NCBI GenBank assembly: GCA_017984435.1
Contig: JAGNZK010000005.1
Location: forward strand, 16,976 to 80,975
Direction: 5' to 3'
Source of the DNA: Nitrosomonas sp.
GTDB lineage: Bacteria > Pseudomonadota > Gammaproteobacteria > Burkholderiales > Nitrosomonadaceae
Length of the DNA: 64,000 bases
Part shown: in pieces, positions 1-64,000 of the stretch
Position numbering within the stretch: position 1 is the stretch's first letter
How the letters are laid out: each line of letters begins with the position of its first letter
Position numbers and translations under genes: made by a program
The notes under the pieces: model-generated
What the model was told of the DNA's origin: nothing
Seen by the model: the letters and a program-made list of their open reading frames with translations, nothing else
Databases searched by the model: none

Positions 1-147
1 CAAAAGTGCGTCATGCAAATCAACGATGGTTGTAACACGCAAGCAATCTGACTGAAATCCACCTTGAGAAAGTATATGTAATACTCGGTCCGTATCTTCT
101 TGAGAATATTCAACCATTAATATTTCTAATTTTTCTTCATTGCCCAT
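1..147 (-). CDS. partial response-regulator receiver-domain protein (N-terminus only)
   Basis: The minus strand from 147 down to the window edge encodes 49 residues starting MGNEEKLEILMVEYSQED and continuing with a helix typical of a CheY-like receiver domain (beta1 LEILMVE, then alpha1 DTDRVLHIL). In receivers the end of beta1 usually carries an acidic pair (VED or VDD). Here it reads VEY, so one acidic residue is replaced by Tyr. The phospho-acceptor Asp would lie outside the window. The gene runs off the left edge, so its output domain is unknown. It is transcribed away from fliC. The start ATG has only a weak purine-rich sequence (AAAGGGCTGAG) before it. Confidence 0.55.
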   Translation of the reverse strand, partial: MGNEEKLEILMVEYSQEDTDRVLHILSQGGFQSDCLRVTTIVDLHDALL

Positions 148-321
148 CTCAGCCCTTTGCAGGTTGACGCCGATAAACTACCAGAACTACCTTATTATTT
201 TATTAACTAACTGAATATTTGTCTCATTTTACAAGATAATTTTATGAGAAAGAAATAATTTATATCGCGAATAGATGATGCAAATTAATCAATTAGATAA
301 AAATCATAAAATATAAAATTC

Positions 322-348
322 TAAACTTTCCAAAACGGTATCCGATAA
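322..348 (+). promoter_or_regulatory. sigma-28 (FliA) promoter of fliC
   Basis: TAAA (322-325), a 15-bp spacer, then TCCGATAA (341-348). This is an almost perfect match to the flagellar sigma-28 consensus TAAA-N15-GCCGATAA. Transcription would start near 355 and give an untranslated leader of about 90 nt before fliC. The sigma factor itself (fliA) and its anti-sigma factor (flgM) are both in this window. Confidence 0.9.
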
Positions 349-447
349 CTGCAATCAACGGCGGTTAAAAACCTTCTTGGATTGCAGGGAAAACCAACGG
401 AACTGGCAATCATGCCAAACACATAGTTATTAAAAAGGAGAACCCAA
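349..447 (+). promoter_or_regulatory. fliC leader with inverted repeat and strong RBS
   Basis: CTGCAATC (349-356) and GATTGCAG (380-387) form a perfect 8-bp inverted repeat around a small inner GGTT/AACC stem. The first arm overlaps the predicted transcription start, so it may act in DNA rather than RNA. The leader contains several GGA trinucleotides (near 379, 400 and 437), the core of CsrA-binding sites. The ribosome binding site AAAAAGGAGAA ends about 7 nt before the fliC ATG. CsrA control is an inference only. The rest of 148-447 is AT-rich, with no ORF that I can support. Confidence 0.4.
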
Positions 448-1914
448 ATGCCACAAATTATTAACTCTAATGTAGCTTCATTAAATGCACAACGTAATTT
501 AAACACATCTCAAACATCATTAAATACTTCTCTGACACGTTTATCATCTGGTTTACGTATTAACAGCGCTAAAGACGATGCTGCGGGTCTGGCGATTTCG
601 GAAAGGATGACTTCACAAATTCGTGGCTTAAACCAAGCTGTGCGTAACGCAAATGACGGTATCTCGTTGTCACAAACCGCCGAAGGTGCGCTGGGAGAAA
701 TCAGTAACAACTTGCAGCGTATTCGTGAGCTGGCTGTACAATCTGCAAATGCATCTAATAGCGCCAGTGATCGTGCTTCACTACAAAAAGAAGTTTCGCA
801 ATTATCCGCCGAAATAACTCGAGTTGCCGGTCAAACTCAATTCAATGGTTTAAATTTACTGGATGGTTCTTTTCAGAATCAGAGTTTCCAAGTCGGCGCT
901 AATGCCAATCAGACCATTGATATTACATCCATTGGAGATGCGCGTTCAACTGCTTTAGGTAGCAATACGCTTACTACAGGAGGTACCGTCGTAGGTACAG
1001 TTGTCTCGGGTGCCACGGCAAATGGTATTGGTGCAGAAACTGATCTCGCGTTGACTACTAATAAAGGAACCGTTGGCAGTATCGCATATGCTGCCGATGC
1101 AGGCGCTGATGCAATTGCAACGGCTATCAATGATACCGCTTCAGGTATTGGTATTACGGCTACTGCAACCAATAGCACAACACTGGGATCTTTAAGTACT
1201 GCTGGAACCATCAGTTTCAATTTAGCCGGAGGCACGGGTTCTGCTCAGGCAATTTCAGTCGATATTACAGATACAAACGATCTAAGTGCACTAGCCGCAG
1301 CAATCAATGGTGTACAAAATAATACAGGAGTTACGGCTTCATTTACAACTGCTGGAGACAAATCACAACTTACCCTCAGTACCACGGATGGTCGTGATAT
1401 TAAACTTGATACCTTTGTTCATAGTGGCGGTGCAGCAACTGACACGATAGATTTTGGTACAGCTACTTTGGATGATGGTACAGTTGCAACAGATGCGGTA
1501 GCGGTTGGTACCGTTAAACTCACCAGTTCAGAGGGGCAGATTATCGCAACTAATGCAGGGACTGATGTCTTTACTGCAGCGACCGATACCAGCTCATTCC
1601 AGTCAGTTGCTCTTGTGGATATTTCTTCAGCAGCCGGTGCACAGTCAGCCATGGATGTGTTAGATGCTGCTTTAAGTCAAATTAACAGTTCACGTGGTGA
1701 TCTGGGTGCGATTCAGAATCGTTTCAGTTCAACCATTGCGAATCTGCAAAGTGCCTCTGAGAATCTTTCAGCTTCTCGTAGCCGAATTCAAGATGCAGAC
1801 TTTGCAGCTGAAACGGCTAATATGACACGTGGGCAGATTCTGCAACAAGCAGGCGTAGCAATTCTTGCGCAAGCAAATTCGCTACCCAATAATGTTCTTT
1901 CACTGTTGCGTTAA
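448..1914 (+). CDS. fliC: flagellin
   Basis: 488-residue flagellin, the filament subunit exported by the flagellar type III system. The N-terminal D0/D1 region (residues 1-150) starts MPQIINSNVASLNAQRNL and carries the LSSGLRINSAKDDAAGLAIS signature. The C-terminal D1/D0 region ends with ILQQAGVAILAQANSLPNN and LLR. The central 170-400 region is Ala/Thr/Gly-rich, the variable surface D2/D3 domain. The start is set by AAAAAGGAG about 7 nt upstream and the conserved N-terminus. A sigma-28 promoter lies 100 bp upstream. It heads the run fliC-flaG-fliD-fliS. Confidence 0.97.
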   Translation: MPQIINSNVASLNAQRNLNTSQTSLNTSLTRLSSGLRINSAKDDAAGLAISERMTSQIRGLNQAVRNANDGISLSQTAEGALGEISNNLQRIRELAVQSANASNSASDRASLQKEVSQLSAEITRVAGQTQFNGLNLLDGSFQNQSFQVGANANQTIDITSIGDARSTALGSNTLTTGGTVVGTVVSGATANGIGAETDLALTTNKGTVGSIAYAADAGADAIATAINDTASGIGITATATNSTTLGSLSTAGTISFNLAGGTGSAQAISVDITDTNDLSALAAAINGVQNNTGVTASFTTAGDKSQLTLSTTDGRDIKLDTFVHSGGAATDTIDFGTATLDDGTVATDAVAVGTVKLTSSEGQIIATNAGTDVFTAATDTSSFQSVALVDISSAAGAQSAMDVLDAALSQINSSRGDLGAIQNRFSSTIANLQSASENLSASRSRIQDADFAAETANMTRGQILQQAGVAILAQANSLPNNVLSLLR

Positions 1915-1959
1915 TCAATCCGTATCAAATGATACAAAGTATTAAATAAAGCTGATGAT

Positions 1960-1987
1960 ACGCGGGATTATAAAAATATTCTCGCGT
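1960..1987 (+). terminator. hairpin between fliC and flaG
   Basis: ACGCGGGA (1960-1967) pairs with TCTCGCGT (1980-1987) in an 8-bp stem with one G-U pair and a 12-nt loop. A smaller hairpin, GTATCA-AA-TGATAC, lies at 1922-1935. There is no clean T-run after the larger stem, so this is probably a partial terminator or an mRNA-stabilising structure. Either would let flagellin mRNA exceed that of the downstream genes. Confidence 0.4.
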
Positions 1988-2013
1988 TCATTTCAACTTT
2001 AGGGAGTCATATC

Positions 2014-2376
2014 ATGAATATCAATCAATTAAATGGAACAGGTGTAACCCCACTACTTCCGACAGCCATATCAGCCAATCAAAAGATATTTACACCTGAT
2101 ATTTCACTACCTATTTCAATCGCACAATCTACAGTAAGTGACAAACCTGAATCAGAAGAGCAGATCAGGCAAGCTGTTCAGAAAATTCAGGGAGTTGTGG
2201 ATAATTTGGCACATAATTTACGTTTTTCAATTGATGAAGATACCGGTAAGACAATTATTAAAGTAATGGATGCTCGTACTGATGAGGTAATCCGACAGTT
2301 CCCCACAGAAGAAGCTATTGAAATAGCCCGTACCTTGGATAAGGTACAAGGGTTGCTATTTAACGACAAAGCATAA
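2014..2376 (+). CDS. flaG: FlaG family flagellar protein
   Basis: 120 residues. The C-terminal half (about 50-118) is a FlaG domain, with LRFSIDEDTGKTIIKVMDARTDEVIRQFP and an IEIARTLD helix. The N-terminal 45 residues are low-complexity. FlaG is encoded between flagellin and cap genes in many polar flagellates and affects filament length, but its exact role is not settled. The RBS AGGGAG lies 9 nt before ATG. It is followed 34 bp later by fliD, so the two are probably co-transcribed. Confidence 0.93.
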   Translation: MNINQLNGTGVTPLLPTAISANQKIFTPDISLPISIAQSTVSDKPESEEQIRQAVQKIQGVVDNLAHNLRFSIDEDTGKTIIKVMDARTDEVIRQFPTEEAIEIARTLDKVQGLLFNDKA

Positions 2377-2410
2377 TTGACATTCTAATATAGCGAACAA
2401 GGGCTTAAAA

Positions 2411-4381
2411 ATGCTTTCATCTCCAGGAATTGGATCAGGTCTAGATATCAACGGTATTGTCAGTCAGCTAATGACGGTGGAACGTCAACCACTGGCAGTT
2501 CTCGATAACAAAGAAGCTAAACAACAAACCAAACTTACTGCTTTCGGTAGTCTGAAAGGCGCAATATCTTCATTCCAGAGTAATCTTCACGCATTAACTA
2601 ATCCGGCAAAATATAACGCTATTACAGCCAGTCTTGCCGATACCACATTGGCCAATACCAGTGCTACATCGGCTGCAGTAACAGGAAGTTATTCCGTAGA
2701 AATTCAAACGCTCGCTCAATCCCAGAAATTAAAATCTGCTAACTTTCCCACTACCAGTTCCACAGTTGGTAGTGGGACTATGACCATACAATTTGGCACT
2801 TATAGTGGCGGTACATTTACACTCAATTCTGATAAAGCTGCACAATCAATCACCATCTCTCCCAGCAATTCATCACTAGCTGGTATCCGTGACACGATTA
2901 ATTTGGCCAATGTGGGAGTGACTGCCAGTATTGTGAATGATGGTACTGGCAATCGTTTGGTGATTGCTTCAGAAGATACTGGGTTAAGTAATGCCTTAAA
3001 AATAACCACAACTGATGCTGATACAAACAATACCGATAATGCAGGGTTATCTCAGCTTATTTATGATGCATCAACGGGTGGCACGACCAATCTTACTGAA
3101 ACCGTAGCTGCTAGTAATGCCACATTAGTGATTGATGGCATCTCAATTAGTAAGGCATCCAATAGAATTACAGACGCTATTGAAGGTGTCACATTAGATT
3201 TATTAAAAGCAAATATCGGTACAGCAACAACCCTAAATTTGTCTCGAGACACAGCGAGTATTCAAAGTGCAGTGTCGTCATTTGTTAAAACCTTCAATGA
3301 TCTGAATAAAACTATCGTCGACCTTTCAAAATATGATGCAGCTACAAAGCAAGCATCTATTTTAACGGGGGATTCAACGGTGCGATCAATCCAGACACAG
3401 ATACGTAATGCAATTTCTGATCCACTGACTACAGCAGGTGGTGGCTTAAGTCTATTATCGGAAGTGGGTATTTCTTTTCAAGCAGATGGCACACTTAAAT
3501 ATGATTCGGCTAAGCTAACCAAAGTACTGAGTGATCCAACGAAAGATATTTCAACACTGTTTGCTTCCATTGGAAAAACCAGTGATAGTCTCGTGTCATT
3601 TGTCAGCGCTGAATCCGATACAGCTAATGGCAAGTATTCACTGAATATCAGTCAAATTGCAACTCAAGGTACCGCAACAGGTAGCACTGCGGCCGCATTG
3701 ACCATTAATGCGGGAATCAATGACACACTAGATCTCACCATTGATGGTATAAGTGCTAGCGTAAAAATCGCGGCAGGTACTTATACGGTAGCCTCATTGT
3801 CGGCAGAGATTCAATCAAGAATCAATGGCGTACCAGAAATTTCATCTGCCGGCATCAAAGTAACACTAAGTGAATCTGCTGGGAAATTAACTATCACCTC
3901 CAATCAATATGGTTCCGCATCAACTGTATCGATTACGGGTGGGAATGGCAAGTCGGATTTATTTGGCGCGCCTATTGAAACTGGCGGAGTAGATGTAGCT
4001 GGTACGATTAATGGCATCAGTGCAACAGGTTCCGGTCAAACCCTAACCGGTACTGCTGATAGCAGTGGACTCGTTCTCGAAATAACTGGAGGTGGTACAG
4101 GTACCAGAGGAGACATAGATTTTGCACATGGTTTTGCGGCAAAGTTGGATAAGTTAGTGGGTGGGATGTTGAAGGATCATTTGGTTGATAGTCGCATTGA
4201 TGGCATTAACTCGTCTATCAAAGATATCGATGCTCAACGGGAGACTCTGAATCGTCGTCTTGTAGATATAGAAAGACGTATTCGTTCACAATTTACTGCG
4301 CTAGATACAATGCTTGCTGGCATGACCCAAACGAGCAACTTTTTGCAGCAGCAATTATCCAGGTTACCTGGTGCAGGTTAA
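2411..4381 (+). CDS. fliD: flagellar filament cap protein FliD (HAP2)
   Basis: 656 residues. The N-terminal FliD domain begins GIGSGLDINGIVSQLMTVERQPL (residues 6-28), the classic cap-protein signature. The C-terminal domain (about 570-650) has the coiled-coil ending INSSIKDIDAQRETLNRRL...RSQFTALDTMLAGM. The middle is Thr/Ser/Gly-rich and holds flagellin-hook-IN-like repeats. At 656 residues it is longer than the roughly 470 of enteric FliD, through extra central domains. FliD caps the growing filament and promotes flagellin folding. RBS AAGGG upstream. fliS follows 51 bp downstream. Confidence 0.96.
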   Translation: MLSSPGIGSGLDINGIVSQLMTVERQPLAVLDNKEAKQQTKLTAFGSLKGAISSFQSNLHALTNPAKYNAITASLADTTLANTSATSAAVTGSYSVEIQTLAQSQKLKSANFPTTSSTVGSGTMTIQFGTYSGGTFTLNSDKAAQSITISPSNSSLAGIRDTINLANVGVTASIVNDGTGNRLVIASEDTGLSNALKITTTDADTNNTDNAGLSQLIYDASTGGTTNLTETVAASNATLVIDGISISKASNRITDAIEGVTLDLLKANIGTATTLNLSRDTASIQSAVSSFVKTFNDLNKTIVDLSKYDAATKQASILTGDSTVRSIQTQIRNAISDPLTTAGGGLSLLSEVGISFQADGTLKYDSAKLTKVLSDPTKDISTLFASIGKTSDSLVSFVSAESDTANGKYSLNISQIATQGTATGSTAAALTINAGINDTLDLTIDGISASVKIAAGTYTVASLSAEIQSRINGVPEISSAGIKVTLSESAGKLTITSNQYGSASTVSITGGNGKSDLFGAPIETGGVDVAGTINGISATGSGQTLTGTADSSGLVLEITGGGTGTRGDIDFAHGFAAKLDKLVGGMLKDHLVDSRIDGINSSIKDIDAQRETLNRRLVDIERRIRSQFTALDTMLAGMTQTSNFLQQQLSRLPGAG

Positions 4382-4432
4382 TAAAAATGAGTCTTGGAAA
4401 TAGGCTCTCCATAATATAAAAGGGGTACAAAA

Positions 4433-4861
4433 ATGTATGCTGCCATGAATAATGCAATATCCGCCTACCAACGTATTGGTGTTGAAACGGGTGTTGAGTC
4501 CGCTGATCCACACAAGCTTATTTTGATGTTGTTTGAGGGTGCACAGGAAGCTTTAGCAAAAGCCAGAATACATATTCAGAATAATGAGATTGCCGAAAAA
4601 GGACAGATGATTTCAAAAGCTATCATGATTATTGATCACGGCCTAAAAGCTAGCTTGGATATGAATGCAGGTGGTGATTTAGCAATTAAACTCCAAGCGC
4701 TTTACGATTATATGACACATCGATTACTGGTAGCTAATATTCAGAATAATCTTGAGATAGTTAATGAAGTTAACAAACTTTTGTTTGAGCTATATGGTGC
4801 TTGGAAGAAAATTGGAGAATTCGCTGAAACTCAATCTACAATAAAAGCAGCATCAATTTAA
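4433..4861 (+). CDS. fliS: flagellar export chaperone FliS
   Basis: 142-residue all-helical protein with the FliS signature AISAYQRIGVETGVESADPHKLILMLFEGA near the N-terminus. FliS binds the disordered C-terminus of flagellin in the cytoplasm and prevents early polymerisation. The RBS AAAGGGG is 8 nt before ATG. It is the last gene of the fliC-flaG-fliD-fliS run; about 190 bp separate it from fliT. Confidence 0.96.
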   Translation: MYAAMNNAISAYQRIGVETGVESADPHKLILMLFEGAQEALAKARIHIQNNEIAEKGQMISKAIMIIDHGLKASLDMNAGGDLAIKLQALYDYMTHRLLVANIQNNLEIVNEVNKLLFELYGAWKKIGEFAETQSTIKAASI

Positions 4862-4957
4862 ATCAAAATCTTACGATAAGAAAAACTAATTACCACTTAC
4901 GAAAAGTAGACAGGTTAGTGCAAGCGTGGGTATAGACAACTAAAGCTGTCCACTACA

Positions 4958-4984
4958 CAAAGCTTAATGCGTACGAGTCGATAC
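4958..4984 (+). promoter_or_regulatory. candidate sigma-28 promoter upstream of fliT
   Basis: CAAA (4958-4961), 15 bp, then GTCGATAC (4977-4984). Compared with TAAA-N15-GCCGATAA it has one mismatch in the -35 and two in the -10, with exact spacing. It would start a transcript near 4991 covering fliT, the fliK-like gene, the flhB-like gene and ycgR. Confidence 0.5.
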
Positions 4985-4994
4985 ATTTAGAATT

Positions 4995-5019
4995 AAGCCA
5001 TCGTTACGATGGTTTTAAT
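4995..5019 (+). terminator. hairpin with T-run upstream of fliT
   Basis: CCATCG-TTA-CGATGG (4998-5012), extended by AAG/TTT wobble pairing and followed by TTTTAATA. It looks like an intrinsic terminator for fliS, yet it also lies at the predicted 5' end of a transcript from the 4958-4984 promoter, where it could cap or attenuate the mRNA. Confidence 0.5.
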
Positions 5020-5054
5020 AAAATATATAGAGAGAGATAAAGGTGTTTAAGAGT

Positions 5055-5390
5055 ATGGATAATACACAAGCGATTATGGCCTATGAAGCCATTTTAGCAA
5101 CTACAGGAAAAATGCTGGCTGCTGCCCAGAATAATGAATGGGATGAATTAGTATCATTAGAGAAAGAATGTAGACAATTAACCGAAATTCTTATAAAGAA
5201 GAATCCGGAACCTATATTAGATAGAGAATTACTACAAAAGAAAGTAAAAATTATTCACCAGATACTGGATGAGAATGCTCAAGTCAGAGCGCTTACTGAG
5301 CCTTGGGTAGCAAGATTGCAAGACATACTTAGCACCAATGGACGTACGCGCAATCTTCAACACGCATATCAATCAATTGAGAATGTATAG
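5055..5390 (+). CDS. fliT: FliT-like flagellar chaperone
   Basis: Small helical protein of 111 residues from the ATG at 5055. A GTG at 5043 would add four residues. The ATG has AAGGTG 9 nt upstream and the GTG only a GA-rich stretch, so I prefer the ATG. FliT-type chaperones bind FliD and, in enterics, FlhDC. The sequence is mostly helix (AIMAYEAILATTGKMLAAAQ) with a conserved-looking WDELVSLEKEC segment. The assignment rests on this pattern plus position after fliS, since FliT sequences diverge strongly. Confidence 0.7.
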   Translation: MDNTQAIMAYEAILATTGKMLAAAQNNEWDELVSLEKECRQLTEILIKKNPEPILDRELLQKKVKIIHQILDENAQVRALTEPWVARLQDILSTNGRTRNLQHAYQSIENV

Positions 5391-5462
5391 ATTATAAGCA
5401 TCAAATAAGAGATTAAGGTATGTTATTTTGGATAAGTATAAGCAAAATAAAGATGAACTGTC

Positions 5463-6467
5463 GTGATCCCAACCATAGTCAAAACTGATTTAATTACACC
5501 GCTAACTCAAATAAAGTCTGTTACACCAGTAACAGCAGTTCTTGATTCACAAAACTCTTCTACTGAATTTGAACAAGGCCAAAGATACCAGGCGTTAATT
5601 GAAGCACGTTTAGTTAATGGCAATTCCAGGATTCTAATTGCAGATAAGCTCCTGCAAATGCGCTTGCCAGAGAATTTTCAACCGGGCAACAAACTTGAAC
5701 TAGTCTTCATATCTCAGGAACCAAAACTAAAGTTTCTTATCCTCAACGAAACACGATCGGATGGCAGAGAAAATGATACATCAATCAGTGCCACCGGTCG
5801 TTTTCTAGGCGCTTTAATGCAGGATACTTTAAAGCAGGCATCATTAGGTGCAACAACTACACAATCGCTTACTAACGCTACTCCTATCCTGACTGGATTA
5901 TCGATAAATAGCACTGAATTACCCAGTTTATTACAAAAAGCAATTGTTCAAAGTGGATTATTCTATGAATCGCATCAGGCACAATGGATTAATGGAGAAA
6001 ATACACTTGAAAACTTACAGCAAGAACCTCAAGGAAAACTAATGCTAGGGACAACTGATTTGCCTACTACTAAAGCAGCTACTTCTGACATGCCTATACA
6101 TCCGCAGAGTATCCCTCTAGTACAGCAACAGTTAAATGCGCTTGATACTGGACATTTATTCTGGCGTGGAGAAGTCTGGCAAGGTCAATCTATGGACTGG
6201 GATATTTTTGAGCAGCCTGATGGCAAGGAAAATGAGCCTGATTACACTGCACAATGGTGCACTAAGATACGTCTATCCATGCCACAGCTTGGAAGTATTA
6301 CGGCCATGATTGCACTCAATGCTCAGGGTATTAATATCAAATTCAATGCTTCGCAGATAGAAACCGCTCATCTCTTGAAAAATCACAAGTTGCCGCTCAC
6401 AGTTGACATGCAATCAGCCGGATTAAATATTCAATCAGTAGAGATTCAACACGATGATAAAGAATGA
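5463..6467 (+). CDS. FliK-like flagellar hook-length control C-terminal domain protein
   Basis: 334 residues from a GTG start with a weak RBS. Residues 240-330 (the LSMPQLGSITAMIALNAQGI and LKNHKLPLTVDMQSAGLNIQSV segments) match the C-terminal FliK/Flg_hook domain, which switches FlhB specificity when the hook reaches length. The N-terminal region has a small beta domain (ALIEARLVNGNSRILIADKLLQM) and then a Gln/Ser/Thr-rich linker. This paralogous type is often paired with a short FlhB-like gene, as here (14-bp overlap). It may be a second FliK-like factor rather than the main one; no other fliK is in the window. Confidence 0.65.
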   Translation: MIPTIVKTDLITPLTQIKSVTPVTAVLDSQNSSTEFEQGQRYQALIEARLVNGNSRILIADKLLQMRLPENFQPGNKLELVFISQEPKLKFLILNETRSDGRENDTSISATGRFLGALMQDTLKQASLGATTTQSLTNATPILTGLSINSTELPSLLQKAIVQSGLFYESHQAQWINGENTLENLQQEPQGKLMLGTTDLPTTKAATSDMPIHPQSIPLVQQQLNALDTGHLFWRGEVWQGQSMDWDIFEQPDGKENEPDYTAQWCTKIRLSMPQLGSITAMIALNAQGINIKFNASQIETAHLLKNHKLPLTVDMQSAGLNIQSVEIQHDDKE

Positions 6468-6777
6468 ATCTTATCTCACAGCTGTCGCACTCGCTTATCG
6501 AGAAGGTCAGATTGCGCCAAAAGTTGTTGCTAAAGGTCGCGGTCTTATCGCGCAAGAGATCATTAAGCGTGCTAGAGCATCAGGGATCTATGTTCATGAA
6601 TCAAGTGAGTTGGTTGCATTATTGATGCAAGTGAATCTCGATGATCGTATTCCATCGCAACTTTATGTTGCAGTTGCTGAACTATTAGCATGGTTGTATC
6701 GTCTGGAACAAGGTAAAACGAAACCCTTAGTCAAAATTGACACAGAGATTATGCCAAAAATTTTGGAGAGTGATTGA
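6454..6777 (+). CDS. stand-alone FlhB-like cytoplasmic domain protein
   Basis: 107 residues aligning with the cytoplasmic domain of export switch FlhB. AVALAYREGQIAPKVVAKGRGLIAQEI corresponds to the stretch after the autocleavage site of the full FlhB in this window (AVALKYKSETMRAPTVVAKG), and IPSQLYVAVAELLAWLYRL to its last helix. The autocleavage motif NPTH is absent: the preceding residues are NESYLT. There are no membrane segments. The gene overlaps the FliK-like gene by 14 bp and ends three bases before ycgR. Proteins of this FhlB/FlhX type can partly replace the cleaved FlhB fragment in other bacteria; that role here is inferred. Confidence 0.8.
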   Translation: MIKNESYLTAVALAYREGQIAPKVVAKGRGLIAQEIIKRARASGIYVHESSELVALLMQVNLDDRIPSQLYVAVAELLAWLYRLEQGKTKPLVKIDTEIMPKILESD

Positions 6778-6779
6778 TA

Positions 6780-7562
6780 ATGCAAGGATCTGATCAAAGA
6801 GTGGAAGCATCTGAAGTATTTGAGCCTACTCAATTTTCTGATAAAGAAAAAGATGAGAGCTTTCGTGTTTATTCGGAAATTGATATTCTTTTTATACTTC
6901 GCGCGATTAAGCAAGCAAACTCATTAATCACGCTATATCTGGGTTATGGTAATAACTTTATCCTAACATCTATACTGACCATAGATGCTGATAAAAAAGA
7001 AATGATAATCGACTATGGCGCTAATGAGAAAATTAGCCAACAAGCATTGCAGGCTAGAGAATTAATATTTGTTACTACGCAGAATAAAGTCAAAATAGAA
7101 TTTATCTGTACACAAATCAAAAAGATAGAGTTCAGGGGTAGTACCGCTTTCTCGGTCAACATTCCAACGTCCCTACTACGCATCCAAAGAAGGGATAATT
7201 TTCGCATTTCTACGCCAATCACTAAACCACTTAAATGCATTATTCCAATCTTCATAGAGGATAAATCTGCGAAAACTGAAATTACATTACTTGATATCAG
7301 TTGTGGTGGTATCGGTGCAGTCGATCAACATACTGTTATCAGCCTTGAGCCAGGCTCTATTTATGCCAATTGCCAAATTACACTTCCTGAGATCGGGGTT
7401 GTTAATACAACTATCAAAGTAAAAAATACATATGTAATGAAACTGCAAAGTGGCGATACCTATCAACGTATCGGATGTGAATTTATAGATTTGCCAGCAA
7501 AAACTGAAGCGATGATACAACGCTATATTGTTAAGCAAGAACAAATGAGAAAAACAAAATAG
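6780..7562 (+). CDS. ycgR: YcgR-type PilZ flagellar brake protein
   Basis: 260 residues from the ATG at 6780. A TTG at 6774 would add two residues; the RBS GGAG at 6765 fits either. The N-terminal YcgR domain (about 25-130) is followed by a PilZ domain (135-255) with both c-di-GMP-binding elements visible: QRRDNFRI (RxxxR type) and DISCGGIG (D/NxSxxG). Such proteins bind c-di-GMP and slow or bias the flagellar motor. It is the last gene of the flagellar block, so it is probably made with the late genes. The ligand could come from the GGDEF enzyme encoded nearby. Confidence 0.88.
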   Translation: MQGSDQRVEASEVFEPTQFSDKEKDESFRVYSEIDILFILRAIKQANSLITLYLGYGNNFILTSILTIDADKKEMIIDYGANEKISQQALQARELIFVTTQNKVKIEFICTQIKKIEFRGSTAFSVNIPTSLLRIQRRDNFRISTPITKPLKCIIPIFIEDKSAKTEITLLDISCGGIGAVDQHTVISLEPGSIYANCQITLPEIGVVNTTIKVKNTYVMKLQSGDTYQRIGCEFIDLPAKTEAMIQRYIVKQEQMRKTK

Positions 7563-7614
7563 AGGTCGTGGTAGATTGCTGTAACTTTTGAGTCGTGATA
7601 TTTTTCAGGGTCGA

Positions 7615-8445
7615 TTATTTAAATAAGTTGATAATGCCATCCAAACCCACATGGCTAATTGAATAGGTTGCATAATCTTTTACGATAGATTTGGCGTGAT
7701 AAGCAATACTGATCCCAGCTTCAGCCATCATGCTCAGATCATTGGCGCCATCGCCAATAGCAATAATCTGTTCAGATCGCAGGCCCAGTTCGTCACGCAC
7801 CTGTTTTAATACTTGTGCTTTCCCTTCTCTACCAATAATTTCTCCGACCACTTTTCCGGTCAATAGATTATTTTCAATTTCTAATACATTGGCAACGGCA
7901 TAATCGAGTCCCAGTTTTGCTTTGATACGATCTGTAAAAAATGTGAAACCTCCTGAAATAACCATTGTTTTTAGGCCGGATATTTTGGCTTGCTGTAACA
8001 TTCTTTCAGCACCCGGGCTGAGTTTGACACGTTCATCATAAACGCTTTGCAGCGCATCTTGATGCAGGCCTCGCAAAAGTGCAGTGCGACGGATGAGGCT
8101 TTCTTCAAAGCCGATTTCACCCTTCATGGTTTGCTGTGTGATTGCTGCAACTTGTGGTTTTATATTGTGCATATCAGCAATTTCGTCAATGGATTCAATC
8201 GCCAGTAGTGTTGAGTCCATATCCATCGCAATCAACCCAAAATCGGAGAGCTTGAGATGGGAATCTACAAAAGCAAAGTCCAGCGCTACTTCAGCGCAAT
8301 ACGCCGCAATATCTTCTGCATAAGTGGCATTTGTCAATCGAAAGGCTTGGCCGGTAATTCGTTCAATCCCATCCGCGTGGGAGAGTTTTGCGATTGCTCG
8401 TAAGTCGCTGTTATTAACTTCCAATCCCTGGATAACTAGATTCAT
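7615..8445 (-). CDS. serB: phosphoserine phosphatase
   Basis: 276 residues. A HAD-superfamily core begins with the nucleophile motif MDMDSTLL (residues 73-80), continues with VISGGF (motif II), the motif III lysine region and GDGANDLSMM (motif IV). It removes phosphate from O-phospho-L-serine, the last step of serine synthesis. The N-terminal 65 residues form a small ACT-like regulatory region as in E. coli SerB. The gene faces ycgR convergently with a 52-bp gap and no clear terminator between. Confidence 0.95.
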   Translation of the reverse strand: MNLVIQGLEVNNSDLRAIAKLSHADGIERITGQAFRLTNATYAEDIAAYCAEVALDFAFVDSHLKLSDFGLIAMDMDSTLLAIESIDEIADMHNIKPQVAAITQQTMKGEIGFEESLIRRTALLRGLHQDALQSVYDERVKLSPGAERMLQQAKISGLKTMVISGGFTFFTDRIKAKLGLDYAVANVLEIENNLLTGKVVGEIIGREGKAQVLKQVRDELGLRSEQIIAIGDGANDLSMMAEAGISIAYHAKSIVKDYATYSISHVGLDGIINLFK

Positions 8446-8492
8446 AAGGTTGTTGATAGTGTGTAATAGGTGATGGTCAAATTATAGAAGAT

Positions 8493-9956
8493 CTATAAAG
8501 AGTTCCATTCGATAATTTGATTACGGCCAGCGTGTTTAGCGGCATAAAGGGCGGAATCAGCTGCTTTAATCATATCCAGCGGATCAGGAAAATGTGTTGT
8601 GTTCTCATCATTTGAAGCAACACCAATAGAAGCAGTGATATGAATTGTGCTATCTCCATCCAGTTTATAGGCAATCGCTGCTATTGCATCTTTTAATCGG
8701 GCAATTAAATTTCTTGAAGCAGCGAGTGTTGTGCCTGGTAGGATCAAAGCAAATTCTTCGCCACCATAGCGACTCAGCGTATCATCTTGGCGAATCCGTT
8801 CGAAAATTGTGTTGACTACAGCAACAAGTAGGGAGTCCCCTGCTAAGTGTCCATGAGTGTCATTAACCTGTTTAAAATGATCAAGATCAATGATGGCGAT
8901 GGTTAGAGGTAAATTATATTGTGCGGATAGATGAAACTCGCGCCGTAGCGTTTCATCGAAATATATTCGGTTATAGGCACCGGTTAATCCATCGCGCTGC
9001 GATTTTTCTTCTAACTCTTTTGCTCTGGCCAAGCTATGTATCATCAATAATTCTTTAGCCTCAGCCAGGATTGCAGCTGCCTCAGATGCATGATGAATGT
9101 TTATCTCGAATAGATCTTCAACTGATTTTAATCCGGATTCCATGATTTTAATAACGTCGATAAGCGCAGCATCATCGAGCCCAAGCCAATTTTGAGCGAC
9201 TTCTGTTAAGATTGTCATTTTTCCGGTTTCGTGCGGATACAGAAAATAATCAGCCAAATAGCGAGAGACGGCGACACAGGATTGTAGCGTTGGTCCAAAG
9301 TCTTTAGGCTCTGGTTGGCTATGGCTAGCGATACAAGACAGGGCGATATAATCCGGAATATGCCATTTTTGCAGAAGTGCATAACCTAATTCATCATGTC
9401 CAGCTCCAAACACTTCACGCTCTGTTTTAAGTAAAATGTCGTGATCAGAAGTCGATGAAAAGACTTTATTATATTCTTCCGGCATGATGGCTGAATAAGC
9501 GAGGATGCCAATTTCCTGTACCAGGCCGGCAAGAAACAGGTCATCCAGGAAGCTTAATACAAGCTTTTCACCAAGTGCGCGACAAGCCAGTGCTGAAGCG
9601 ATGGATCGACGCCAGAAGGTATTATTATCAAAAGTAAATGCATCGTCGGATGGAGATTTCTTCATTAACGAATTAGTTAATGAGAAAGATAGCGCGATGA
9701 CAATGACGGAATGTGTACCAAGAATACTGACAGCTTGTCGTATATTGGTTGCAGCCCGGCGAGATTTATATAGCGGCGCATTGGCAGTTTTAAGTAATTT
9801 GACCGAGAGCACAGGATCCAATGAAATATACTGACAGACGGTTCCTATATCTGCATCGGGGTCATTAGCCAGTTCGATAATCTTGATAGCGACTGCCGGC
9901 AGACTGGGTAGTGTCGTGCAATAGTTCAGTCGTGTTTTCAGCTTATCATCAAGCAC
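8493..9956 (-). CDS. HDOD-GGDEF diguanylate cyclase
   Basis: 487 residues from a GTG at 9956, which has AAGGA 7 nt upstream. A TTG at 9980 would add eight residues but lacks an RBS. An HDOD domain (about 15-220, LPSLPAVAIKIIELANDP, then IRQAVSILG) precedes a short helical linker and a GGDEF domain (about 325-485). The active-site loop is YGGEEF and the inhibitory I-site RQDD sits five residues before it, so the enzyme should make c-di-GMP with product inhibition. HDOD domains act as signalling or scaffold modules. The gene is divergent from pepA across a region with two strong palindromes. Confidence 0.9.
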   Translation of the reverse strand: MLDDKLKTRLNYCTTLPSLPAVAIKIIELANDPDADIGTVCQYISLDPVLSVKLLKTANAPLYKSRRAATNIRQAVSILGTHSVIVIALSFSLTNSLMKKSPSDDAFTFDNNTFWRRSIASALACRALGEKLVLSFLDDLFLAGLVQEIGILAYSAIMPEEYNKVFSSTSDHDILLKTEREVFGAGHDELGYALLQKWHIPDYIALSCIASHSQPEPKDFGPTLQSCVAVSRYLADYFLYPHETGKMTILTEVAQNWLGLDDAALIDVIKIMESGLKSVEDLFEINIHHASEAAAILAEAKELLMIHSLARAKELEEKSQRDGLTGAYNRIYFDETLRREFHLSAQYNLPLTIAIIDLDHFKQVNDTHGHLAGDSLLVAVVNTIFERIRQDDTLSRYGGEEFALILPGTTLAASRNLIARLKDAIAAIAYKLDGDSTIHITASIGVASNDENTTHFPDPLDMIKAADSALYAAKHAGRNQIIEWNSL

Positions 9957-10015
9957 TTTATTATCCTTATTATTAGGCAATACTTATATATTATTGAATA
10001 ATTTAATGATTATCC

Positions 10016-10031
10016 TTATATTATAATATAA
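10016..10031. promoter_or_regulatory. 16-bp perfect AT palindrome
   Basis: TTATATTATAATATAA is a perfect palindrome in the divergent region between the cyclase gene and pepA. It could be an operator, but it also contains overlapping -10-like hexamers on both strands. Confidence 0.4.
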
Positions 10032-10052
10032 AGATAACATATTCACTTATTT

Positions 10053-10083
10053 CCCTACGAATTATTTACAATAATTCGTAGGG
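10053..10083. repeat. perfect 14-bp inverted repeat upstream of pepA
   Basis: CCCTACGAATTATT (10053-10066), spacer TAC, AATAATTCGTAGGG (10070-10083). With only 3 nt between perfect arms it can be a strong RNA hairpin or a two-fold protein site. It lies 130 bp before the pepA GTG and about 97 bp upstream of the cyclase gene. No T-run follows on plus. On minus the hairpin is followed by AAATAAG, so it is not a clean terminator either. Confidence 0.6.
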
Positions 10084-10212
10084 AGTTGTCCACTTTGTTT
10101 TTCAATCAAGTTAATGTTGCGTGATTAGGCTTCGGTTGAAATTGTTTTGATTATTTGGAACAAAGTAGTTATAAGATAGTCAGAAGGAAAATTTTTAATA
10201 AAGGAGTCTGAT

Positions 10213-11709
10213 GTGGAATTTGGAATAAAAGTAGGAACCCCGGAAAAACAACGTGGAGCCTGCGTAGTAGCAGGTATTTTTGAATCGAAAAAATTGACGG
10301 ATTCGGCCAAAATTCTGGATAAGGTTACGCAAGGGTATATTAAAAATATCCTTGCGTCGGGTGATATGGATGGCAAGGTCAATACCTCGTTATTATTGCA
10401 TCATGTACCGGGTACGCAATTCAAAAGGATTTTATTGGTCGGGTTGGGTAAGGAACAGGAATTCAAGGAAAAAACATTCCTGGCCGCGATCAATACTGTT
10501 TTGAATGCTTTGCAGAGAACAGCGGTTACCGATGCAACCCTATTTTTATCGGATTTCCCTGACAAGGAACGGGCCAATGAATGGAAAGTCTCGCAGATTG
10601 TCATTACTGCAACCAGCAGCCATTATCGATTTGATCAGCTTAAAAGCAAGCCGGATAACGGTCAAAGTAGTTTGCGTAAGATAGTACTCTGCGTCAATGA
10701 TCGTACTGAATTGGCTGCCTGTGAAGAAGCCATGCAACAAGGGCTGGCGATTGTGCATGGCATGAGTCTGGCAAAAGACCTGGGCAATCTTGCACCGAAT
10801 ATCTGCACACCGACATATCTGGCCAAACAGGCTAAAGATCTTGCCAAAACACATAAGCTTAAAGCATCCGTATTGGAAGAAAAAGATATGGAAAAGCTGA
10901 GGATGGGTTCTCTGCTGGCTGTAGCAAGTGGTAGTGAGCAACCGGCCAAGTTGATTGTGCTGGAGTATCATGGTTCAGGGAAAAAAGACAATCCGGTTGT
11001 TCTGGTAGGAAAAGGAGTGACTTTCGATACCGGTGGCATCTCGCTCAAACCGGGTGCTGATATGGATGAGATGAAATTTGATATGAGTGGAGCTGCCAGC
11101 GTGTTGGGAACATTGCACGCAATTGCTGAAATGAAATTGCCGATCAATGTGGTAGGAATCATTCCGGCAACCGAGAACATGCCCAGTGGCAAAGCGGCAA
11201 AACCAGGTGATGTGGTAACCAGTATGTCCGGTCAAACGATCGAAATTCTGAATACCGACGCGGAAGGGCGTCTGATTCTGTGTGACGCGCTAACTTATGC
11301 GGAGCGTTATAACCCGAAAGTAGTGATTGATATCGCCACTTTGACGGGTGCGTGTGTGATTGCGCTAGGGAATTTTACGACGGGGCTGATGAGCAATGAC
11401 AAAGAATTGGCTGAAGCCTTGTTATCCGCTGGCGAGCAGACGGGTGATCGTGCCTGGCAATTACCTTTGTGGGACGAGTATCAGGATTTGTTGAAGAGCA
11501 ATTTTGCGGATATCGCCAATATTGGCGGACGGGCTGCTGGAACCATCACAGCTGCTTGCTTTTTATCGCGCTTTACCAAGAAATACCGCTGGGCGCATCT
11601 GGATATCGCAGGCACCGCATGGAAATCCGGTAAGGAGAAAGGCTCAACCGGCAGGCCTGTGCCGCTGTTGACACAATTCTTGATTTCACAAGCTAAAGCA
11701 AATAGTTAG
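10213..11709 (+). CDS. pepA: leucyl aminopeptidase (cytosol aminopeptidase PepA)
   Basis: 498 residues from a GTG with AAGGAG 7 nt upstream. The N-terminus (MEFGIKVGTPEKQRGACVV) matches E. coli PepA, so the GTG start is firm. The catalytic domain shows the family signature NTDAEGRLIL and the metal-binding stretches GKGVTFDTGGISLKPG and FDMSGAA. M17 metallopeptidases remove N-terminal leucine and other residues with two metal ions. PepA of E. coli also binds DNA (carAB, xer sites). It stands before holC and valS, the order pepA-holC-valS common in proteobacteria. Confidence 0.97.
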   Translation: MEFGIKVGTPEKQRGACVVAGIFESKKLTDSAKILDKVTQGYIKNILASGDMDGKVNTSLLLHHVPGTQFKRILLVGLGKEQEFKEKTFLAAINTVLNALQRTAVTDATLFLSDFPDKERANEWKVSQIVITATSSHYRFDQLKSKPDNGQSSLRKIVLCVNDRTELAACEEAMQQGLAIVHGMSLAKDLGNLAPNICTPTYLAKQAKDLAKTHKLKASVLEEKDMEKLRMGSLLAVASGSEQPAKLIVLEYHGSGKKDNPVVLVGKGVTFDTGGISLKPGADMDEMKFDMSGAASVLGTLHAIAEMKLPINVVGIIPATENMPSGKAAKPGDVVTSMSGQTIEILNTDAEGRLILCDALTYAERYNPKVVIDIATLTGACVIALGNFTTGLMSNDKELAEALLSAGEQTGDRAWQLPLWDEYQDLLKSNFADIANIGGRAAGTITAACFLSRFTKKYRWAHLDIAGTAWKSGKEKGSTGRPVPLLTQFLISQAKANS

Positions 11710-11831
11710 TCTATCTTTGATGTGCTGATTAATTCATAAGCCTGCAGGGGTAGAGTATTTGGATTAATCAGCAAATAGCAGTGTTTGGCGACGCAAGTAC
11801 GTGGCAGCGAGTTAAGCACATTGATGATTCG

Positions 11832-12257
11832 ATGACTCAAATTTATTTTTATTCAGGATCAAATGATAAGTTAAGAACGGCTTGTCGGCTTTGTGCCAAG
11901 GCGGTACAGCAAACAATGAGAGTGATGGTTTACACACCTGATGTGGCATTGATTGAACAACTGGATGCATTGCTATGGACTTTTTCTCCCACCAGTTTTG
12001 TGCCGCATTGTAGTATTCATGCTGATGAGCAACTGATCCAGGTAACGCCGGTCATTTTGAGTGACCGGATATTACCCGATGATCGTTTTGATGTGCTGCT
12101 GAATCTGCACGATCAACATCCACCTTCGTTTGGTCAGTTTAAGCGATTAATCGAGATTGCGGGTGTCTCTCATGAGGATAAGCTGGTTGCCCGTGAACGC
12201 TATCGTTTTTATAAGGATGCCGGTTATGAGATACAGCATTACCATCTTGATGACTAG
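11832..12257 (+). CDS. holC: DNA polymerase III chi subunit
   Basis: 141 residues from the ATG at 11832, giving MTQIYFYSGSNDKL, the normal chi N-terminus. A GTG at 11781 in frame would add 17 unconserved residues. Conserved chi features are the SFVPH motif (SPTSFVPHCS) and the C-terminal DKLVARERYRFYKDAGYEI helix. Chi binds SSB and links the clamp loader to single-stranded DNA. Position between pepA and valS is the classic one. Confidence 0.92.
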   Translation: MTQIYFYSGSNDKLRTACRLCAKAVQQTMRVMVYTPDVALIEQLDALLWTFSPTSFVPHCSIHADEQLIQVTPVILSDRILPDDRFDVLLNLHDQHPPSFGQFKRLIEIAGVSHEDKLVARERYRFYKDAGYEIQHYHLDD

Positions 12258-12290
12258 ACGGAATCAGGATAAGCACTGACTTTTTCTATC

Positions 12291-12659
12291 ATGGACGAAC
12301 ATAAATCTTCAACAGATTTCGATGATGCTGAAATACTGGCAAAATTTCGTAATTTACTCGGCAAATACCAGAATCAAGGCAAGATAATAGGGGTTACAAC
12401 GTCTACACCAGTTTCCACTCCTACGGCTACTTCTCAGACTAATGGAATATCGCAGGAAGTAGAAGCAGATAGCATACCCACGTTAACTGAAATCGTGATA
12501 CTCCATCCGTCAGTGATACAGCCACAGCCAAAACGCTCCACACCGATCCGGCAGATACTGGATGCCGCGCTGGAAGATGCTCATATAGAAATGGATGCGT
12601 TGGATAGAAAAGCGTTGGCGCATGCGTTGGAGGTTCGTCTGGCTGATCAAGTTAAATAA
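12291..12659 (+). CDS. hypothetical protein between holC and valS
   Basis: 122 residues that I do not recognise by function. The N-terminus is acidic (MDEHKSSTDFDDAEILAKFRNLLGKY), the middle is a Thr/Ser-rich linker, and the C-terminus is helical (STPIRQILDAALEDAHIEMDALDRKALAHALEVRL). Small ORFs of this kind occur between holC and valS in related bacteria. No signal peptide or membrane segment. There is no clear RBS within 12 nt of the ATG. Confidence 0.7.
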   Translation: MDEHKSSTDFDDAEILAKFRNLLGKYQNQGKIIGVTTSTPVSTPTATSQTNGISQEVEADSIPTLTEIVILHPSVIQPQPKRSTPIRQILDAALEDAHIEMDALDRKALAHALEVRLADQVK

Positions 12660-12774
12660 TTGCATTAAAAAACTTACCTTCTTCATATACTTCCTCTGAC
12701 AAATATCGACGGTAAATTGGTGTAGGTTGAAAATAGAATCTGCCACTTATCATACGTGCCGATATGCCATCCGT

Positions 12775-12780
12775 TATAAT
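12775..12780 (+). promoter_or_regulatory. candidate -10 box for valS
   Basis: TATAAT, a perfect -10 hexamer 42 bp upstream of the valS ATG. No good -35 lies 16-18 bp upstream, so this is a candidate only. Confidence 0.35.
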
Positions 12781-12822
12781 GGCAGCCTCGTTTCTTTACT
12801 ATTCAATCTAACCTTAAATTCC

Positions 12823-15591
12823 ATGGAACTCGAAAAAAGCTTTGACCCCAAACGTATTGAAGATAACTGGTATTCCATCTGGGAATCAGCAGGTTATTTT
12901 AAGGCGGCAGCCACAACGCAAGCAGATCAATCGGCCTACTGCATCATGCTGCCGCCACCCAATGTCACCGGTACGTTGCACATGGGTCATGCGTTCCAGC
13001 ATACTTTAATGGATGCATTGACGCGTTATCACCGCATGCTGGGGGATAGCACATTATGGCAACCGGGTACCGATCACGCCGGTATCGCTACGCAAATCGT
13101 GGTCGAGCGCCAATTGGACCAACAAAATCTTGATCGCCGCGAAATGGGACGGGAAGCGTTTTTGCAACGGGTGTGGCAATGGAAGGAAGAATCCGGTTCC
13201 ACCATTACCCGGCAAATGCGGCGCCTAGGCACTTCCTGTGATTGGACACGCGAGCGTTTCACCATGGATGCCGACTTGTCACGTGCGGTGACCGAAGTGT
13301 TTGTGCACCTGTATCGTGAAGGACTCATTTATCGCGGTAAACGGTTGGTAAATTGGGATCCGGTATTGCAAACTGCAGTGTCTGATCTGGAAGTGGTATC
13401 GACCGAAGAAAATGGCTCCTTGTGGCATATCCGTTATCCTGTCGAACAAATCGATGGCACCTGGACAGACCAGGATGAGGCTTTAATTGTTGCGACTACC
13501 CGTCCCGAAACCATGCTGGGAGATGTGGCGGTTGCCGTGCATCCTGACGATCCACGTTATCAACATCTGATTGGGCGTCATGTGCGGTTGCCGCTGAGCG
13601 AACGCACTATTCCGATTATTGCGGATACCTATGTCGACCTGGAATTCGGTACGGGATGTGTGAAAATCACGCCGGCGCACGATTTTAATGATTACCAGGT
13701 CGGGCAGCAACATCAATTGGTGCCGATCAATATTTTTACCCTAGATGGAAAAATCAATGAGCTGGCGCCAACCGAATATCAAGGCATGGATCGCTTCGAT
13801 GCCCGGAAAAAAATTGTTATTGATCTGCAAGCGCAAGGCTTTCTGGTTGAAATCAAGCCGCATAAACTGATGGCGCCGCGTGGTGATCGTACTAATACCA
13901 TTATTGAACCGATGCTGACCGATCAATGGTATGTCGCTATGGAAGGTTTGGCTAAACGTGGACTGGAAGTGGTTGCACAGGGTGAGGTTAAATTCACGCC
14001 GGATAACTGGACGCATGTTTACAATCAATGGCTGGAAAATATTCAGGACTGGTGTATTTCGCGCCAGCTGTGGTGGGGACACCGTATTCCCGCATGGTAT
14101 GACGAAGATGGCAATGTCACCGTTGCGCATACACTGGAAGAAGCACAGCAACTTTCCGGTAAAAACAATCTGACGCAAGACGACGATGTGTTGGATACGT
14201 GGTTTTCATCCGCACTCTGGCCATTCTCAACATTGGGTTGGCCGGATCAGACGCCGGAATTGAAAACCTTCCTGCCGACGTCGGTGCTCATCACCGGTTT
14301 TGACATTATTTTCTTCTGGGTGGCACGCATGGTGATGATGTCGCTGCATTTCACCGGCAAAGTTCCTTTTAAGGAAGTGTATATCACCGGCCTGATTCGC
14401 GATGCCGAAGGCCAGAAAATGAGCAAATCCAAAGGTAATGTACTCGATCCGCTGGATCTGATCGATGGCATCACTTTATCCGATTTGCTGGCAAAGCGCA
14501 CGACAGGGTTGATGAATCCGAAGCAAGCCGAATCCATTGAGAAAAATACCCGCAAGCATTTTTCCGAAGGTATTCCGGCTTTCGGAACCGATGCCCTGCG
14601 CTTTACTTTCGCCAGCTTGGCTTCGCATGGTCGTGATATCAAATTTGATATGCAGCGGTGCGAAGGTTATCGGAATTTTTGTAATAAACTTTGGAACGCA
14701 ACCCGCTATGTGTTGATGAATTGCGAAGGCAAAGACACCGGACTGGATGATACATTGCCAGTGCTTTATTCCGCTCCCGATCAATGGATCATCAGCCGCC
14801 TGCAGCAAGCGGAACATGCTGTTGAGCAGGCATTTGGCAATTACCGCTTTGATTTGGTTGCGCGTGAAATCTACGAATTGGTGTGGGATGAGTATTGCGA
14901 TTGGTATGTTGAATTTGCTAAAGTGCAATTAAATGGCGACCAAGATTCGGTGCAGCGGGCGACACGCCGCACCCTGGTGCGAGTATTGGAAGCGATATTG
15001 CGGCTTGCGCATCCAGTCATTCCGTTCATTACTGAGGAGCTTTGGCAGAAGGTCGCTCCCCTGGCAGGGAAAACAGGTGAGAGCATTATGTGTCAACCCT
15101 ATCCAAAAACCGACGCGGCTAAAATAAATAAGAACGCCATACAGTCCATTGTTTTGCTGAAAGACATGGTCAATGCTTGCCGCACGTTGCGTAGTGAAAT
15201 GAACTTATCTCCGGCGGTGAGGGTACCGTTGTTGGCAACAGGCAATCAGCAGGTTCTGACGGAATTCTCACCTTACTTATTGGCATTGGCAAAATTAGCG
15301 AATATTGATTGTAAGCAGGATGAATTACCCAATGTCGACGCACCAGTCTCTATCGTGGGCGAATTTCGACTCATGCTGAAAGTTGAAATTGATGTCAAAG
15401 CCGAGCGCGAGCGTTTGATGAAAGAAATTGCGCGGATTGAAATAGAAGTAACCAAAGCAAAATCAAAACTGACTAACGCCAGCTTTGTTGAGCGCGCACC
15501 GACAAATGTCGTGGCACAGGAAGAGGAACGGTTAACAGCCTTTAATGCGAAACTGGATAAACTGAAAGAACAACTGAGTAAACTGGGATAA
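12823..15591 (+). CDS. valS: valyl-tRNA synthetase
   Basis: 922 residues from the ATG at 12823 ([17 protein letters not shown], the conserved start). In-frame TTG upstream at 12727 would add 32 unconserved residues. Class I synthetase motifs are visible: HMGH within [13 protein letters not shown] (about residues 44-56), the editing domain in the middle, and KMSKS in [10 protein letters not shown] (about 530). The C-terminal 70 residues are the coiled-coil arm ([16 protein letters not shown]). It charges tRNA-Val and edits mischarged Thr. Length fits the family (E. coli 951). Confidence 0.97.
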
Positions 15592-15690
15592 TCACTGCAT
15601 GAATCTGGAGGGTCTCAGTGATTGCATGCATCAGAATCAACCGGAACGTCGGATAATCGACTAATAAAGTTATTTTCTATATTGGATCCC

Positions 15691-16907
15691 ATGATAAAAA
15701 AAGTAAAAGCTGATGATGTTCGACTAGGAATGTATATCCAAGAGATCCGTGGGAATTGGCTGGAACATCCGTTCTGGCGAAAATCGTTCAAACTGGATAG
15801 TCAGAAAGATTTCGACAAGCTGCTGAATTGCAACCTGGATGAAATATGGATCGATATTAGCAAAGGTCTGGATGTTGCGGTCAATGAAAAGGCAGCAGAG
15901 CCTTCAGGTGCTCAAAATGCCGCTGCAGATAAGGCAATCACTGAAACGCCGCGACCGGTTAAAAAAACTTCAGCGCCGGTCTCTATGGAAGAGGAATTAA
16001 GTTCCGCAAAAAAAATACATAATAAGGCAAAAGAAGCGGTTATCACCATGTTTAGCGATGTTCGCATGGGTAAAGCACTTGAGATTGGAGAGGTTACTTC
16101 ACTGGTTGATGAGATTAATCAATCGCTGGAGCGAAATACCAATGCGTTGCTCAGTCTGATTCGACTAAAAAATGTTGATGAATATACTTATCTGCATTCA
16201 GTTGCAGTTTGCATGCTCATGGTCGCACTGGGAAGACAATTGAATTTGAATAGCGATCAATTGAAACAGGTTGGCGTTGCCGGATTGCTGCATGATATCG
16301 GCAAAATGGCGATACCCCATGAAATGTTGAATAAACCGGACAAGCTGACGGATGAGGAATTTAATATTGTTAAACAGCATCCGCAGCGTGGTTGGGAGTA
16401 CAGAAGTCATGTTATCAAGTGGATGAAGTCGCTCTGGATGTTTGTTTGCATCATCATGAGCGTGTGGATGGGCGAGGCTATCCGGAGAAATTATCGGGTG
16501 ATGCACTGACTCTATTCGCGCGTATGGGGGCAGTTTGTGACGTATATGACGCAATTAGCTCAGAGCGCTGTTATAAGAAAGCCTGGGGACCTGCCGAATC
16601 AATTCGAAAAATGGTGTCATGGAAAGACGGTCATTTTGACGAAGTGGTATTCCATGCTTTTGTTAAAACCATTGGTATCTATCCCAATGGTACTTTGTTA
16701 AAACTTAAATCCGGGCGGCTCGGTGTGGTAATTGAACAATCAAAGAAGAGTTTAACCACGCCGATCATCAAAATTTTCTTTTCTACTCGTGCCAATGCAC
16801 ATATTCCGATTGAAATTTTAGATTTGTCGAAAGAAACGGACGGTATTGATAACATTGAAGATCCGCAGAAATGGCAGCTTGATGTTAATAAAATACAAGG
16901 CATATGA
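15691..16907 (+). pseudogene. HD-GYP c-di-GMP phosphodiesterase, frameshifted
   Basis: Two overlapping frames together make one DUF3391/HD-GYP protein. Frame one (from MIKKVKADDVRLGMYI at 15691) has the DUF3391 domain and the HD part LLHDIGKMAIPHEMLNKPDKL, then KQHPQRG, and stops at 16509. Frame two (from about 16392) resumes with VDEVALDVCLHHHERVDGRGYPEKL and runs to 16907. The break is near 16393-16400, within the usual RGxEIL stretch. It fits loss of 1 (or 4) nt, splitting HD from the GYP loop. As read, no full enzyme is made. A TTG at 15622 has GGAGG upstream and could add 23 residues. A sequencing error or a programmed -1 shift is also possible. Confidence 0.85.
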
Positions 16908-16960
16908 GATTGGTTTAGCGGTCTCTGTAATATCTGTAGTTTATCCGGATACTAGCGATT

Positions 16961-17797
16961 ATGCAGTCAGGTACTATTACACAAGTATTGGCAGAGGCGT
17001 GCCGGAATATTGACAGAATAGATGCACGGCTGTTGTTGCAACATGTGTTAGATGTCGATCATGCTTTTTTGTTGACCTACCCCGATCAAACGCTGACTTC
17101 GCAGCAAACGAAAGCGTTTCTGCGATTGATTAAGCGGCGTATTGATGGTGTCCCGGTTGCTTATCTGATTGGAGAACGTGAATTCTACGATCTGACTTTT
17201 AAAGTCACTGAAGCAGTTCTGATTCCCCGTCCGGAAACTGAATTGCTGGTCGAATTGGCACTGGAACGGATACCTGTTGATCAACCCTGTAAGATACTGG
17301 ATCTGGGAACAGGTAGTGGTGCGATTGCCATCACCATTGCCAAGCATCGTCCTCAGTCACGAGTTATTGCGGTTGATGTGTCAGCAGATGCTATCGCTGT
17401 TTCCGGATGGAATGCCAAAAATCTGCAAGTGGATAATCTTCATCTCACAATAGGAAACTGGTTTGATGAACTTTCAGGGGAGGAATTTGATCTGATTCTA
17501 TCAAATCCGCCTTATGTGGCAAACAATGATCCTCACCTTGCGCAAGGGGATCTGCGTTTTGAACCATGGATTGCTCTAGCAGCGGAAGACAACGGTTTGG
17601 CGTGTATCCGGCATATCATCAACGCAGCACCTCGGTATCTCATTAAGAGTGGATGGTTGTTGCTGGAACATGGTTATGATCAGGCTGCTGCATGCAGGCA
17701 ATTGTTGGACAATATGAATTTTAGTAATATTTGTTCTTACCCGGATTTGGCTGGCATAATGCGGGTGAGTGGTGGTCAATTGAATACGTCAATGTAG
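16961..17797 (+). CDS. prmC: peptide chain release factor N5-glutamine methyltransferase
   Basis: 278 residues. The N-terminal helical domain includes RIDARLLLQHVL. The Rossmann methyltransferase domain has DLGTGSGAIAI (SAM-binding motif I) and the catalytic motif SNPPYVAN (NPPY), which binds the target glutamine. It methylates the GGQ glutamine of release factors RF1 and RF2. The usual partner prfA is not adjacent in this window. It is followed by grxD after 85 bp. Confidence 0.95.
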   Translation: MQSGTITQVLAEACRNIDRIDARLLLQHVLDVDHAFLLTYPDQTLTSQQTKAFLRLIKRRIDGVPVAYLIGEREFYDLTFKVTEAVLIPRPETELLVELALERIPVDQPCKILDLGTGSGAIAITIAKHRPQSRVIAVDVSADAIAVSGWNAKNLQVDNLHLTIGNWFDELSGEEFDLILSNPPYVANNDPHLAQGDLRFEPWIALAAEDNGLACIRHIINAAPRYLIKSGWLLLEHGYDQAAACRQLLDNMNFSNICSYPDLAGIMRVSGGQLNTSM

Positions 17798-17882
17798 GTC
17801 AGGTGTGTGATTGGTGTAGAAATTCATGACGCTGTTTCTGTATAAAACTTTTGAGGAATGATCTTTTGGAGAAATTAACACT

Positions 17883-18191
17883 ATGAATGTTGAAGATTTA
17901 ATCGAACAACAAATTACCGGGCATCCGGTAGTCCTTTATATGAAAGGTACGCAAGACCAGCCGCAATGTGGTTTTTCTGCGAATGCGGTAAATATTCTTA
18001 AAGCTTGTGGTGTTGATAATATTTTTTCTGTCGACGTGCTGGCGGATCCGGAAATCAGACAGGGTATCAAGGATTACTCAAATTGGCCCACGATTCCCCA
18101 GTTATACGTTAATGGTGAATTTATTGGCGGCTCGGATATCGTGACCGAAATGTATCAGACTGGAGAGTTGCAGAAGTTGTTTGAAAATTGA
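17883..18191 (+). CDS. grxD: monothiol glutaredoxin (Grx4 type)
   Basis: 102 residues, a single glutaredoxin domain with the monothiol active site QCGFSANAV (CGFS), cis-proline [11 protein letters not shown] and GGSDIV. CGFS glutaredoxins bind a [2Fe-2S] cluster, with glutathione, as dimers or with BolA, and deliver clusters in the cytoplasm. The RBS GGAGA is 9 nt before ATG. Confidence 0.96.
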
Positions 18192-18213
18192 TATCAATTA
18201 AATGACCCAATCA

Positions 18214-18251
18214 CGATTCAGTTTGTTCGAGCTAGAGAATGAACTGAATCG
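18214..18251 (+). terminator. 10-bp inverted repeat after grxD
   Basis: CGATTCAGTT (18214-18223) and AACTGAATCG (18242-18251) are perfect inverted arms with an 18-nt loop, 22 bp past the grxD stop and 20 bp before the convergent membrane-protein gene ends. There is no T-run, so it may serve as a weak bidirectional terminator or 3' stabiliser. Confidence 0.5.
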
Positions 18252-18271
18252 CAAATGCTGTAACAATCAGT

Positions 18272-18691
18272 TTAATTGACTGCTGTTGCAATAACCCAAT
18301 AGCGCGCAAACTTGCCGACAGCGATAAATACTAGCGCCCATAGCCAATTGGCACGTAGCCATCCGGCAGCAACACACAATACATCACCGATTAATGGTGC
18401 CCAAGAAAGCAGCAGGATAGGGGTACCATGTTGACGCACCCATTCCAATCCGCGCGTATTGCTCCCCAATTTCTTGAGCACGGTTTTTTCATCCGGAAGA
18501 AATCGACCAATCAAATACGAACTCATGCCGCCCAGCGTATTGCCTACCGTTGCCAGAGCAAGCGCCTGCCAGTGGAGTTCAGGGTAGGCCAATAAAACAC
18601 CGACGAGTACCGCTTCAGATCCGCCCGGAAGCAACGTGGCTGCCAGGAAACTGCTGATGAATAAAGCCAATAGGCTTGATTGTTCGTCCAT
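18272..18691 (-). CDS. YqaA/DedA-like inner-membrane protein
   Basis: 139 residues with about four hydrophobic segments (LLALFISSFLAATLLPGGSEAVLVGVL and others) and the SNARE-associated/DedA-type motif GNTLGGMSSYLIGRFLP. This is the short YqaA subfamily. DedA relatives affect membrane lipid transport and proton-motive force; the function of YqaA is not known. Only a weak RBS precedes the ATG. The start lies 24 bp from the left end of the IS remnant, so its native promoter region may have been altered by the insertion. Confidence 0.82.
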   Translation of the reverse strand: MDEQSSLLALFISSFLAATLLPGGSEAVLVGVLLAYPELHWQALALATVGNTLGGMSSYLIGRFLPDEKTVLKKLGSNTRGLEWVRQHGTPILLLSWAPLIGDVLCVAAGWLRANWLWALVFIAVGKFARYWVIATAVN

Positions 18692-18719
18692 AAAAGCGAT
18701 CCGGGGTTAGAAAATGAGG

Positions 18720-19220
18720 TCAGTTGGCAATAGTGGAGTCCAACGGGTTAAGCGGCAATAGCTTTTCATAATATTGCCGCATGAATGCAGCGGGTGACAG
18801 GTAGCCGAGGCAAGCCTGTTTTCGTTGCCGGTTGTAGGAGATTTCGATGTACTCGGTGATCTCCTGTATTGCCTGTGCTCGGGTACGGTAGCGCCGATGG
18901 TAAATCAGTTCATTTTTGAGTGTTCCCCAGAAGCTTTCCATCGGAGCGTTATCCCAACAATCTCCTTTGCGGCTCATCGATGCTGTCATGCCAAACTGTC
19001 TCAGTAGTTTCTGGTAATCTTGTGCGCAGTATTGACTGCCTCGATCCGAGTGGAGAATCAGTCCCTTGGCCGGATGCCTGGCAGAAACACCTCGGAATAA
19101 GGCCTGCATGACCAAGTTTTTCGTCATTCTCTCACTCATGGCATAACCGACCAGTTCACCGCTGAACAAATCCTTAAGTCCAGCCAAGTACACCCAGCCT
19201 TCAAGTTCCGCTCCGGACAA
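18720..19220 (-). pseudogene. IS3-family OrfB transposase remnant
   Basis: Encodes the C-terminal part of an IS3-type DDE transposase. HSDRGSQYCAQDYQKLLRQFG carries the second catalytic Asp, NAPMESFWGTLKNEL the catalytic Glu, and YNRQRKQACLGYLSPAAF the typical tail. The first catalytic Asp region (DITYI) is missing, because the sequence begins abruptly at ELEGWVYLAGLKDLF. The stop codon lies inside the terminal inverted repeat, as usual for this family. It cannot be an active enzyme. Confidence 0.9.
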
Positions 19221-19464
19221 AGGTCTCTCGGGTGCGCTGGTGTGCCGCTCGAATCTCGATTTCCAGCTCGGTCAACGGCTTCTGATTCTTGCCAACATCA
19301 TCCAATTTGCCCAGGCGTGCTGCATGTATCCAGCTCTTCAGCGTTCCTGGCGGCAATGACAATCGCCTTGCCGCTTCAGATATCGTCAAACCATCCGCTT
19401 CATGCAGACTCACTGCCTGCGCCAGAAATTCCTGCGTGTAAATCCCTCTTGGTATCCGTTTCAT
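19201..19464 (-). pseudogene. IS3-family OrfA remnant joined to an OrfB fragment
   Basis: Starts MKRIPRGIYTQEFLAQAV with an intact helix-turn-helix (DGLTISEAARRLSLPPGTLKSWI). After LTELEIE the normal leucine-zipper end of OrfA is gone and the sequence jumps to IRAAHQRTRETF, a segment normally near the OrfB N-terminus, before running into a second junction near 19210. So at least two deletions have removed the OrfA tail and the OrfB middle. It could still make a short DNA-binding peptide. Confidence 0.82.
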
Positions 19465-19669
19465 CTCACTCCTCCATTTCCAGTATCTTATAGAAACGTC
19501 GGACTCCTCTTTTTACAGCTTACCTCAGTTCAGGGTGGACGAATTATTTTGAGGTTTGTTGAAGTCGCATGGATAAATACCCACATATGCAATCCTTTGC
19601 GAGATTTCCTGTCAAATCAGGTTTGCATCAGACACCAGTATATTTACATTGCTTTCCCGGATTGTTTAT

Positions 19670-21067
19670 TTACCCATATTTCTTCCGATTGCGTCGCCGT
19701 TTACTATGCGCACGCCGGGCTTCAGCCTCGGTCAGTGGTGCGGGTTTCTTATCGGCATAGGGATTATGTCCCACTTTAAAATCAACCCGAAGCGGCGTAC
19801 CCTGTAATTTGAAAACCTCGCGAAAAGTATTTTCCAGGTAACGCCGATAGGTTTCCGGCACATGATTCAGCATGCTGCCATGCACGATAATGAGCGGTGG
19901 ATTGGAACCACCCTGGTGGGCATAGCGCATTTTGGGGCGTGACATGCCGCCACGCGGTGGCGGATGTTTTTCAATTGCGGCAATTAACGCACGTGTTAGT
20001 TTGGGTGTGGATAAATCCGCCATGGCAGCAGCATAGGCTTTATCAATCGAAGGCAGCAGATTATTCGTGCCTGTGCCTTGCAATGCGGAGATATAGTGCA
20101 TTTGCGCAAAGCTCAGGAAAGCCATTTTACGCGTCAGCTCACGTTTGATGGTATCGCGCTGATATTCATCCAGCCCATCCCATTTATTCACCGCAATGAC
20201 CAATGCGCGTCCTGTTTCCAGTATAAATCCGGCAATATGCGCATCCTGATCGGAGATTTCATTTCTGGCATCCAGGACCAGCACCACCACATTGGCGTCT
20301 TCAATGGCTTGCAGGGTTTTGATCACCGAGAATTTTTCGATGGTTTCAAACACCTGTCCACGACGCCGTAAACCAGCCGTGTCGATCAGGGTATAGTGTT
20401 TTTCTTTATGCTCGAAATCGATATAAATACTATCCCGGGTCGTGCCTGGCTGATCAAACGCGATCACCCGTTCCTCACCCAGCAATGTGTTAATCAGCGT
20501 GGATTTTCCAACATTCGGCCGGCCTACAATGGCAATCTTGGGATGCCTGCTCGCGGGTGACTCTTCTTCAGCGTCTGGAAAATCAACCAATGCCCAATCG
20601 GCCAATTCCTTGATATTATCGCCATGCATCGCCGATACCGCGCAGGGCTCACCCAGACCCAATTCGTAAAACTCTGCGGTAACGACAGCCGTCATCATGC
20701 CTTCGGTTTTATTGACCACCAACAGAATATTTTGCCCGGATTTTCGCAGTTGCTCGGCAATGATTTTGTCGTGCGCAGTAACGCCCTGACGACCATCTAC
20801 GATAAACAGCACTTTATCCGCTTCGTCAATCGCTTGCAGTGTTTGTTTGGCCATGGCATGTAAAATGCCTTCTTTGATGACCGGCTCAAAACCGCCGGTA
20901 TCCATCACCAGATAGGGTTTATCACCCACCCTGCCCTGACCGTAATGACGATCCCGTGTCAAACCGGGGATATCCGCAACAATGGCGTCACGGGTACGGG
21001 TCAGGCGGTTAAATAAGGTTGATTTGCCGACATTCGGTCGGCCAACCAAAACAAGTGTGGGTTTCAT
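19670..21067 (-). CDS. der: ribosome-associated GTPase Der (EngA)
   Basis: 465 residues with two tandem GTPase domains, each with its P-loop: [14 protein letters not shown] at residues 8-21 and [14 protein letters not shown] near 182-195. Switch motifs DTGG and DTAG and the NKTEG and NKWDG base motifs follow. The C-terminal KH-like domain ends with a basic tail ([15 protein letters not shown]). Der is essential for 50S subunit assembly. It is the last gene of the bamB-der end of a conserved run; the IS remnant lies 142 bp downstream. Confidence 0.97.
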
Positions 21068-21158
21068 GATTTTTTGCTGCCAATGCTGTACACATTACGT
21101 GCCATTAAATTAAAGTACCGGTGAATCCTTGCGGACTCAAAAAGACTGACATAAATTG

Positions 21159-22409
21159 CTAGAATTGGACACTAAAAACGTAAACCCCGCCTTTAGCTGT
21201 TTGCACTGCAAATCCATCCGGCAATGAACTCGGCGGAGTTTGTATGGCGGTACCGTCAGTCGCAGAACGGGCTACCAATACACCATCATAATTTCGTAAT
21301 AGATTGACATAGCCTTGATCATCTCCGACCACAATATATTGTCCTCTTATGATGGGCGAGGATAATTTCTTACTCCCCAATCGGCTTTGTTTCCACATAC
21401 CGGCACCACTGAGCAAGTCATAGGCCGCAACAATGCCTTTCTCTTCAGTTACATAGACATAATCATTGTCCATAGTCAGACCGGCACTGCTCGACGCTTC
21501 ACGCGCCCATATTTGTGTACCGTCGTTAATTGCAAAACATGCCACACGTCCCTGGTAAGCAACCGCGCAAACAAATTGATTATTGACCACCGGTGAGCTG
21601 GTGACATCCGTCATGCGTTCCAGTTCAGTCACACCACGCGGCTGTGAAACAGTGACTTCCCAACCTAAGTTGCCATTAAATAAACTCATTGCCACCAATT
21701 TCCCACCGGGAAAACCGGCAAACACCGCACCGTGTGCCAGCGTTATTCCCGCAGTGCTGCGTACCGTCAATGAAGGAGTCGCGCCTTGATAAATCCATTT
21801 TCGCTTCCCATCAATAGCGTCAAGCCCAAATATCCGACCATCCAAAGTGCGTACCACTACAATATTATTTTGTATTTGCGGCGGACTCAAAATTTCACTG
21901 GTAACGGGCGCTTGCCATAACATATGCCCGGATTCATTATAAGCAAGCACTTCCCCCTTGAATGTTCCTATCAGAATCAACCCCTCACCAATGCCAACCC
22001 CGGCGGAGAATCTATTTTTAGTTTTTATCTGCCAGAGTTGTTTGCCGGTCGCCGTATCGTATTTCGTCAGCTTTCCTTCTTCATCCGCCACATACAATGC
22101 GCCATTGTCATATACCGTATAAAAAGATGCGATCTGATTCTCACTGACTTTGTCTTTCCATTTTAAAGGCATAGGATCGGTTGCCTTCAACGCATCCAGT
22201 TCTTCCTTTTCATAGACGATCACTTCTTCTTTAACAAAGATATCTGATAATTGTGTACTCATCGATTCGACGATTCGCGTATCAAACGGATTCATCGTGC
22301 CACAACTGGTTAGCAGCCAAATAATTCCTATCGAGAATAAAGATAATCGCCAAGACCTGACGGAATTCAATTGAACAATCACTTTACTGGGATACTTCTG
22401 GGCATTCAT
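21159..22409 (-). CDS. bamB: outer membrane assembly lipoprotein BamB
   Basis: 416 residues from the ATG at 22409, with AGGA close upstream. A TTG at 22487 would put an odd 26-residue extension before the signal sequence. Residues 20-37 are hydrophobic and end in the lipobox LLTSC, so it is an outer-membrane lipoprotein facing the periplasm. The rest is an eight-bladed PQQ-type beta-propeller with repeats such as GKQLWQIK, GKRKWIYQG and GTQIWARE. BamB supports BamA in inserting beta-barrel proteins. It is followed by der and preceded by yfgM, the usual order. Confidence 0.94.
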   Translation of the reverse strand: MNAQKYPSKVIVQLNSVRSWRLSLFSIGIIWLLTSCGTMNPFDTRIVESMSTQLSDIFVKEEVIVYEKEELDALKATDPMPLKWKDKVSENQIASFYTVYDNGALYVADEEGKLTKYDTATGKQLWQIKTKNRFSAGVGIGEGLILIGTFKGEVLAYNESGHMLWQAPVTSEILSPPQIQNNIVVVRTLDGRIFGLDAIDGKRKWIYQGATPSLTVRSTAGITLAHGAVFAGFPGGKLVAMSLFNGNLGWEVTVSQPRGVTELERMTDVTSSPVVNNQFVCAVAYQGRVACFAINDGTQIWAREASSSAGLTMDNDYVYVTEEKGIVAAYDLLSGAGMWKQSRLGSKKLSSPIIRGQYIVVGDDQGYVNLLRNYDGVLVARSATDGTAIQTPPSSLPDGFAVQTAKGGVYVFSVQF

Positions 22410-22514
22410 AGTCCTAAACAAAGCGAAGCGCGAACAACCCAATATTGTAATAAAAGCAGGCAGGTCTGCAAAGGGAATGCTCGCCAATCCGGATTCCGAG
22501 AAACATCCTAATAG

Positions 22515-23153
22515 CTACTCAGAATCACCCAATGCATCCAACTTCATTTGAACAATATTATAGTAATTATTGCTCTTACTCAGCTTATCAATGGCCGCTT
22601 GATAGCTAAGCCGTGCTTCGGAAATTTTTTTGGAAGCTACCAATATATCGCCTTTACGATCTGAATATAATCCTGCAAAAGTCTCTCCGTGTTGCGTATT
22701 CAGAATTCTTAACGCTTCATCATATTTTTCTTCATCCAGCAAGATGCCGGCAATTCTTAATCGCGCCACATCGTGCAGCGCCGTTTCTTTTGCATTATCG
22801 ATTATCCACTGCAGGTTTTGTATCGCACGTTTATTGTTACCTGCCTCGACATCGGCTTGTGCAGCAATGAACGCAGCACGAGGCGCATAACCGCTGGATG
22901 GAAAACCTTCGGTGAGCAAATGCGCCGCATCATTGATTTTTGCAGGTTCATTGGATAGCCGGACCTGCTGTAACAAAACATATAAATCAGCCGCCTGCTG
23001 TGCCTGTTGCTGTTGATAATATTTCCAAGCCTGTGTGCCGCCAATAGTAACCAGCATAGCTGTTAACAGGATTGTGGCAGCGGTACCAAACCTGTCCCAC
23101 CACGTTTTGATGCCGTCTATATTGTCTTGATCTTCGTGATTATAAGTTGCCAT
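22515..23153 (-). CDS. yfgM: YfgM-like TPR periplasmic chaperone-type protein
   Basis: 212 residues. A cytoplasmic N-terminus (about 22 residues), one membrane segment (TAATILLTAMLVTIGGTQAW, about 24-43), then a periplasmic tetratricopeptide-like domain (PF09976 type) with helices such as ADLYVLLQQVRLS and AIQNLQWIIDNAKETALHDVARLRIAGILL. In E. coli YfgM sits with PpiD at the Sec translocon and assists periplasmic folding. RBS AGGAAG is 7 nt from ATG. Position between hisS and bamB is the classic one. Confidence 0.9.
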   Translation of the reverse strand: MATYNHEDQDNIDGIKTWWDRFGTAATILLTAMLVTIGGTQAWKYYQQQQAQQAADLYVLLQQVRLSNEPAKINDAAHLLTEGFPSSGYAPRAAFIAAQADVEAGNNKRAIQNLQWIIDNAKETALHDVARLRIAGILLDEEKYDEALRILNTQHGETFAGLYSDRKGDILVASKKISEARLSYQAAIDKLSKSNNYYNIVQMKLDALGDSE

Positions 23154-23248
23154 GGTATCTTCCTGAATAAGTTCTGATTGGACAAATACTCAACGCATTG
23201 AGCGAACCGTTTATCGTATTAAATATTCCTATATTAATGATATAACAC

Positions 23249-24508
23249 TCATTTTCTAACTAATGCAGTCACTGCGCTTAATTTCACACTGGCTTGTTCG
23301 ATCGGCTCGCGCAATGGTTTTATGGTCACTTCTTGGGCTGCAACTTCATCCTCACCGATAATCAATGCATAATAAGCGCCCGTGGCATCCGCTTTTTTCA
23401 TCTGAGACTTGAAGCTGCCACCGCCACAATGCAAAATGACACTAAGTCCCTCATCACGGAGAAATTCGGCGCATTTCCAGGCATAATCCGTCACTTGCTC
23501 ACCCTGATGCACGATATAGATATCGGGAGCAGGTTGTGTCACTTGCTGACCGCATTCTTGCATCAACGTCAGCAATCGTTCAATACCCATCGCGAAACCA
23601 CAAGCTGGCGCGGATTTTCCTCCCACCTGCTCAATTAAACCATCATACCGTCCGCCTGCACAAACCGTTCCCTGTGCGCCTAGCTGGTCAGTCACCCATT
23701 CAAATACCGTGCGGTTGTAGTAGTCAAGTCCTCTTACCAAGCGTAAATTAATCTCAAAAGGAATGCCTTGTTCACGCAATATGCACTGCAATGACTCAAA
23801 ATGCATGCAGGATTCTTCATCCAGATCATCAATCAGCTTAGGCGCACCCCCAATGATTTCCTGCATGCCGGGATTCTTGCTATCCAGTATGCGTAGTGGA
23901 TTCGTATGCAAACGTCTTAATGAATCTTCGTCCAGATTGTCACGATGCTGTTCGAAGTATTTAATCAACCGTGTGCGATGTAATGCACGTGATTCAGCAT
24001 CACCCAGTGTACTGATTTCCAGACGCAATCCGGAGATTCCCAATAAATCCCACAGCCGAGAACACATCACGATCAGTTCTGCATCAATATCCGGCCCGGC
24101 ATAGCCCAGTGCTTCGACGCCCACTTGGTGAAATTGCCGATAACGCCCTTTCTGCGGCCGTTCATGCCTGAACATCGGACCAGAATAATATAATCGCTGT
24201 GGGCCTGCGTACAAAAGATTATGTTCGATGGCGGCACGTACACACGACGCGGTACCTTCAGGACGCAAAGTTAAACTGTCATTATTGAGATGATCGGTGA
24301 AGGTATACATCTCTTTTTCAACAATGTCAGTCACTTCACCAATGGAACGAATGAATAAATCAGTTTGTTCTACGATGGGGGTTCGGATATTCCGATAACC
24401 GTAAGCAGCAAGCCATTGCTGCACTGTCTGTTCAAAATATGCCCACCGATAGGATTCATTCGGGAGAATGTCATTCATCCCACGAATTGCTTTAACACCA
24501 TTAGCCAT
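23249..24508 (-). CDS. hisS: histidyl-tRNA synthetase
   Basis: 419 residues, a class II synthetase. Motif 2 is [24 protein letters not shown]. The histidine-specific motif [16 protein letters not shown] and motif 3 [10 protein letters not shown] are present. The C-terminal anticodon-binding domain starts near residue 325. Its ATG overlaps the ispG stop by one base (TGATG), so the two are translationally coupled. Confidence 0.97.
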
Positions 24509-25746
24509 CAGACAGCTTTTCTCGGATACTTTTCGCTAACATATTTATCGACGATCTGACGGAACTCGTTGGCAATATTGTCGCCTTTTAAAGTCACGGT
24601 TTTCTGCCCATCGACAAATACCGGCGCTACCGGCGTTTCACCGGAACCCGGCAGGCTAATACCGATATTGGCATGCTTGCTCTCACCAGGACCATTCACC
24701 ACACACCCCATGACAGCCAATGACATATTTTCAACACCTTCATATTGCTCGCGCCATACGATCATTTCATCACGCACATATGCCTGAATACTCTCGGCCA
24801 GTTCTTGGAAGTAAGTGCTGGTGGTACGACCACATCCCGGACAGGCCGCTACCAGTGGAACAAATGCGCGCAGTCCCATGGTCTGCAAAATTTCTTGTGC
24901 GACAATCACTTCCCGCGAGCGGCTGCCACCCGGCTCCGGCGTCAATGAAATACGGATGGTATCTCCGATGCCTTCCTGCAAAAGTACTGCCAATGCCGCT
25001 GTCGACGCCACAATGCCTTTGGAACCCATGCCCGCTTCTGTTAAACCCAAATGCAATGCATAATCACAACGTGCAGCCAATTCACGGTATACCATGATCA
25101 AATCCTGCACACCGCTAACTTTGCAGGACAAGACAATTTTGTTGCGATTAAGGCCAATCTCTTCCGCCCTGGCCGCACTTTCCAGCGCTGATGTAATCAA
25201 TGCCTCCCGCATCACATATTTGGCATCTTGCGGATCGCTGGAAGCTGCATTTTCATCCATAATACGCGCCAACATTTCTGGATCGAGACTTCCCCAATTG
25301 ACACCGATACGCACTGGTTTGTCGTATTTGCAGGCTGTCTCGATCAAGATGGTAAATTGTTCATCGCGTTTTTTGCCATGCCCGACATTTCCCGGATTAA
25401 TGCGAAATTTTGCCAAAGTTTTTGCGCATTCGGGATAACTGGTCAGTAATTTATGACCGTTAAAATGAAAATCGCCAACCAGTGGAACATGGCACCCCAT
25501 ATCATCCAAGCGCGCACGTATTCCCGGTACAGCACTCGCTGCTTCCATTGAATTGACAGTGATACGGACTAATTCAGATCCTGCGCGCGCCAATTGTGCA
25601 ACCTGCTCGGTAGTCGCCACCTCATCAACCGTATCGGTATTGGTCATCGATTGCACAACGACCGGTGCACCGCCACCCACCATGACGGTCCCAACCCGGA
25701 CACCCACACTGGATCGGCGCTTTATAGAAAAATCATTTTCAGACAT
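24508..25746 (-). CDS. ispG: 4-hydroxy-3-methylbut-2-enyl diphosphate synthase (IspG/GcpE)
   Basis: 412 residues. The N-terminal TIM-barrel has VQSMTNTDT and [11 protein letters not shown]. The C-terminal iron-sulfur domain holds the cluster ligands in ACPGCGRTT and [10 protein letters not shown]. It converts MEcPP to HMBPP in the MEP isoprenoid pathway with a [4Fe-4S] cluster. Length is close to other betaproteobacterial IspG proteins. It is coupled to hisS by a 1-nt overlap. Confidence 0.97.
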
Positions 25747-25784
25747 AATTTAATTGTATATAGATCAAAAGATTACAAGCACTT

Positions 25785-27017
25785 TTACTTGAGTGTGAAA
25801 CGCGCGGTTCCATCTTGCTTTTTGTAGGAAGAAATATCAATTTCCGTATCATTATAAGTGAGATTAACACCTGACGCATTGCCTACAACAATTGACAATG
25901 GTTTTTTACCCGTAATAATTTGCTCACTTCCACCCTTTTTGAGTTGTTCGAATAAAGAAACACCCTTGCCGTCAACCACTTTGACCCATGAGTCCGCAGT
26001 AAATTTAAAATATAAATTACCCAAATCACTGGGTGCCACAACCGGTTTCCCTGTTTCTTGGACGAGGGGCTTGCTTTCTATCGGGATAACAATAGGTTCA
26101 ATTTTTATACCGGACTCCGTTGCCGAATTCTTCTCTCTGTTTATCGAGTCATTTGTTTCCGGTATCTTATTCGTTTGACCATTAGTCACATTCTTTACAA
26201 TTGCCGGTAAAGGCAATTGGATTTCCACCGACGTCTTTTCAGCGTCTGTCTTTACCTCATTATTGACAGAATTATTATCTGATTTTTTATTATTATCCTC
26301 AAAAATAAAATACCCTCCAAGGATCATAACAAATAAAACAATAACAATGATTAGTCGATTGTTACCGGAACTTTCCCGATTTGAAGCAAAGGATATTTGC
26401 TTATTCTTAAATGGTGTTCTCTCATAAGTTGATATCACCGGCGCTGATTCGGGAATGAGTTGCAGCAATGGAACAGGATCCAATTGTACAAGGTTGGCGT
26501 AATTGCGAATAAAACCTCGCAAGAATGTACGCCCTGGTAATTTCTCAAAATCTTCCTTCTCGATCGCTCCGATTTGTTGGACCGAAAGACGTAACTGCCG
26601 GGATACATCGTCTATGCTCATACCCTTGGCTACTCTTGCCCTACGTAATAGATGCCCGACACTTTGCACGACACTCGCTGAATCAATCGTATTCGGCTCA
26701 TTCTTAACTATCGAATCAAGACTTGTATTTATATTTTCGTTACTGCTCACTGCGATTTGCTCAATATTATTTTTGTTTTGATCAATAGGAAGTAAGCCCA
26801 AATCCGAAATCTGCGCTTTATCTAAGGATTCCACATCTTCTTTCTCCGACACTGGCATGCTTTCATTGATCGTTATGTTTCTCTGACTATTCTCCGTACC
26901 ATTTTCATGTTCAGTTCGCACTCTATAGCTTCCTATTGTTGTATCTAAGTCACTATTAACTGATTCTCTATTCCCTGGCAACTGGCCATTATTATCGCTG
27001 TGATTTAGCCCACTCAT
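25785..27017 (-). CDS. rodZ: RodZ-like cell-shape protein with long N-terminal extension
   Basis: 410 residues. An HTH_25 domain lies at about 113-185 (VGHLLRRARVAKGMSIDDVSRQLRL, then FLRGFIRNYA). One membrane segment (RLIIVIVLFVMILGGYFIFE) follows near residue 222, then a Ser/Asn-rich linker and a C-terminal periplasmic DUF4115 domain (LYFKFTADSWVKVVDGKGVSLFEQL). RodZ links MreB to the cell-wall elongation machine. The first 110 residues before the HTH are Asn/Ser/Glu-rich low-complexity sequence, longer than I expect for RodZ. The start is supported by TAATG coupling to the pilW stop. Confidence 0.88.
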   Translation of the reverse strand: MSGLNHSDNNGQLPGNRESVNSDLDTTIGSYRVRTEHENGTENSQRNITINESMPVSEKEDVESLDKAQISDLGLLPIDQNKNNIEQIAVSSNENINTSLDSIVKNEPNTIDSASVVQSVGHLLRRARVAKGMSIDDVSRQLRLSVQQIGAIEKEDFEKLPGRTFLRGFIRNYANLVQLDPVPLLQLIPESAPVISTYERTPFKNKQISFASNRESSGNNRLIIVIVLFVMILGGYFIFEDNNKKSDNNSVNNEVKTDAEKTSVEIQLPLPAIVKNVTNGQTNKIPETNDSINREKNSATESGIKIEPIVIPIESKPLVQETGKPVVAPSDLGNLYFKFTADSWVKVVDGKGVSLFEQLKKGGSEQIITGKKPLSIVVGNASGVNLTYNDTEIDISSYKKQDGTARFTLK

Positions 27018-27802
27018 TATTTAATTTTTCCTTCTCGAACTGCGGCTGCTTCTTTGGAATCAGGAAAATATTTTTGCAATTGAAAAATGTAGCTATCCGC
27101 GGCCGATTGATCACCGATTGCCTGCTCGATTCGTATTGCCAATAATAAGCTTTCAGGAGTCGATGTATTATTTTGCAGGAAAAGAACAAGTCTTGATTTC
27201 GCTTCAGCTAAATTTCCACGTTGAAAATCGATATCAACCAACCCAATCGATGCAGGTGAATAATTGGGCTGAATTGACAATGCTCTTTGGAAGAATAGTT
27301 GCGCCTCATTGTATTTCTGACGTTTAAGTTCACAAATACCCGCGTTGGTCAATGACATTTCTGGCGTTGGATAGAGCGGATCTTGCGCCGCAATCATAAA
27401 ATGATTAATGGCTTGATCCGTACGCTGCGCAAAACGTTGGCATAAAAACCATCCATAATTATTATGGATCTCCGAATTTTTAGGAGCTAACCGAATGGCT
27501 TGTTCGAAGTTATTCAGTGCCTTACTATCATCATTGAGTGTCATATTAATCAACCCCAGCACGTTGTGCGCCGGCGCATAATTGGATTGCGCCTGTAATG
27601 CCTCCGTCACCTCTTCTATGGCAACTTCTAGTTGTCCTCTATTGAAATATTCAGCGGCCAGCTCCGTATGAATTTTAGCGCTCTGATACGCTCGGTCTGA
27701 TCTAGCCTGACTCGACATTCCTTCGTCGATCGGTTGTTGTACACAAGCATTTAACCATAAAGAACATAGCAGTATATAAAAAACCAACGGAATTCTTTTC
27801 AC
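27017..27802 (-). CDS. pilW: type IV pilus biogenesis/stability lipoprotein PilW (PilF)
   Basis: 261 residues from a GTG that overlaps the rlmN stop (TAGTG). A signal with lipobox LWLNAC at about residues 15-20 makes it an outer-membrane lipoprotein. It is followed by about five TPR repeats (AAEYFNRGQLEVAIEEVTEAL, APAHNVLGLINMTLNDDSKAL and others). PilW/PilF pilotins help PilQ secretin assembly. Position between rlmN and rodZ is conserved. No other pilus gene is in the window. Confidence 0.92.
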   Translation of the reverse strand: MKRIPLVFYILLCSLWLNACVQQPIDEGMSSQARSDRAYQSAKIHTELAAEYFNRGQLEVAIEEVTEALQAQSNYAPAHNVLGLINMTLNDDSKALNNFEQAIRLAPKNSEIHNNYGWFLCQRFAQRTDQAINHFMIAAQDPLYPTPEMSLTNAGICELKRQKYNEAQLFFQRALSIQPNYSPASIGLVDIDFQRGNLAEAKSRLVLFLQNNTSTPESLLLAIRIEQAIGDQSAADSYIFQLQKYFPDSKEAAAVREGKIK

Positions 27803-28899
27803 TATACGATTTCCGCTTTTATATGTGCCGTGCGGCGTGTTTTATCTTTCACCTGACCCGCCAATTGACCACAAGCGGCTGCTATATCGTCTCCACGCGT
27901 TTTTCTGACCGTCGTAACAAACCCAGCTTGCATGAGCACATCACGGAAAACACGTACAGTCTCTGTTGCAGAACGCTTAAAACCGGATTCCGGAAACGAA
28001 TTAAATGGAATCAGGTTAAATTTACAGGGTGTATCTTGTACCAATTCTATTAGCTCACGCGCGTGCGCCACACTGTCATTAACGCCATCCAGCATGACAT
28101 ACTCAAAAGTTATAAAATCCCTCGGTGCAGCTGACAAATATCGTTGACAAGCAGCCAGTAATTCTTTAATCGGATATTTTTTATTAATTGGCACCAATTG
28201 ATCGCGTAAAGCATCATTCGGTGCATGTAATGAGATGGCTAGGGCAACCGGACAACGCTCACGCAATCGATCAATCGCAGGTACCAATCCCGAAGTACTT
28301 ACTGTAACACGCCGCCGTGAAAGACCGTAGGCGTGATCATCCAGCATCAAATCCAAAGCCGTAACCACATTATCAAAATTAGCTAATGGTTCACCCATGC
28401 CCATCATCACCACGTTACTAACAACCCGGTTAGTATCCATTGCAGTATCTTTCGAGTCCGCTTTGAGCGTTTTATTTGCAATCCACAGTTGTCCAATAAT
28501 TTCTGCAACTGTTAGATTGCGATTAAATCCTTGTCTGCCTGTCGAACAAAAAGTACAGGCCAAAGCACATCCAACTTGGCTCGAAACACATAAAGTGCCA
28601 CGATTTGCTTCCGGTATGAAGACAGTTTCTATACCATTATCCGCACCAACCGACAGCAACCACTTACGTGTTCCATCCGCTGCCACATAATCAGAAATAA
28701 TCTGTGGTGATTCAATCACTGCGAGTGTTGTCAGTTTTTCACGTAAACTCTTCGCTAAATCACTCATATCGACAAAATCGGTAATACCAGATTGATGAAT
28801 CCAGCGCAGCAATTGTTTCGCACGGAACGGTTTTTCCCCGATTTCCAGGCAAAAATCGGCTAGGCCCTTAACATCATAATTTAACAGATTGGTAGTCAC
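27802..28899 (-). CDS. rlmN: dual-specificity 23S rRNA/tRNA adenine-C2 methyltransferase
   Basis: 365 residues from a GTG. A radical-SAM core has the cluster motif [11 protein letters not shown] (CxxxCxxC, about residue 110). Other conserved segments are [10 protein letters not shown] and the C-terminal catalytic cysteine in [15 protein letters not shown]. It methylates C2 of A2503 in 23S rRNA and A37 of some tRNAs. It is coupled to pilW by a 1-nt overlap, starting the run rlmN-pilW-rodZ-ispG-hisS. Confidence 0.96.
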
Positions 28900-28918
28900 G
28901 ATTCAGATGGCGAATGCT

Positions 28919-29344
28919 TTAACGAGAATAAACATTTAATGCCGGAAAGAAACAGGCAATCTCAATAGCAGCAGTTTCAGGAGCATCCGAGCCATGCACT
29001 GCATTGGCATCAATACTATCTGCAAAATCAGCACGGATTGTCCCTTTCTCCGCCTTCTTAGGATCTGTCGCTCCCATTAAATCCCGATTCTTTTTAATCG
29101 CATCATCTCCTTCCAAGACTTGCACCATCACAGGACCAGATATCATAAAATTTACTAAATCGCGGAAAAATGGCCGCTCACGATGCACTGCGTAAAATTG
29201 CTCTGCATCAGCTTGCGACAAATGCACCATACGAGCAGCAATGACCTTTAAACCATTTGATTCAAAACGCGAATAAATCTGTCCAATTACATTTTTTGCA
29301 ACAGCATCCGGTTTAATAATCGATAACGTTCTCTCAATTGCCAT
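28919..29344 (-). CDS. ndk: nucleoside diphosphate kinase
   Basis: 141 residues starting [18 protein letters not shown] at 29344, preceded by GGAG at 6 nt. An in-frame TTG four codons upstream is rejected because it overlaps that RBS. The catalytic histidine is in [12 protein letters not shown]. It balances NTP pools by phosphate transfer through phospho-His. It stands 19 bp before rlmN, the usual betaproteobacterial order. Confidence 0.97.
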
Positions 29345-29480
29345 TAAATACTCCAATAAATTAATAAATTAAACGCGTATTTTAACAAAAAATCCAAATT
29401 CAATCTGGAAAAACACACAGTACCATGTTGTGAGCAGAATATTTTGCTTAATGAGAATTCATTGCGAACCAGACTATCAT

Positions 29481-30314
29481 TCACGGTATTCGATCAGATT
29501 TATGGCGATCACGAAAATATTTTTTATTTTCATAATACGTTTCAATATTATTATCCTCACCCCAACCCGGATAACCCAAGAGCGGAACTGGTGTTAAATC
29601 AGAGCTCGATGATAAGGTCTTTAATAAAAAAGGCTCTAACATCAAATCGATTGAATGTAATTGATCCGACAAATCCTGAGTAAAAAATGCTTCTTTTACA
29701 TTGAATATAATTCCTTTCCCGGTCATTCCAACATAGGGATCTAGTGCTTTCTCATACAATCCATGACCAAAAACAAAAAATCGCATGGATGACAGCACCG
29801 CTTTACGCTGTTGCCAAAATAATTTTTTCCATTCAAAGTCTTTTAACAATTGCATTAATACTTTCTGACTACTTACAACAATAACGCCTGATTCGTCGAA
29901 AAGCGTTGCTGCATCCCTTAATGCACTTCGATGTTTTATTCCATTCAATGATTCAGATAATCGTGCTTGGTAATGCAATTGGTTAAGTACTGCTTTAGCA
30001 CGTGGAAATATGTGCCATACCAATGCATTAAAGAAGTCATGCCAACTCTTAGTTCTTGTTTGCACCTGACCGGTTAAATAAATTTTCGATTCATATTCCT
30101 GTTCAAAACATTGTTTCCGAGCTACTGGCGACACAAAACAAATTTGCTTTCCTGAACGAGTAGCAATCTGCCTCTTCTGAATATTCATGCAGTTCAAATC
30201 AATATGCTCTGGCCAGAATTGCATATTTTCAACATGCTTCTTTAAATACTCGAATGATCCAAACATGGGAGAAAGATCCATAAAATTTGGATTCCAGTCT
30301 TGGACATTCCTCAT
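29481..30314 (-). CDS. DUF3025 domain protein
   Basis: 277 residues. Conserved-looking stretches are TRTKSWHDFFNALVWHIFPRAKAVLN, RSALRDAATLFDESGVIVVSS, FFVFGHGLYEKALDPYVGMTGKG and PVPLLGYPGWGEDNN with a YFR tail, which fit the DUF3025 family as I remember it. No signal peptide or membrane segment; cytoplasmic. Function unknown. The neighbouring intergenic stretch 29345-29480 is AT-rich and shows no clear signal. Confidence 0.8.
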   Translation of the reverse strand: MRNVQDWNPNFMDLSPMFGSFEYLKKHVENMQFWPEHIDLNCMNIQKRQIATRSGKQICFVSPVARKQCFEQEYESKIYLTGQVQTRTKSWHDFFNALVWHIFPRAKAVLNQLHYQARLSESLNGIKHRSALRDAATLFDESGVIVVSSQKVLMQLLKDFEWKKLFWQQRKAVLSSMRFFVFGHGLYEKALDPYVGMTGKGIIFNVKEAFFTQDLSDQLHSIDLMLEPFLLKTLSSSSDLTPVPLLGYPGWGEDNNIETYYENKKYFRDRHKSDRIP

Positions 30315-30368
30315 TAATTTGTAACCTGAATACTAAATTTATTTAAAGAGTTATGGCGGCTGGCAAGT

Positions 30369-31115
30369 TTATAGATGTTCAATGTTGAGGAGAGTTCTTT
30401 CATTCTGAGCACGCAAAAGTTTTAGATGCTCTAGCCCAAAATGTATAAACGTGAGTGCTGTAAATATGGGTGCCAGTAAATTAAGAAGAGGCACAAACTG
30501 AATTAAACCTGTCAACAATCCTAATCCCCATAGCGAATATCTGTTCGAAACACAAATCGTCTTGATTTCTTGTTTACTGGCATGCTCCGATAGTGCGTCA
30601 TAGCGGAATAGCTGTTGATTCATAAAAGCCGCTGTTACAAAAGGAATAATAATTCCTGCTCCAATCGTCCATAATGGCAATGTAATAACCCAGATCAATA
30701 TAAAAATACCACTGGCGAGTATCGCATTAATAATACTCCCACTGAAAGTACCTCCATGTTCCCGCTTAAGCTCAGGGTAGTAACGATTAGCAACCAGTTT
30801 TATGAGTGCGGGCATTACAAAAATAGTTGTAATAATGAGTGTAGTCATTATTACAAGTGGAACAAATACAATAACATGCAATAAACCTTGAATGCTTACA
30901 GCAATCCAACCAGGCTCAACATTCTTTAGCCACTCACCGATACCAATTTCAACAAAGACTTGATAAATCAGCTCAGAGAAATTATCCCAAAAAATATAGC
31001 CAATAGCGAACCAAAAGAGTGTCGCGACAAGAATTGGCCAAACTACAATCCAGGCAATCTTGAATCGTATTAGGTCTCGAAATGTGCTTTTAATTGCTTT
31101 AAATACGGGAGACAT
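30369..31115 (-). CDS. EI24-domain (CysZ-like) membrane protein
   Basis: 248 residues with about six hydrophobic segments (IAWIVVWPILVATLFWFAIGYIFW, LLHVIVFVPLVIMTTLIITTIFVMPALI, IINAILASGIFILIWVITLPLW and others) and the EI24-type tail LLNLLAPIFTALTFIHFGLEHL. E. coli CysZ of this superfamily is a sulfate channel; whether this protein transports sulfate is not shown by context. It is divergent from flgM. Confidence 0.8.
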   Translation of the reverse strand: MSPVFKAIKSTFRDLIRFKIAWIVVWPILVATLFWFAIGYIFWDNFSELIYQVFVEIGIGEWLKNVEPGWIAVSIQGLLHVIVFVPLVIMTTLIITTIFVMPALIKLVANRYYPELKREHGGTFSGSIINAILASGIFILIWVITLPLWTIGAGIIIPFVTAAFMNQQLFRYDALSEHASKQEIKTICVSNRYSLWGLGLLTGLIQFVPLLNLLAPIFTALTFIHFGLEHLKLLRAQNERTLLNIEHL

Positions 31116-31350
31116 CTGATCTCACAATAAAGAAATATGTATTTGATCTAAAAATGGCGATTATCTATGATATTGACTTGCTTCACCAATGCAGTAAGAG
31201 CAATATTCTCACTTTATCGTAAATTACATTGCTCAAATCATAAATAAACTCGATGATTTGTCGTAACCTGTGACCTAGGTCTAAGAAAATCAAACACTAC
31301 TCATCCTATAAGTAAACCAGATTCATATTAGGTAAAAGTACATTAGACAC
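31116..31350. other. intergenic region between the EI24 gene and flgM
   Basis: About 235 bp, AT-rich, with no coding region. GAGCAAT (31198-31204) and ATTGCTC (31228-31234) are perfect 7-bp inverted arms around a 23-nt loop. The flgM sigma-28 promoter begins at 31351. I see no second convincing promoter for the minus-strand EI24 gene. Confidence 0.4.
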
Positions 31351-31377
31351 TAAAGTTTCAAATAAAGACGTCGATAA
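31351..31377 (+). promoter_or_regulatory. sigma-28 promoter of flgM-flgN
   Basis: TAAAGTTT (31351-31358), then GTCGATAA (31370-31377), with exactly 15 bp between TAAA and the -10 octamer. Only one base of the -10 departs from GCCGATAA. It places the anti-sigma factor under control of the sigma factor it inhibits, the known FlgM feedback loop. Confidence 0.88.
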
Positions 31378-31411
31378 AATATCCAATAAGATCCCATTAT
31401 AAGGAAAAAAG

Positions 31412-31717
31412 ATGAAGATAGATAAATCATTACAGCCAGTAACAACAGTTTCTGTCAATGATGGAAAAAGACGTACTGATACCACACCCACTCCTAATAC
31501 AGAACAAGAAAATAATGTACATTTAAGCTCAAATATTACAAAACTACAAAATTTAGATAGTAGTTCCGCCAGCGGTTCAATTGTAAATACAGCTCGAGTC
31601 CAAGAAATAAAACAAGCTATTAGTGAAGGCAATTTCCGAATAAATCCGGAAGTTGTCGCTGATCGACTCCTTGAAACTGTTAAGGAATTGATACAATCCA
31701 AAAAAGGTGCTGCTTAA
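31412..31717 (+). CDS. flgM: anti-sigma-28 factor FlgM
   Basis: 101 residues, mostly unstructured and polar, with the conserved C-terminal sigma-binding helices ARVQEIKQAISEGNFRINPEVVADRLLETVKEL. FlgM holds FliA inactive until it is exported through the finished hook. A strong sigma-28 promoter lies 35 bp upstream. The stop overlaps the flgN ATG by one base (TAATG). Confidence 0.93.
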   Translation: MKIDKSLQPVTTVSVNDGKRRTDTTPTPNTEQENNVHLSSNITKLQNLDSSSASGSIVNTARVQEIKQAISEGNFRINPEVVADRLLETVKELIQSKKGAA

Positions 31718-32160
31718 TGGTCACGTCTTTGCATTCAGAAAATTTTATTGCAGATTTAGAAACTGAGAAAGCCGCTCTGATGGAATTTGTTGAGATTCTT
31801 AAAAAAGAACAGAATGCTTTAGTTCAAGGAAAAATAGATGAAATTGATTATCTTGCCTCCGATAAATCGCGATTGATCGAAAGATTGATACAGTTTGATA
31901 ATCATCGCAACGAGTATCTTAAGAACCAGGGACTTACTTTAGAAAAGAATAGTATCAGTACTTGGTTCGCAAAACATTACTCAAATCAATCTCTATGGAA
32001 TGAGTTATTAAAACTAGTCAGGATGGCCCAACTACTTAATCATTCTAATAGTTTGATTATTTCCACCCACCTCCAACACAATCAACGTGCTTTTACGGCA
32101 TTGCACTGTGCAGCAGGGAATGTTTCCTTATATGGACCCAAAGGCCAAGCTTACATTTAG
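31717..32160 (+). CDS. flgN: flagellar chaperone FlgN
   Basis: 147 residues, helical with a coiled-coil-like N-terminus (LETEKAALMEFVEILKKEQNALVQG) and the FlgN-like middle DYLASDKSRLIERL. FlgN chaperones the hook-filament junction proteins FlgK and FlgL, whose genes are not in this window. It is coupled to flgM by overlap and convergent with motD, 9 bp between stops. Confidence 0.9.
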   Translation: MVTSLHSENFIADLETEKAALMEFVEILKKEQNALVQGKIDEIDYLASDKSRLIERLIQFDNHRNEYLKNQGLTLEKNSISTWFAKHYSNQSLWNELLKLVRMAQLLNHSNSLIISTHLQHNQRAFTALHCAAGNVSLYGPKGQAYI

Positions 32161-32169
32161 CTTCTCGTT

Positions 32170-32970
32170 TCAGTACTCAGAATCAGTATTTTTAGCAATC
32201 GGTATTTCAGTTACCTTATCAGGATCAGTCGATAGAATCATAACGGCAACTCGTCGATTTCTTTTTCTACCTTCAGGTGTTTCATTAGTTTCTATTGGTC
32301 TATTCTCGCCATAGCCTATGGCAGTGAGTCGATTTGCCTCGACGCCATTTTCCACAAATAATCTGATCACACTACTCGCACGTGCCGTTGATAACTCCCA
32401 GTTTGATGGGAAGCTTTCTGTATGAATTGGTAAATTATCCGTATGTCCTTCCACATGAATCTCATGCTCATGCCCTTTGATGACATAGGCAACCGCTTGT
32501 AATGCCAAGCTGGAGTTCTCGGCAAGTTTAGCCTGCCCCGGAGAAAAAAGAACACTCGCATTAATTTCCACAGTGATTCCTAGAGAATTTTGCGTAATTC
32601 TCACGTGACCATCTTTCACCAAAGGCTCCAGTGCATGCAGAATATCTTTAGCCATACCTCGCATTTTCTCTTGTTTCTTTGCTTTATGAGAATTCAACGC
32701 CTCAATACGATTGATTGAGTCGACTTGTTTGATTTGAATAGGGGAAAATTCCGAAGATTGCGCAGATATTAAACTTGATGAACTATTACTTTTAAATGCA
32801 CTGACCAAAGAATGACCCAGAATGCGGTATTTACCTTCATTAATCGAAGAAACTGCATACATAACCACAAAGAATGCGAACAGTAGTGTTATAAAATCTG
32901 CATACGAAACAAGCCAGCGCTCATGATTCTCGGTAGATTCATCATTTTTTTGTTTCCTTCTTCTTAACAT
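32170..32970 (-). CDS. motD: flagellar motor stator protein MotD (MotB family)
   Basis: 266 residues. A short basic cytoplasmic tail (MLRRRKQKN) is followed by the single transmembrane helix with the proton-binding Asp in ERWLVSYADFITLLFAFFVVMYAVS, then a plug/linker and a C-terminal OmpA-like peptidoglycan-binding domain (EINASVLFSPGQAKL, HVEGHTDNLPIH, NRRVAVMI). The N-terminus closely matches Pseudomonas MotD rather than E. coli MotB. It forms proton-driven stator units with MotC, encoded 49 bp upstream. Confidence 0.94.
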   Translation of the reverse strand: MLRRRKQKNDESTENHERWLVSYADFITLLFAFFVVMYAVSSINEGKYRILGHSLVSAFKSNSSSSLISAQSSEFSPIQIKQVDSINRIEALNSHKAKKQEKMRGMAKDILHALEPLVKDGHVRITQNSLGITVEINASVLFSPGQAKLAENSSLALQAVAYVIKGHEHEIHVEGHTDNLPIHTESFPSNWELSTARASSVIRLFVENGVEANRLTAIGYGENRPIETNETPEGRKRNRRVAVMILSTDPDKVTEIPIAKNTDSEY

Positions 32971-33019
32971 GAGATTCTCAAGAAATCACTTAATAATCAA
33001 AACAGCATTAGCGCACACA

Positions 33020-33778
33020 CTAAACATAATAGCCTTGTAGACGATTCTCTATAAACCGGGGATTTTCACCGTTGGCAATAGCCACAAATCCATCAACCAG
33101 AATCTCTTGCATCACTACTTGCTCATTGATAATGCTTTTTAGCTTATTGGCTACCGGCAAACAAACCAAGTTTGCCAACCCTACGCCGTATATTGTTGCA
33201 ACAAAGGCAACGGCAATACCACTTCCCAAAAGATTAGGATCGGTCAAGTTCTCCATCACGTGAATTAAACCAAGAACAGCACCCAATATGCCAATTGTCG
33301 GTGCATAACCGCCAGCAGCTTCCCAAATCCGGGCGGACTGACGTTGATACGTTTCTAAAGACAGGATATCAATTTCCAGAACTTCACGTAATTTCTCAGC
33401 AGTACTTCCATCGGCAAGCAGCTGTAGGCCCTTCTTTGCAAATGGATCTTTCACGACCGACACATGTGATTCAAGTGCTAGTAGACCATCTTTTCGAGCG
33501 ATATGAGACCAGTTGATGATTTGCTTGATTAAAATCTGCGGCGAGTTCACAGGCGGAAAAAATACCCATGCACTCATTTTGATTCCATTCAGAAAAACTT
33601 TGACTGGACTTTGTAATAAAACCGCTCCAATAGTGCCGCCCATCACAATTAAAAACGCTGCAGCTTGAATTAAGGAGCCCGCATGACCACCTTCAAGTAC
33701 TTGTCCGCCAATGATTGCAACAAAAGCCAGCAAGATACCCATCACACTATTCAAATCCATATTTGATTTTTTATTCAT
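33020..33778 (-). CDS. motC: flagellar motor stator protein MotC (MotA family)
   Basis: 252 residues with four membrane segments. The N-terminus MDLNSVMGILLAFVAIIGGQVLEGGHAGSL and the GGYAPTIGILGAVLGLIHVMENL region are typical of MotC/PomA-like stators. An internal ATG at 33760 gives the usual shorter start; the ATG at 33778 has AAGAGA upstream, so the six-residue extension is possible. It is followed by motD and preceded by fliA on the same strand. Confidence 0.94.
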   Translation of the reverse strand: MNKKSNMDLNSVMGILLAFVAIIGGQVLEGGHAGSLIQAAAFLIVMGGTIGAVLLQSPVKVFLNGIKMSAWVFFPPVNSPQILIKQIINWSHIARKDGLLALESHVSVVKDPFAKKGLQLLADGSTAEKLREVLEIDILSLETYQRQSARIWEAAGGYAPTIGILGAVLGLIHVMENLTDPNLLGSGIAVAFVATIYGVGLANLVCLPVANKLKSIINEQVVMQEILVDGFVAIANGENPRFIENRLQGYYV

Positions 33779-33824
33779 CGAAGAATCTCTTAATCACAAT
33801 GAATAATCTATAGATAATAGCATC

Positions 33825-34541
33825 TCAAGAATTTCTTAAACGGCTGCGTAAACGCGCGACTGCTTGCGTATGTAGCTGACAAACCCGCGACTCGCTCACG
33901 CCAAGCACTTCACCAATTTCTCTTAAATTCATTTCTTGCTCATAATGCATCCCCATCACATGTTTTTCTCGGGGAGGAAGATTATCAATGGCAGCAATCA
34001 ATTGACTTCTAAAATTCTGATCCAGCAGTGCATTCAGTGGATCCCCTTCAGAATCGACCAACAAACGATCCAAAAATGGTTCTTCATCATCTTGTTGAAA
34101 ATCTTCGTAATAAATCAATTGAGCGCCGCGTGCACTTTGCAATGTCTCATGATATTCATCAAGAGACATCTCCAGTTCTCCCGCCAAGTCTAGTTCACTC
34201 GGCGCACAGCCATGACGCTGTTCCAACAAATTGACCGCAGCTTCTATCCGGCGCATTTTTTTTCGCAAGCTCCGTGGTAACCAATCGGCTTCACGTAACT
34301 CATCCAAAATAGAACCTCGTATGCGTTGCGCCGCATAACTCTCAAATTGCCGGCCATATGAACCTTCATAGCGATTGATCGCATCCAGCAAACCAATCAT
34401 ACCGGCTTGAATAAGATCATCAACCTGCACACTCGCCGGTAATCGGGTCATCATGTGATAAGCGATGCGTTTCACCAGTGGTGTGAATTCAGTCACAAAC
34501 TGTTCTTTATCAATCGTTTTAGTTCCAGTCGCAGTATACAT
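33825..34541 (-). CDS. fliA: flagellar sigma factor sigma-28
   Basis: 238 residues. Sigma-70 region 2 (LVKRIAYHMMTRLPASVQVDDLIQAGMIGLLDAINRYE), region 3 (GCAPSELDLAGELEMSLDEYHE) and region 4 (LPPREKHVMGMHYEQEMNLREIGEVLGVSESRVCQLHTQAVARL) are all clear. It recognises TAAA-N15-GCCGATAA promoters such as those before fliC and flgM here. It lies 6 bp after flhG in the flhB-flhA-flhF-flhG-fliA-motC-motD run. Confidence 0.97.
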   Translation of the reverse strand: MYTATGTKTIDKEQFVTEFTPLVKRIAYHMMTRLPASVQVDDLIQAGMIGLLDAINRYEGSYGRQFESYAAQRIRGSILDELREADWLPRSLRKKMRRIEAAVNLLEQRHGCAPSELDLAGELEMSLDEYHETLQSARGAQLIYYEDFQQDDEEPFLDRLLVDSEGDPLNALLDQNFRSQLIAAIDNLPPREKHVMGMHYEQEMNLREIGEVLGVSESRVCQLHTQAVARLRSRLRNS

Positions 34542-34547
34542 AATTAA

Positions 34548-35444
34548 TTACACCGTAAAATTGGCCATACTAAGATGACTTGTTCGAATCAACCGTTGCA
34601 TAAAATTATCAATTCCCCCGTTATACTTATCCGGACATGAAGAGCGAAAAATATCATGGGATAATTGCCTAAAACACATGGCAGCCGGCGAATCCGGAAA
34701 TGCATCAACAACAGATTTACACAACTGAGTGGCGCTGCGTAATTTCTCATCGCTTTGGATATAACCAATAAATTCAAGTGTTACAGAAAGATATTGGCGT
34801 GCCACCTTGTATAAATTCTGGTAAATGGCAAATGATTCTGTTTCTGAATTCACTTTATTCACCAGAATGAGAAAGTGTTGTTTGGCATATTCCTGACTCA
34901 AGATCTTAATCAGCGCATAAGCACCGGTCAGCGAAGCGGCTGATCCTGAAATTACGATTATCACTTGCTCTGAAGCCAAACTTAAAGGCAGAACATGCGT
35001 AGCCCCAGACATCGCGGTATCAATCAGTACAATATCCACAGTTTCCGTCAGCTCTGAGAAACTCTTAATAAGCCAATTCTGTTCATGCGAATTTAACTTA
35101 TTTAATGTATGGATACCCCGCATAGCAGATAATATGGTTATATTCTCAGGGCCTTGCAGAAGAACCTGGTTTAACTTTTTGTCCTTGTTGATCACGTGAA
35201 GTAAATCGAAGCGGGCTTGCAAACCTAAGTTGGTGCAAATACTGTTATGGCATGGATTTTCATCAATCAGTAACACACGCTGACCATTCTTAGCCAATGC
35301 TGTAGCAAGATTTACCGCAACACTGGTTTTTCCTACCCGCGTTGTTCCACCAGCAATAGTAAAAACACGTGCAGAATCAGCAGCTCGGAATGACACTAAG
35401 TTACGCAAACCGGCGGCCTGATCTTGTAAGATCATCTTAGTCAT
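34548..35444 (-). CDS. flhG: FlhG/FleN-like MinD-type ATPase with altered Walker A
   Basis: 298 residues from the ATG at 35444, which has AGGA 7 nt upstream and overlaps the flhF stop. A GTG at 35471 would add nine residues. The P-loop region reads FTIAGGTTRVGKTSVAVNLA, so the deviant Walker A KGGxGKT has become TTRVGKT: the P-loop lysine is kept and the signature lysine is lost. Other MinD-like segments are VLLIDENP and VDIVLIDTAMSGATHV. FlhG with FlhF sets flagellar number and place. Loss of the signature lysine may change dimer-driven ATP hydrolysis. Confidence 0.88.
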   Translation of the reverse strand: MTKMILQDQAAGLRNLVSFRAADSARVFTIAGGTTRVGKTSVAVNLATALAKNGQRVLLIDENPCHNSICTNLGLQARFDLLHVINKDKKLNQVLLQGPENITILSAMRGIHTLNKLNSHEQNWLIKSFSELTETVDIVLIDTAMSGATHVLPLSLASEQVIIVISGSAASLTGAYALIKILSQEYAKQHFLILVNKVNSETESFAIYQNLYKVARQYLSVTLEFIGYIQSDEKLRSATQLCKSVVDAFPDSPAAMCFRQLSHDIFRSSCPDKYNGGIDNFMQRLIRTSHLSMANFTV

Positions 35445-36714
35445 AATGGAATCCTGCAAATGACTTCTCACCCGAGCGCGAAGGCTCTACGCCATCCTTA
35501 CTCGCCATAATCAATGCAAACTCCGCATCCTGCAAAGTAAACGCGGAATCTCCCGGAGACGATTTAAAAATACGATGTAACAAATAGCGGGGATCAGCTG
35601 CATGAATATCTTCCGGAACCTTTTGTCCGTTCGCCACATAATGCAGCATTAATTTTCTACGAATAACCGCATCCAGCGCCACACCAAGGCTTGCTGCTTC
35701 ATCGACCTTAGTGATAATGCAGCCATAAATACCGTTCTTCTGATAAGCGGAAATCACTTCATCCAGCGTTTTTCCATTGGATGCAGCACTCAACACAAGC
35801 ATACGTTTTACATCTGCACCACAGTTACTCAGCATCGCAATCTGTTGTGCCACCATGTGATCACGCTGACTCATGCCCACGGTATCAATCAACACCATGT
35901 GCTTGTTTTTCAGCTCTGACAGCGTAAGCTGCAAGTCTTCCATATCTTTGATAGTGCGAACTGGAACACCTAATAATTGTCCGTAAATCCTGAGTTGCTC
36001 ATGGCCGCCGATACGATAGCTATCGGTAGTCAGCAATGCCACCTTGTCGGCACCATGCCTGATGACACATCGCGCTGCCAGCTTCGCAGTGGTCGTGGTT
36101 TTTCCAACACCCGTAGGGCCAATCAATGCATAGACGCCGCCTTTCTCCACCATCTCATCGCTGACAACCGTGTGCAGATTAAAAGCCAAAGCAGACATCG
36201 CTTGTTTCAAACTCTGTTCATAATCAAAGTCCGCTGTTAATTTATCAACAAGACGGCGCGATAACGAGGGGCTAAAACCAGCATCCAGCATAGCGCGTAA
36301 TATTTTCACTTTTTCCGGTCTGCGTTGTGTGAAGTTTCCCCATGCAACCGTGGCCAATTGGTCTTCCAGCGTGCTTTTCATGGCATGTATTTCTGCAATG
36401 ATGTCATGCGCTAATGACGCAGACATGACACCATGAGATGTTTTCTGAGTTTCTACAGGCTCATTGGCTAAAGACAACAGCTTTGAATATGATTCTGCCG
36501 CAACTGGTTCTTTAGTATGCTCATAATGAGGAAGGCCGGGTGCCGCTGGCGGTGTCTCCACAAGATTGGATATATCGGAGTCGGCCAGTGCCATGATTTC
36601 CACACCGTCTTTCGTTTTTCTATTTGACAGGATCACCGCATCAACACCGAGATCTTCTTTAACCTGACGCAGTGCCTCTTTTGATGTGGAAGCAATATAC
36701 CTTTTTACTTTCAT
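35437..36714 (-). CDS. flhF: flagellar SRP-type GTPase FlhF
   Basis: 425 residues. An N-terminal basic region (MKVKRYIASTSKEALRQVKEDLGVDAVILSNR) typical of FlhF is followed by a linker, then the NG domain from about 150. The P-loop is IGPTGVGKTTTTAKLAAR, with LLTTDSYRIGGHEQLRIYGQLLGVP and DTVGMSQRD after it. FlhF recruits early flagellar parts to the pole. It overlaps flhA by four bases (ATGA) and flhG by eight. Confidence 0.96.
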   Translation of the reverse strand: MKVKRYIASTSKEALRQVKEDLGVDAVILSNRKTKDGVEIMALADSDISNLVETPPAAPGLPHYEHTKEPVAAESYSKLLSLANEPVETQKTSHGVMSASLAHDIIAEIHAMKSTLEDQLATVAWGNFTQRRPEKVKILRAMLDAGFSPSLSRRLVDKLTADFDYEQSLKQAMSALAFNLHTVVSDEMVEKGGVYALIGPTGVGKTTTTAKLAARCVIRHGADKVALLTTDSYRIGGHEQLRIYGQLLGVPVRTIKDMEDLQLTLSELKNKHMVLIDTVGMSQRDHMVAQQIAMLSNCGADVKRMLVLSAASNGKTLDEVISAYQKNGIYGCIITKVDEAASLGVALDAVIRRKLMLHYVANGQKVPEDIHAADPRYLLHRIFKSSPGDSAFTLQDAEFALIMASKDGVEPSRSGEKSFAGFHYD

Positions 36715-38795
36715 TTGTTACCCCCAATAACGGAAGTGATTTTGATTTTTCTTGAATCTGGAATTTCTGAATGGGAAAGCACCCTTAACTGTGGCAATGC
36801 ACGCCGTAAAAACTTTGCCAGCAAGAAACGAATGACGCCTGGCACCAACAAAACGATCGGCAAGCCTAGTTTCTCTTGATGCTGCGCCGCGTTACGAGCT
36901 TCTTTTAGCAAAGTATCCGCAAGTCCGGGTTCTATACCAACTCCTCCCTGTGCGCCTCCCGTTTGCATGACTTGGATGAGTATATTTTCCAGCTCATGAT
37001 GCAAGCTCATCACCTGTAACTCTGTACCCGCAGGAAAGTATTGCTCTACGATTGCGCGACCTAAGGCATTCCTGACTATGGCGGTTAATTCGGTGGCATC
37101 CTGTATTTGTAGCGCATGTTCAGTCAACACATCGATGATGGTGCGCATATCACGAATATGCACACTCTCTTCCAGTAAGTTATGCAACACTTTCTGTACC
37201 GCAGACAATGGCAATAACTTGGGAATCAGATCTTCAATCAGTTTTGGCGTTTGCGTACTCAAATGATCCAGGAGTTTTTGCAGCTCTTGTCGACCTAACA
37301 ACTCGGCAGCATGTGAATGAATCAAATGGTTAATATGCGTGGTAACCACGGTACTGGCATCCACAACGGTGTAGCCGTTTGTCTGTGCTTGTTCCCGCAG
37401 CGCAGCCTCAATCCATACGGCCGGAAGTCCAAATGCCGGATCACTGGTCACGGTGCCGGGCAACTGCATGGTCACTCGCCCTGGATTGATGGCCAGATAC
37501 ATCCCTGAGTAGGATTCTCCTTGACCGATGACTGAGCCTTTTAGCGTGATGCGATAAGCATTGGGGCGTAATTCGAGATTATCCCGAATGTGTACAACTG
37601 GCGGTAAGAAACCAATTTCCTGCGCAAATTTTCTACGTATGCCATTAATTCTTTTTAACAAATCTCCCTGTTGGGCTTTATCGACCAATGGAATCAAACG
37701 ATAACCAACCTCCAGCCCCAGAGTATCAATCGGCGTGACATCATCCCAGCTTGCATCCACTTTCTCGACCGTAGGAATAGGCGGAGCAACGGATTCAACC
37801 AATTGAGTGCTTGTGCCTTTTAGCTTCATGTAAGCGATTGCACCTAAGATGGCTGCAATGAGCAAAAATACAAAATTAGGCATGCCAGGAATCAGTCCCA
37901 TGATGCCCATAATGCCGGCGGTGATCACTAGTACTTGCGGTTGATTAAATAATTGACTTACAACCTGTTCACCCAGATCTTCATCCGTAGTAACCCGGCT
38001 CACCACCAAACCGGCGGCTGTTGAAATAATGAGTGCAGGAATTTGTCCCACCAAGCCATCACCAATTGTCAACATCGTATAATTCTTGGCTGCTGCGCCC
38101 ATTTCCATATCATGCTGCAGTACGCCGACAATCAACCCGCCGATAATGGTAATCAGCATAATCAATATGCCGGCAATGGCATCACCGCGCACAAACTTGC
38201 TGGCACCATCCATTGATCCATAAAAATCCGCTTCTTGTGAGATATTAGCTCTGCGTTTACGCGCTTCATCCTCACCGATCAAGCCAGCATTCAAGTCGGC
38301 ATCAATCGCCATTTGCTTACCGGGCATGGCATCCAACGTAAAACGCGCGCTCACCTCTGCAATACGCCCGGCACCTTTTGTAATTACCACAAAATTGATA
38401 ATGACCAGAATAATGAACACAATCAAACCAACCGCATAATTACCACCAACCAGAAAGTGTCCGAAAGCTTCAATCACTTTTCCGGCCGCATCCGGACCGG
38501 TATGCCCTTCCAGCAATACCACACGGGTCGAAGCAATATTGAGCGACAGTCTTAATAGCGTTGTGATCAGCAGTATGGTTGGGAAAACCGCAAAATCAAG
38601 CGGATTTCTAGTGTAAAGACTCACCATCAGCACGATAATGGACACCGCAATATTGAAGGTAAACAACAAATCCAGTACGAACGGTGGCAAAGGCAACACC
38701 ATCATAGCCAGAATCATAATAATCAATATCGGACCGGCAAGTGCCCTGAAATTATTAGTATCGATTAAAGATGATAAGGTAGCTGTATTATTCAT
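36711..38795 (-). CDS. flhA: flagellar export gate protein FlhA
   Basis: 694 residues. About eight membrane helices fill residues 15-330, with the FHIPEP-family signature region TKGAGRIAEVSARFTLDAMPGKQMAIDADLNAG and the following RR-rich loop. The large cytoplasmic ring domain follows from 350. FlhA forms the nonameric export gate that receives chaperone-substrate complexes. It is 66 bp downstream of flhB and overlaps flhF. Confidence 0.97.
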   Translation of the reverse strand: MNNTATLSSLIDTNNFRALAGPILIIMILAMMVLPLPPFVLDLLFTFNIAVSIIVLMVSLYTRNPLDFAVFPTILLITTLLRLSLNIASTRVVLLEGHTGPDAAGKVIEAFGHFLVGGNYAVGLIVFIILVIINFVVITKGAGRIAEVSARFTLDAMPGKQMAIDADLNAGLIGEDEARKRRANISQEADFYGSMDGASKFVRGDAIAGILIMLITIIGGLIVGVLQHDMEMGAAAKNYTMLTIGDGLVGQIPALIISTAAGLVVSRVTTDEDLGEQVVSQLFNQPQVLVITAGIMGIMGLIPGMPNFVFLLIAAILGAIAYMKLKGTSTQLVESVAPPIPTVEKVDASWDDVTPIDTLGLEVGYRLIPLVDKAQQGDLLKRINGIRRKFAQEIGFLPPVVHIRDNLELRPNAYRITLKGSVIGQGESYSGMYLAINPGRVTMQLPGTVTSDPAFGLPAVWIEAALREQAQTNGYTVVDASTVVTTHINHLIHSHAAELLGRQELQKLLDHLSTQTPKLIEDLIPKLLPLSAVQKVLHNLLEESVHIRDMRTIIDVLTEHALQIQDATELTAIVRNALGRAIVEQYFPAGTELQVMSLHHELENILIQVMQTGGAQGGVGIEPGLADTLLKEARNAAQHQEKLGLPIVLLVPGVIRFLLAKFLRRALPQLRVLSHSEIPDSRKIKITSVIGGNK

Positions 38796-38861
38796 AGCGT
38801 TTGCAATTAAGCGCCTATACTGAGAAATCGGTTAATAAGTGACTCATCGCATTTGTGTTCA

Positions 38862-40004
38862 TTAAACAGCATGTTTGGGTTGATCCAGTCCATCAGGAAC
38901 CGGCACATCAGCCGGTGGCACGGGCGCATTACCACCGTATTCGTTATAACGTCTGAGTTGAAATACATACGCCAACACTTCAGCCACTGCGGTATAGAGT
39001 TTTTCAGGTATTTCACTCTCCAATTCAGCGTGGTAATACAAAGCACGCGCAAGCGGCGGCGCTTCCAGAATCGGCACACGATGCTCTTCCGCCATTTCAC
39101 GGATACGTGCGGCTAGCAGATGTACGCCTTTTGCAACCACTGTAGGCGCCCGCATGGTTTCACTTTTATACTTGAGCGCCACGGCATAATGCGTCGGGTT
39201 AGTTACAATGACGTCTGCGTTAGGTATCTCAGCCATCATGCGGCGACGTGCAGCTTCACGTTGCAAACCACGAATGCGGGCTTTCACAAAAGGATCGCCT
39301 TCGTCTTCTTTATGTTCCTTGCGTATCTCTTCCTTAGTCATGCGCAGTTGCTTTGCATGCTCCCAAAGCTGAAATGGCACATCGATCACAGCAATCAATG
39401 CCATCGCGCCCACAGTCAGTAGAAAACTCATCGCCAAATATTCGCCAGTTTGACTGATTCCGGAATCCACCGGCACCGTCAATAACGCCATCACTTCTTC
39501 TTTGTTGTGCCAAATAATCAGCACTGCTACACCGCCGATCACAATGGTTTTAGCGATTGCTTTTACCAGCTCAACCAAGCTGCGCATTGAGAATATTCTG
39601 CCAAAACCTTTAATGGGATTGATACGATCGAACTTGGGCATCAGTGCTTTGGCGCTGATCATCCAACCGCTTAATAGCATGGGTGCGAAAAACGCTACGA
39701 TAATTAGCAAAAGAAGTAAGGGAGCAATTGCAATTAAACCCTCCAGCGCAAGCTCATAGAAACGAATCAGCATCAAATCAGGTTGAAACGCCAACTCCCG
39801 TTCCAATTGCATGCCTACTTTCATGATTCTCAGGAGCTTATCCATCAGATCGGCACCCAAAAACACCATGCCGGCGGCAGCCACCATTAATAAGGCAAAT
39901 GTCGTCAATTCTTGAGAACGTGCAACCTGCCCTTCCTCTCGCGCTTTCTCAATGCGCTTGGGCGTCGCCGGTTCTGTACGTTCTAGATCACTTTCTTCAG
40001 ACAT
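38862..40004 (-). CDS. flhB: flagellar export switch protein FlhB
   Basis: 380 residues from the ATG at 40004 (MSEESDLERTEPATPKRIEKAREEGQVARS), with GGAG 8 nt upstream. A longer in-frame start at 40082 would add 26 unconserved residues. Four membrane helices lie in residues 30-215, and the cytoplasmic domain has the autocleavage site VTNPTHYAVALKY. FlhB switches export from hook to filament proteins after cleavage at NPTH. It heads the minus-strand flagellar operon. Confidence 0.97.
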   Translation of the reverse strand: MSEESDLERTEPATPKRIEKAREEGQVARSQELTTFALLMVAAAGMVFLGADLMDKLLRIMKVGMQLERELAFQPDLMLIRFYELALEGLIAIAPLLLLLIIVAFFAPMLLSGWMISAKALMPKFDRINPIKGFGRIFSMRSLVELVKAIAKTIVIGGVAVLIIWHNKEEVMALLTVPVDSGISQTGEYLAMSFLLTVGAMALIAVIDVPFQLWEHAKQLRMTKEEIRKEHKEDEGDPFVKARIRGLQREAARRRMMAEIPNADVIVTNPTHYAVALKYKSETMRAPTVVAKGVHLLAARIREMAEEHRVPILEAPPLARALYYHAELESEIPEKLYTAVAEVLAYVFQLRRYNEYGGNAPVPPADVPVPDGLDQPKHAV

Positions 40005-40296
40005 GACAAACTCCAAATTGCTTACAAATGAATTATCATGGTGGTTGCCCTGATCTGATACTAAGAACAAACAAGGAATCATCCCCTTTATTCATGCAAT
40101 GTTGGAGAAAGCCGCCTACTGCAATTTCTATCAATAGATTAGGGCGTAATAATCTATTAAATGCCTTATCTTGAGCACCCCGAGAAGTCTCTAAATAACC
40201 CGCATTTATGATTTCGGATACAGTGAAGAATCAAACCTTATCGATCCCTCGCCACGTTCGAAATCACAGCTGATTAACCGTTGATTGAACGAGAAT
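40005..40296. promoter_or_regulatory. divergent control region of flhB operon and acylase gene
   Basis: 292 bp without a supported gene. AATAGATT (40133-40140) and AATCTATT (40151-40158) form a perfect 8-bp inverted repeat with a 10-bp spacer, 130 bp upstream of flhB. It is a candidate binding site for a flagellar master regulator or another factor, but I cannot match it to a known consensus. I see no sigma-28 or sigma-54 promoter here. Confidence 0.35.
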
Positions 40297-42690
40297 ATGC
40301 AGTCTACTTTACGTTTCATCTGTTACTTCCTGGCAACAAGCCTATTAATCGCCTGTTTATTCATTATCACAACCGGATTACTGCTGCGTGGCAGCTTGCC
40401 GCAATATGATGGAGAAACGGTTTTATCCGGATTATCTTCCTCAGTATCGATCGACAGAGATACGCTCGGCAGCGTCACTTTTACCGGTCAGGATCGTCTG
40501 GATCTGGCAATGGCGATGGGCTACGTGCATGCGCAAGAGCGTTTCTTTGAAATGGACTTAATGCGCCGGCAGGCTGCCGGTGAACTGGCGAAATTATTGG
40601 GTAGCGGTTTGATCACCCATGATCGCAAAGCGCGGCAATTTCGTATGCGATCACGCGCTTCAGCAGTATTGCAGCAACTCCCGGCTGAGCAACTGCAATT
40701 ACTCGATGCGTATCGGATCGGCGTCAATCAAGGCATGCAAGCACTGGCTGTACGCCCTTTTCCGTATTTGCTAACGCAAACCCAACCAGCCGCGTGGCGC
40801 AATGAAGACAGCATTCTGGTGATTTACGCGATGTTTTTTACTCTGAATGAAGCAAATATTTCTCGTGAACTGAAACTATCCAGCATGCGCGCAGCATTGC
40901 CCGATGCAGTTTATCAATTTCTGACAACACCTGCCGGCAGTTGGGATGCACCGTTGATGGATGAACCGTTTGCATTGCCGGAACTGCCATCAGCCGCTGA
41001 CATTAATCTGCAAGCATTGGATGAGCACTTATTCAAAGACGATCATTTAACCGCGGAGCATTCGCCCGGAAGCAACAGTTTCGCGGTTTCCGGTGCCTTG
41101 GCGGATGGCGCTGCCTTGGTAGCTAATGACATGCATCTGACATTGCGAGTGCCCAATCTATGGTTTCGCACACGTCTCATTTATCCTTCCGCAACGTCAT
41201 CCGGTCATCATGACATCAGCGGCATCAGTTTACCGGGCGTCCCTTCGATCATCATCGGATCCAACCGCCATATTGCCTGGAGCTTCACCAACAGCCACGG
41301 CGATTTCGCCGACTGGGTACGAGTAAAAATCGATGAAAAAGATAACACACGCTATTTCGGTGCAACAGGCTGGAAACCGCTTAATATCATTCAGGAAACG
41401 ATCCATGTTCGCGATGCCCCGGATGAAATACTCACGATTTCTGAAACCGAATGGGGCCCCATCATGGCACAGGATCATGATGAAACCCCATTGGCGCTAG
41501 TCTGGACAGCACTGCAACCCGAAGCCATCAATCTAAAGCTGATTGAATTGGAACACACACAAACAACCGGACAAGCGGCAAGAATCGCACAACTGGCAGG
41601 CATGCCGGTACAGAATTTTATCGTCGGTGATCGCACTGGCAACATCAGTTGGACGCTCGCAGGGCGCATCCCGGCTCGATCCGGCAATTATGATCCGCAA
41701 GTCCCCGTCGACTGGACACCCCCTGATACCGGCTGGAACGGTTGGTTGGATGTCGAGCAATATCCACTGATCAACAATCCGGTTTCACAACGATTATGGT
41801 CCGCGAACTCGCGCGCCGTCTCGGGTAATCAGCTTGCACTTCTGGGCAATGGCGGCTATGACCTGGGCGCGCGAGCCACGCAAATCCGCGACAGCTTATT
41901 GGTACGCGACCAATTTACCGTTGCCGATATGCAAGCCATCCAACTGGATTATCGCGCATTGTTATTAACGCACTGGTATCAATTACTGAAAATCACATTG
42001 GAATCGACTGACGGTAACTTACCATGGGTTGCCGCGCTGAAAACTGCGTTAGATGATTGGGATGGACAAGCCTCGGCGAATTCTGTCGCCTATCGTACAG
42101 TACGCACGTATCGCTATGAAGTGATGGAAACCGTGTTAAACGGCTTTGCCGCGCAGGTACGACAACAGGATGCAACTTTTAAGCTTCCCAGACTCAGCCA
42201 GGCAGAATGGATTGTATGGCAATTACTTGAGCGCCAACCTCACCACCTGCTACCACTACCATACAAAAATTGGGAAGAACTGCTGAATCGTAGTGCACAA
42301 AATATTGCAGCACAACTACAACGAAACGGCGGAATTACTGAACGCAACTGGGGCGAATACAACGCTGCACGAATCAGGCACCCACTAAGCCAGAAACTAC
42401 CCGCATGGATTGCACAATGGCTGGATATGCCGAATGATCCGTTGCCCGGTGATCACAACATGCCGCGCGTCCAATCCCCTGATTTTGGCGCTTCACAGCG
42501 CTCAGCCGTAGCACCTGGCCAAGAAGAACAAGGTTATCTGGACATGCCGGGTGGACAAAGTGGACATCCGCTATCACCTTATTATGGCAGCGGTCATGCC
42601 AATTGGGTTAGCGGAAAACCGACGCCGTTTCTCCCCGGTGCACCTGAAAAGCAAATGAAGTTTATTCCCATCAGTTCGCAATCGAACTGA
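40297..42690 (+). CDS. penicillin acylase family (Ntn-hydrolase) protein
   Basis: 797 residues from the ATG at 40297; a TTG four codons earlier is less likely. An N-terminal hydrophobic signal or anchor (FICYFLATSLLIACLFIITTGLLL) leads to an alpha-chain-like region with MGYVHAQERFFEMDLMRRQAAGELA. Precursor cleavage should occur before the Ser of PGSNSFAVSG near residue 259, the new N-terminal nucleophile. The beta chain has ANDMHL, IVGDRTGNISWTLAGRIP and a C-terminal GGQSGHPLSPYYGSGHANW motif. These periplasmic enzymes cleave amides such as acyl-homoserine lactones or beta-lactam side chains. The substrate here is unknown. Confidence 0.9.
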   Translation: MQSTLRFICYFLATSLLIACLFIITTGLLLRGSLPQYDGETVLSGLSSSVSIDRDTLGSVTFTGQDRLDLAMAMGYVHAQERFFEMDLMRRQAAGELAKLLGSGLITHDRKARQFRMRSRASAVLQQLPAEQLQLLDAYRIGVNQGMQALAVRPFPYLLTQTQPAAWRNEDSILVIYAMFFTLNEANISRELKLSSMRAALPDAVYQFLTTPAGSWDAPLMDEPFALPELPSAADINLQALDEHLFKDDHLTAEHSPGSNSFAVSGALADGAALVANDMHLTLRVPNLWFRTRLIYPSATSSGHHDISGISLPGVPSIIIGSNRHIAWSFTNSHGDFADWVRVKIDEKDNTRYFGATGWKPLNIIQETIHVRDAPDEILTISETEWGPIMAQDHDETPLALVWTALQPEAINLKLIELEHTQTTGQAARIAQLAGMPVQNFIVGDRTGNISWTLAGRIPARSGNYDPQVPVDWTPPDTGWNGWLDVEQYPLINNPVSQRLWSANSRAVSGNQLALLGNGGYDLGARATQIRDSLLVRDQFTVADMQAIQLDYRALLLTHWYQLLKITLESTDGNLPWVAALKTALDDWDGQASANSVAYRTVRTYRYEVMETVLNGFAAQVRQQDATFKLPRLSQAEWIVWQLLERQPHHLLPLPYKNWEELLNRSAQNIAAQLQRNGGITERNWGEYNAARIRHPLSQKLPAWIAQWLDMPNDPLPGDHNMPRVQSPDFGASQRSAVAPGQEEQGYLDMPGGQSGHPLSPYYGSGHANWVSGKPTPFLPGAPEKQMKFIPISSQSN

Positions 42691-42794
42691 TGACCTATGA
42701 ATCCACTTGATAGATAAGAAATAGGAATCATAAAAAGGCTGTTTAGCTTCGCTGCAAAGCAAATCCAGAATATATTTGATTATGATTGTCCGAT

Positions 42795-45515
42795 TTAAAA
42801 CTGATAACTCCACGTAGCTGCTAATGATCCTTGACGATCCAATTGGAATCCGTTGAAATCACTCCTAACCGGTTGTATCCATTCAAAGCCGAAACGATTA
42901 CCGGCAAACCGCCCGCCCGGGATGATGGCATTCAGTCCCAACCCGATATCCCAGAATTGTCCGCCATAATTTGCGGGAAAATCCATCGGGCCAATCCGCG
43001 CGTTGAACGAATCAAAGTCGCGATGTATCGCACCTTGCAAGGTATACGCACCACGCACAGAAGCGGTCAGCCACTGTGTCAAGTCATAACCGCCCCAGGT
43101 GGTCGCTTGAAACATATCGCCCAAGCGATAACCGGATTTGTTTTTTTCTTCCAGGCGTTTGACGCCACTCAGTTGCGCACCCCAGGACCAGCGGCTTTTT
43201 TCACCGGCATACGTCAGGCTGGGCATAAAATCCCAGGTACCGCTACCCAATTGCATGCCGAAATGGATCAATCCGCCGTCAATCTTGGCCATGCGACGTA
43301 ACTCGATATCCACCTTTCCGGTCGGCGCACTGAGTCCAAGATTCATATGGACACGATGACCTGGAATATTAATCAGCTTCACTAACGATGAAAAATAAGT
43401 ATCCCCAACCGCACCGGTTTCATGACCTGCCGCGCCGGTATGTTCGTGCACACCCGGTACGGGGGGCGGGGCTCCGGACAGTCTGCGCAGATTCATATCC
43501 ATGTCCATGAATGTGGGCATCAGCATCACGTTCCACCATTTGGTGGGTGCATACATAATGTCGAGCATATGCATGCGCATATTCATAAAAGTCGGCGTAA
43601 ACCGACACGGCACTGCATCGCTACAACCCTGATCGACGATGATCTGGTCAGCTATACTATGGGCACCATGCATCATATTTCCACCGGTCCAGTTATACAT
43701 AAATCGGTATCCCGCCATGAAATCCCCCGGTTTATCGAGCATATGACCAAACATGATACCTGCGGGGGGAATTTTGTGATGGTGATGCGAGGAAGTATGC
43801 ACATGGGATCCGGAAGATCCGCTGGAACCTCCCATCGGCAGAGAAGTAGTCGGCTCAATATCAAACTTTATTGCGGCATTCGCCACATAGTAATCAAAAT
43901 CGGCAAAACTGTTATTGCCGCTGCCGATCTGCATCGAGCTGGCGCGGGTGTAGTATTCAAAACCGGCTTCCAGCGCAACGCCTTTGCCAAGCATTTTACT
44001 CAATACCACGCCACCGCTTAATGCGCCAAAACCCGCCAGACGATGATCACTGGAAAAATTCTCGGGTAATTTCCCGGCATCATAAGTAACGAATTTGGGT
44101 TGCACGGTTTGAGACAAGGCATCGTCAATTCGATTGCCGTTCTGGTCTACATAATTAAAAAAACCGTCTCGAAAATATTGCTCATTAGGATTCTTGGGAT
44201 TGAAAAAGATTTCTCGTCCTAGATTATCAACTGCTTGTTTTTGAAAAACTTGTTGTGAGAATAAATAAGGCCGATAAAAACTGGCAGCATCTTGCGAGTA
44301 ATAGCGAATACGCGGTGTCAATGTCCATCCGTTACCAAGCGGCTGTACCCAATTTGCATCAAAGGTATGGGTATTGATGCCCCAATCGTCTACCGACAAC
44401 CGGTAACCAAGATGCAATGCCGCATTAAACGGGCTGATATATTGAATATATTTTGTGTTTAAGGCCACCTGATTACGAATATCCGGGCGCTGCTCAATCA
44501 GTGCGCGTACCTTCCCAGTAACTAAGCCTGATTGCCCATTGTTCAATTCAGCCGGATCAATAAAAATAACCGACATCGTTTTATAAGGATTCTCCTGAAA
44601 ACCATTGCTATGGGTATAACCGATATTGACATCCAGCAATGCATTCTTGGTCAACACCTGCGACACACCGACATTCGTCACCCAATCCTGCCGATTACCT
44701 TGCAGGATCTCAGAACCACCACGATTTACAATTTGTGACGCATAGGCAGTCTTCGTAATATAAGGGGATGAATCATGATCCAGGATTGCGCCGATTTCAC
44801 TATGCGTATACCCGCCATTAAATTTAACGCTGGTCAATTTTTGGTTAAAATCAAGACGCCCACCGATACTGCCAAAACTTGACTTATAGTCACGCTCTCG
44901 TGAAAAACCACCTGCCACATTGATGGCCACTTCATTCCATTCATGACTTAAACCGAAAGTGGCTTGGCGACGTGTTTCCGGCGAGGCTGACGACATGACC
45001 ATCACGGATCGGGGATCGACGACTCCCGATGATTGTTTCGTGATGGGATCTCGTCCAATCGGATTTAAATCACGGTCTAATAACACATTGCTCTGTAGAA
45101 GCGGAGATGCGCCAACCACCACCCCATTATTGAAATATGCACGATTACCGCCATCGGTAGCCAATGGTGTTGTTGTTACGGGTGTCGCGCCCGACCAGGT
45201 ATCCTGTGTATAACCAAAAGTAAATTTGGTGCGATCAGTCAGAGAGAAAATACCACTGCCATGCAAAACGTCGGCACTGATGGGTTTTAGGCTGGGAACG
45301 CCATACAGATTACGCTCGCCTTCCTGGTAGCGGCTATATTGAAAATTAATCCGGTCTTTTCCGATAGCATGTCCAGGTGTGATTAACAAACCAGGCAATA
45401 CCAATGCGGCAGAAGTAAGTGCGTGAAGCGTATTCCGTGATTTTACAGGTGGTGCTTCCAAAGTACCCGATTGATGGCTGCTGCCCTGACGCAAGGGCAT
45501 ACTATTTCGTTGCAA
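42795..45515 (-). CDS. DUF3570 outer-membrane barrel fused to a Met/His-rich metal-type barrel
   Basis: 906 residues from a TTG at 45515 that has AGGTGA 7 nt upstream; the first ATG (45500) is too far from it. A signal-like segment (LTSAALVLPGLLITPGHA) ends near residue 50. Residues 55-565 look like a DUF3570 barrel (YQEGERNLYGV, YTQDTWSGATP, GGFSRERDY). A linker with SSGSSGSHVHTSSHHHH leads to a second barrel (580-906) rich in Met and His (MRMHMLDIMYAP, MLMPTFMDMDMNLRR, GLSAPTGKVDI), like the 'transporter' proteins found beside copper genes. DUF3570 proteins are normally about half this size. It ends a set with TlpA and DUF4266 genes. Confidence 0.82.
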   Translation of the reverse strand: MQRNSMPLRQGSSHQSGTLEAPPVKSRNTLHALTSAALVLPGLLITPGHAIGKDRINFQYSRYQEGERNLYGVPSLKPISADVLHGSGIFSLTDRTKFTFGYTQDTWSGATPVTTTPLATDGGNRAYFNNGVVVGASPLLQSNVLLDRDLNPIGRDPITKQSSGVVDPRSVMVMSSASPETRRQATFGLSHEWNEVAINVAGGFSRERDYKSSFGSIGGRLDFNQKLTSVKFNGGYTHSEIGAILDHDSSPYITKTAYASQIVNRGGSEILQGNRQDWVTNVGVSQVLTKNALLDVNIGYTHSNGFQENPYKTMSVIFIDPAELNNGQSGLVTGKVRALIEQRPDIRNQVALNTKYIQYISPFNAALHLGYRLSVDDWGINTHTFDANWVQPLGNGWTLTPRIRYYSQDAASFYRPYLFSQQVFQKQAVDNLGREIFFNPKNPNEQYFRDGFFNYVDQNGNRIDDALSQTVQPKFVTYDAGKLPENFSSDHRLAGFGALSGGVVLSKMLGKGVALEAGFEYYTRASSMQIGSGNNSFADFDYYVANAAIKFDIEPTTSLPMGGSSGSSGSHVHTSSHHHHKIPPAGIMFGHMLDKPGDFMAGYRFMYNWTGGNMMHGAHSIADQIIVDQGCSDAVPCRFTPTFMNMRMHMLDIMYAPTKWWNVMLMPTFMDMDMNLRRLSGAPPPVPGVHEHTGAAGHETGAVGDTYFSSLVKLINIPGHRVHMNLGLSAPTGKVDIELRRMAKIDGGLIHFGMQLGSGTWDFMPSLTYAGEKSRWSWGAQLSGVKRLEEKNKSGYRLGDMFQATTWGGYDLTQWLTASVRGAYTLQGAIHRDFDSFNARIGPMDFPANYGGQFWDIGLGLNAIIPGGRFAGNRFGFEWIQPVRSDFNGFQLDRQGSLAATWSYQF

Positions 45516-45552
45516 ATTTTATTCACCTGAAAAAATCTTAACGGGGATTCGC

Positions 45553-45786
45553 TTAATAACAACCACATCCACCGCCACCCGAAGAGGATTTATGGCTTGG
45601 CGCTGCTTCGCGACTGCTGTAGTTATGCGATTGTAATTCACTTTGCAGAGGATGTGGATCCAGTTCCATCTCAGGTTTCGCAAGAATGCCACGTTCCCAT
45701 GGTGCGATATTGACACAACCGGTTCCCCCAATACCCATTGCGAGTATGGATCCGAGAATCGTTGCATAATAGCGAATTTTTCTCAT
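45553..45786 (-). CDS. DUF4266 lipoprotein with C-terminal GGGGCGCY
   Basis: 77 residues from the ATG at 45786; a TTG at 45798 would add four and has GAGGGA 10 nt upstream, so the start is uncertain. A short signal ends in the lipobox GGTGC. The mature part holds WERGILAKPEMELDPHPLQSELQSHNYSSREAA and ends SSSGGGGCGCY. This matches the DUF4266 pattern as I know it, with a fixed Gly-Cys-Gly-Cys tail. Function unknown. The paired cysteines next to a TlpA-type oxidoreductase gene (27 bp upstream) suggest a thiol or metal role at the outer membrane. Confidence 0.82.
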   Translation of the reverse strand: MRKIRYYATILGSILAMGIGGTGCVNIAPWERGILAKPEMELDPHPLQSELQSHNYSSREAAPSHKSSSGGGGCGCY

Positions 45787-45813
45787 GAAGTAATACAAAT
45801 ATAAAAAATCCCT

Positions 45814-46323
45814 CTATTTCTCAGGTTCCATCACCAATTGCGTAATCAATTCACGCAATTTCTCAGATTCATCCGGGCGGAACCCTTGATGAATATGACG
45901 AATGTTCCCTTTCCGATCAATCAAATAGGAAGTTGGCATTGCCATTACCTCAAGACCTTTGGCGCATTGCTTACTTGGATCCGCAACAATCGAAAAATCG
46001 ACTGGATTTTTAGCAAGAAAATCCTCAGCGTCTGCAATTTTCTCATCCAGATTGATACCAATTACGTGCAGACCTTTATCTTTCAATTCATGATCCAGTT
46101 GATTTAGAAAAGGAAAAGACTTGACGCAGGGAGGACACCAGGATGCCCAGAAATCCATGTAGACAACTTTTCCCTTAAATTCTTGTAAATCATGCGCAGG
46201 CTTGCCATCTAATGTCGTTAATGCACAAGCAGACGATACCTGTTCCAAATGCTCCGCGAATGAAGTTTTCACCAACAAAACCAGCATCGCAAACACAAAA
46301 CATAGTAATTTTATTTTCTTCAT
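45814..46323 (-). CDS. TlpA-like periplasmic thioredoxin-fold oxidoreductase
   Basis: 169 residues from the ATG at 46323, with GAGGTAA about 8 nt upstream; a longer start at 46359 would mask the signal. A signal peptide ends at TSFA before EHLEQ. The thioredoxin fold has the active site WASWCPPCVKSFPFL and the cis-Pro loop AMPTSYLID. Such proteins reduce periplasmic disulfides in cytochrome or copper-site assembly. The gene lies 49 bp after a small secreted-protein gene and 27 bp before the DUF4266 gene, so these four genes form one unit ending in the double-barrel protein. Confidence 0.9.
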   Translation of the reverse strand: MKKIKLLCFVFAMLVLLVKTSFAEHLEQVSSACALTTLDGKPAHDLQEFKGKVVYMDFWASWCPPCVKSFPFLNQLDHELKDKGLHVIGINLDEKIADAEDFLAKNPVDFSIVADPSKQCAKGLEVMAMPTSYLIDRKGNIRHIHQGFRPDESEKLRELITQLVMEPEK

Positions 46324-46372
46324 TTGGGCATTACCTCGATTAATTGGGTTAATAGCCAATAAATCAATCCAC

Positions 46373-46831
46373 TCACTTAAACTGTTGAACAGTAATATCT
46401 GTTCCAGTATGTACGTTATTCGCTGTCATACAGTGATAACTGACCAAGAACGATCGCGCACCCGCACCGGTTTTGTTTACCAGCAATAAATATACGCCAT
46501 TTCCGCCTTGCACACTGACTTCAGGACTGGAATTCGTATCTCCTGAAACGAAATCGGTCGTGCTGATTGCACTATTGCCTTTGATGATTTGCAAATTAAC
46601 CAACAGATTAGCTTGTGGTGGCGAAGTATCTCGGACACTGGCTACCAGATGATCCGCAGAACCATTGCCATCGTCAAAACAAGTTACTAAGGCATATCCG
46701 GTAAAGCTCGCGACATTACCATCGGGATCCATGGTAGCACCCGCATCATGCGCGCTACTTAATCCAGTATAGCCAGCTGCGACCATAATGAAAATCACTT
46801 GCAAATACTTTTGTACTTTGATTTTCCACAT
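46373..46831 (-). CDS. small secreted protein, CFDDGNG family, copy B
   Basis: 152 residues that I do not recognise. A signal peptide (YLQVIFIMVAAGYTGLSSA) would leave mature HDAGATMDPDG, an N-terminal His. The core has VTCFDDGNGSADHLVASVRD and a tail with SYHCMTANNVHTGTDI. The two Cys (TCFDD and YHCMT) could form a disulfide. It is clearly paralogous to the protein at 47979-48443. RBS GAGGA upstream. It starts a new unit after a terminator and is followed by tlpA-like, DUF4266 and the double-barrel gene. Confidence 0.75.
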   Translation of the reverse strand: MWKIKVQKYLQVIFIMVAAGYTGLSSAHDAGATMDPDGNVASFTGYALVTCFDDGNGSADHLVASVRDTSPPQANLLVNLQIIKGNSAISTTDFVSGDTNSSPEVSVQGGNGVYLLLVNKTGAGARSFLVSYHCMTANNVHTGTDITVQQFK

Positions 46832-46893
46832 TTTATCAATCCTCTATCACTGTTAGGTGTTCATATTGGCGCAAACAGTTTTTGTAGTTTCTT

Positions 46894-46935
46894 AAAAAAA
46901 CCTCGCTCTAAATAAGGAAGGAGGAAAGAGCGAGG
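46894..46935 (-). terminator. intrinsic terminator after the YcnI-like gene A
   Basis: On the minus strand, CCTCGCTCT and AGAGCGAGG form a perfect 9-bp stem (46901-46909 with 46927-46935), followed directly by TTTTTTTAAG. This is a textbook rho-independent terminator 38 bp past the stop of the gene at 46973-47707. It separates that gene from the next unit. Confidence 0.88.
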
Positions 46936-46972
46936 GTCTTACAACATTAATTAGCGTTAAATACGCTGGCAA

Positions 46973-47707
46973 TTACTGTGGCCAAACTTGATTACCATCT
47001 AAAATGATCGGCATATCACGATTAATTTGCGCGGCTGAAGGTTTTACTTCAACTACCTGACCTACTCCTCCACACGAATCCGGCAAAGCACTGGTGCGAG
47101 TAATGGTCAATGATGCTGCACCATCTTCCCCGACACGATCATAAGGCGTACCCAATCCTGAGAGCGTCCACCGATTAATTGTTTCATCGCTAAATCCGGA
47201 AATGGGCGTGATTGCACAAATATCGACAATCGATACATGGAATTTCACACTGGCGGCACAGGATTCTGGTTCAATAATCGCTGCACTGGTTCTGAATGGA
47301 ATAAAACCAGTCATGTCATGCGGCAATGAATCACCACCACCGGCCCAGAAACCCGAGACATTCCCATTGGCATCCACTTTCTCACCTTGAAAGGTAAAAA
47401 CAGCTTTGCTATAAACCTTTTGATTCAGATTTCCCCAATTTTGCACAAAATCGACCAATACACCCGTATGCGGTTGACCATCCACTGTAATCGTCGAATC
47501 CTCGCCATCCGGAAACACCACGCTGGTACCTATCACATTGCGCTCGCCACAACCATGGCCAACTACAACGTTATTAGATACTCTGACACCCTCAGTGATT
47601 GTCGGTGTTTCCATCACAGTATGGGCAAATGCATTATGTCCGATCACTGTTGCTGCCACGGCAATTATCGAAGCGGTAGCAATTTTAAATTTACGATTTG
47701 TATACAT
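46973..47707 (-). CDS. exported YcnI/DUF1775-like protein, copy A
   Basis: 244 residues from the ATG at 47707, with GGAAGA 8 nt upstream; a GTG at 47746 lacks an RBS. The signal peptide ends NAFA, so the mature protein begins HTVMETPTI. The stretch VVVGHGCGERNVIGTSVVFPDG resembles the VGHGCxGxxT element of DUF1775 (YcnI) copper proteins, which also have an N-terminal His that binds Cu. Five Cys occur in the mature protein (HGCG, ESCA, DICAI and DSCGG among them), enough for two disulfides. The end is PSAAQINRDMPI...NQVWP. Copper binding is inferred. A paralogue lies at 49186-49938. Confidence 0.72.
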   Translation of the reverse strand: MYTNRKFKIATASIIAVAATVIGHNAFAHTVMETPTITEGVRVSNNVVVGHGCGERNVIGTSVVFPDGEDSTITVDGQPHTGVLVDFVQNWGNLNQKVYSKAVFTFQGEKVDANGNVSGFWAGGGDSLPHDMTGFIPFRTSAAIIEPESCAASVKFHVSIVDICAITPISGFSDETINRWTLSGLGTPYDRVGEDGAASLTITRTSALPDSCGGVGQVVEVKPSAAQINRDMPIILDGNQVWPQ

Positions 47708-47798
47708 ATTCTTATCTTCCAGTTTATTTATTAAAGTTTTCTGCACAGATTGACCGATTCAAATTTTTAATCAGAATAGCCTGAACTGAACACTCTTT

Positions 47799-47804
47799 TG
47801 TCAA
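47799..47804 (-). promoter_or_regulatory. candidate -35 box for the YcnI-like gene A
   Basis: The minus strand reads TTGACA here, a perfect -35 hexamer about 92 bp before the ATG. The best -10 (TATTCT at 47773-47778) is 20 bp away, too far for a strong promoter. That would fit dependence on an activator at the palindrome 47851-47867. Confidence 0.35.
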
Positions 47805-47850
47805 TCTAGCCGCACTTTGATTATCTGATTCCGAAATAGAAATATCAATG

Positions 47851-47867
47851 CGACAAATTGTCGCACC
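47851..47867. promoter_or_regulatory. operator-like palindrome TGCGACAA-A-TTGTCGCA
   Basis: A perfect 17-bp palindrome with 8-bp arms, 144 bp upstream of the YcnI-like gene A. An almost identical site precedes the paralogue at 50137-50153. The core GCGAC-N5-GTCGC resembles sites described for RegA/PrrA/RegR-type redox regulators, but the regulator here is unknown. Confidence 0.65.
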
Positions 47868-47931
47868 CGGCTGTTATGCCGATTATGAGGCAACAAAATA
47901 AGAAGGATCTTGAAGAAATCAGAGAGTATCT

Positions 47932-47959
47932 CCCGGTGCTTTCTTTCAAAAGCATCGGG
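47932..47959 (-). terminator. stable hairpin after CFDDGNG copy A
   Basis: CCCGGTGCTTT (47932-47942) and AAAGCATCGGG (47949-47959) pair over 11 bp with one G-U and a 6-nt loop, just past the stop at 47979 on the minus strand. There is no T-run, so it may be a weak terminator or a 3' end stabiliser. Confidence 0.5.
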
Positions 47960-47978
47960 AAATTGATATTGCTCAAAC

Positions 47979-48443
47979 CTATTGTTGCTGTCTAGACGTA
48001 ATACTTGTGCCAGTATGTACGTTACCTGCGGTTTTACAGTGAAAAATCACATCGTAACTGTCGGTTCCCGTCGTCGTATGCATCACAAATAAGCTATAGG
48101 TACCGGCACCTTGAGTCACCTTAACCAAAGGACTATAAGTCGTATTGTTATCTGTCGTATCTGTGCTGGATTGCGCGCACTTATTCGTCGTGCAGCTGGT
48201 TCCTTTATAGATTAAAACACTGGCTTTGGGTGTATTGGCCGTTATATCTTTCACTTGTGCTTCGAGATACGAAGGTGCACCATTACCGTCATCGAAACAA
48301 GTGACTTGATAAAAATCTACAGCAGCCGCCAATCCCGTGGTGAGACCACCACTCTGGTTATCTGCTAAAGCCGTACCCACCTGACTCATCATCAGTCCGC
48401 CAAACACGGTAATCAATGCACTTTTCAAAATTGAGCGTTCCAT
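47979..48443 (-). CDS. small secreted protein, CFDDGNG family, copy A
   Basis: 154 residues, family not recognised. A signal peptide ends GTALA before DNQSGG. The core VTCFDDGNGAPSYLEAQVKD and the tail FHCKTAGNVHTGTSIT align with copy B at 46373-46831. This copy has two extra Cys in GTSCTTNKCAQSS, so up to two disulfides. RBS GGAAGGA 7 nt from ATG. It lies 64 bp after the HEAT gene and is probably the last gene of the unit that starts at 49938. Confidence 0.75.
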   Translation of the reverse strand: MERSILKSALITVFGGLMMSQVGTALADNQSGGLTTGLAAAVDFYQVTCFDDGNGAPSYLEAQVKDITANTPKASVLIYKGTSCTTNKCAQSSTDTTDNNTTYSPLVKVTQGAGTYSLFVMHTTTGTDSYDVIFHCKTAGNVHTGTSITSRQQQ

Positions 48444-48507
48444 ACTATATTCCTTCCAATCATTAATCTATCAATGTGTTACCGGATAATATCGCAATGC
48501 CATCGCA

Positions 48508-49101
48508 CTAATGCTTACCGGTGTTGGGCAAAGACTCGAGCTTCATGGCAGCCAGCTCTCTGATGGCTTCTTCCTCATCATCCTTCGCTTGCTCAAGTAA
48601 AAAGATACTTCTTTCATCGGTGCCAAGACTGTCCACTGCCATCATGCGCACAGAAAGCTCGCTATCGTGCAGCGCCTGTTCAAGTACACTCAGTACATCC
48701 GTACATTCTTGTTGTGCGATGGCATAGACCGCCTGTGCTCGCACATTCGAATCCTTATCCAGAATGGCTTTCTGCAATATTTTTTGCACTACGCCGGCAT
48801 CAATGGGCGCTTTGACACCCAGTTGCGACAACGCGCTGATGCGTTGTTCAGGATTATTCGACGACGCTAAATTCATTATTTTTTCTGTTAACTCCGGATC
48901 CGATGCCCGTTGCATGTCGCCATCATCCGCAGCACAGCTGATTTGGAGTGATTCCAGGCTATTAAAAACAGCTTTGGTGGTATCGGCGCTGTTGGTCAAA
49001 CTGTCTGCCAAAACAGTATTCATCGACCCCATGACAAAAAGCAAAGAAATAAAGAACAGCACGAGTAAGTCGCGCTTTTGGTTTTGAAATTTCAACAACA
49101 T
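48508..49101 (-). CDS. exported HEAT-repeat protein
   Basis: 197 residues from the ATG at 49101, with the strong RBS GGGAGGA 4 nt upstream; a longer start at 49152 is rejected. A signal peptide (LLVLFFISLLFVMGSMNTVLA) is followed by helical HEAT-like repeats: MNLASSNNPEQRISALSQLG, AILDKDSNVRAQAVYAIAQ, ALHDSELSVRMMAVDSLG and KDDEEEAIRELAAMKLESL. Such repeats form protein-binding scaffolds. It sits between the two kinds of secreted protein, so it may scaffold them in the periplasm (inference). Confidence 0.78.
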   Translation of the reverse strand: MLLKFQNQKRDLLVLFFISLLFVMGSMNTVLADSLTNSADTTKAVFNSLESLQISCAADDGDMQRASDPELTEKIMNLASSNNPEQRISALSQLGVKAPIDAGVVQKILQKAILDKDSNVRAQAVYAIAQQECTDVLSVLEQALHDSELSVRMMAVDSLGTDERSIFLLEQAKDDEEEAIRELAAMKLESLPNTGKH

Positions 49102-49185
49102 TATTCCTCCCAAATTAAAGATAGAAGACGGGGGAGCTCCCATTCCGCCCATCCTCTATTAGAAACCACTACTACATTATTATTC

Positions 49186-49938
49186 TTATGGTTTCGGCCA
49201 AACTTGCTTACCGTTATGAACGATAGGCATATCGCGGTTTAATTGCGCAGCGGACGGAATCAATTCAACAGCAAGACCTGCGCCACAGGCTGCATCCAGC
49301 GGATTATTCACCACATCGCGATTCACCGTCAGAGTGGCAGGAGAATTATAACCATGCAGTCCTGGGCCATCATAGTCTGATCCCACAGCCGGTGTCCAAA
49401 GGTTGAGTATGCCTTCGGCAAAGCCGGCAACATTGGTAATCTTGCAAATATCCGCAATACTAACAGTAACTTTTACGCTCACAGCACATGAAGTGGGTTC
49501 AATCGCTAGTGCGCCAGCCCTAAACGGCAGATATGTCGCGTAATGGTCAGGCATTTTTCCAGCTTTTACATAAAATCCAACGGTATTACCATTGGCATCG
49601 AATTTCTCGTCCTCAGATTTAAAAACACTAGGATTCATTATCTTCTGGTACAAATTTCCATAGTTGGAAACATACGCATCAATCGTATCGGCAGTTTGTG
49701 TTCCATTGACTTTTACAATGGAATCAACACCATCCGGGAATACGATTGAACTGGCGATCACGTTCGTTCCTTCGCCACAACCATGCCCAATAACTACGTT
49801 ATTGGTCACTCTTAGATTCTCAGCGACCGTTGGTATTTCCAAACGGGTGTGTGAAAACGCACTTTGCGAAGCACCCAGTAGCAAAACAGCTGCTAGTGCG
49901 GAATGCACGGGAAATCCGAATTGTTTGAATTGTTTCAT
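49186..49938 (-). CDS. exported YcnI/DUF1775-like protein, copy B
   Basis: 250 residues. The signal peptide (LAAVLLLGASQSAFS) leaves a mature protein starting HTRLEIPTV. VVIGHGCGEGTNVIASSIVFPDG matches copy A and the DUF1775-like HGC element. The four Cys (HGCG, TSCA, DICKI, AACG) are at the same places as in copy A, and the end PSAAQLNRDMPIVHNGKQVWP is shared. The N-terminal His and the His of HGCG could form a copper site as in YcnI (inference). It is the first gene of its unit. A palindrome shared with copy A lies 199 bp upstream. Confidence 0.72.
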   Translation of the reverse strand: MKQFKQFGFPVHSALAAVLLLGASQSAFSHTRLEIPTVAENLRVTNNVVIGHGCGEGTNVIASSIVFPDGVDSIVKVNGTQTADTIDAYVSNYGNLYQKIMNPSVFKSEDEKFDANGNTVGFYVKAGKMPDHYATYLPFRAGALAIEPTSCAVSVKVTVSIADICKITNVAGFAEGILNLWTPAVGSDYDGPGLHGYNSPATLTVNRDVVNNPLDAACGAGLAVELIPSAAQLNRDMPIVHNGKQVWPKP

Positions 49939-50012
49939 GTGAATATTGCCCTTTTAATTGATCATATTATTTTTTTACAACAACTTGTATTGTGCTTTTC
50001 AAGGAGATTATT

Positions 50013-50129
50013 TTGAAAGCAACCGAGAATCATCCTTTTCTCATATTCTTGCCGAGAGTTACTATCGATTCAGAATATTCACTTAAGAAAAAAATTTTTC
50101 AGAGCGAATCATATTTTTCGATTCACTAA
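50013..50129 (+). CDS. possible 38-residue small protein
   Basis: A TTG at 50013 has a perfect AAGGAG (50001-50006) 6 nt upstream and opens a 38-codon frame starting MKATENHPFLIFLPRV and ending in YFSIH. No known domain. The good RBS is the only support. The AT-rich context and rare start codon make chance likely. Confidence 0.25.
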   Translation: MKATENHPFLIFLPRVTIDSEYSLKKKIFQSESYFSIH

Positions 50130-50136
50130 AAAACAA

Positions 50137-50153
50137 TGCGACAAAATGTCGCA
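50137..50153. promoter_or_regulatory. operator-like palindrome TGCGACA-AAA-TGTCGCA
   Basis: 7-bp perfect arms around AAA, differing at one central base from the site at 47851-47867. It is 199 bp upstream of YcnI-like copy B (minus) and 272 bp upstream of the amidohydrolase (plus). Confidence 0.6.
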
Positions 50154-50261
50154 GGCTTTTATTTGCACATCACATACCAACGCGACTATCACGTAACCCA
50201 TTATATAATAGTCATTTATCTATTATCCCTTGAAGCGCCATCTTCCCGTTTCCATCAGCAC

Positions 50262-50278
50262 TGCGACAATTTGCCACA
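50262..50278. promoter_or_regulatory. degenerate third copy of the palindrome
   Basis: TGCGACAATTTGCCACA matches the ideal palindrome TGCGACAATTTGTCGCA at 15 of 17 positions. One arm is exact. It is 147 bp from the amidohydrolase ATG. Confidence 0.4.
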
Positions 50279-50424
50279 TTACCAGTATCGTTCTTCTTAC
50301 TTACAATCCCGAAAAATTAATCAATGTGCGTAAAAAGAATTAATGTTCTGTAAAGATTAAATACTCCTTCCCCGATCCTTCTCGATAAAACATCTGATGA
50401 AAATAAGTGCAATACAATACTTTT

Positions 50425-51732
50425 ATGAAAAAAATAGCTTATAGAAACGATAGATCCAAAGTAAATATATTTTTAATTTTCTTAGTCTTAGTATATGGAC
50501 TTGGTGTCAATAGCTTTGCTCAGGATGACCTGATCGCTGCTTCCAAGAATGATAGCTGTCAGGTATTAGTAGCCGATCGCGTGTTCGACGGTTTCAATTT
50601 GCTTAATAATGCGGCGGTCTTGTTTACAGGTAATAAAATCGTTCAGGTCGGCGATCAGGACCAATTGAGCGACATATGCCACCGTACGATCGACTTGGGT
50701 GATGCGACTATTCTGCCCGGATTTATTGAATCGCACTCGCACTTGGCCATTCAAAATATTCCGCATGACAAGGTATTGCAACATGGCATAACAACCGCCA
50801 GAGATACTGGTGGCCCGCTGCAAAAACCAACGGGCGGCAACGGGACATTGCGTGTATTAAGTGCCGGGCCTATCATTCAAGCCGTCGACGGTTATCCATT
50901 GAATATTTTCGGTCATAGTGAGAATAGTCATCATAGTAAATACGATGCCGTTGGTATTGCAGTCTCAACCATTGAAGAAGCGGAAACAGCCGTTAAAGAT
51001 CTTGTTGCAGGGGGATCGACGATTATCAAAATTGCGCTGGAACCAGGCGGAGAAGCCGGTGCGCCATGGATGTCCAGTCACGGTCATGGCGAGCCTCACA
51101 AAACGCCCTGGCCGTTACTTCCTCTCGATATTGTCAAGGCGATCGTTGCCAAAGCGCATTCTCTGAACAGGAAAGTGACTGCGCATGTCGGTGAAAATAG
51201 GGGAGTTGAACTGGCATTGGATGGCGGCGTGGATGAATGGGCACATATCCCTTGCACAGAAATCCGTGAAGACTTGTTGCATCGCGCAGTCGCTCAAAAC
51301 GTGACCTTTGTGACCACTATCGACACGTTGTCCGCTTGTGCAGGCGTACATGCAAATATGCATAAGCTTGCGCATATCATCGCTCATGCGACAGAAACAG
51401 AATCGAAATTCATATATGGTTCTGAAATCAGCCATGACAATGTACCCTGGGGAATCAATGGCGAAGAGATGACCTTAATGTTGCATTTAACCAGCGGAGA
51501 AACTATCGACTTTATGGATGTACTCAATGTATTTAAAGCAGTAACCTCCGAGGCGGGAAAAAACTTGGGTAAACCGCTGCTGGGAACATTATTGCAAGAT
51601 GCGCCGGCTGACATTATTGCAGTGCGCGGCAATCCGTTTCTAAGATTTAAACTATTGGAATATCCTGACCTGGTTATTTCAGGCGGTCACATTATTGTGA
51701 ATGATTTTAAGAAAAATAAAAGAAACCATTAA
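50425..51732 (+). CDS. exported metal-dependent amidohydrolase (imidazolonepropionase-like)
   Basis: 435 residues from the ATG at 50425; a GTG at 50407 would add six. A signal peptide (VNIFLIFLVLVYGLGVNSFA) precedes QDDLIAAS. The amidohydrolase fold shows the metal HxH in LPGFIESHSHLA, the likely carbamylated Lys in TIIKIALEPG, metal His in VTAHVGENRG and DEWAHIP, and the metal Asp in SEISHDNVPWG. The C-terminal beta part ends DIIAVRGNP. The substrate is unknown. No clear RBS. It lies 10 bp before the spermidine-synthase-like gene, so they are probably one unit. Confidence 0.87.
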   Translation: MKKIAYRNDRSKVNIFLIFLVLVYGLGVNSFAQDDLIAASKNDSCQVLVADRVFDGFNLLNNAAVLFTGNKIVQVGDQDQLSDICHRTIDLGDATILPGFIESHSHLAIQNIPHDKVLQHGITTARDTGGPLQKPTGGNGTLRVLSAGPIIQAVDGYPLNIFGHSENSHHSKYDAVGIAVSTIEEAETAVKDLVAGGSTIIKIALEPGGEAGAPWMSSHGHGEPHKTPWPLLPLDIVKAIVAKAHSLNRKVTAHVGENRGVELALDGGVDEWAHIPCTEIREDLLHRAVAQNVTFVTTIDTLSACAGVHANMHKLAHIIAHATETESKFIYGSEISHDNVPWGINGEEMTLMLHLTSGETIDFMDVLNVFKAVTSEAGKNLGKPLLGTLLQDAPADIIAVRGNPFLRFKLLEYPDLVISGGHIIVNDFKKNKRNH

Positions 51733-51741
51733 AGGTCAAGT

Positions 51742-53286
51742 ATGAATCAATCTTCTTCAAAATTCCTGGGAAAAGCTTGGCTGTATTGCACCGTATTTCT
51801 GACCGGTGCAGCGGTGATGGTCATAGAACTGCTGGGGACACGCCTGATTGCCCCCTTTTATGGCGCCAGTCTTTATGTCTGGACTTCTCTGATCTCTGTC
51901 ACATTGATCGCTTTGGCTTTAGGTTACTATCTGGGCGGAATCTGGGCAGATCGGGCGCGATCGGGACTATCATTCATCATTGCGCTGGCCGGATTATTAA
52001 CCCTCATCATTCCCTGGCTAACCGGGCCGGTACTACTCGCGACCGATCCTTTAGGGTTACGCTTGGGCAGCTTTGTGAGCACACTGATACTGTTCTCACC
52101 CAGCTTGATCATGTTGGGAATGATCGGGCCTTTTGCGGTTAAATTATCCACCTCCGCGTTGACCAACGTCGGTGCCAGCACCGGTTCCATCTATGCCGTC
52201 AGCACGGTTGGCAGCGTGATCGGAACATTATTTCTTGGTTTTTATTTATTTCCGCTGATCGGCTCGCGTGAAATTTTCATTGGTTTAGGTATTGCACTGC
52301 TTTTATTGGCGCTGATCGTTGCTGTGATTGAGCGTAAGTATCTCAAGTCCGCGATGGTGGTGGCACCAACCGTCTTATTGGTGGTTATCAGTATTGGCTT
52401 ATATCCGCAGATCGCTAATTCAGGCAAAGCCGAATCTAGTGATGCGTTTCACACTCGGTTTGAACGCGAAAGCCTGTACGGCTGGGTTCGGGTAATCGAC
52501 AAACCCAAAGAAAATATTCGCTTACTGACGGTTGATGCTTCCACCATTGGCGCAGCCAGCATCAGTCATGGCGAGAATCTTTTAACCTATCAAAAAATTG
52601 TAACGCGCATTCCCGCGTTAGTCCCTAATATGAAAAGCGCCCTATTGATCGGCCAAGGCGCCGGACATATGGCGATAGCGCTGAAAGATTATGGAATCGT
52701 GACAGATACGCTGGAAATAGATCCAGCAGTGGCTGAAGCAGCAAGCAAATACTTTGGTTTTACACCCACGGGTCGAACCATCATCGGAGATGCGCGCTAT
52801 GAAATTCGTCAGCTTAAGGGTCCTTATGACTTGATCATCCTGGATGTCTTTACAGGTGGCTCGGAACCAACACATTTACTGACAGTTGAAGCCATGGCGC
52901 AATTACATGCGTTACTTGCAGATCATGGCATATTGGCGCTGAATTTCGTTTCATTTCTGGAAAATGGCCAGAATGCGGCATTGGCCTCCGTGGCAAAAAC
53001 ACTGGCTCAGGTTTTTCCTCATCAGCAGGTATTTATTTCCGATCCGGGAGCAGATTTCAATGATTTCATTTTTCTTGCCACGAATCATGCGCTCAATATG
53101 GAAGATGAGTCACTGTCAAGTACACATCGCGTCTGGTTGAAACAGCGACACCTGCAGATTGATTCATCCCAAGGCGTGATTCTGACCGACAATCTCAGTT
53201 CGCTTGAACGCTTACAAATACGTAAATCGGAATACTATCGGCGCATGGTTGTTGACTCAATCGGCACCAGCCACTTCATCCGTTAA
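51742..53286 (+). CDS. membrane-fused spermidine synthase-like protein
   Basis: 514 residues. Residues 10-230 hold about seven membrane helices, starting with FLTGAAVMVIELLGTRLIAPFYG, as in 'fused MFS/spermidine synthase' proteins. Residues 250-500 form a Rossmann methyltransferase-like domain with LLIGQGAGHMAIAL in place of the GGGDG loop of SpeE, LEIDPAVAEAA and IILDVFTGG. It may transfer an aminopropyl or related group at the membrane, but activity is unproven. The tail IRKSEYYRRMVVDSIGTSHF is echoed by a broken copy at 56845-56916. RBS AAAGG upstream. Confidence 0.85.
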   Translation: MNQSSSKFLGKAWLYCTVFLTGAAVMVIELLGTRLIAPFYGASLYVWTSLISVTLIALALGYYLGGIWADRARSGLSFIIALAGLLTLIIPWLTGPVLLATDPLGLRLGSFVSTLILFSPSLIMLGMIGPFAVKLSTSALTNVGASTGSIYAVSTVGSVIGTLFLGFYLFPLIGSREIFIGLGIALLLLALIVAVIERKYLKSAMVVAPTVLLVVISIGLYPQIANSGKAESSDAFHTRFERESLYGWVRVIDKPKENIRLLTVDASTIGAASISHGENLLTYQKIVTRIPALVPNMKSALLIGQGAGHMAIALKDYGIVTDTLEIDPAVAEAASKYFGFTPTGRTIIGDARYEIRQLKGPYDLIILDVFTGGSEPTHLLTVEAMAQLHALLADHGILALNFVSFLENGQNAALASVAKTLAQVFPHQQVFISDPGADFNDFIFLATNHALNMEDESLSSTHRVWLKQRHLQIDSSQGVILTDNLSSLERLQIRKSEYYRRMVVDSIGTSHFIR

Positions 53287-53294
53287 CGGATGAA
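53275..53294 (+). terminator. 20-bp perfect palindrome over the stop codon
   Basis: TTCATCCGTTAACGGATGAA covers the TAA stop (53284-53286) of the spermidine-synthase-like gene. In RNA it would fold into a tight hairpin, but no T-run follows, so the terminator role is uncertain. It lies before the convergent pqiC end. GGATTAATTAATCC follows at 53325-53338. Confidence 0.45.
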
Positions 53295-53327
53295 ATGCGC
53301 CACTCCTGTCTTCCTGAAACCTATGGA

Positions 53328-53939
53328 TTAATTAATCCGGATTTTTCGGAGTGCATCCGCAATTTCACGGCTTAATCTCTCTACAGCCTGACTCTTAGCT
53401 GACACCAGAGATTCATAATCGCGCGACTTAACAGCTTCTCGTATAACCGATTTTCTGGTTACTACACGTTCTTTATTTTCTTGAGCAATGATCATCCAGT
53501 CCACATCAAGAACGATTTGCCCGTCCAGATCCCCATCGAATTGTTTGATATCAATAGCAACTCGGTAATCGATAGTAAACGGTACCTTTTGTCGCGGCAG
53601 AAAAATACGCTGAGTATCCAGCAGGATCGACAGGTTTTCGCTAAGCACCCGTAAAAGATCGGCTTCCAGCGACCCACCCCAGCGTCTAAATTCATGGATA
53701 GTTAATGTATGCGCCGTAGGCCGGGTAACGATTTGCGGGCGATCCAGATAGGATGGAAACGAAACAAGATTCACCAAAATAGTGGCATCATCGCTATGGT
53801 AAGCAGCTTGAGGTGTTGACTCTACTGCCTGCATGGCACTTAACGTATAAAAGGTATAAGTAGGCGTCGTTGCGCATCCGGCTAGCCATATCGCTACCAA
53901 GGCAGCTAGACAACGAAATATGTGCGATATCGCTATCAT
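53328..53939 (-). CDS. pqiC: PqiC-like ABC-transport auxiliary lipoprotein
   Basis: 203 residues. A signal with lipobox IWLAGC at about residue 21 is followed by the auxiliary-lipoprotein domain (TYTFYTLSAM, ILVNLVSFPSYLDRPQIVTR, FRRWGGSLEADLLRVLSENL, VDWMI). PqiC is an outer-membrane lipoprotein that docks the PqiB tunnel for lipid movement across the periplasm. Its ATG overlaps the pqiB stop (ATGA). It is the last gene of pqiA2-pqiA1-pqiB-pqiC. Confidence 0.92.
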   Translation of the reverse strand: MIAISHIFRCLAALVAIWLAGCATTPTYTFYTLSAMQAVESTPQAAYHSDDATILVNLVSFPSYLDRPQIVTRPTAHTLTIHEFRRWGGSLEADLLRVLSENLSILLDTQRIFLPRQKVPFTIDYRVAIDIKQFDGDLDGQIVLDVDWMIIAQENKERVVTRKSVIREAVKSRDYESLVSAKSQAVERLSREIADALRKIRIN

Positions 53940-55567
53940 TGGTTTTCTCGTTTACCGTGAATCAGCGCTTCAGGATGTCGTTCCAGATAATCGGCCATGA
54001 TACGAATGGATCGGGCGGCTTTTGACAATTCATCGAATACATCTTGCAGATCGCGTTGTGTGGATGAGTCGCTTTGAATTGTTTGCTCCACAGTAGAAAG
54101 TGTCTTCTGGGTTTGATCCAAAGTTGCCGTGATCGCCGGCGTCACGGAAGTATTCAGCGCATGGAGCAATTGCTCCAACTTCTGCATGGTCGACGTCAAA
54201 GTAAAAATTGTTTCTTGAAACTGATTGCCGATTTTCTCCAACGGAAGCTTTCTCAGTTTTTTGATCAAGCTGGTAAGCGTGGTGCTGATTTCCTCAAAAG
54301 GTGTCGGCGTGGTGGGAAACACAGGTGGTGTCTTTTGCCAATTGATGCTTACCGCGGGCACATCAGGAATAAAATCCAGATCGACAAATAACTGGCCTGT
54401 CATGTAATTCCCGGTTTTCAACTGGGCACGCATGCCCCGTTTGACGAAATCATTCATAATTGTTTTGTGATGACTGCGTATAAACTCCATCTGGCTCGGA
54501 ACGCCTTTGAATACCATGCTCTCAGGTATGAATCCTATTGTCACTGGAATCATGATGTCGTTTGACACCGCATTGAATTCCATGCTGATATCAGTCACTT
54601 CACCGACCTTAATGCCTCTAAATTCTACCGGTGCACCTAAACTTAGGCCACGCACCGAACCGGAAAAATGCAATACATATTCAATCTGAAGCGCGTGACT
54701 CTCCTTCAAACTGGCTTCACGAGTTTTGAACAGCGCAAACTCATAGTCCTTGACAACAGGCTCTGCCTCACCCAGCTTCTTTGGCGTTTCAAAAGCGATG
54801 CCACCCATCATGACAGTGACCAATGATTCAGTGCTGACATGAACGCCATTGGCGTCTAAAGACATTTCCAGGCCGCTCGCATTCCAAAAACGGGTACTGG
54901 AATTGACCTGTCTGTCATGGGGCGAATGGATAAACAAATCCATCTCCACCGATTGATCATCCGCAGCGAAGCGATAACTGATCACTTGACCCACTTTGAT
55001 CATACGGTAATATACCGGCGACCCGACATCCAGAGAACCCAGGTTATCGGCACGCAACAGAAAATGACTGCCCGGCGCGTTATCCGTCAATGCCGGCGGA
55101 GTTTCCAGTCCGACGAAATGCCTCGCCTCATCGCCTTCTCTTCCGGGATCGATGCCGATATAGGCGCCAGACAACAGCGTGCTCAGCCCGGAAACCTCGC
55201 CTGCCGCAATGCGTGCGCGTACCACCCAAAACCGTGTACCTTCGGTCAAATAATGTTTGGCGTTTCTCACCAATTCAGCGGTGACAATAACCTGCGACAG
55301 ATCGTCGCTCAATTCGATTGACTGGATCTGACCAATCTCGACGTTTTTGTATTTGATTTTAGTTTTACCCGCTTCCAACCCTTCTGCGGTTTTGAAGCTG
55401 ATCGTAATGGTGGGACCGGTTTCCGACCACGCTTTATAAGCCAGCCATGCACCGACAAGCAATGCCACCAACGGAATCAACCAGACTATTGATATTCCGC
55501 TGCGAGTTTCCACTCTCGCTGCCGGCAAATCATTAATCTGTTTCTCGTTTAAACTTTGTTCATTCAT
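53936..55567 (-). CDS. pqiB: PqiB-like MCE (MlaD) intermembrane lipid-transport protein
   Basis: 543 residues from the ATG at 55567; a GTG one codon earlier is also possible. One N-terminal membrane segment (ISIVWLIPLVALLVGAWLAYKAW) precedes three MCE/MlaD domains: TISFKTAEGLEAGKTKIKYKNVEIG (about 55-130), a second from about 170 (LRADNLGSLDVGSPVYYRMIKVG) and a third from about 300 (LSLGAPVEFRGIKVGEV). A C-terminal coiled coil follows (430-530). In E. coli PqiB makes a syringe-like tunnel between the membranes; length there is 546. It overlaps the upstream pqiA gene by 8 bp. Confidence 0.95.
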   Translation of the reverse strand: MNEQSLNEKQINDLPAARVETRSGISIVWLIPLVALLVGAWLAYKAWSETGPTITISFKTAEGLEAGKTKIKYKNVEIGQIQSIELSDDLSQVIVTAELVRNAKHYLTEGTRFWVVRARIAAGEVSGLSTLLSGAYIGIDPGREGDEARHFVGLETPPALTDNAPGSHFLLRADNLGSLDVGSPVYYRMIKVGQVISYRFAADDQSVEMDLFIHSPHDRQVNSSTRFWNASGLEMSLDANGVHVSTESLVTVMMGGIAFETPKKLGEAEPVVKDYEFALFKTREASLKESHALQIEYVLHFSGSVRGLSLGAPVEFRGIKVGEVTDISMEFNAVSNDIMIPVTIGFIPESMVFKGVPSQMEFIRSHHKTIMNDFVKRGMRAQLKTGNYMTGQLFVDLDFIPDVPAVSINWQKTPPVFPTTPTPFEEISTTLTSLIKKLRKLPLEKIGNQFQETIFTLTSTMQKLEQLLHALNTSVTPAITATLDQTQKTLSTVEQTIQSDSSTQRDLQDVFDELSKAARSIRIMADYLERHPEALIHGKRENQ

Positions 55568-56195
55568 CACTGTTCTCTGCGTTATCCCAGATCAGCCTGG
55601 GATCGAATGACATGGCCGCCAACATCGTGAGTACGACAACCGCTCCAAAGGCGATCGCGCCGCTGCCCGCATCGATATCAGCCAATCCATGAATTTTGAC
55701 CAAAGCCACCATCAATGTCACGACATAAATATCGACCATGGACCATCGTCCCATGATTTCGGCCAAACGGTAGAGCCACGCGCGTTGCCTCGGATGCCAC
55801 GAAGAATGCAGTTGCACGGAAACCGCCAGATAACTGAGAATAATCAATTTCAGTGCAGGTACAAAAACACTGGCTATAAATATGATCAAGGCCAGTAGCC
55901 ATGAACCTGTGACCAGCAGATAGTTTACGCCGCTTAAAATCGTATTCGACTGAATCGATCCCAAGCTGGTAGTTGTCATAATTGGTAATACATTTGCCGG
56001 AATGTACAAAATGTAGGCGGCAAGCAAATAAGCCCAAGTCCTTGACAAACTATCGGGTTTGCGTGCGTGCAAGGACGCGCCGCAACGATGACAATGAACA
56101 TTCGCCTGAGTCGCTTTATGCAACAAACCGCAGCTGTGGCAGTTTATCAAACCGGCGGCAGCAGCGGTAATCCAAGCATTAGTTGAATCGTTCAT
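55560..56195 (-). CDS. pqiA: PqiA-like membrane protein, second half
   Basis: 211 residues from the ATG at 56195, which overlaps the upstream stop (ATGA); the longer frame to 56285 is rejected. A zinc-ribbon-like pair (NCHSCGLLHKATQANVHCHRCG) is followed by four membrane segments (WAYLLAAYILYIPANVLPI, SWLLALIIFIASVFVPALKLIILSYLAV and others). In E. coli PqiA both halves are one protein of about 417 residues. Here they are two coupled genes. It probably pairs with PqiB in lipid export or import. Confidence 0.9.
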   Translation of the reverse strand: MNDSTNAWITAAAAGLINCHSCGLLHKATQANVHCHRCGASLHARKPDSLSRTWAYLLAAYILYIPANVLPIMTTTSLGSIQSNTILSGVNYLLVTGSWLLALIIFIASVFVPALKLIILSYLAVSVQLHSSWHPRQRAWLYRLAEIMGRWSMVDIYVVTLMVALVKIHGLADIDAGSGAIAFGAVVVLTMLAAMSFDPRLIWDNAENSDE

Positions 56196-56803
56196 TGATG
56201 AACCTCCAGCTTTTCCCATACCAGATCCGGGTCTAGACTGGATGTGGTCGCCGCCAGTACAAAGATCAAAATGCCGAAGGACCACAGGGCAACGCCAGGA
56301 ATAATCGTCGCCATGGCAGCCAACTTGACCACGGAAACCAGGATACCGAGCATGAAGACTTCCATCATGCTCCAGGGTCTAAGCGCTGACGCAAAGCGAA
56401 AAACTTCAGCCGTATGGGGCGCAATGCGGTTGAACTTTAATGGCAGAAATACATAGAGCAACGTGGCGAGTAGGGTAAACGGCGCAAGGATGGTAGTAAT
56501 GAATACGAGACCCGCAAGCAGATGCATGTCCTGATCGAGTAGCTCCCAGACCCCAGAAATCAAAATGGTTTCTGTATCCTGCCTTTCGAATTGAAAACCA
56601 ATAATCGGGAAGACATTGGAGATCACAAATAAAATCAAACCGGTAATCGTATATGCCAGGGTCAAATCCAGACTGTGTCGCTTATGTTTAAGCAAAATAG
56701 CAGCACAGCGAGGACATTTCGCCACACCTTCCTCGAACGAATGGTCCACACGCAACAGCAAATCGCATTCATGACAGGCCATGAATGAAACAAAACCAGT
56801 CAT
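56192..56803 (-). CDS. pqiA: PqiA-like membrane protein, first half
   Basis: 203 residues. The N-terminal cysteine motif ACHECDLLLRVDHSFEEGVAKCPRCAAIL (two CxxC) is followed by four membrane segments (LAYTITGLILFVISNVFPIIGF, LLAGLVFITTILAPFTLLATLLYVFLPL, WSMMEVFMLGILVSVVKLAAMATI and one more). It resembles the N-terminal half of E. coli PqiA. It is first in the pqi operon and overlaps the next pqiA gene by four bases. Confidence 0.9.
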   Translation of the reverse strand: MTGFVSFMACHECDLLLRVDHSFEEGVAKCPRCAAILLKHKRHSLDLTLAYTITGLILFVISNVFPIIGFQFERQDTETILISGVWELLDQDMHLLAGLVFITTILAPFTLLATLLYVFLPLKFNRIAPHTAEVFRFASALRPWSMMEVFMLGILVSVVKLAAMATIIPGVALWSFGILIFVLAATTSSLDPDLVWEKLEVHQ

Positions 56804-56844
56804 CCGTATCTCCCCTTCTAAACTTGCTAAGTTACCACGTAAAA

Positions 56845-56916
56845 CAAGTACGCAAATCTGAATACTATCGAGAGATAGTTGTAGATCCGATCGATACTCG
56901 CCATTTTACCCGTTTA
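56845..56916 (+). pseudogene. degraded fragment of the spermidine-synthase-like gene 3' end
   Basis: In plus frame this reads QVRKSEYYREIVVDPIDTRH, matching QIRKSEYYRRMVVDSIGTSH at the end of the protein encoded at 51742-53286. By eye 52 of 72 nt agree (53215-53286 against 56845-56916), and several changes are synonymous, as expected of a former coding copy. There is no upstream homology, since pqiA occupies it on the other strand. It is a relic left between pqiA and recN, and makes the pqi operon flanked by direct repeats. Confidence 0.75.
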
Positions 56917-56981
56917 CAGGTTGTTCAAAAACTATCTGTGTTGTCTCGAATACATTTCTCAACGACACAGTAGTTGAATCG

Positions 56982-58658
56982 CTAATCGCCGGCACCGCCT
57001 TGCAACATCTCCGCTGCATGCTGACGTGTTGTTTCGGTAATATTGATACCACCCAGCATGCGTGCGATTTCTTCAATTCGCTCATGTTGATCCAATACGG
57101 TGATTTTGCTCAGAACCGATTGACTCTCCCTTCCATTCGTTGATTTAACAACTTGCCATTGTTGATCGCCGGTTGCAGCGACTTGCGGCAAATGCGTAAT
57201 GCACAATACTTGACGTTCTTTTCCCAGTTGCTTCAATAAATTACCGACGATCTCGGCAACCTGTCCACCAATTCCGACATCGACTTCATCAAAAATGAGT
57301 GTTGGCACCACACCCACTTTACTGGTAATGACCTGGATAGCCAGACTGATACGTGACAATTCACCGCCAGAGGTTACCTTGTTCAGAGGGCGTAGTGGTA
57401 ACCCCTGATGGGCTGCAACTTGAAATTCGATATGTTCCAAACCATTGGCATTGCCTTGCTGCATAGGTATCAATGCCACCGAAAATTCACTACCAGCCAT
57501 CGCAATGGTTTGCATCGCAGCACTCACCTGATGAGAGAATGCTTTGCTGCTTTTTTGACGCACGCTGCTCAATGCTTGGGCTTGTTTGAGATATTCAGCC
57601 TGTGCGGCCGCTTCGAGGGTTTGTAAATGACTGATATTTGAATCCGAACCGAGTGCTTCCAATTGCTGCGCAATGGTATTGCGCAATGGCGGCAACTCTT
57701 CCGGCGTCACACGAAATTTTCTCGCCGTCGCATGGATTGCCGATAACCGTTGTTCGGTATCCTGCAGTGCTTGCGGATCCAGATCCAAGTTCTGGCGGTA
57801 ATGCTTCAGTTCATAAATACCTTCCTGCAGTTGGATGTGCGCTGAATCCAGCAAATCGGTAATGGGCTTCAGCTGATTGTCATGTTCGAGCAGGCTGCAC
57901 AATTGGTTATTGACCGCATTAAGTTGTGTCAGTACGGACAATTCGCTCTCAGATAATGCTTCAATCCCGGTTTCAGCCGCCGCCAATAGGGCGGCCACAT
58001 GCGCTAACCGATTATGATCGGTCTGTAGTGTTTGCCATTCTTCCAGTGTAACATCGAGTGTGATTAATTCTTGCAGTTGCCATTCAAGCTGATTTCGCTT
58101 GTCGCGTGACTCAGCCGCACGTTGCTCCAAGGCGATTCTTTGTTGATGATGATCTTGCCAGTCACGATACACCGCCCTTACCGCGTGCACTAAATCACCG
58201 CAATCGGAGAAAGCATCCAGTAATTCGCGCTGTGCGTCTTTCTGCAGCAGGGATTGATGCGCATGCTGACTGTGAATCACTACCAAGTGGTCACCTGCTG
58301 CACGTAATTGTTGCAATGTAACCGCATGTCCATTGATATAACTGCGCGAGCGACCATTGTTTTCAATAATACGACGCATCAAACAAATATCAGGATCACC
58401 CTGCAAATCATTTTCGTACAACCACTGCGATAACGCCGGTGAATTGCCAATATCAAATGTCACGTTGATTTCAGCACGCTCGCAATCAAGTTTTATCTGA
58501 CTGACATCGCCGCGTTCCCCCAAAGCAAGCGTCAGCGCGTCGATCAGAATGGACTTACCCGCTCCGGTTTCTCCGGTCAGTACCGTAAAACCAGGTATAA
58601 CATCCAATTCAATCTGATCAACGATGACAAAGTTTCTAATACTTAAATGTTTTAACAT
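56982..58658 (-). CDS. recN: DNA repair protein RecN
   Basis: 558 residues from the ATG at 58658 (MLKHLSIRNFVIVDQIELDV, the conserved start). A GTG at 58694 overlaps nadK and is rejected. The Walker A is LTGETGAGKSILIDAL, the ABC signature VTSGGELSRISLAIQV and the Walker B TLIFDEVDVGIGGQVAE. Coiled-coil arms fill about 150-360. RecN is an SMC-like ATPase that holds DNA ends in double-strand break repair. It follows nadK by 22 bp. Confidence 0.96.
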   Translation of the reverse strand: MLKHLSIRNFVIVDQIELDVIPGFTVLTGETGAGKSILIDALTLALGERGDVSQIKLDCERAEINVTFDIGNSPALSQWLYENDLQGDPDICLMRRIIENNGRSRSYINGHAVTLQQLRAAGDHLVVIHSQHAHQSLLQKDAQRELLDAFSDCGDLVHAVRAVYRDWQDHHQQRIALEQRAAESRDKRNQLEWQLQELITLDVTLEEWQTLQTDHNRLAHVAALLAAAETGIEALSESELSVLTQLNAVNNQLCSLLEHDNQLKPITDLLDSAHIQLQEGIYELKHYRQNLDLDPQALQDTEQRLSAIHATARKFRVTPEELPPLRNTIAQQLEALGSDSNISHLQTLEAAAQAEYLKQAQALSSVRQKSSKAFSHQVSAAMQTIAMAGSEFSVALIPMQQGNANGLEHIEFQVAAHQGLPLRPLNKVTSGGELSRISLAIQVITSKVGVVPTLIFDEVDVGIGGQVAEIVGNLLKQLGKERQVLCITHLPQVAATGDQQWQVVKSTNGRESQSVLSKITVLDQHERIEEIARMLGGINITETTRQHAAEMLQGGAGD

Positions 58659-58680
58659 GACAATACATTCTGCAGATACA

Positions 58681-59553
58681 TCAGGGAAGCTCACTCCACC
58701 CCAATTTTTCTCTCAACATCCGATAATAACTGTGGTTTATTGAATGTAACAATCGCACTGTTTTCGGGAAGCGCCGCACAGCAATATTATCCGTTTGCTC
58801 CAGATCAAAGCAGGAATGACTGTCACAGTTAATCCGCACGTTGGCAGCACTGTGCATTTGAATTTGTACACTGGCATCCGGTCCGATGACGATGGGACGA
58901 TTACTGAGCGTATGCGGACAAACCGGTACCAACGCAATCAGATCCAAACCGGGATGCAGGATAGGGCCGCCTGACGATAGTGCATAAGCTGTTGATCCGG
59001 TGGGCGTGGTTACGATCAAACCATCCGAGCGAAGTGTATTTACATATTCGTTGTTGACTCTCACCTCGAACTCGATCATGCCACTGCTCATACCGCGGTA
59101 CAACACCACATCATTAAATGCCAAACTACCGAAGACGCTGACATCATCACGAATGACTTCCGCATACAACAGCATACGGCGTTCAGTGGTATATTGTCCC
59201 GCCAGCATCTTATCCAGCGTCTCAAACATGGTATCCACCGATAAATCGGTGAGAAAACCAAGCCTTCCCTGGTTGATACCGATTAATGGCACGTCATAAG
59301 AAACCAGCATACGTGCGATATTCAGCATCGTACCATCACCCCCCATCACCACCGCAAGATCAGCTTGTTCACCAATTTCTTCCAGTGATAACGCCGGATA
59401 TTGGTTGCTACAAACCTGAGATGCCGTCAGATGATCCAGTAAAACTTTATAGTTTTTCTTGGTCAGGTGTTCGGCAAGATTAAGAAGCGGTATCGCAATC
59501 TCTGGATTTTTATGTTTACCGATCAGCGCGATAGTTGTGAATGAAGAACTCAT
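58681..59553 (-). CDS. nadK: NAD kinase
   Basis: 290 residues. The signature GGDG occurs in VVMGGDGTMLNIAR (about residue 72), followed by GINQGRLGFLTDL, TPTGSTAYALSSGGPI and the C-terminal nucleotide site. It makes NADP from NAD and ATP. The divergent partner hrcA is 279 bp away. The nadK-recN order is common in proteobacteria. Confidence 0.96.
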   Translation of the reverse strand: MSSSFTTIALIGKHKNPEIAIPLLNLAEHLTKKNYKVLLDHLTASQVCSNQYPALSLEEIGEQADLAVVMGGDGTMLNIARMLVSYDVPLIGINQGRLGFLTDLSVDTMFETLDKMLAGQYTTERRMLLYAEVIRDDVSVFGSLAFNDVVLYRGMSSGMIEFEVRVNNEYVNTLRSDGLIVTTPTGSTAYALSSGGPILHPGLDLIALVPVCPHTLSNRPIVIGPDASVQIQMHSAANVRINCDSHSCFDLEQTDNIAVRRFPKTVRLLHSINHSYYRMLREKLGWSELP

Positions 59554-59820
59554 TACCTAAAAGTATTATCAGCTATTAATTGAGTCAAAGTTAAATAAAA
59601 CACTAAAATTACCGCTTAAAAACGCACTAAGCTAACGAGTAATTTGTACAGGATGTAAAATGGTTTTATTACCTATGCCTAGTCAGAAAAAAGTATTTGC
59701 AAGAAACACATAAATTTGTAATGAATCCGAAGCTAATAAAGACGCTAATACTTAGAAAGTTTAGCATACATAAAGCAAAATCGCCGCTTACAACTCAACA
59801 ATGAAATCTGCCGATTCGTG

Positions 59821-59833
59821 TAGAATTACCCTA
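59821..59833 (+). promoter_or_regulatory. candidate leaderless promoter of hrcA
   Basis: TAGAAT (59821-59826) is followed 6 nt later by the hrcA ATG (59833). No purine-rich RBS lies in between, so the mRNA may begin at or near the start codon. No good -35 box is visible. Confidence 0.3.
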
Positions 59834-60852
59834 TGCTAAATGAACGTGCTCAAATATTATTAAAAACACTGGTAGAACGATATATTCACGAGGGTCAGCC
59901 CGTTGGTTCCCGCGCGCTTTCAAAGTTTTCCGGGTTAGATCTCAGCCCTGCAACCATCCGTAATGTCATGGCGGATCTTGAAGAAATGGGGCTGGTTGCC
60001 AGTCCACATACTTCCGCAGGAAGAATTCCGACACCGCAAGGTTATCGCCTTTTTGTCGACACCTTACTTGTAGTCAAAACATTGGACAAGGTTGAACTGA
60101 ATCATCTGGAAAATCAGTTGCACCCCGATAATCCTTCGCGCTTGATCAATGTCGCATCGCAATTGTTGTCGGAACTGACTCGCTTTGCCGGCGTCGTGGT
60201 AACGCCCAAGCGCAAAGGCGCCGTATTTCGCTATATCGAATTCATGGCATTATCCGAGAAACGTATCCTGCTGATTATCGTAACTCCGGAAGGGGATGTA
60301 CAAAATCGTATTATCTTTACGGACAAGACCTACAGCCCATCCGATCTGATCGAAGCCGGCAATTTTATCAATCAACACTATGCAGGCTGTACGCTGGATG
60401 AGATTCGCGGCCGTTTGGATACCGAATTAAAACAACTACGTAGTGAAATGATCAGCCTGATGAGTGCGGCCATTGAAGCCGGTGGTGATGCAGTTAAAGA
60501 AAGCAGTGAAGCCATGGTTCTGGCTGGTGAACGCAATCTTCTTCAGGTTGATGATTTGTCGGATAATCTGATCAGTCTGAAAAAATTATTTGAATTGTTT
60601 GAGCGCAAAACCAAACTATTGCAATTACTTGAACTAAGCCGGCAGGCTCATGGCGTAAAGATTTTTATTGGTGGTGAATCTGATGTTGCATCGCTGGAAG
60701 AATTCAGTGTGGTAACTGCGCCTTATGAAATTGAAGGCGAAATTGTCGGTACAGTTGGTGTCATCGGTCCAAGACGCATGGCTTATGAGCGCATTATTCC
60801 GATCGTTGATATTACCGCAAAACTTCTCTCCAACAGCTTGTCACAGCATTAA
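59833..60852 (+). CDS. hrcA: heat-inducible transcription repressor HrcA
   Basis: 339 residues. The N-terminal winged helix ([48 protein letters not shown]) and the [20 protein letters not shown] motif are typical. The GAF-like middle and the C-terminal dimer region ([33 protein letters not shown]) follow. HrcA represses groESL/dnaK operons at CIRCE elements. I see no CIRCE (TTAGCACTC-N9-GAGTGCTAA) in the 279 bp before it, so it seems not to repress itself here. The hrcA-hemH order is typical of betaproteobacteria. Confidence 0.96.
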
Positions 60853-60938
60853 TGGCTTTGAACGATACAATTTGCCACTAAAACTGTATTTGTTACCTTA
60901 TAGCAACTCATCATCAGCTAGGTTAAACTCTTATATTT

Positions 60939-62024
60939 ATGACCTCCAAATCAATCTACCAGCACGGCTCCACCAATCGAACCGGAGTGCTGCTAATCAA
61001 TCTAGGAACACCTGATGCGCCGACCGCTCAGGCATTACACCCGTATCTTAAAGAATTTCTCAGTAATCCCCGGGTAATTGAAGTACCTAAGTTAATCTGG
61101 TGGCCAATCCTGTATGGTTTAATATTGCCCTTCAGACCTAAAAAATCGGCTGAGAAATATGCAAAAATCTGGATGCCGGAAGGCTCTCCCCTCAAAGTTC
61201 ATACTGAGCGACAAACAAAATTGTTGCGAGAAGAATTACAAGCACAGTTGCAGAATCCGCCCATGGTGGAATATGCCATGAACATAGGCAAACCATCTGT
61301 TGCAACTGTGATGGCAAGGATGCAGGAGCAAGGTTGCGAGCGTATCCTTATTATTCCCCTTTTTCCCCAATACGCAGCCAGCAGTACCGCTGCCGCGATG
61401 GATAATGTTTTTGCGGTATTAAAACACGTGCGTAATCAACCATCCATCCGTACCGTTAAACAATATCATGATCATCCCGGTTATATCGCGGCACTGGCAC
61501 AAAATGTACGCGATTACTGGGATGTACACGGCCGCCCCGACAAACTGATTATCAGTTTCCATGGTACACCGCGCGCAAGCTTGGATAAAGGAGATCCATA
61601 CCACTGCGTATCTCAGAAAACCGGGCGATTACTCGCGGAAGCATTAGCCCTGAATACAAGCCAATATGCAGTTTGTTTTCAATCACGCTTTGGTAAAGCT
61701 AAATGGTTAACTCCATACACTGCGACGACTTTAGCACAATTAGGTAAAGAACAAATGCAACGTGTTGATGTTGTATGCCCCGGTTTTGTGTCCGATTGTC
61801 TGGAAACACTGGAAGAAATCGCCATGGAAGGAAAAGATACATTTCTCCAAGCCGGTGGTAAGGAATTTCATTACATTCCTTGCCTCAATGAACGTAGTGA
61901 CTGGATTCAAGCTCTGGCGGATATTACTTGTACTCATCTGCAGGGATGGTCAAACATACAAGTTACAAAAGAAGCATCACAATTGTCCAGAAAACTGGCA
62001 TTAGAGATGGGCGCTCAAGATTAA
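60939..62024 (+). CDS. hemH: ferrochelatase
   Basis: 361 residues. Conserved segments are [27 protein letters not shown], the active-site [32 protein letters not shown] and [12 protein letters not shown]. It inserts Fe(II) into protoporphyrin IX, the last heme step, in the cytoplasm or at the inner membrane. It lies 86 bp after hrcA. Confidence 0.96.
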
Positions 62025-62376
62025 GTATCTAAACAAAAGGTAATAGTAATTCAGCACATTGCAACAATATTTGCATATCAAACCAAATATTACTTTGATC
62101 GACGGTTAATCTTAGCGAATTGAAAGACTGCGTAGGCAGTAAATCTGAACAAGGGGCGGCAGAACTAGTCTGCTATATCCTATTAGTGTGAATTTAGACG
62201 GATAATGATTAAGGAAATAAATTAGATTTCACTTTACTCTCTGAATCTAATTGAGCCTAATTAGATTCTATTATTAGCTTTTTCGATGGAATAATGAGAA
62301 AGAATATCAACTTCCAGAATTGTAATAAATAAATTCCTTACAAAATATCTGTTTCTTGATCGACCATACTTTAGCC
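62025..62376. other. 352-bp intergenic region with 10-bp inverted repeat
   Basis: AT-rich, no supported gene or RNA gene. GAATCTAATT (62243-62252) and AATTAGATTC (62259-62268) are perfect inverted arms with a 6-nt loop; TATTATTAGCTTTTT follows, so it may act as a weak terminator, though 220 bp past the hemH stop. AATTAGATTT also occurs at 62220-62229 as a direct repeat of one arm. Confidence 0.45.
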
Positions 62377-63870
62377 ATGATGACTCAATACATAAAAAAT
62401 AGGCTGACGCTTATTATCTCACTAATTATTCTAATAATTGTGGGTTCAATTCAGAGTGTCAATACTATTTTGGGTGGCGATCAATCTTTGTTTGTAGTTA
62501 TTGCTCAATTACTTGATTCGGGCAAAGTATTATACAAAGATTTGTTTGACTATAAGCAGCCGGGTATTTATTTATTTTATTTACTAGCAGGAAAAACACT
62601 AGGTTGGAGCGATATCAGTATTCATCTATTCGAATTAGGATATTGGATACTTTTCTCCCTTATCCTATTTTTTGCAATAAGACAGTATTCATTGTTTCGT
62701 GCCGACTATTTTAATAGCCTACTGCCCTTATTTATTGTCGGCGTATATTATTGTAATGCACATACTCTGCATTTAACTCAATTGGAAGCACTGATTAACT
62801 TCCCGTTGTTTCTTATTGTCTGGCTATTGGACAGAGCGTATAAAACAGAAAACCGGCTGTTTGTTACTTATTTGGCAATAGGCATCTTAATAGGTATTGT
62901 TTTATTAAGTAAATTGGTTTTTAGTCCCATAATTTTTTCCTTTATCCTGATTCATTTTATATTTAGCCTAAAAAGCAAAAACCTGAAATACATTATTATC
63001 AAGCAAATATTCCCATTGATCATAGGATTTGCAATACCAGTATCAATCTTTTTATCCTACGTTTTTATTCATCATATCGAAAATCTAGTTCTAGACATTT
63101 ATTTTAAAATACCAACGAGTGTAATTGGTCTGGAAGACCAAATCGATCTAAATAGATTGCTTTCATCGATCAAATGGTTTATCAAAAAAATGGCTGTACT
63201 CCTATTACTTGCTGTTATTGGAGTGTTCCTTATCTCGAGAAAAGAATCTCATTTTTTTAGCTTAATCTTAGCGTGGGGTGTTATAGGATTTTTAGTGATA
63301 CTCATGCAAAAAACTTCGTGGTGGTCGTATCATTTTCAACTACTGTATGTTCCAATCGGTTTGTTTGCTGTAATGGGTTTTGATTTCATTTTGCACTACT
63401 TCCTATTGAATATAAAACCCAAAACACAGCTCATAAAAGGCTTCCTAATCGCTACATTGGTGTCTTTTGTTTTTTTTAATCAACTGAATACCCTTTGGAA
63501 AAGTATCACTTCACAAAATTTATTAAAATTAAATAGCTATGATTACGCTAAGAATGATTCTGAGAATATAGTGAAAGTTATTAAACAAGAAGATAGCATT
63601 TTCATATGCGGAAATCCGAGAATGTATCTATTGACATCCCATTTGCCTGAATTAAGTACTAATGGTTGGATATTAGAATATTATCTGGATTATCAGTGGA
63701 AAGAATTTTACTATGAATTTAAGAATAAATTGCCCACCTATATTTTTGTGAAAAATGATTATGGTAAATTAATTCAATCTAAGAATATAAAACTTTGGGA
63801 ATTAATAATTAATGAATATTCTGAATTTGACTCTGTAGAAAATGGAAAATGGTACAAAAAATATAGCTGA
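62377..63870 (+). CDS. polytopic membrane glycosyltransferase-like protein (GT-C/family 39 type)
   Basis: 497 residues from the ATG at 62377 (a second ATG follows at once; a TTG at 62356 is less likely). About ten membrane segments and the early luminal loop motif GDQSLFVVIAQLLDSGKVLYKDLFDYKQPGIYLFY, with the acidic residues used by GT-C enzymes (GDQ, DYKQPG), point to a transferase using a polyprenyl-phosphate sugar. The acceptor is unknown. The gene is far more AT-rich than hemH, a sign of transfer. Its last codons touch the probable end of an insertion sequence. Confidence 0.72.
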   Translation: MMTQYIKNRLTLIISLIILIIVGSIQSVNTILGGDQSLFVVIAQLLDSGKVLYKDLFDYKQPGIYLFYLLAGKTLGWSDISIHLFELGYWILFSLILFFAIRQYSLFRADYFNSLLPLFIVGVYYCNAHTLHLTQLEALINFPLFLIVWLLDRAYKTENRLFVTYLAIGILIGIVLLSKLVFSPIIFSFILIHFIFSLKSKNLKYIIIKQIFPLIIGFAIPVSIFLSYVFIHHIENLVLDIYFKIPTSVIGLEDQIDLNRLLSSIKWFIKKMAVLLLLAVIGVFLISRKESHFFSLILAWGVIGFLVILMQKTSWWSYHFQLLYVPIGLFAVMGFDFILHYFLLNIKPKTQLIKGFLIATLVSFVFFNQLNTLWKSITSQNLLKLNSYDYAKNDSENIVKVIKQEDSIFICGNPRMYLLTSHLPELSTNGWILEYYLDYQWKEFYYEFKNKLPTYIFVKNDYGKLIQSKNIKLWELIINEYSEFDSVENGKWYKKYS

Positions 63871-64000
63871 AGGTAATCCTCCCATTTTTAACAGGAACTT
63901 GCAGTAGAGGATTTTAGTTTAAAAGCTTCTGCCAACTTCATGGCTGGCGTTATGCCTCCAAGTGCCATACTCGGACGTTCATTATTATAAATCCATAACC
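63868..64000 (-). mobile_element. partial IS3-family insertion sequence end
   Basis: TGAAGGTAATCCTCCC at 63868 begins with the TG usual for IS3-family ends and lies 20 bp outside the transposase stop, the usual distance. The element continues past the window. The end assignment is inferred from this geometry only. Confidence 0.5.
63888..63998 (-). CDS. partial IS3-family transposase OrfB (C-terminus)
   Basis: The last 36 residues of a transposase: LWIYNNERPSMALGGITPAM continues to a TAA stop at 63888-63890. YNNERPxMALGGITPxxKLA is a well-known end of IS3-type DDE transposases. The catalytic core is outside the window. This differs from the IS at 18715-19527, whose tail reads YNRQRKQACLGYLSPAAF. 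Confidence 0.82.
   Translation of the reverse strand, partial: LWIYNNERPSMALGGITPAMKLAEAFKLKSSTASSC

Follow-up and report, generated by a model that had tools for sequence, protein, structure and literature searches.

An eight-gene run in the ammonia-oxidising bacterium Nitrosomonas sp. points to a device at the cell surface that would reduce a metal, most likely copper, and capture it, because the run joins a flavin-thioredoxin module to a Met-rich barrel and to secreted proteins that start with histidine. We read it as a redox-regulated, flavin-driven reductive metal capture system at the outer membrane, with copper as the most likely metal, and assign this reading a probability of roughly 0.4. 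The Met/His-rich barrel fused to DUF3570 makes for a substrate that is concrete and can be tested, and through a conserved palindrome a set of genes for envelope redox reactions and metal uptake becomes open to experiment. The key enzyme of ammonia oxidisers needs copper, and if copper is the substrate, the cluster bears on how these organisms acquire it.

Two modules in the eight-gene run

The window (the whole stretch of DNA analysed, 64 kb) contains, at 42795-49938, eight consecutive, real ORFs, all on the minus strand and all with signal-peptide-like N termini as judged by eye (Table 1), which upholds the earlier note's description of eight genes for exported proteins. Its HEAT-repeat, TlpA-like, DUF4266, and DUF3570 fusion proteins (one of each) were likewise recovered by Pfam matches. 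The run is made up of two separable modules, YCN-HEAT-CFD and YCN-CFD-TlpA-DUF4266-DUF3570::barrel, which are unlinked in several genomes. The YCN_B ORF is listed from a GTG, with a downstream ATG as the likely start, and the likely start of the DUF4266 ORF is an ATG a few codons in. Two divergent genes at 50407-53286, outside the run described earlier, accompany the cluster; the MFS/spermidine-synthase-like gene adjoins it in relatives, and pieces of that gene lie nearby in another family (L219). A sigma-70 promoter scan was uninformative (16 sites versus 19.2 expected).

Table 1. Features of the cluster and its surroundings (positions in the window)
Feature	Position	Strand	Remarks
DUF3570 + Met/His-rich predicted outer-membrane barrel, 906-aa fusion	42795..45515	-	
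Met/His-rich C-terminal part of the fusion, residues 561-906	42798..43835	-	
DUF3570 domain, residues 31-543	43887..45425	-	PF12094, 344.8 bits
Second predicted flavinylation motif, residues 134-137	45105..45116	-	VGAS
First predicted flavinylation motif, residues 108-111	45183..45194	-	SGAT
DUF4266 lipoprotein-like, C-terminal CGCY (CXC)	45553..45798	-	PF14086, 69 bits
TlpA/ResA-like periplasmic thioredoxin	45814..46359	-	redoxin match; WCPPC
CFD_B, secreted CFDDGNG-family	46373..46831	-	predicted mature N terminus His
YCN_B, secreted	46973..47746	-	predicted mature N-terminal His
Exact palindrome, upstream of YCN_B	47849..47865		TGCGACA-N3-TGTCGCA
CFD_A, secreted CFDDGNG-family	47979..48443	-	predicted mature N terminus Asp
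Exported HEAT-repeat protein	48508..49152	-	PF02985/PF13646
YCN_A, secreted	49186..49938	-	predicted mature N-terminal His
Exact palindrome, between YCN_A and divergent genes	50137..50153		TGCGACA-N3-TGTCGCA
Weaker palindrome copy	50262..50278		2 mismatches
Amidohydrolase-like exported protein, divergent	50407..51732	+	adjoins YCN_A in relatives
Fused MFS/spermidine-synthase-like protein	51742..53286	+	NF037959, 199.1 bits, above cut-off

Other loci show the same genes in the same order, so that the run is not due to chance. The earlier note had treated the eight genes as one system and regarded their scattering in relatives as evidence against it. On this point the relatives give a divided picture: 29 of the 30 mapped Nitrosomonas loci with DUF3570 keep the five-gene core in order (these loci include two pairs that are the same contig taken twice), whereas YCN-HEAT-CFD is often located away from the core. 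Outside this family, the module is found in three further families (loci L197, L198, and L086) of the same class, in two of them with the palindrome. Our literature searches (DUF3570 or DUF4266; Nitrosomonas with DUF1775) yielded no paper on five features: the Met/His-rich barrel fused to DUF3570; the secreted YCN proteins, all with a predicted mature N-terminal His; the CFD proteins, one of which is fused to YCN in a relative; the divergent MFS/spermidine-synthase-like gene by the cluster; and the 17-bp palindrome upstream of YCN genes. The portions consulted of PMC12537917, PMC6769254, PMC4831470, PMC7561615, and PMC11334425 hold no direct evidence on the cluster.

The putative flavinylation core and ApbE

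DUF3570, DUF4266, a thioredoxin-like protein, and the flavin transferase ApbE form a published flavinylation cluster, and covalent FMN on DUF3570 has been demonstrated for C. luteolum (Meheust et al. 2021, PMC8238504, as far as consulted). By sequence, the second module is the Nitrosomonas form of this flavinylation module. Since the core TlpA-DUF4266-DUF3570-ApbE is described in that paper, the view that the system was undescribed falls for the core. The thioredoxin, which the earlier note took for a keeper of reduced thiols at copper or heme sites, is better read as a putative electron supply to the DUF3570 flavins.

ApbE is absent from the window; its gene is located on a different contig of this genome, next to a transposase-like gene. 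In relatives, it is the usual last gene of the cluster. We sampled 61 genomes (G labels), which we infer to be Nitrosomonas. DUF3570 was found in 50 of them, in 47 of the 50 within an open frame 824 aa or longer; 49 of these carriers have ApbE, and in 44 of the 50 it adjoins DUF3570. Both genes are thus present in 49 of the 61 genomes and neither in 10, the remaining two being G032 (DUF3570 without ApbE, at a contig edge) and G038 (ApbE, of a longer type, without DUF3570).

All 13 aligned DUF3570 sequences retain both predicted flavin-acceptor positions, as judged by the rule of two [S/T]GA[S/T] motifs taken from the part of PMC8238504 that we consulted. At the SGAT site, GA is invariant and is followed by Thr or Ser; at the VGAS site, GAS is invariant, and the first position departs from [S/T].

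The predicted Met/His-rich barrel

The C-terminal part of the fusion has no Pfam match of its own at E ≤ 10; a free-standing relative (L221) matches PF13557 (36.4 bits). Residues 585-680 are 16.7% Met. At a threshold of 9 or more of 11 sequences, the barrel part has 16 conserved Met, 10 conserved His, and 2 conserved Cys, and the DUF3570 part of the same alignment only the start Met and three His. The last barrel had been called Met/His-rich, and the conservation of these residues is indeed confined to the barrel part of the fusion.

The secreted YCN and CFD proteins

Two of the proteins had been named YcnI/DUF1775-like, a name that was not supported by family searches: neither matches PF07987 at E ≤ 10, and the whole genome has zero matches to this model. 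Membership of YCN in DUF1775 by sequence was rejected on this HMM result, with 14% in hhalign against one DUF1775 protein. YCN does share the cues behind the name, namely a mature N-terminal His, an HGC motif, and a Trp. In 26 of 26 aligned YCN sequences, His directly follows the predicted cleavage site and is preceded by Ala, Ser, or Thr (cleavage sites of YCN and CFD were judged by eye), and this His1, a second His, four Cys, and one C-terminal Trp are invariant throughout. With regard to the cupredoxin fold of DUF1775/YcnI proteins, the structure model of YCN_A is largely beta (mean pLDDT, 73.1).

Among 31 aligned CFD proteins, the predicted mature N terminus is His in 25 and Asp in 6. One relative carries CFD and YCN joined in a single 368-aa protein (L197:8196-9302); a comparison of the two profiles gave a match confined to the signal-peptide region. 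A sequence search of the PDB with the YCN and CFD profiles returned one chance-level match each, and a search with a DUF1775 protein returned none, as did a plasmid search with the same protein.

A conserved palindrome and its candidate regulator

Exact copies of the 17-bp palindrome number 152 in 44 of the 61 same-genus genomes, compared with 2 for the reversed control; 17 genomes have no exact copy. With ≤3 mismatches allowed, it lies upstream of 62 of 68 YCN genes, 10 of 61 CFD genes, 2 of 36 TlpA genes, 2 of 34 DUF4266 genes, 2 of 35 DUF3570 genes, and 0 of 21 HEAT genes, a distribution (frequent before YCN, rare before the other cluster genes) that fits an operon driven from YCN. Control genes carried it in 83 of 635 cases, a rate that is inflated because the controls came partly from loci chosen for holding the palindrome. 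One cluster (G349) has no palindrome nearby, and weak sites like that at 50262..50278 are expected by chance alone in 64 kb.

ECF sigma, tonB, TonB-receptor, PepSY, and regB-like genes have the palindrome in front of them as well, the sigma genes being FecI-type and the PepSY genes PepSY_TM reductases. The RegB-like kinase has a homologue in all 61 genomes, and among the 30 loci that match best, 25 have the palindrome upstream of its gene (≤3 mismatches). A GCG inverted-repeat site of the RegA/PrrA/RegR type was found upstream of cluster genes, using a consensus that is in part our assumption, as is the RegR box with which the palindrome was compared. Most likely, the palindrome is bound by a redox response regulator of the RegA/PrrA type that works with the RegB-like kinase, as these sequence likenesses suggest. 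Counting against such control are the degeneracy of published PrrA sites, the best NCBIfam match of the kinase (ActS/PrrB/RegB, 270.9 bits), which is below the family cut-off of 350, the 5 of 30 regB-like loci without the palindrome, the 17 genomes that lack an exact copy, and the G349 cluster. Control of the PEP-CTERM/PrsR kind, raised by one site near a PEP-CTERM-like gene (L131), was set aside because the wider set of sites favours RegB-RegA.

A Fur box was rejected as well, since the box reported for N. europaea is E. coli-like, unlike the palindrome (PMC3050691, as far as consulted). Those FecI promoters with the palindrome that were examined match the Fur box at 7 to 9 mismatches (shuffled median, 8), some FecI promoters without it match down to 5, and 2 of 9 YCN promoters reach 5, the lowest shuffled value.

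Proposed mechanism and alternatives

In the mechanism that we propose, the TlpA thioredoxin would be the periplasmic electron source, itself reduced by a DsbD-type membrane protein, as is thought for such systems. Electrons would pass to the CXC lipoprotein DUF4266 and on to two FMN groups, both attached by ApbE within DUF3570. These flavins may then reduce a metal ion at the outer membrane, in the likeliest case Cu(II), giving Cu(I), and the fused barrel would bind or pass the reduced soft ion, while secreted YCN (through its N-terminal His) and CFD might capture the oxidised metal or pass it on. The palindrome would set expression, most likely as a RegA/PrrA-type site with the RegB-like kinase. 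That ApbE lies outside the cluster in this genome and that the second flavin motif reads VGAS speak against this reading. A stronger form, a reductive, redox-controlled copper importer of the outer membrane in which one domain would bear covalent flavins and the other form a path for soft metal, and which would help to supply ammonia monooxygenase with copper, is rather unlikely; here, electrons from the thioredoxin and the CXC lipoprotein would reduce surface Cu(II), and the second barrel would take in Cu(I).

The earlier idea of metal capture and passage through the outer membrane survives, resting on the barrel Met/His residues and YCN His1; as for which metal, the palindrome-linked genes point equally to copper and iron. 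Somewhat unlikely, although the nearest competitor, is that the same flavin-thioredoxin path acts on ferric iron, as a reductase of the cell surface or periplasm that releases Fe(II) from xenosiderophores in concert with TonB receptors and PepSY reductases. The palindrome-sharing TonB receptors, FecI-type sigma, tonB, and PepSY_TM genes fit iron at least as well as copper, one such receptor (L130) scores 346.7 bits against the siderophore-receptor model TIGR01783, above its cut-off of 223.5, and an island in G075 combines TonB-receptor and PepSY-like genes with TlpA, two DUF3570 fusions, one ApbE, and several palindromes. In the published material consulted, a VIT1 iron transporter occurs in 25 DUF3570 or DsbD-type clusters (PMC8238504), and siderophore iron use in Caulobacter needs a PepSY protein (PMC13001220). 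The iron reading is countered by the palindrome, which differs from the reported Fur box and whose FecI promoters match that box about as well as shuffled sequence does. It is further countered by the conserved Met cluster in the barrel, Met clusters being unusual for iron sites. Copper is most likely the favoured substrate over iron, with the reservation that the copper cues are resemblances and that YCN fails the DUF1775 HMM.

Improbable in our view is that the thioredoxin/CXC/flavin chain serves redox balancing or repair, disposing of electrons or keeping envelope thiols and methionines reduced under RegBA-type control, with the metal-like residues incidental. The core is mostly redox machinery, the palindrome precedes a redox-sensor-like kinase gene, and its gene set is broad, including sugar-nucleotide, PEP-CTERM-like, and unrelated genes, but this would leave unexplained the invariant N-terminal His of YCN, the Met/His conservation confined to the barrel, and the promoter site that TonB uptake genes also carry. 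Copper (or silver) tolerance, in which Cu(I) would be bound and exported through the barrel in the manner of CopB/PcoB, is very improbable: the predicted barrel is Met-rich, a truncated copy (L079) adjoins czcI- and czcC-like genes (by eye), and in L233 the palindrome lies upstream of a multicopper-oxidase-like gene, but reducing Cu(II) to Cu(I) would usually raise toxicity, uptake genes carry the palindrome too, and no copper-resistance family was matched among the ten proteins scanned.

Comparison with known systems

The Met-rich predicted outer-membrane barrel is, we presume, like that of CopB/PcoB; it differs from this and from Phenol_MetA_deg-type barrels in being fused to a flavoprotein domain, and it matches no Pfam family, whereas the L221 relative matches PF13557. 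The RegB-RegA, PrrBA, and RegSR regulons resemble the palindrome in their GCG...CGC inverted repeat, also found upstream of the RegB-like kinase gene, but published RegA/PrrA-type sites are degenerate and variably spaced, whereas the palindrome is near-perfect with a fixed 3-bp spacer. Like the YcnI/DUF1775 copper-binding proteins, as described in the part of PMC8424229 consulted, YCN proteins are predicted to be exported with a mature N-terminal His, and their invariant Trp may correspond to the metal-site Trp; they differ in their four invariant Cys and exceed the 146-position DUF1775 model in length, and they have an invariant His about 22 residues on (near mature position 23), at a place that may match the Glu that B. 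subtilis YcnI has 23 residues on. There is also a likeness to the clusters of PMC8238504, of which, in the text consulted, 316 have no linked DsbD: common to both are DUF3570 with two predicted flavin sites, a DUF4266 protein ending in CXC, a thioredoxin-like protein, and, in 49 of the 50 same-genus genomes with DUF3570, ApbE. Apart from the unlinked ApbE of this genome, the Nitrosomonas clusters differ in the fusion of DUF3570 to a Met/His-rich barrel, in the extra secreted YCN and CFD families, and in the conserved palindrome and MFS/spermidine-synthase-like neighbour.

Gene content and order of the cluster

The eight open reading frames of the window cluster are all on the minus strand and form two modules, YCN-HEAT-CFD and a core, YCN-CFD-TlpA-DUF4266-DUF3570::barrel (YCN and CFD, the latter the CFDDGNG family, are our labels for secreted protein families). 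The HEAT, redoxin/TlpA, DUF4266, and DUF3570 members named in the earlier note were confirmed by Pfam; YCN and CFD had no credible match in Pfam or NCBIfam. When the window proteins were mapped onto loci of other genomes, the core order YCN-CFD-TlpA-DUF4266-DUF3570 was found in 29 of 30 Nitrosomonas DUF3570 loci (the identical contigs L065/L109 and L071/L114 each being counted twice), with L076, which has no YCN at that place, as the sole exception. In L092, the DUF3570 gene is broken across two frames. The gene for the flavin transferase ApbE continues the core in 26 of the 30 loci (exceptions, the window, L076, L110, and L115). The YCN-HEAT-CFD module is attached to the core in the window, L062, L063, L065/L109, L066, L071/L114, and L075 and lies apart from it in other genomes, e.g., those behind L092/L093 and L094/L095. 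The single linked set that the earlier note had proposed thus holds for the core and, in some genomes, not for YCN-HEAT-CFD.

A divergent MFS/spermidine-synthase-like gene (NF037959; 199.1 bits, cut-off 40) adjoins YCN in many mapped loci. In L079 (G000:C19), a second, truncated copy consists of YCN-CFD-TlpA, lacks DUF4266 and DUF3570, and adjoins czcI- and czcC-looking genes.

Features of the window and of loci in related genomes
Location	Position (strand)	Feature
Window	49938-42795 (-)	In order of transcription: YCN_A, HEAT, CFD_A, YCN_B, CFD_B, TlpA, DUF4266, 906-aa DUF3570 fusion
Window	42795-45515 (-)	DUF3570 fusion; about 28 residues precede the hydrophobic signal core (long n-region in relatives too)
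Window	47849-47865; 50137-50153	Palindrome
Window	40285-42690	Penicillin-acylase/PvdQ-like gene adjoining the cluster; weak NCBIfam match (46.2 bits, cut-off 950)
Window	36711-40082	FlhA- and FlhB-like flagellar export genes (by eye), just past the acylase-like gene
L080	1132-6735	1867-aa adenylating-enzyme-like gene (NRPS-type, by eye), divergent from YCN; palindrome region common to both
L129	6570-7487	ApbE, one of the 36 ORFs compared
L130	12250-14655	Penicillin-acylase/PvdQ-like gene beside YCN-like gene, with FecI/FecR, TonB receptor, phosphopantetheinyl-transferase-like gene
L131 (G000:C53)	7347	One-mismatch palindrome, then PEP-CTERM-like protein, then di-heme peroxidase-like gene (by eye)
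L197 (G349)		CFD-YCN fusion, YCN, TlpA, DUF4266, 917-aa DUF3570 fusion, ApbE
L198 (G274)		CFD-like, YCN, TlpA, DUF4266, 895-aa fusion, second-copy pieces, ApbE; five exact palindromes
L198 (G274)	6490-7323	Spondin-domain protein (NF038123, 145.1 bits) within the YCN/DUF3570 island
G075 (another family of the order)		Two fusions, one ApbE, CFD-like gene, six palindromes

ApbE and the DUF3570 fusion

The comparison covered 61 genomes of the same genus, the one that holds the window plus 60 more. DUF3570 and ApbE were each found in 50 of them, both in 49, and neither in 10. ApbE lies ≤4 kb from DUF3570 in 44 of the 50 DUF3570 carriers and on a separate contig in G003, G004, G019, and G023; in one carrier, G032, no ApbE was found. 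The window's genome carries ApbE on contig C83, adjoining an IS3-like transposase (by eye); the convergent acylase-like gene stops about 100 bases from the stop of the fusion and therefore leaves no space for ApbE there. The DUF3570-linked ApbE apparently has no signal peptide: for 31 of the 36 ApbE ORFs (28 of 33 when duplicates are left out), the catalytic domain starts ≤25 residues from the listed start, and a cytosolic ApbE acting on an exported barrel would seem odd.

The C-terminal part of the fusion, a predicted outer-membrane barrel, keeps 16 Met, 10 His, and 2 Cys, each in ≥9 of 11 sequences; by contrast, only the start Met and 3 His are conserved in the DUF3570 part. In G400 (L221), a free-standing relative of the C-terminal part sits between the end of a YCN gene and a TlpA-like gene.

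YCN and CFD families

In 26 aligned YCN sequences, the His at the predicted cleavage site, His52, Cys54, Cys151, Cys165, Cys218, and Trp247 are invariant, and Ala, Ser, or Thr precedes the cleavage-site His in all 26 (by eye). The structure predicted for YCN is mostly beta (mean pLDDT, 73.1). Cys49, Asp66, Tyr116, His135, Cys136, and His143 are invariant in 31 CFD sequences; the mature protein is predicted to start with His in 25 of these and with Asp in 6, including window CFD_A (by eye). The 17 CFD_A relatives from named genomes comprise 16 Nitrosomonas records and 1 uncultured beta proteobacterium labeled AOB, and on this basis the window is assigned to Nitrosomonas. The two families are linked by a single 368-aa protein in L197, which holds both a CFD domain (residues 13 to 130, 51.8 bits) and a YCN domain (residues 154 to 363, 118.9 bits).

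Distribution of the palindrome and candidate regulator

The 17-bp palindrome TGCGACA-N3-TGTCGCA occurs in the window's 2.8-Mb genome at 6 exact sites (9 allowing one mismatch, 7 of which adjoin YCN-type genes), where a reversed-control motif had zero matches. Across the 61 genomes, 152 exact palindromes in 44 genomes compare with 2 control sites; 17 genomes have no exact copy. Of 68 distinct YCN genes, 62 have it upstream with ≤3 mismatches; 4 of the 6 others come second in a tandem YCN pair. It also precedes FecI-type sigma, tonB, TonB receptor, PepSY_TM, and BNR-repeat genes in G026, G038, G001, G021, and G036, the last three of which lack YCN. Elsewhere, the palindrome stands before a multicopper-oxidase-like gene, sugar-nucleotide genes, genes for other secreted proteins that start with His, and genes with no evident common theme. 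Palindrome-associated clusters in L136, from a genome without YCN, and L151 combine BNR-repeat secreted proteins with a DUF2325 protein and TonB receptors, whose lowest NCBIfam E-value is to PqqU, far below its cut-off.

We assign the palindrome, with moderate confidence, to a RegBA-type pair. One copy, in G009, overlaps the start listed for a kinase gene; the top NCBIfam hit of this kinase is to ActS/PrrB/RegB, at 270.9 bits, under the cut-off of 350. A RegB-like kinase homologue is present in 61 of 61 genomes, and the palindrome (≤3 mismatches) is found at 25 of the best-matching 30 kinase loci. Against what we take to be the RegR consensus, the window site at 50152 fits 15 of 15 positions and that at 47864 fits 14, a score also reached at three further window places. 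The japonicum RegR boxes include TGCGACATCGGCGGC (PMC4064962).

Occurrence beyond the genus

A YCN profile search of 369 genomes of the class matched 7, 5 of them outside the genus. The palindrome has no exact copy in G349, where the sites with one mismatch are far from the cluster. No CFD, TlpA, or DUF3570 relative was found in the 19-kb stretch examined with the YCN match in G236 and G403 (L199 and L200). The G075 palindromes (three exact, three one-mismatch) lie beside TonB-receptor and PepSY-like genes, and four other genomes of the order (L099 to L102) carry TlpA-DUF4266-DUF3570-ApbE without barrel, YCN, or CFD.

Possible function and relation to known systems

The gene anatomy is consistent with an electron chain to a metal site, in which electrons would pass from TlpA via DUF4266 to FMN on DUF3570 and end at a metal site inside the fused barrel. 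As the candidate metal, copper is favored by the cluster of Met residues and by the secreted proteins that start with His, and iron by the kinds of genes that have the palindrome in common.

The core is already known. In Chlorobium luteolum, DUF3570 is flavinylated by ApbE at two [S/T]GA[S/T] motifs, and gene clusters of ApbE, DUF3570, a thioredoxin-like protein, and DUF4266, some with DsbD, have been published, their function being called uncertain (Meheust et al. 2021, PMC8238504); the earlier note's description of an undescribed system therefore does not apply to the core. In the literature library searched, no other paper names DUF3570 or DUF4266. Both GA[S/T] sites are conserved across 13 aligned DUF3570 sequences, the window's second site being VGAS. 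The earlier note had also called YCN YcnI/DUF1775-like, but by HMM it is no member of DUF1775; hhalign with one DUF1775 protein gave 14%. YcnI binds Cu(II) via its N-terminal His, with Glu and a nearby Trp (PMC8424229), and YCN resembles it in the predicted N-terminal His and may do so in its invariant Trp.
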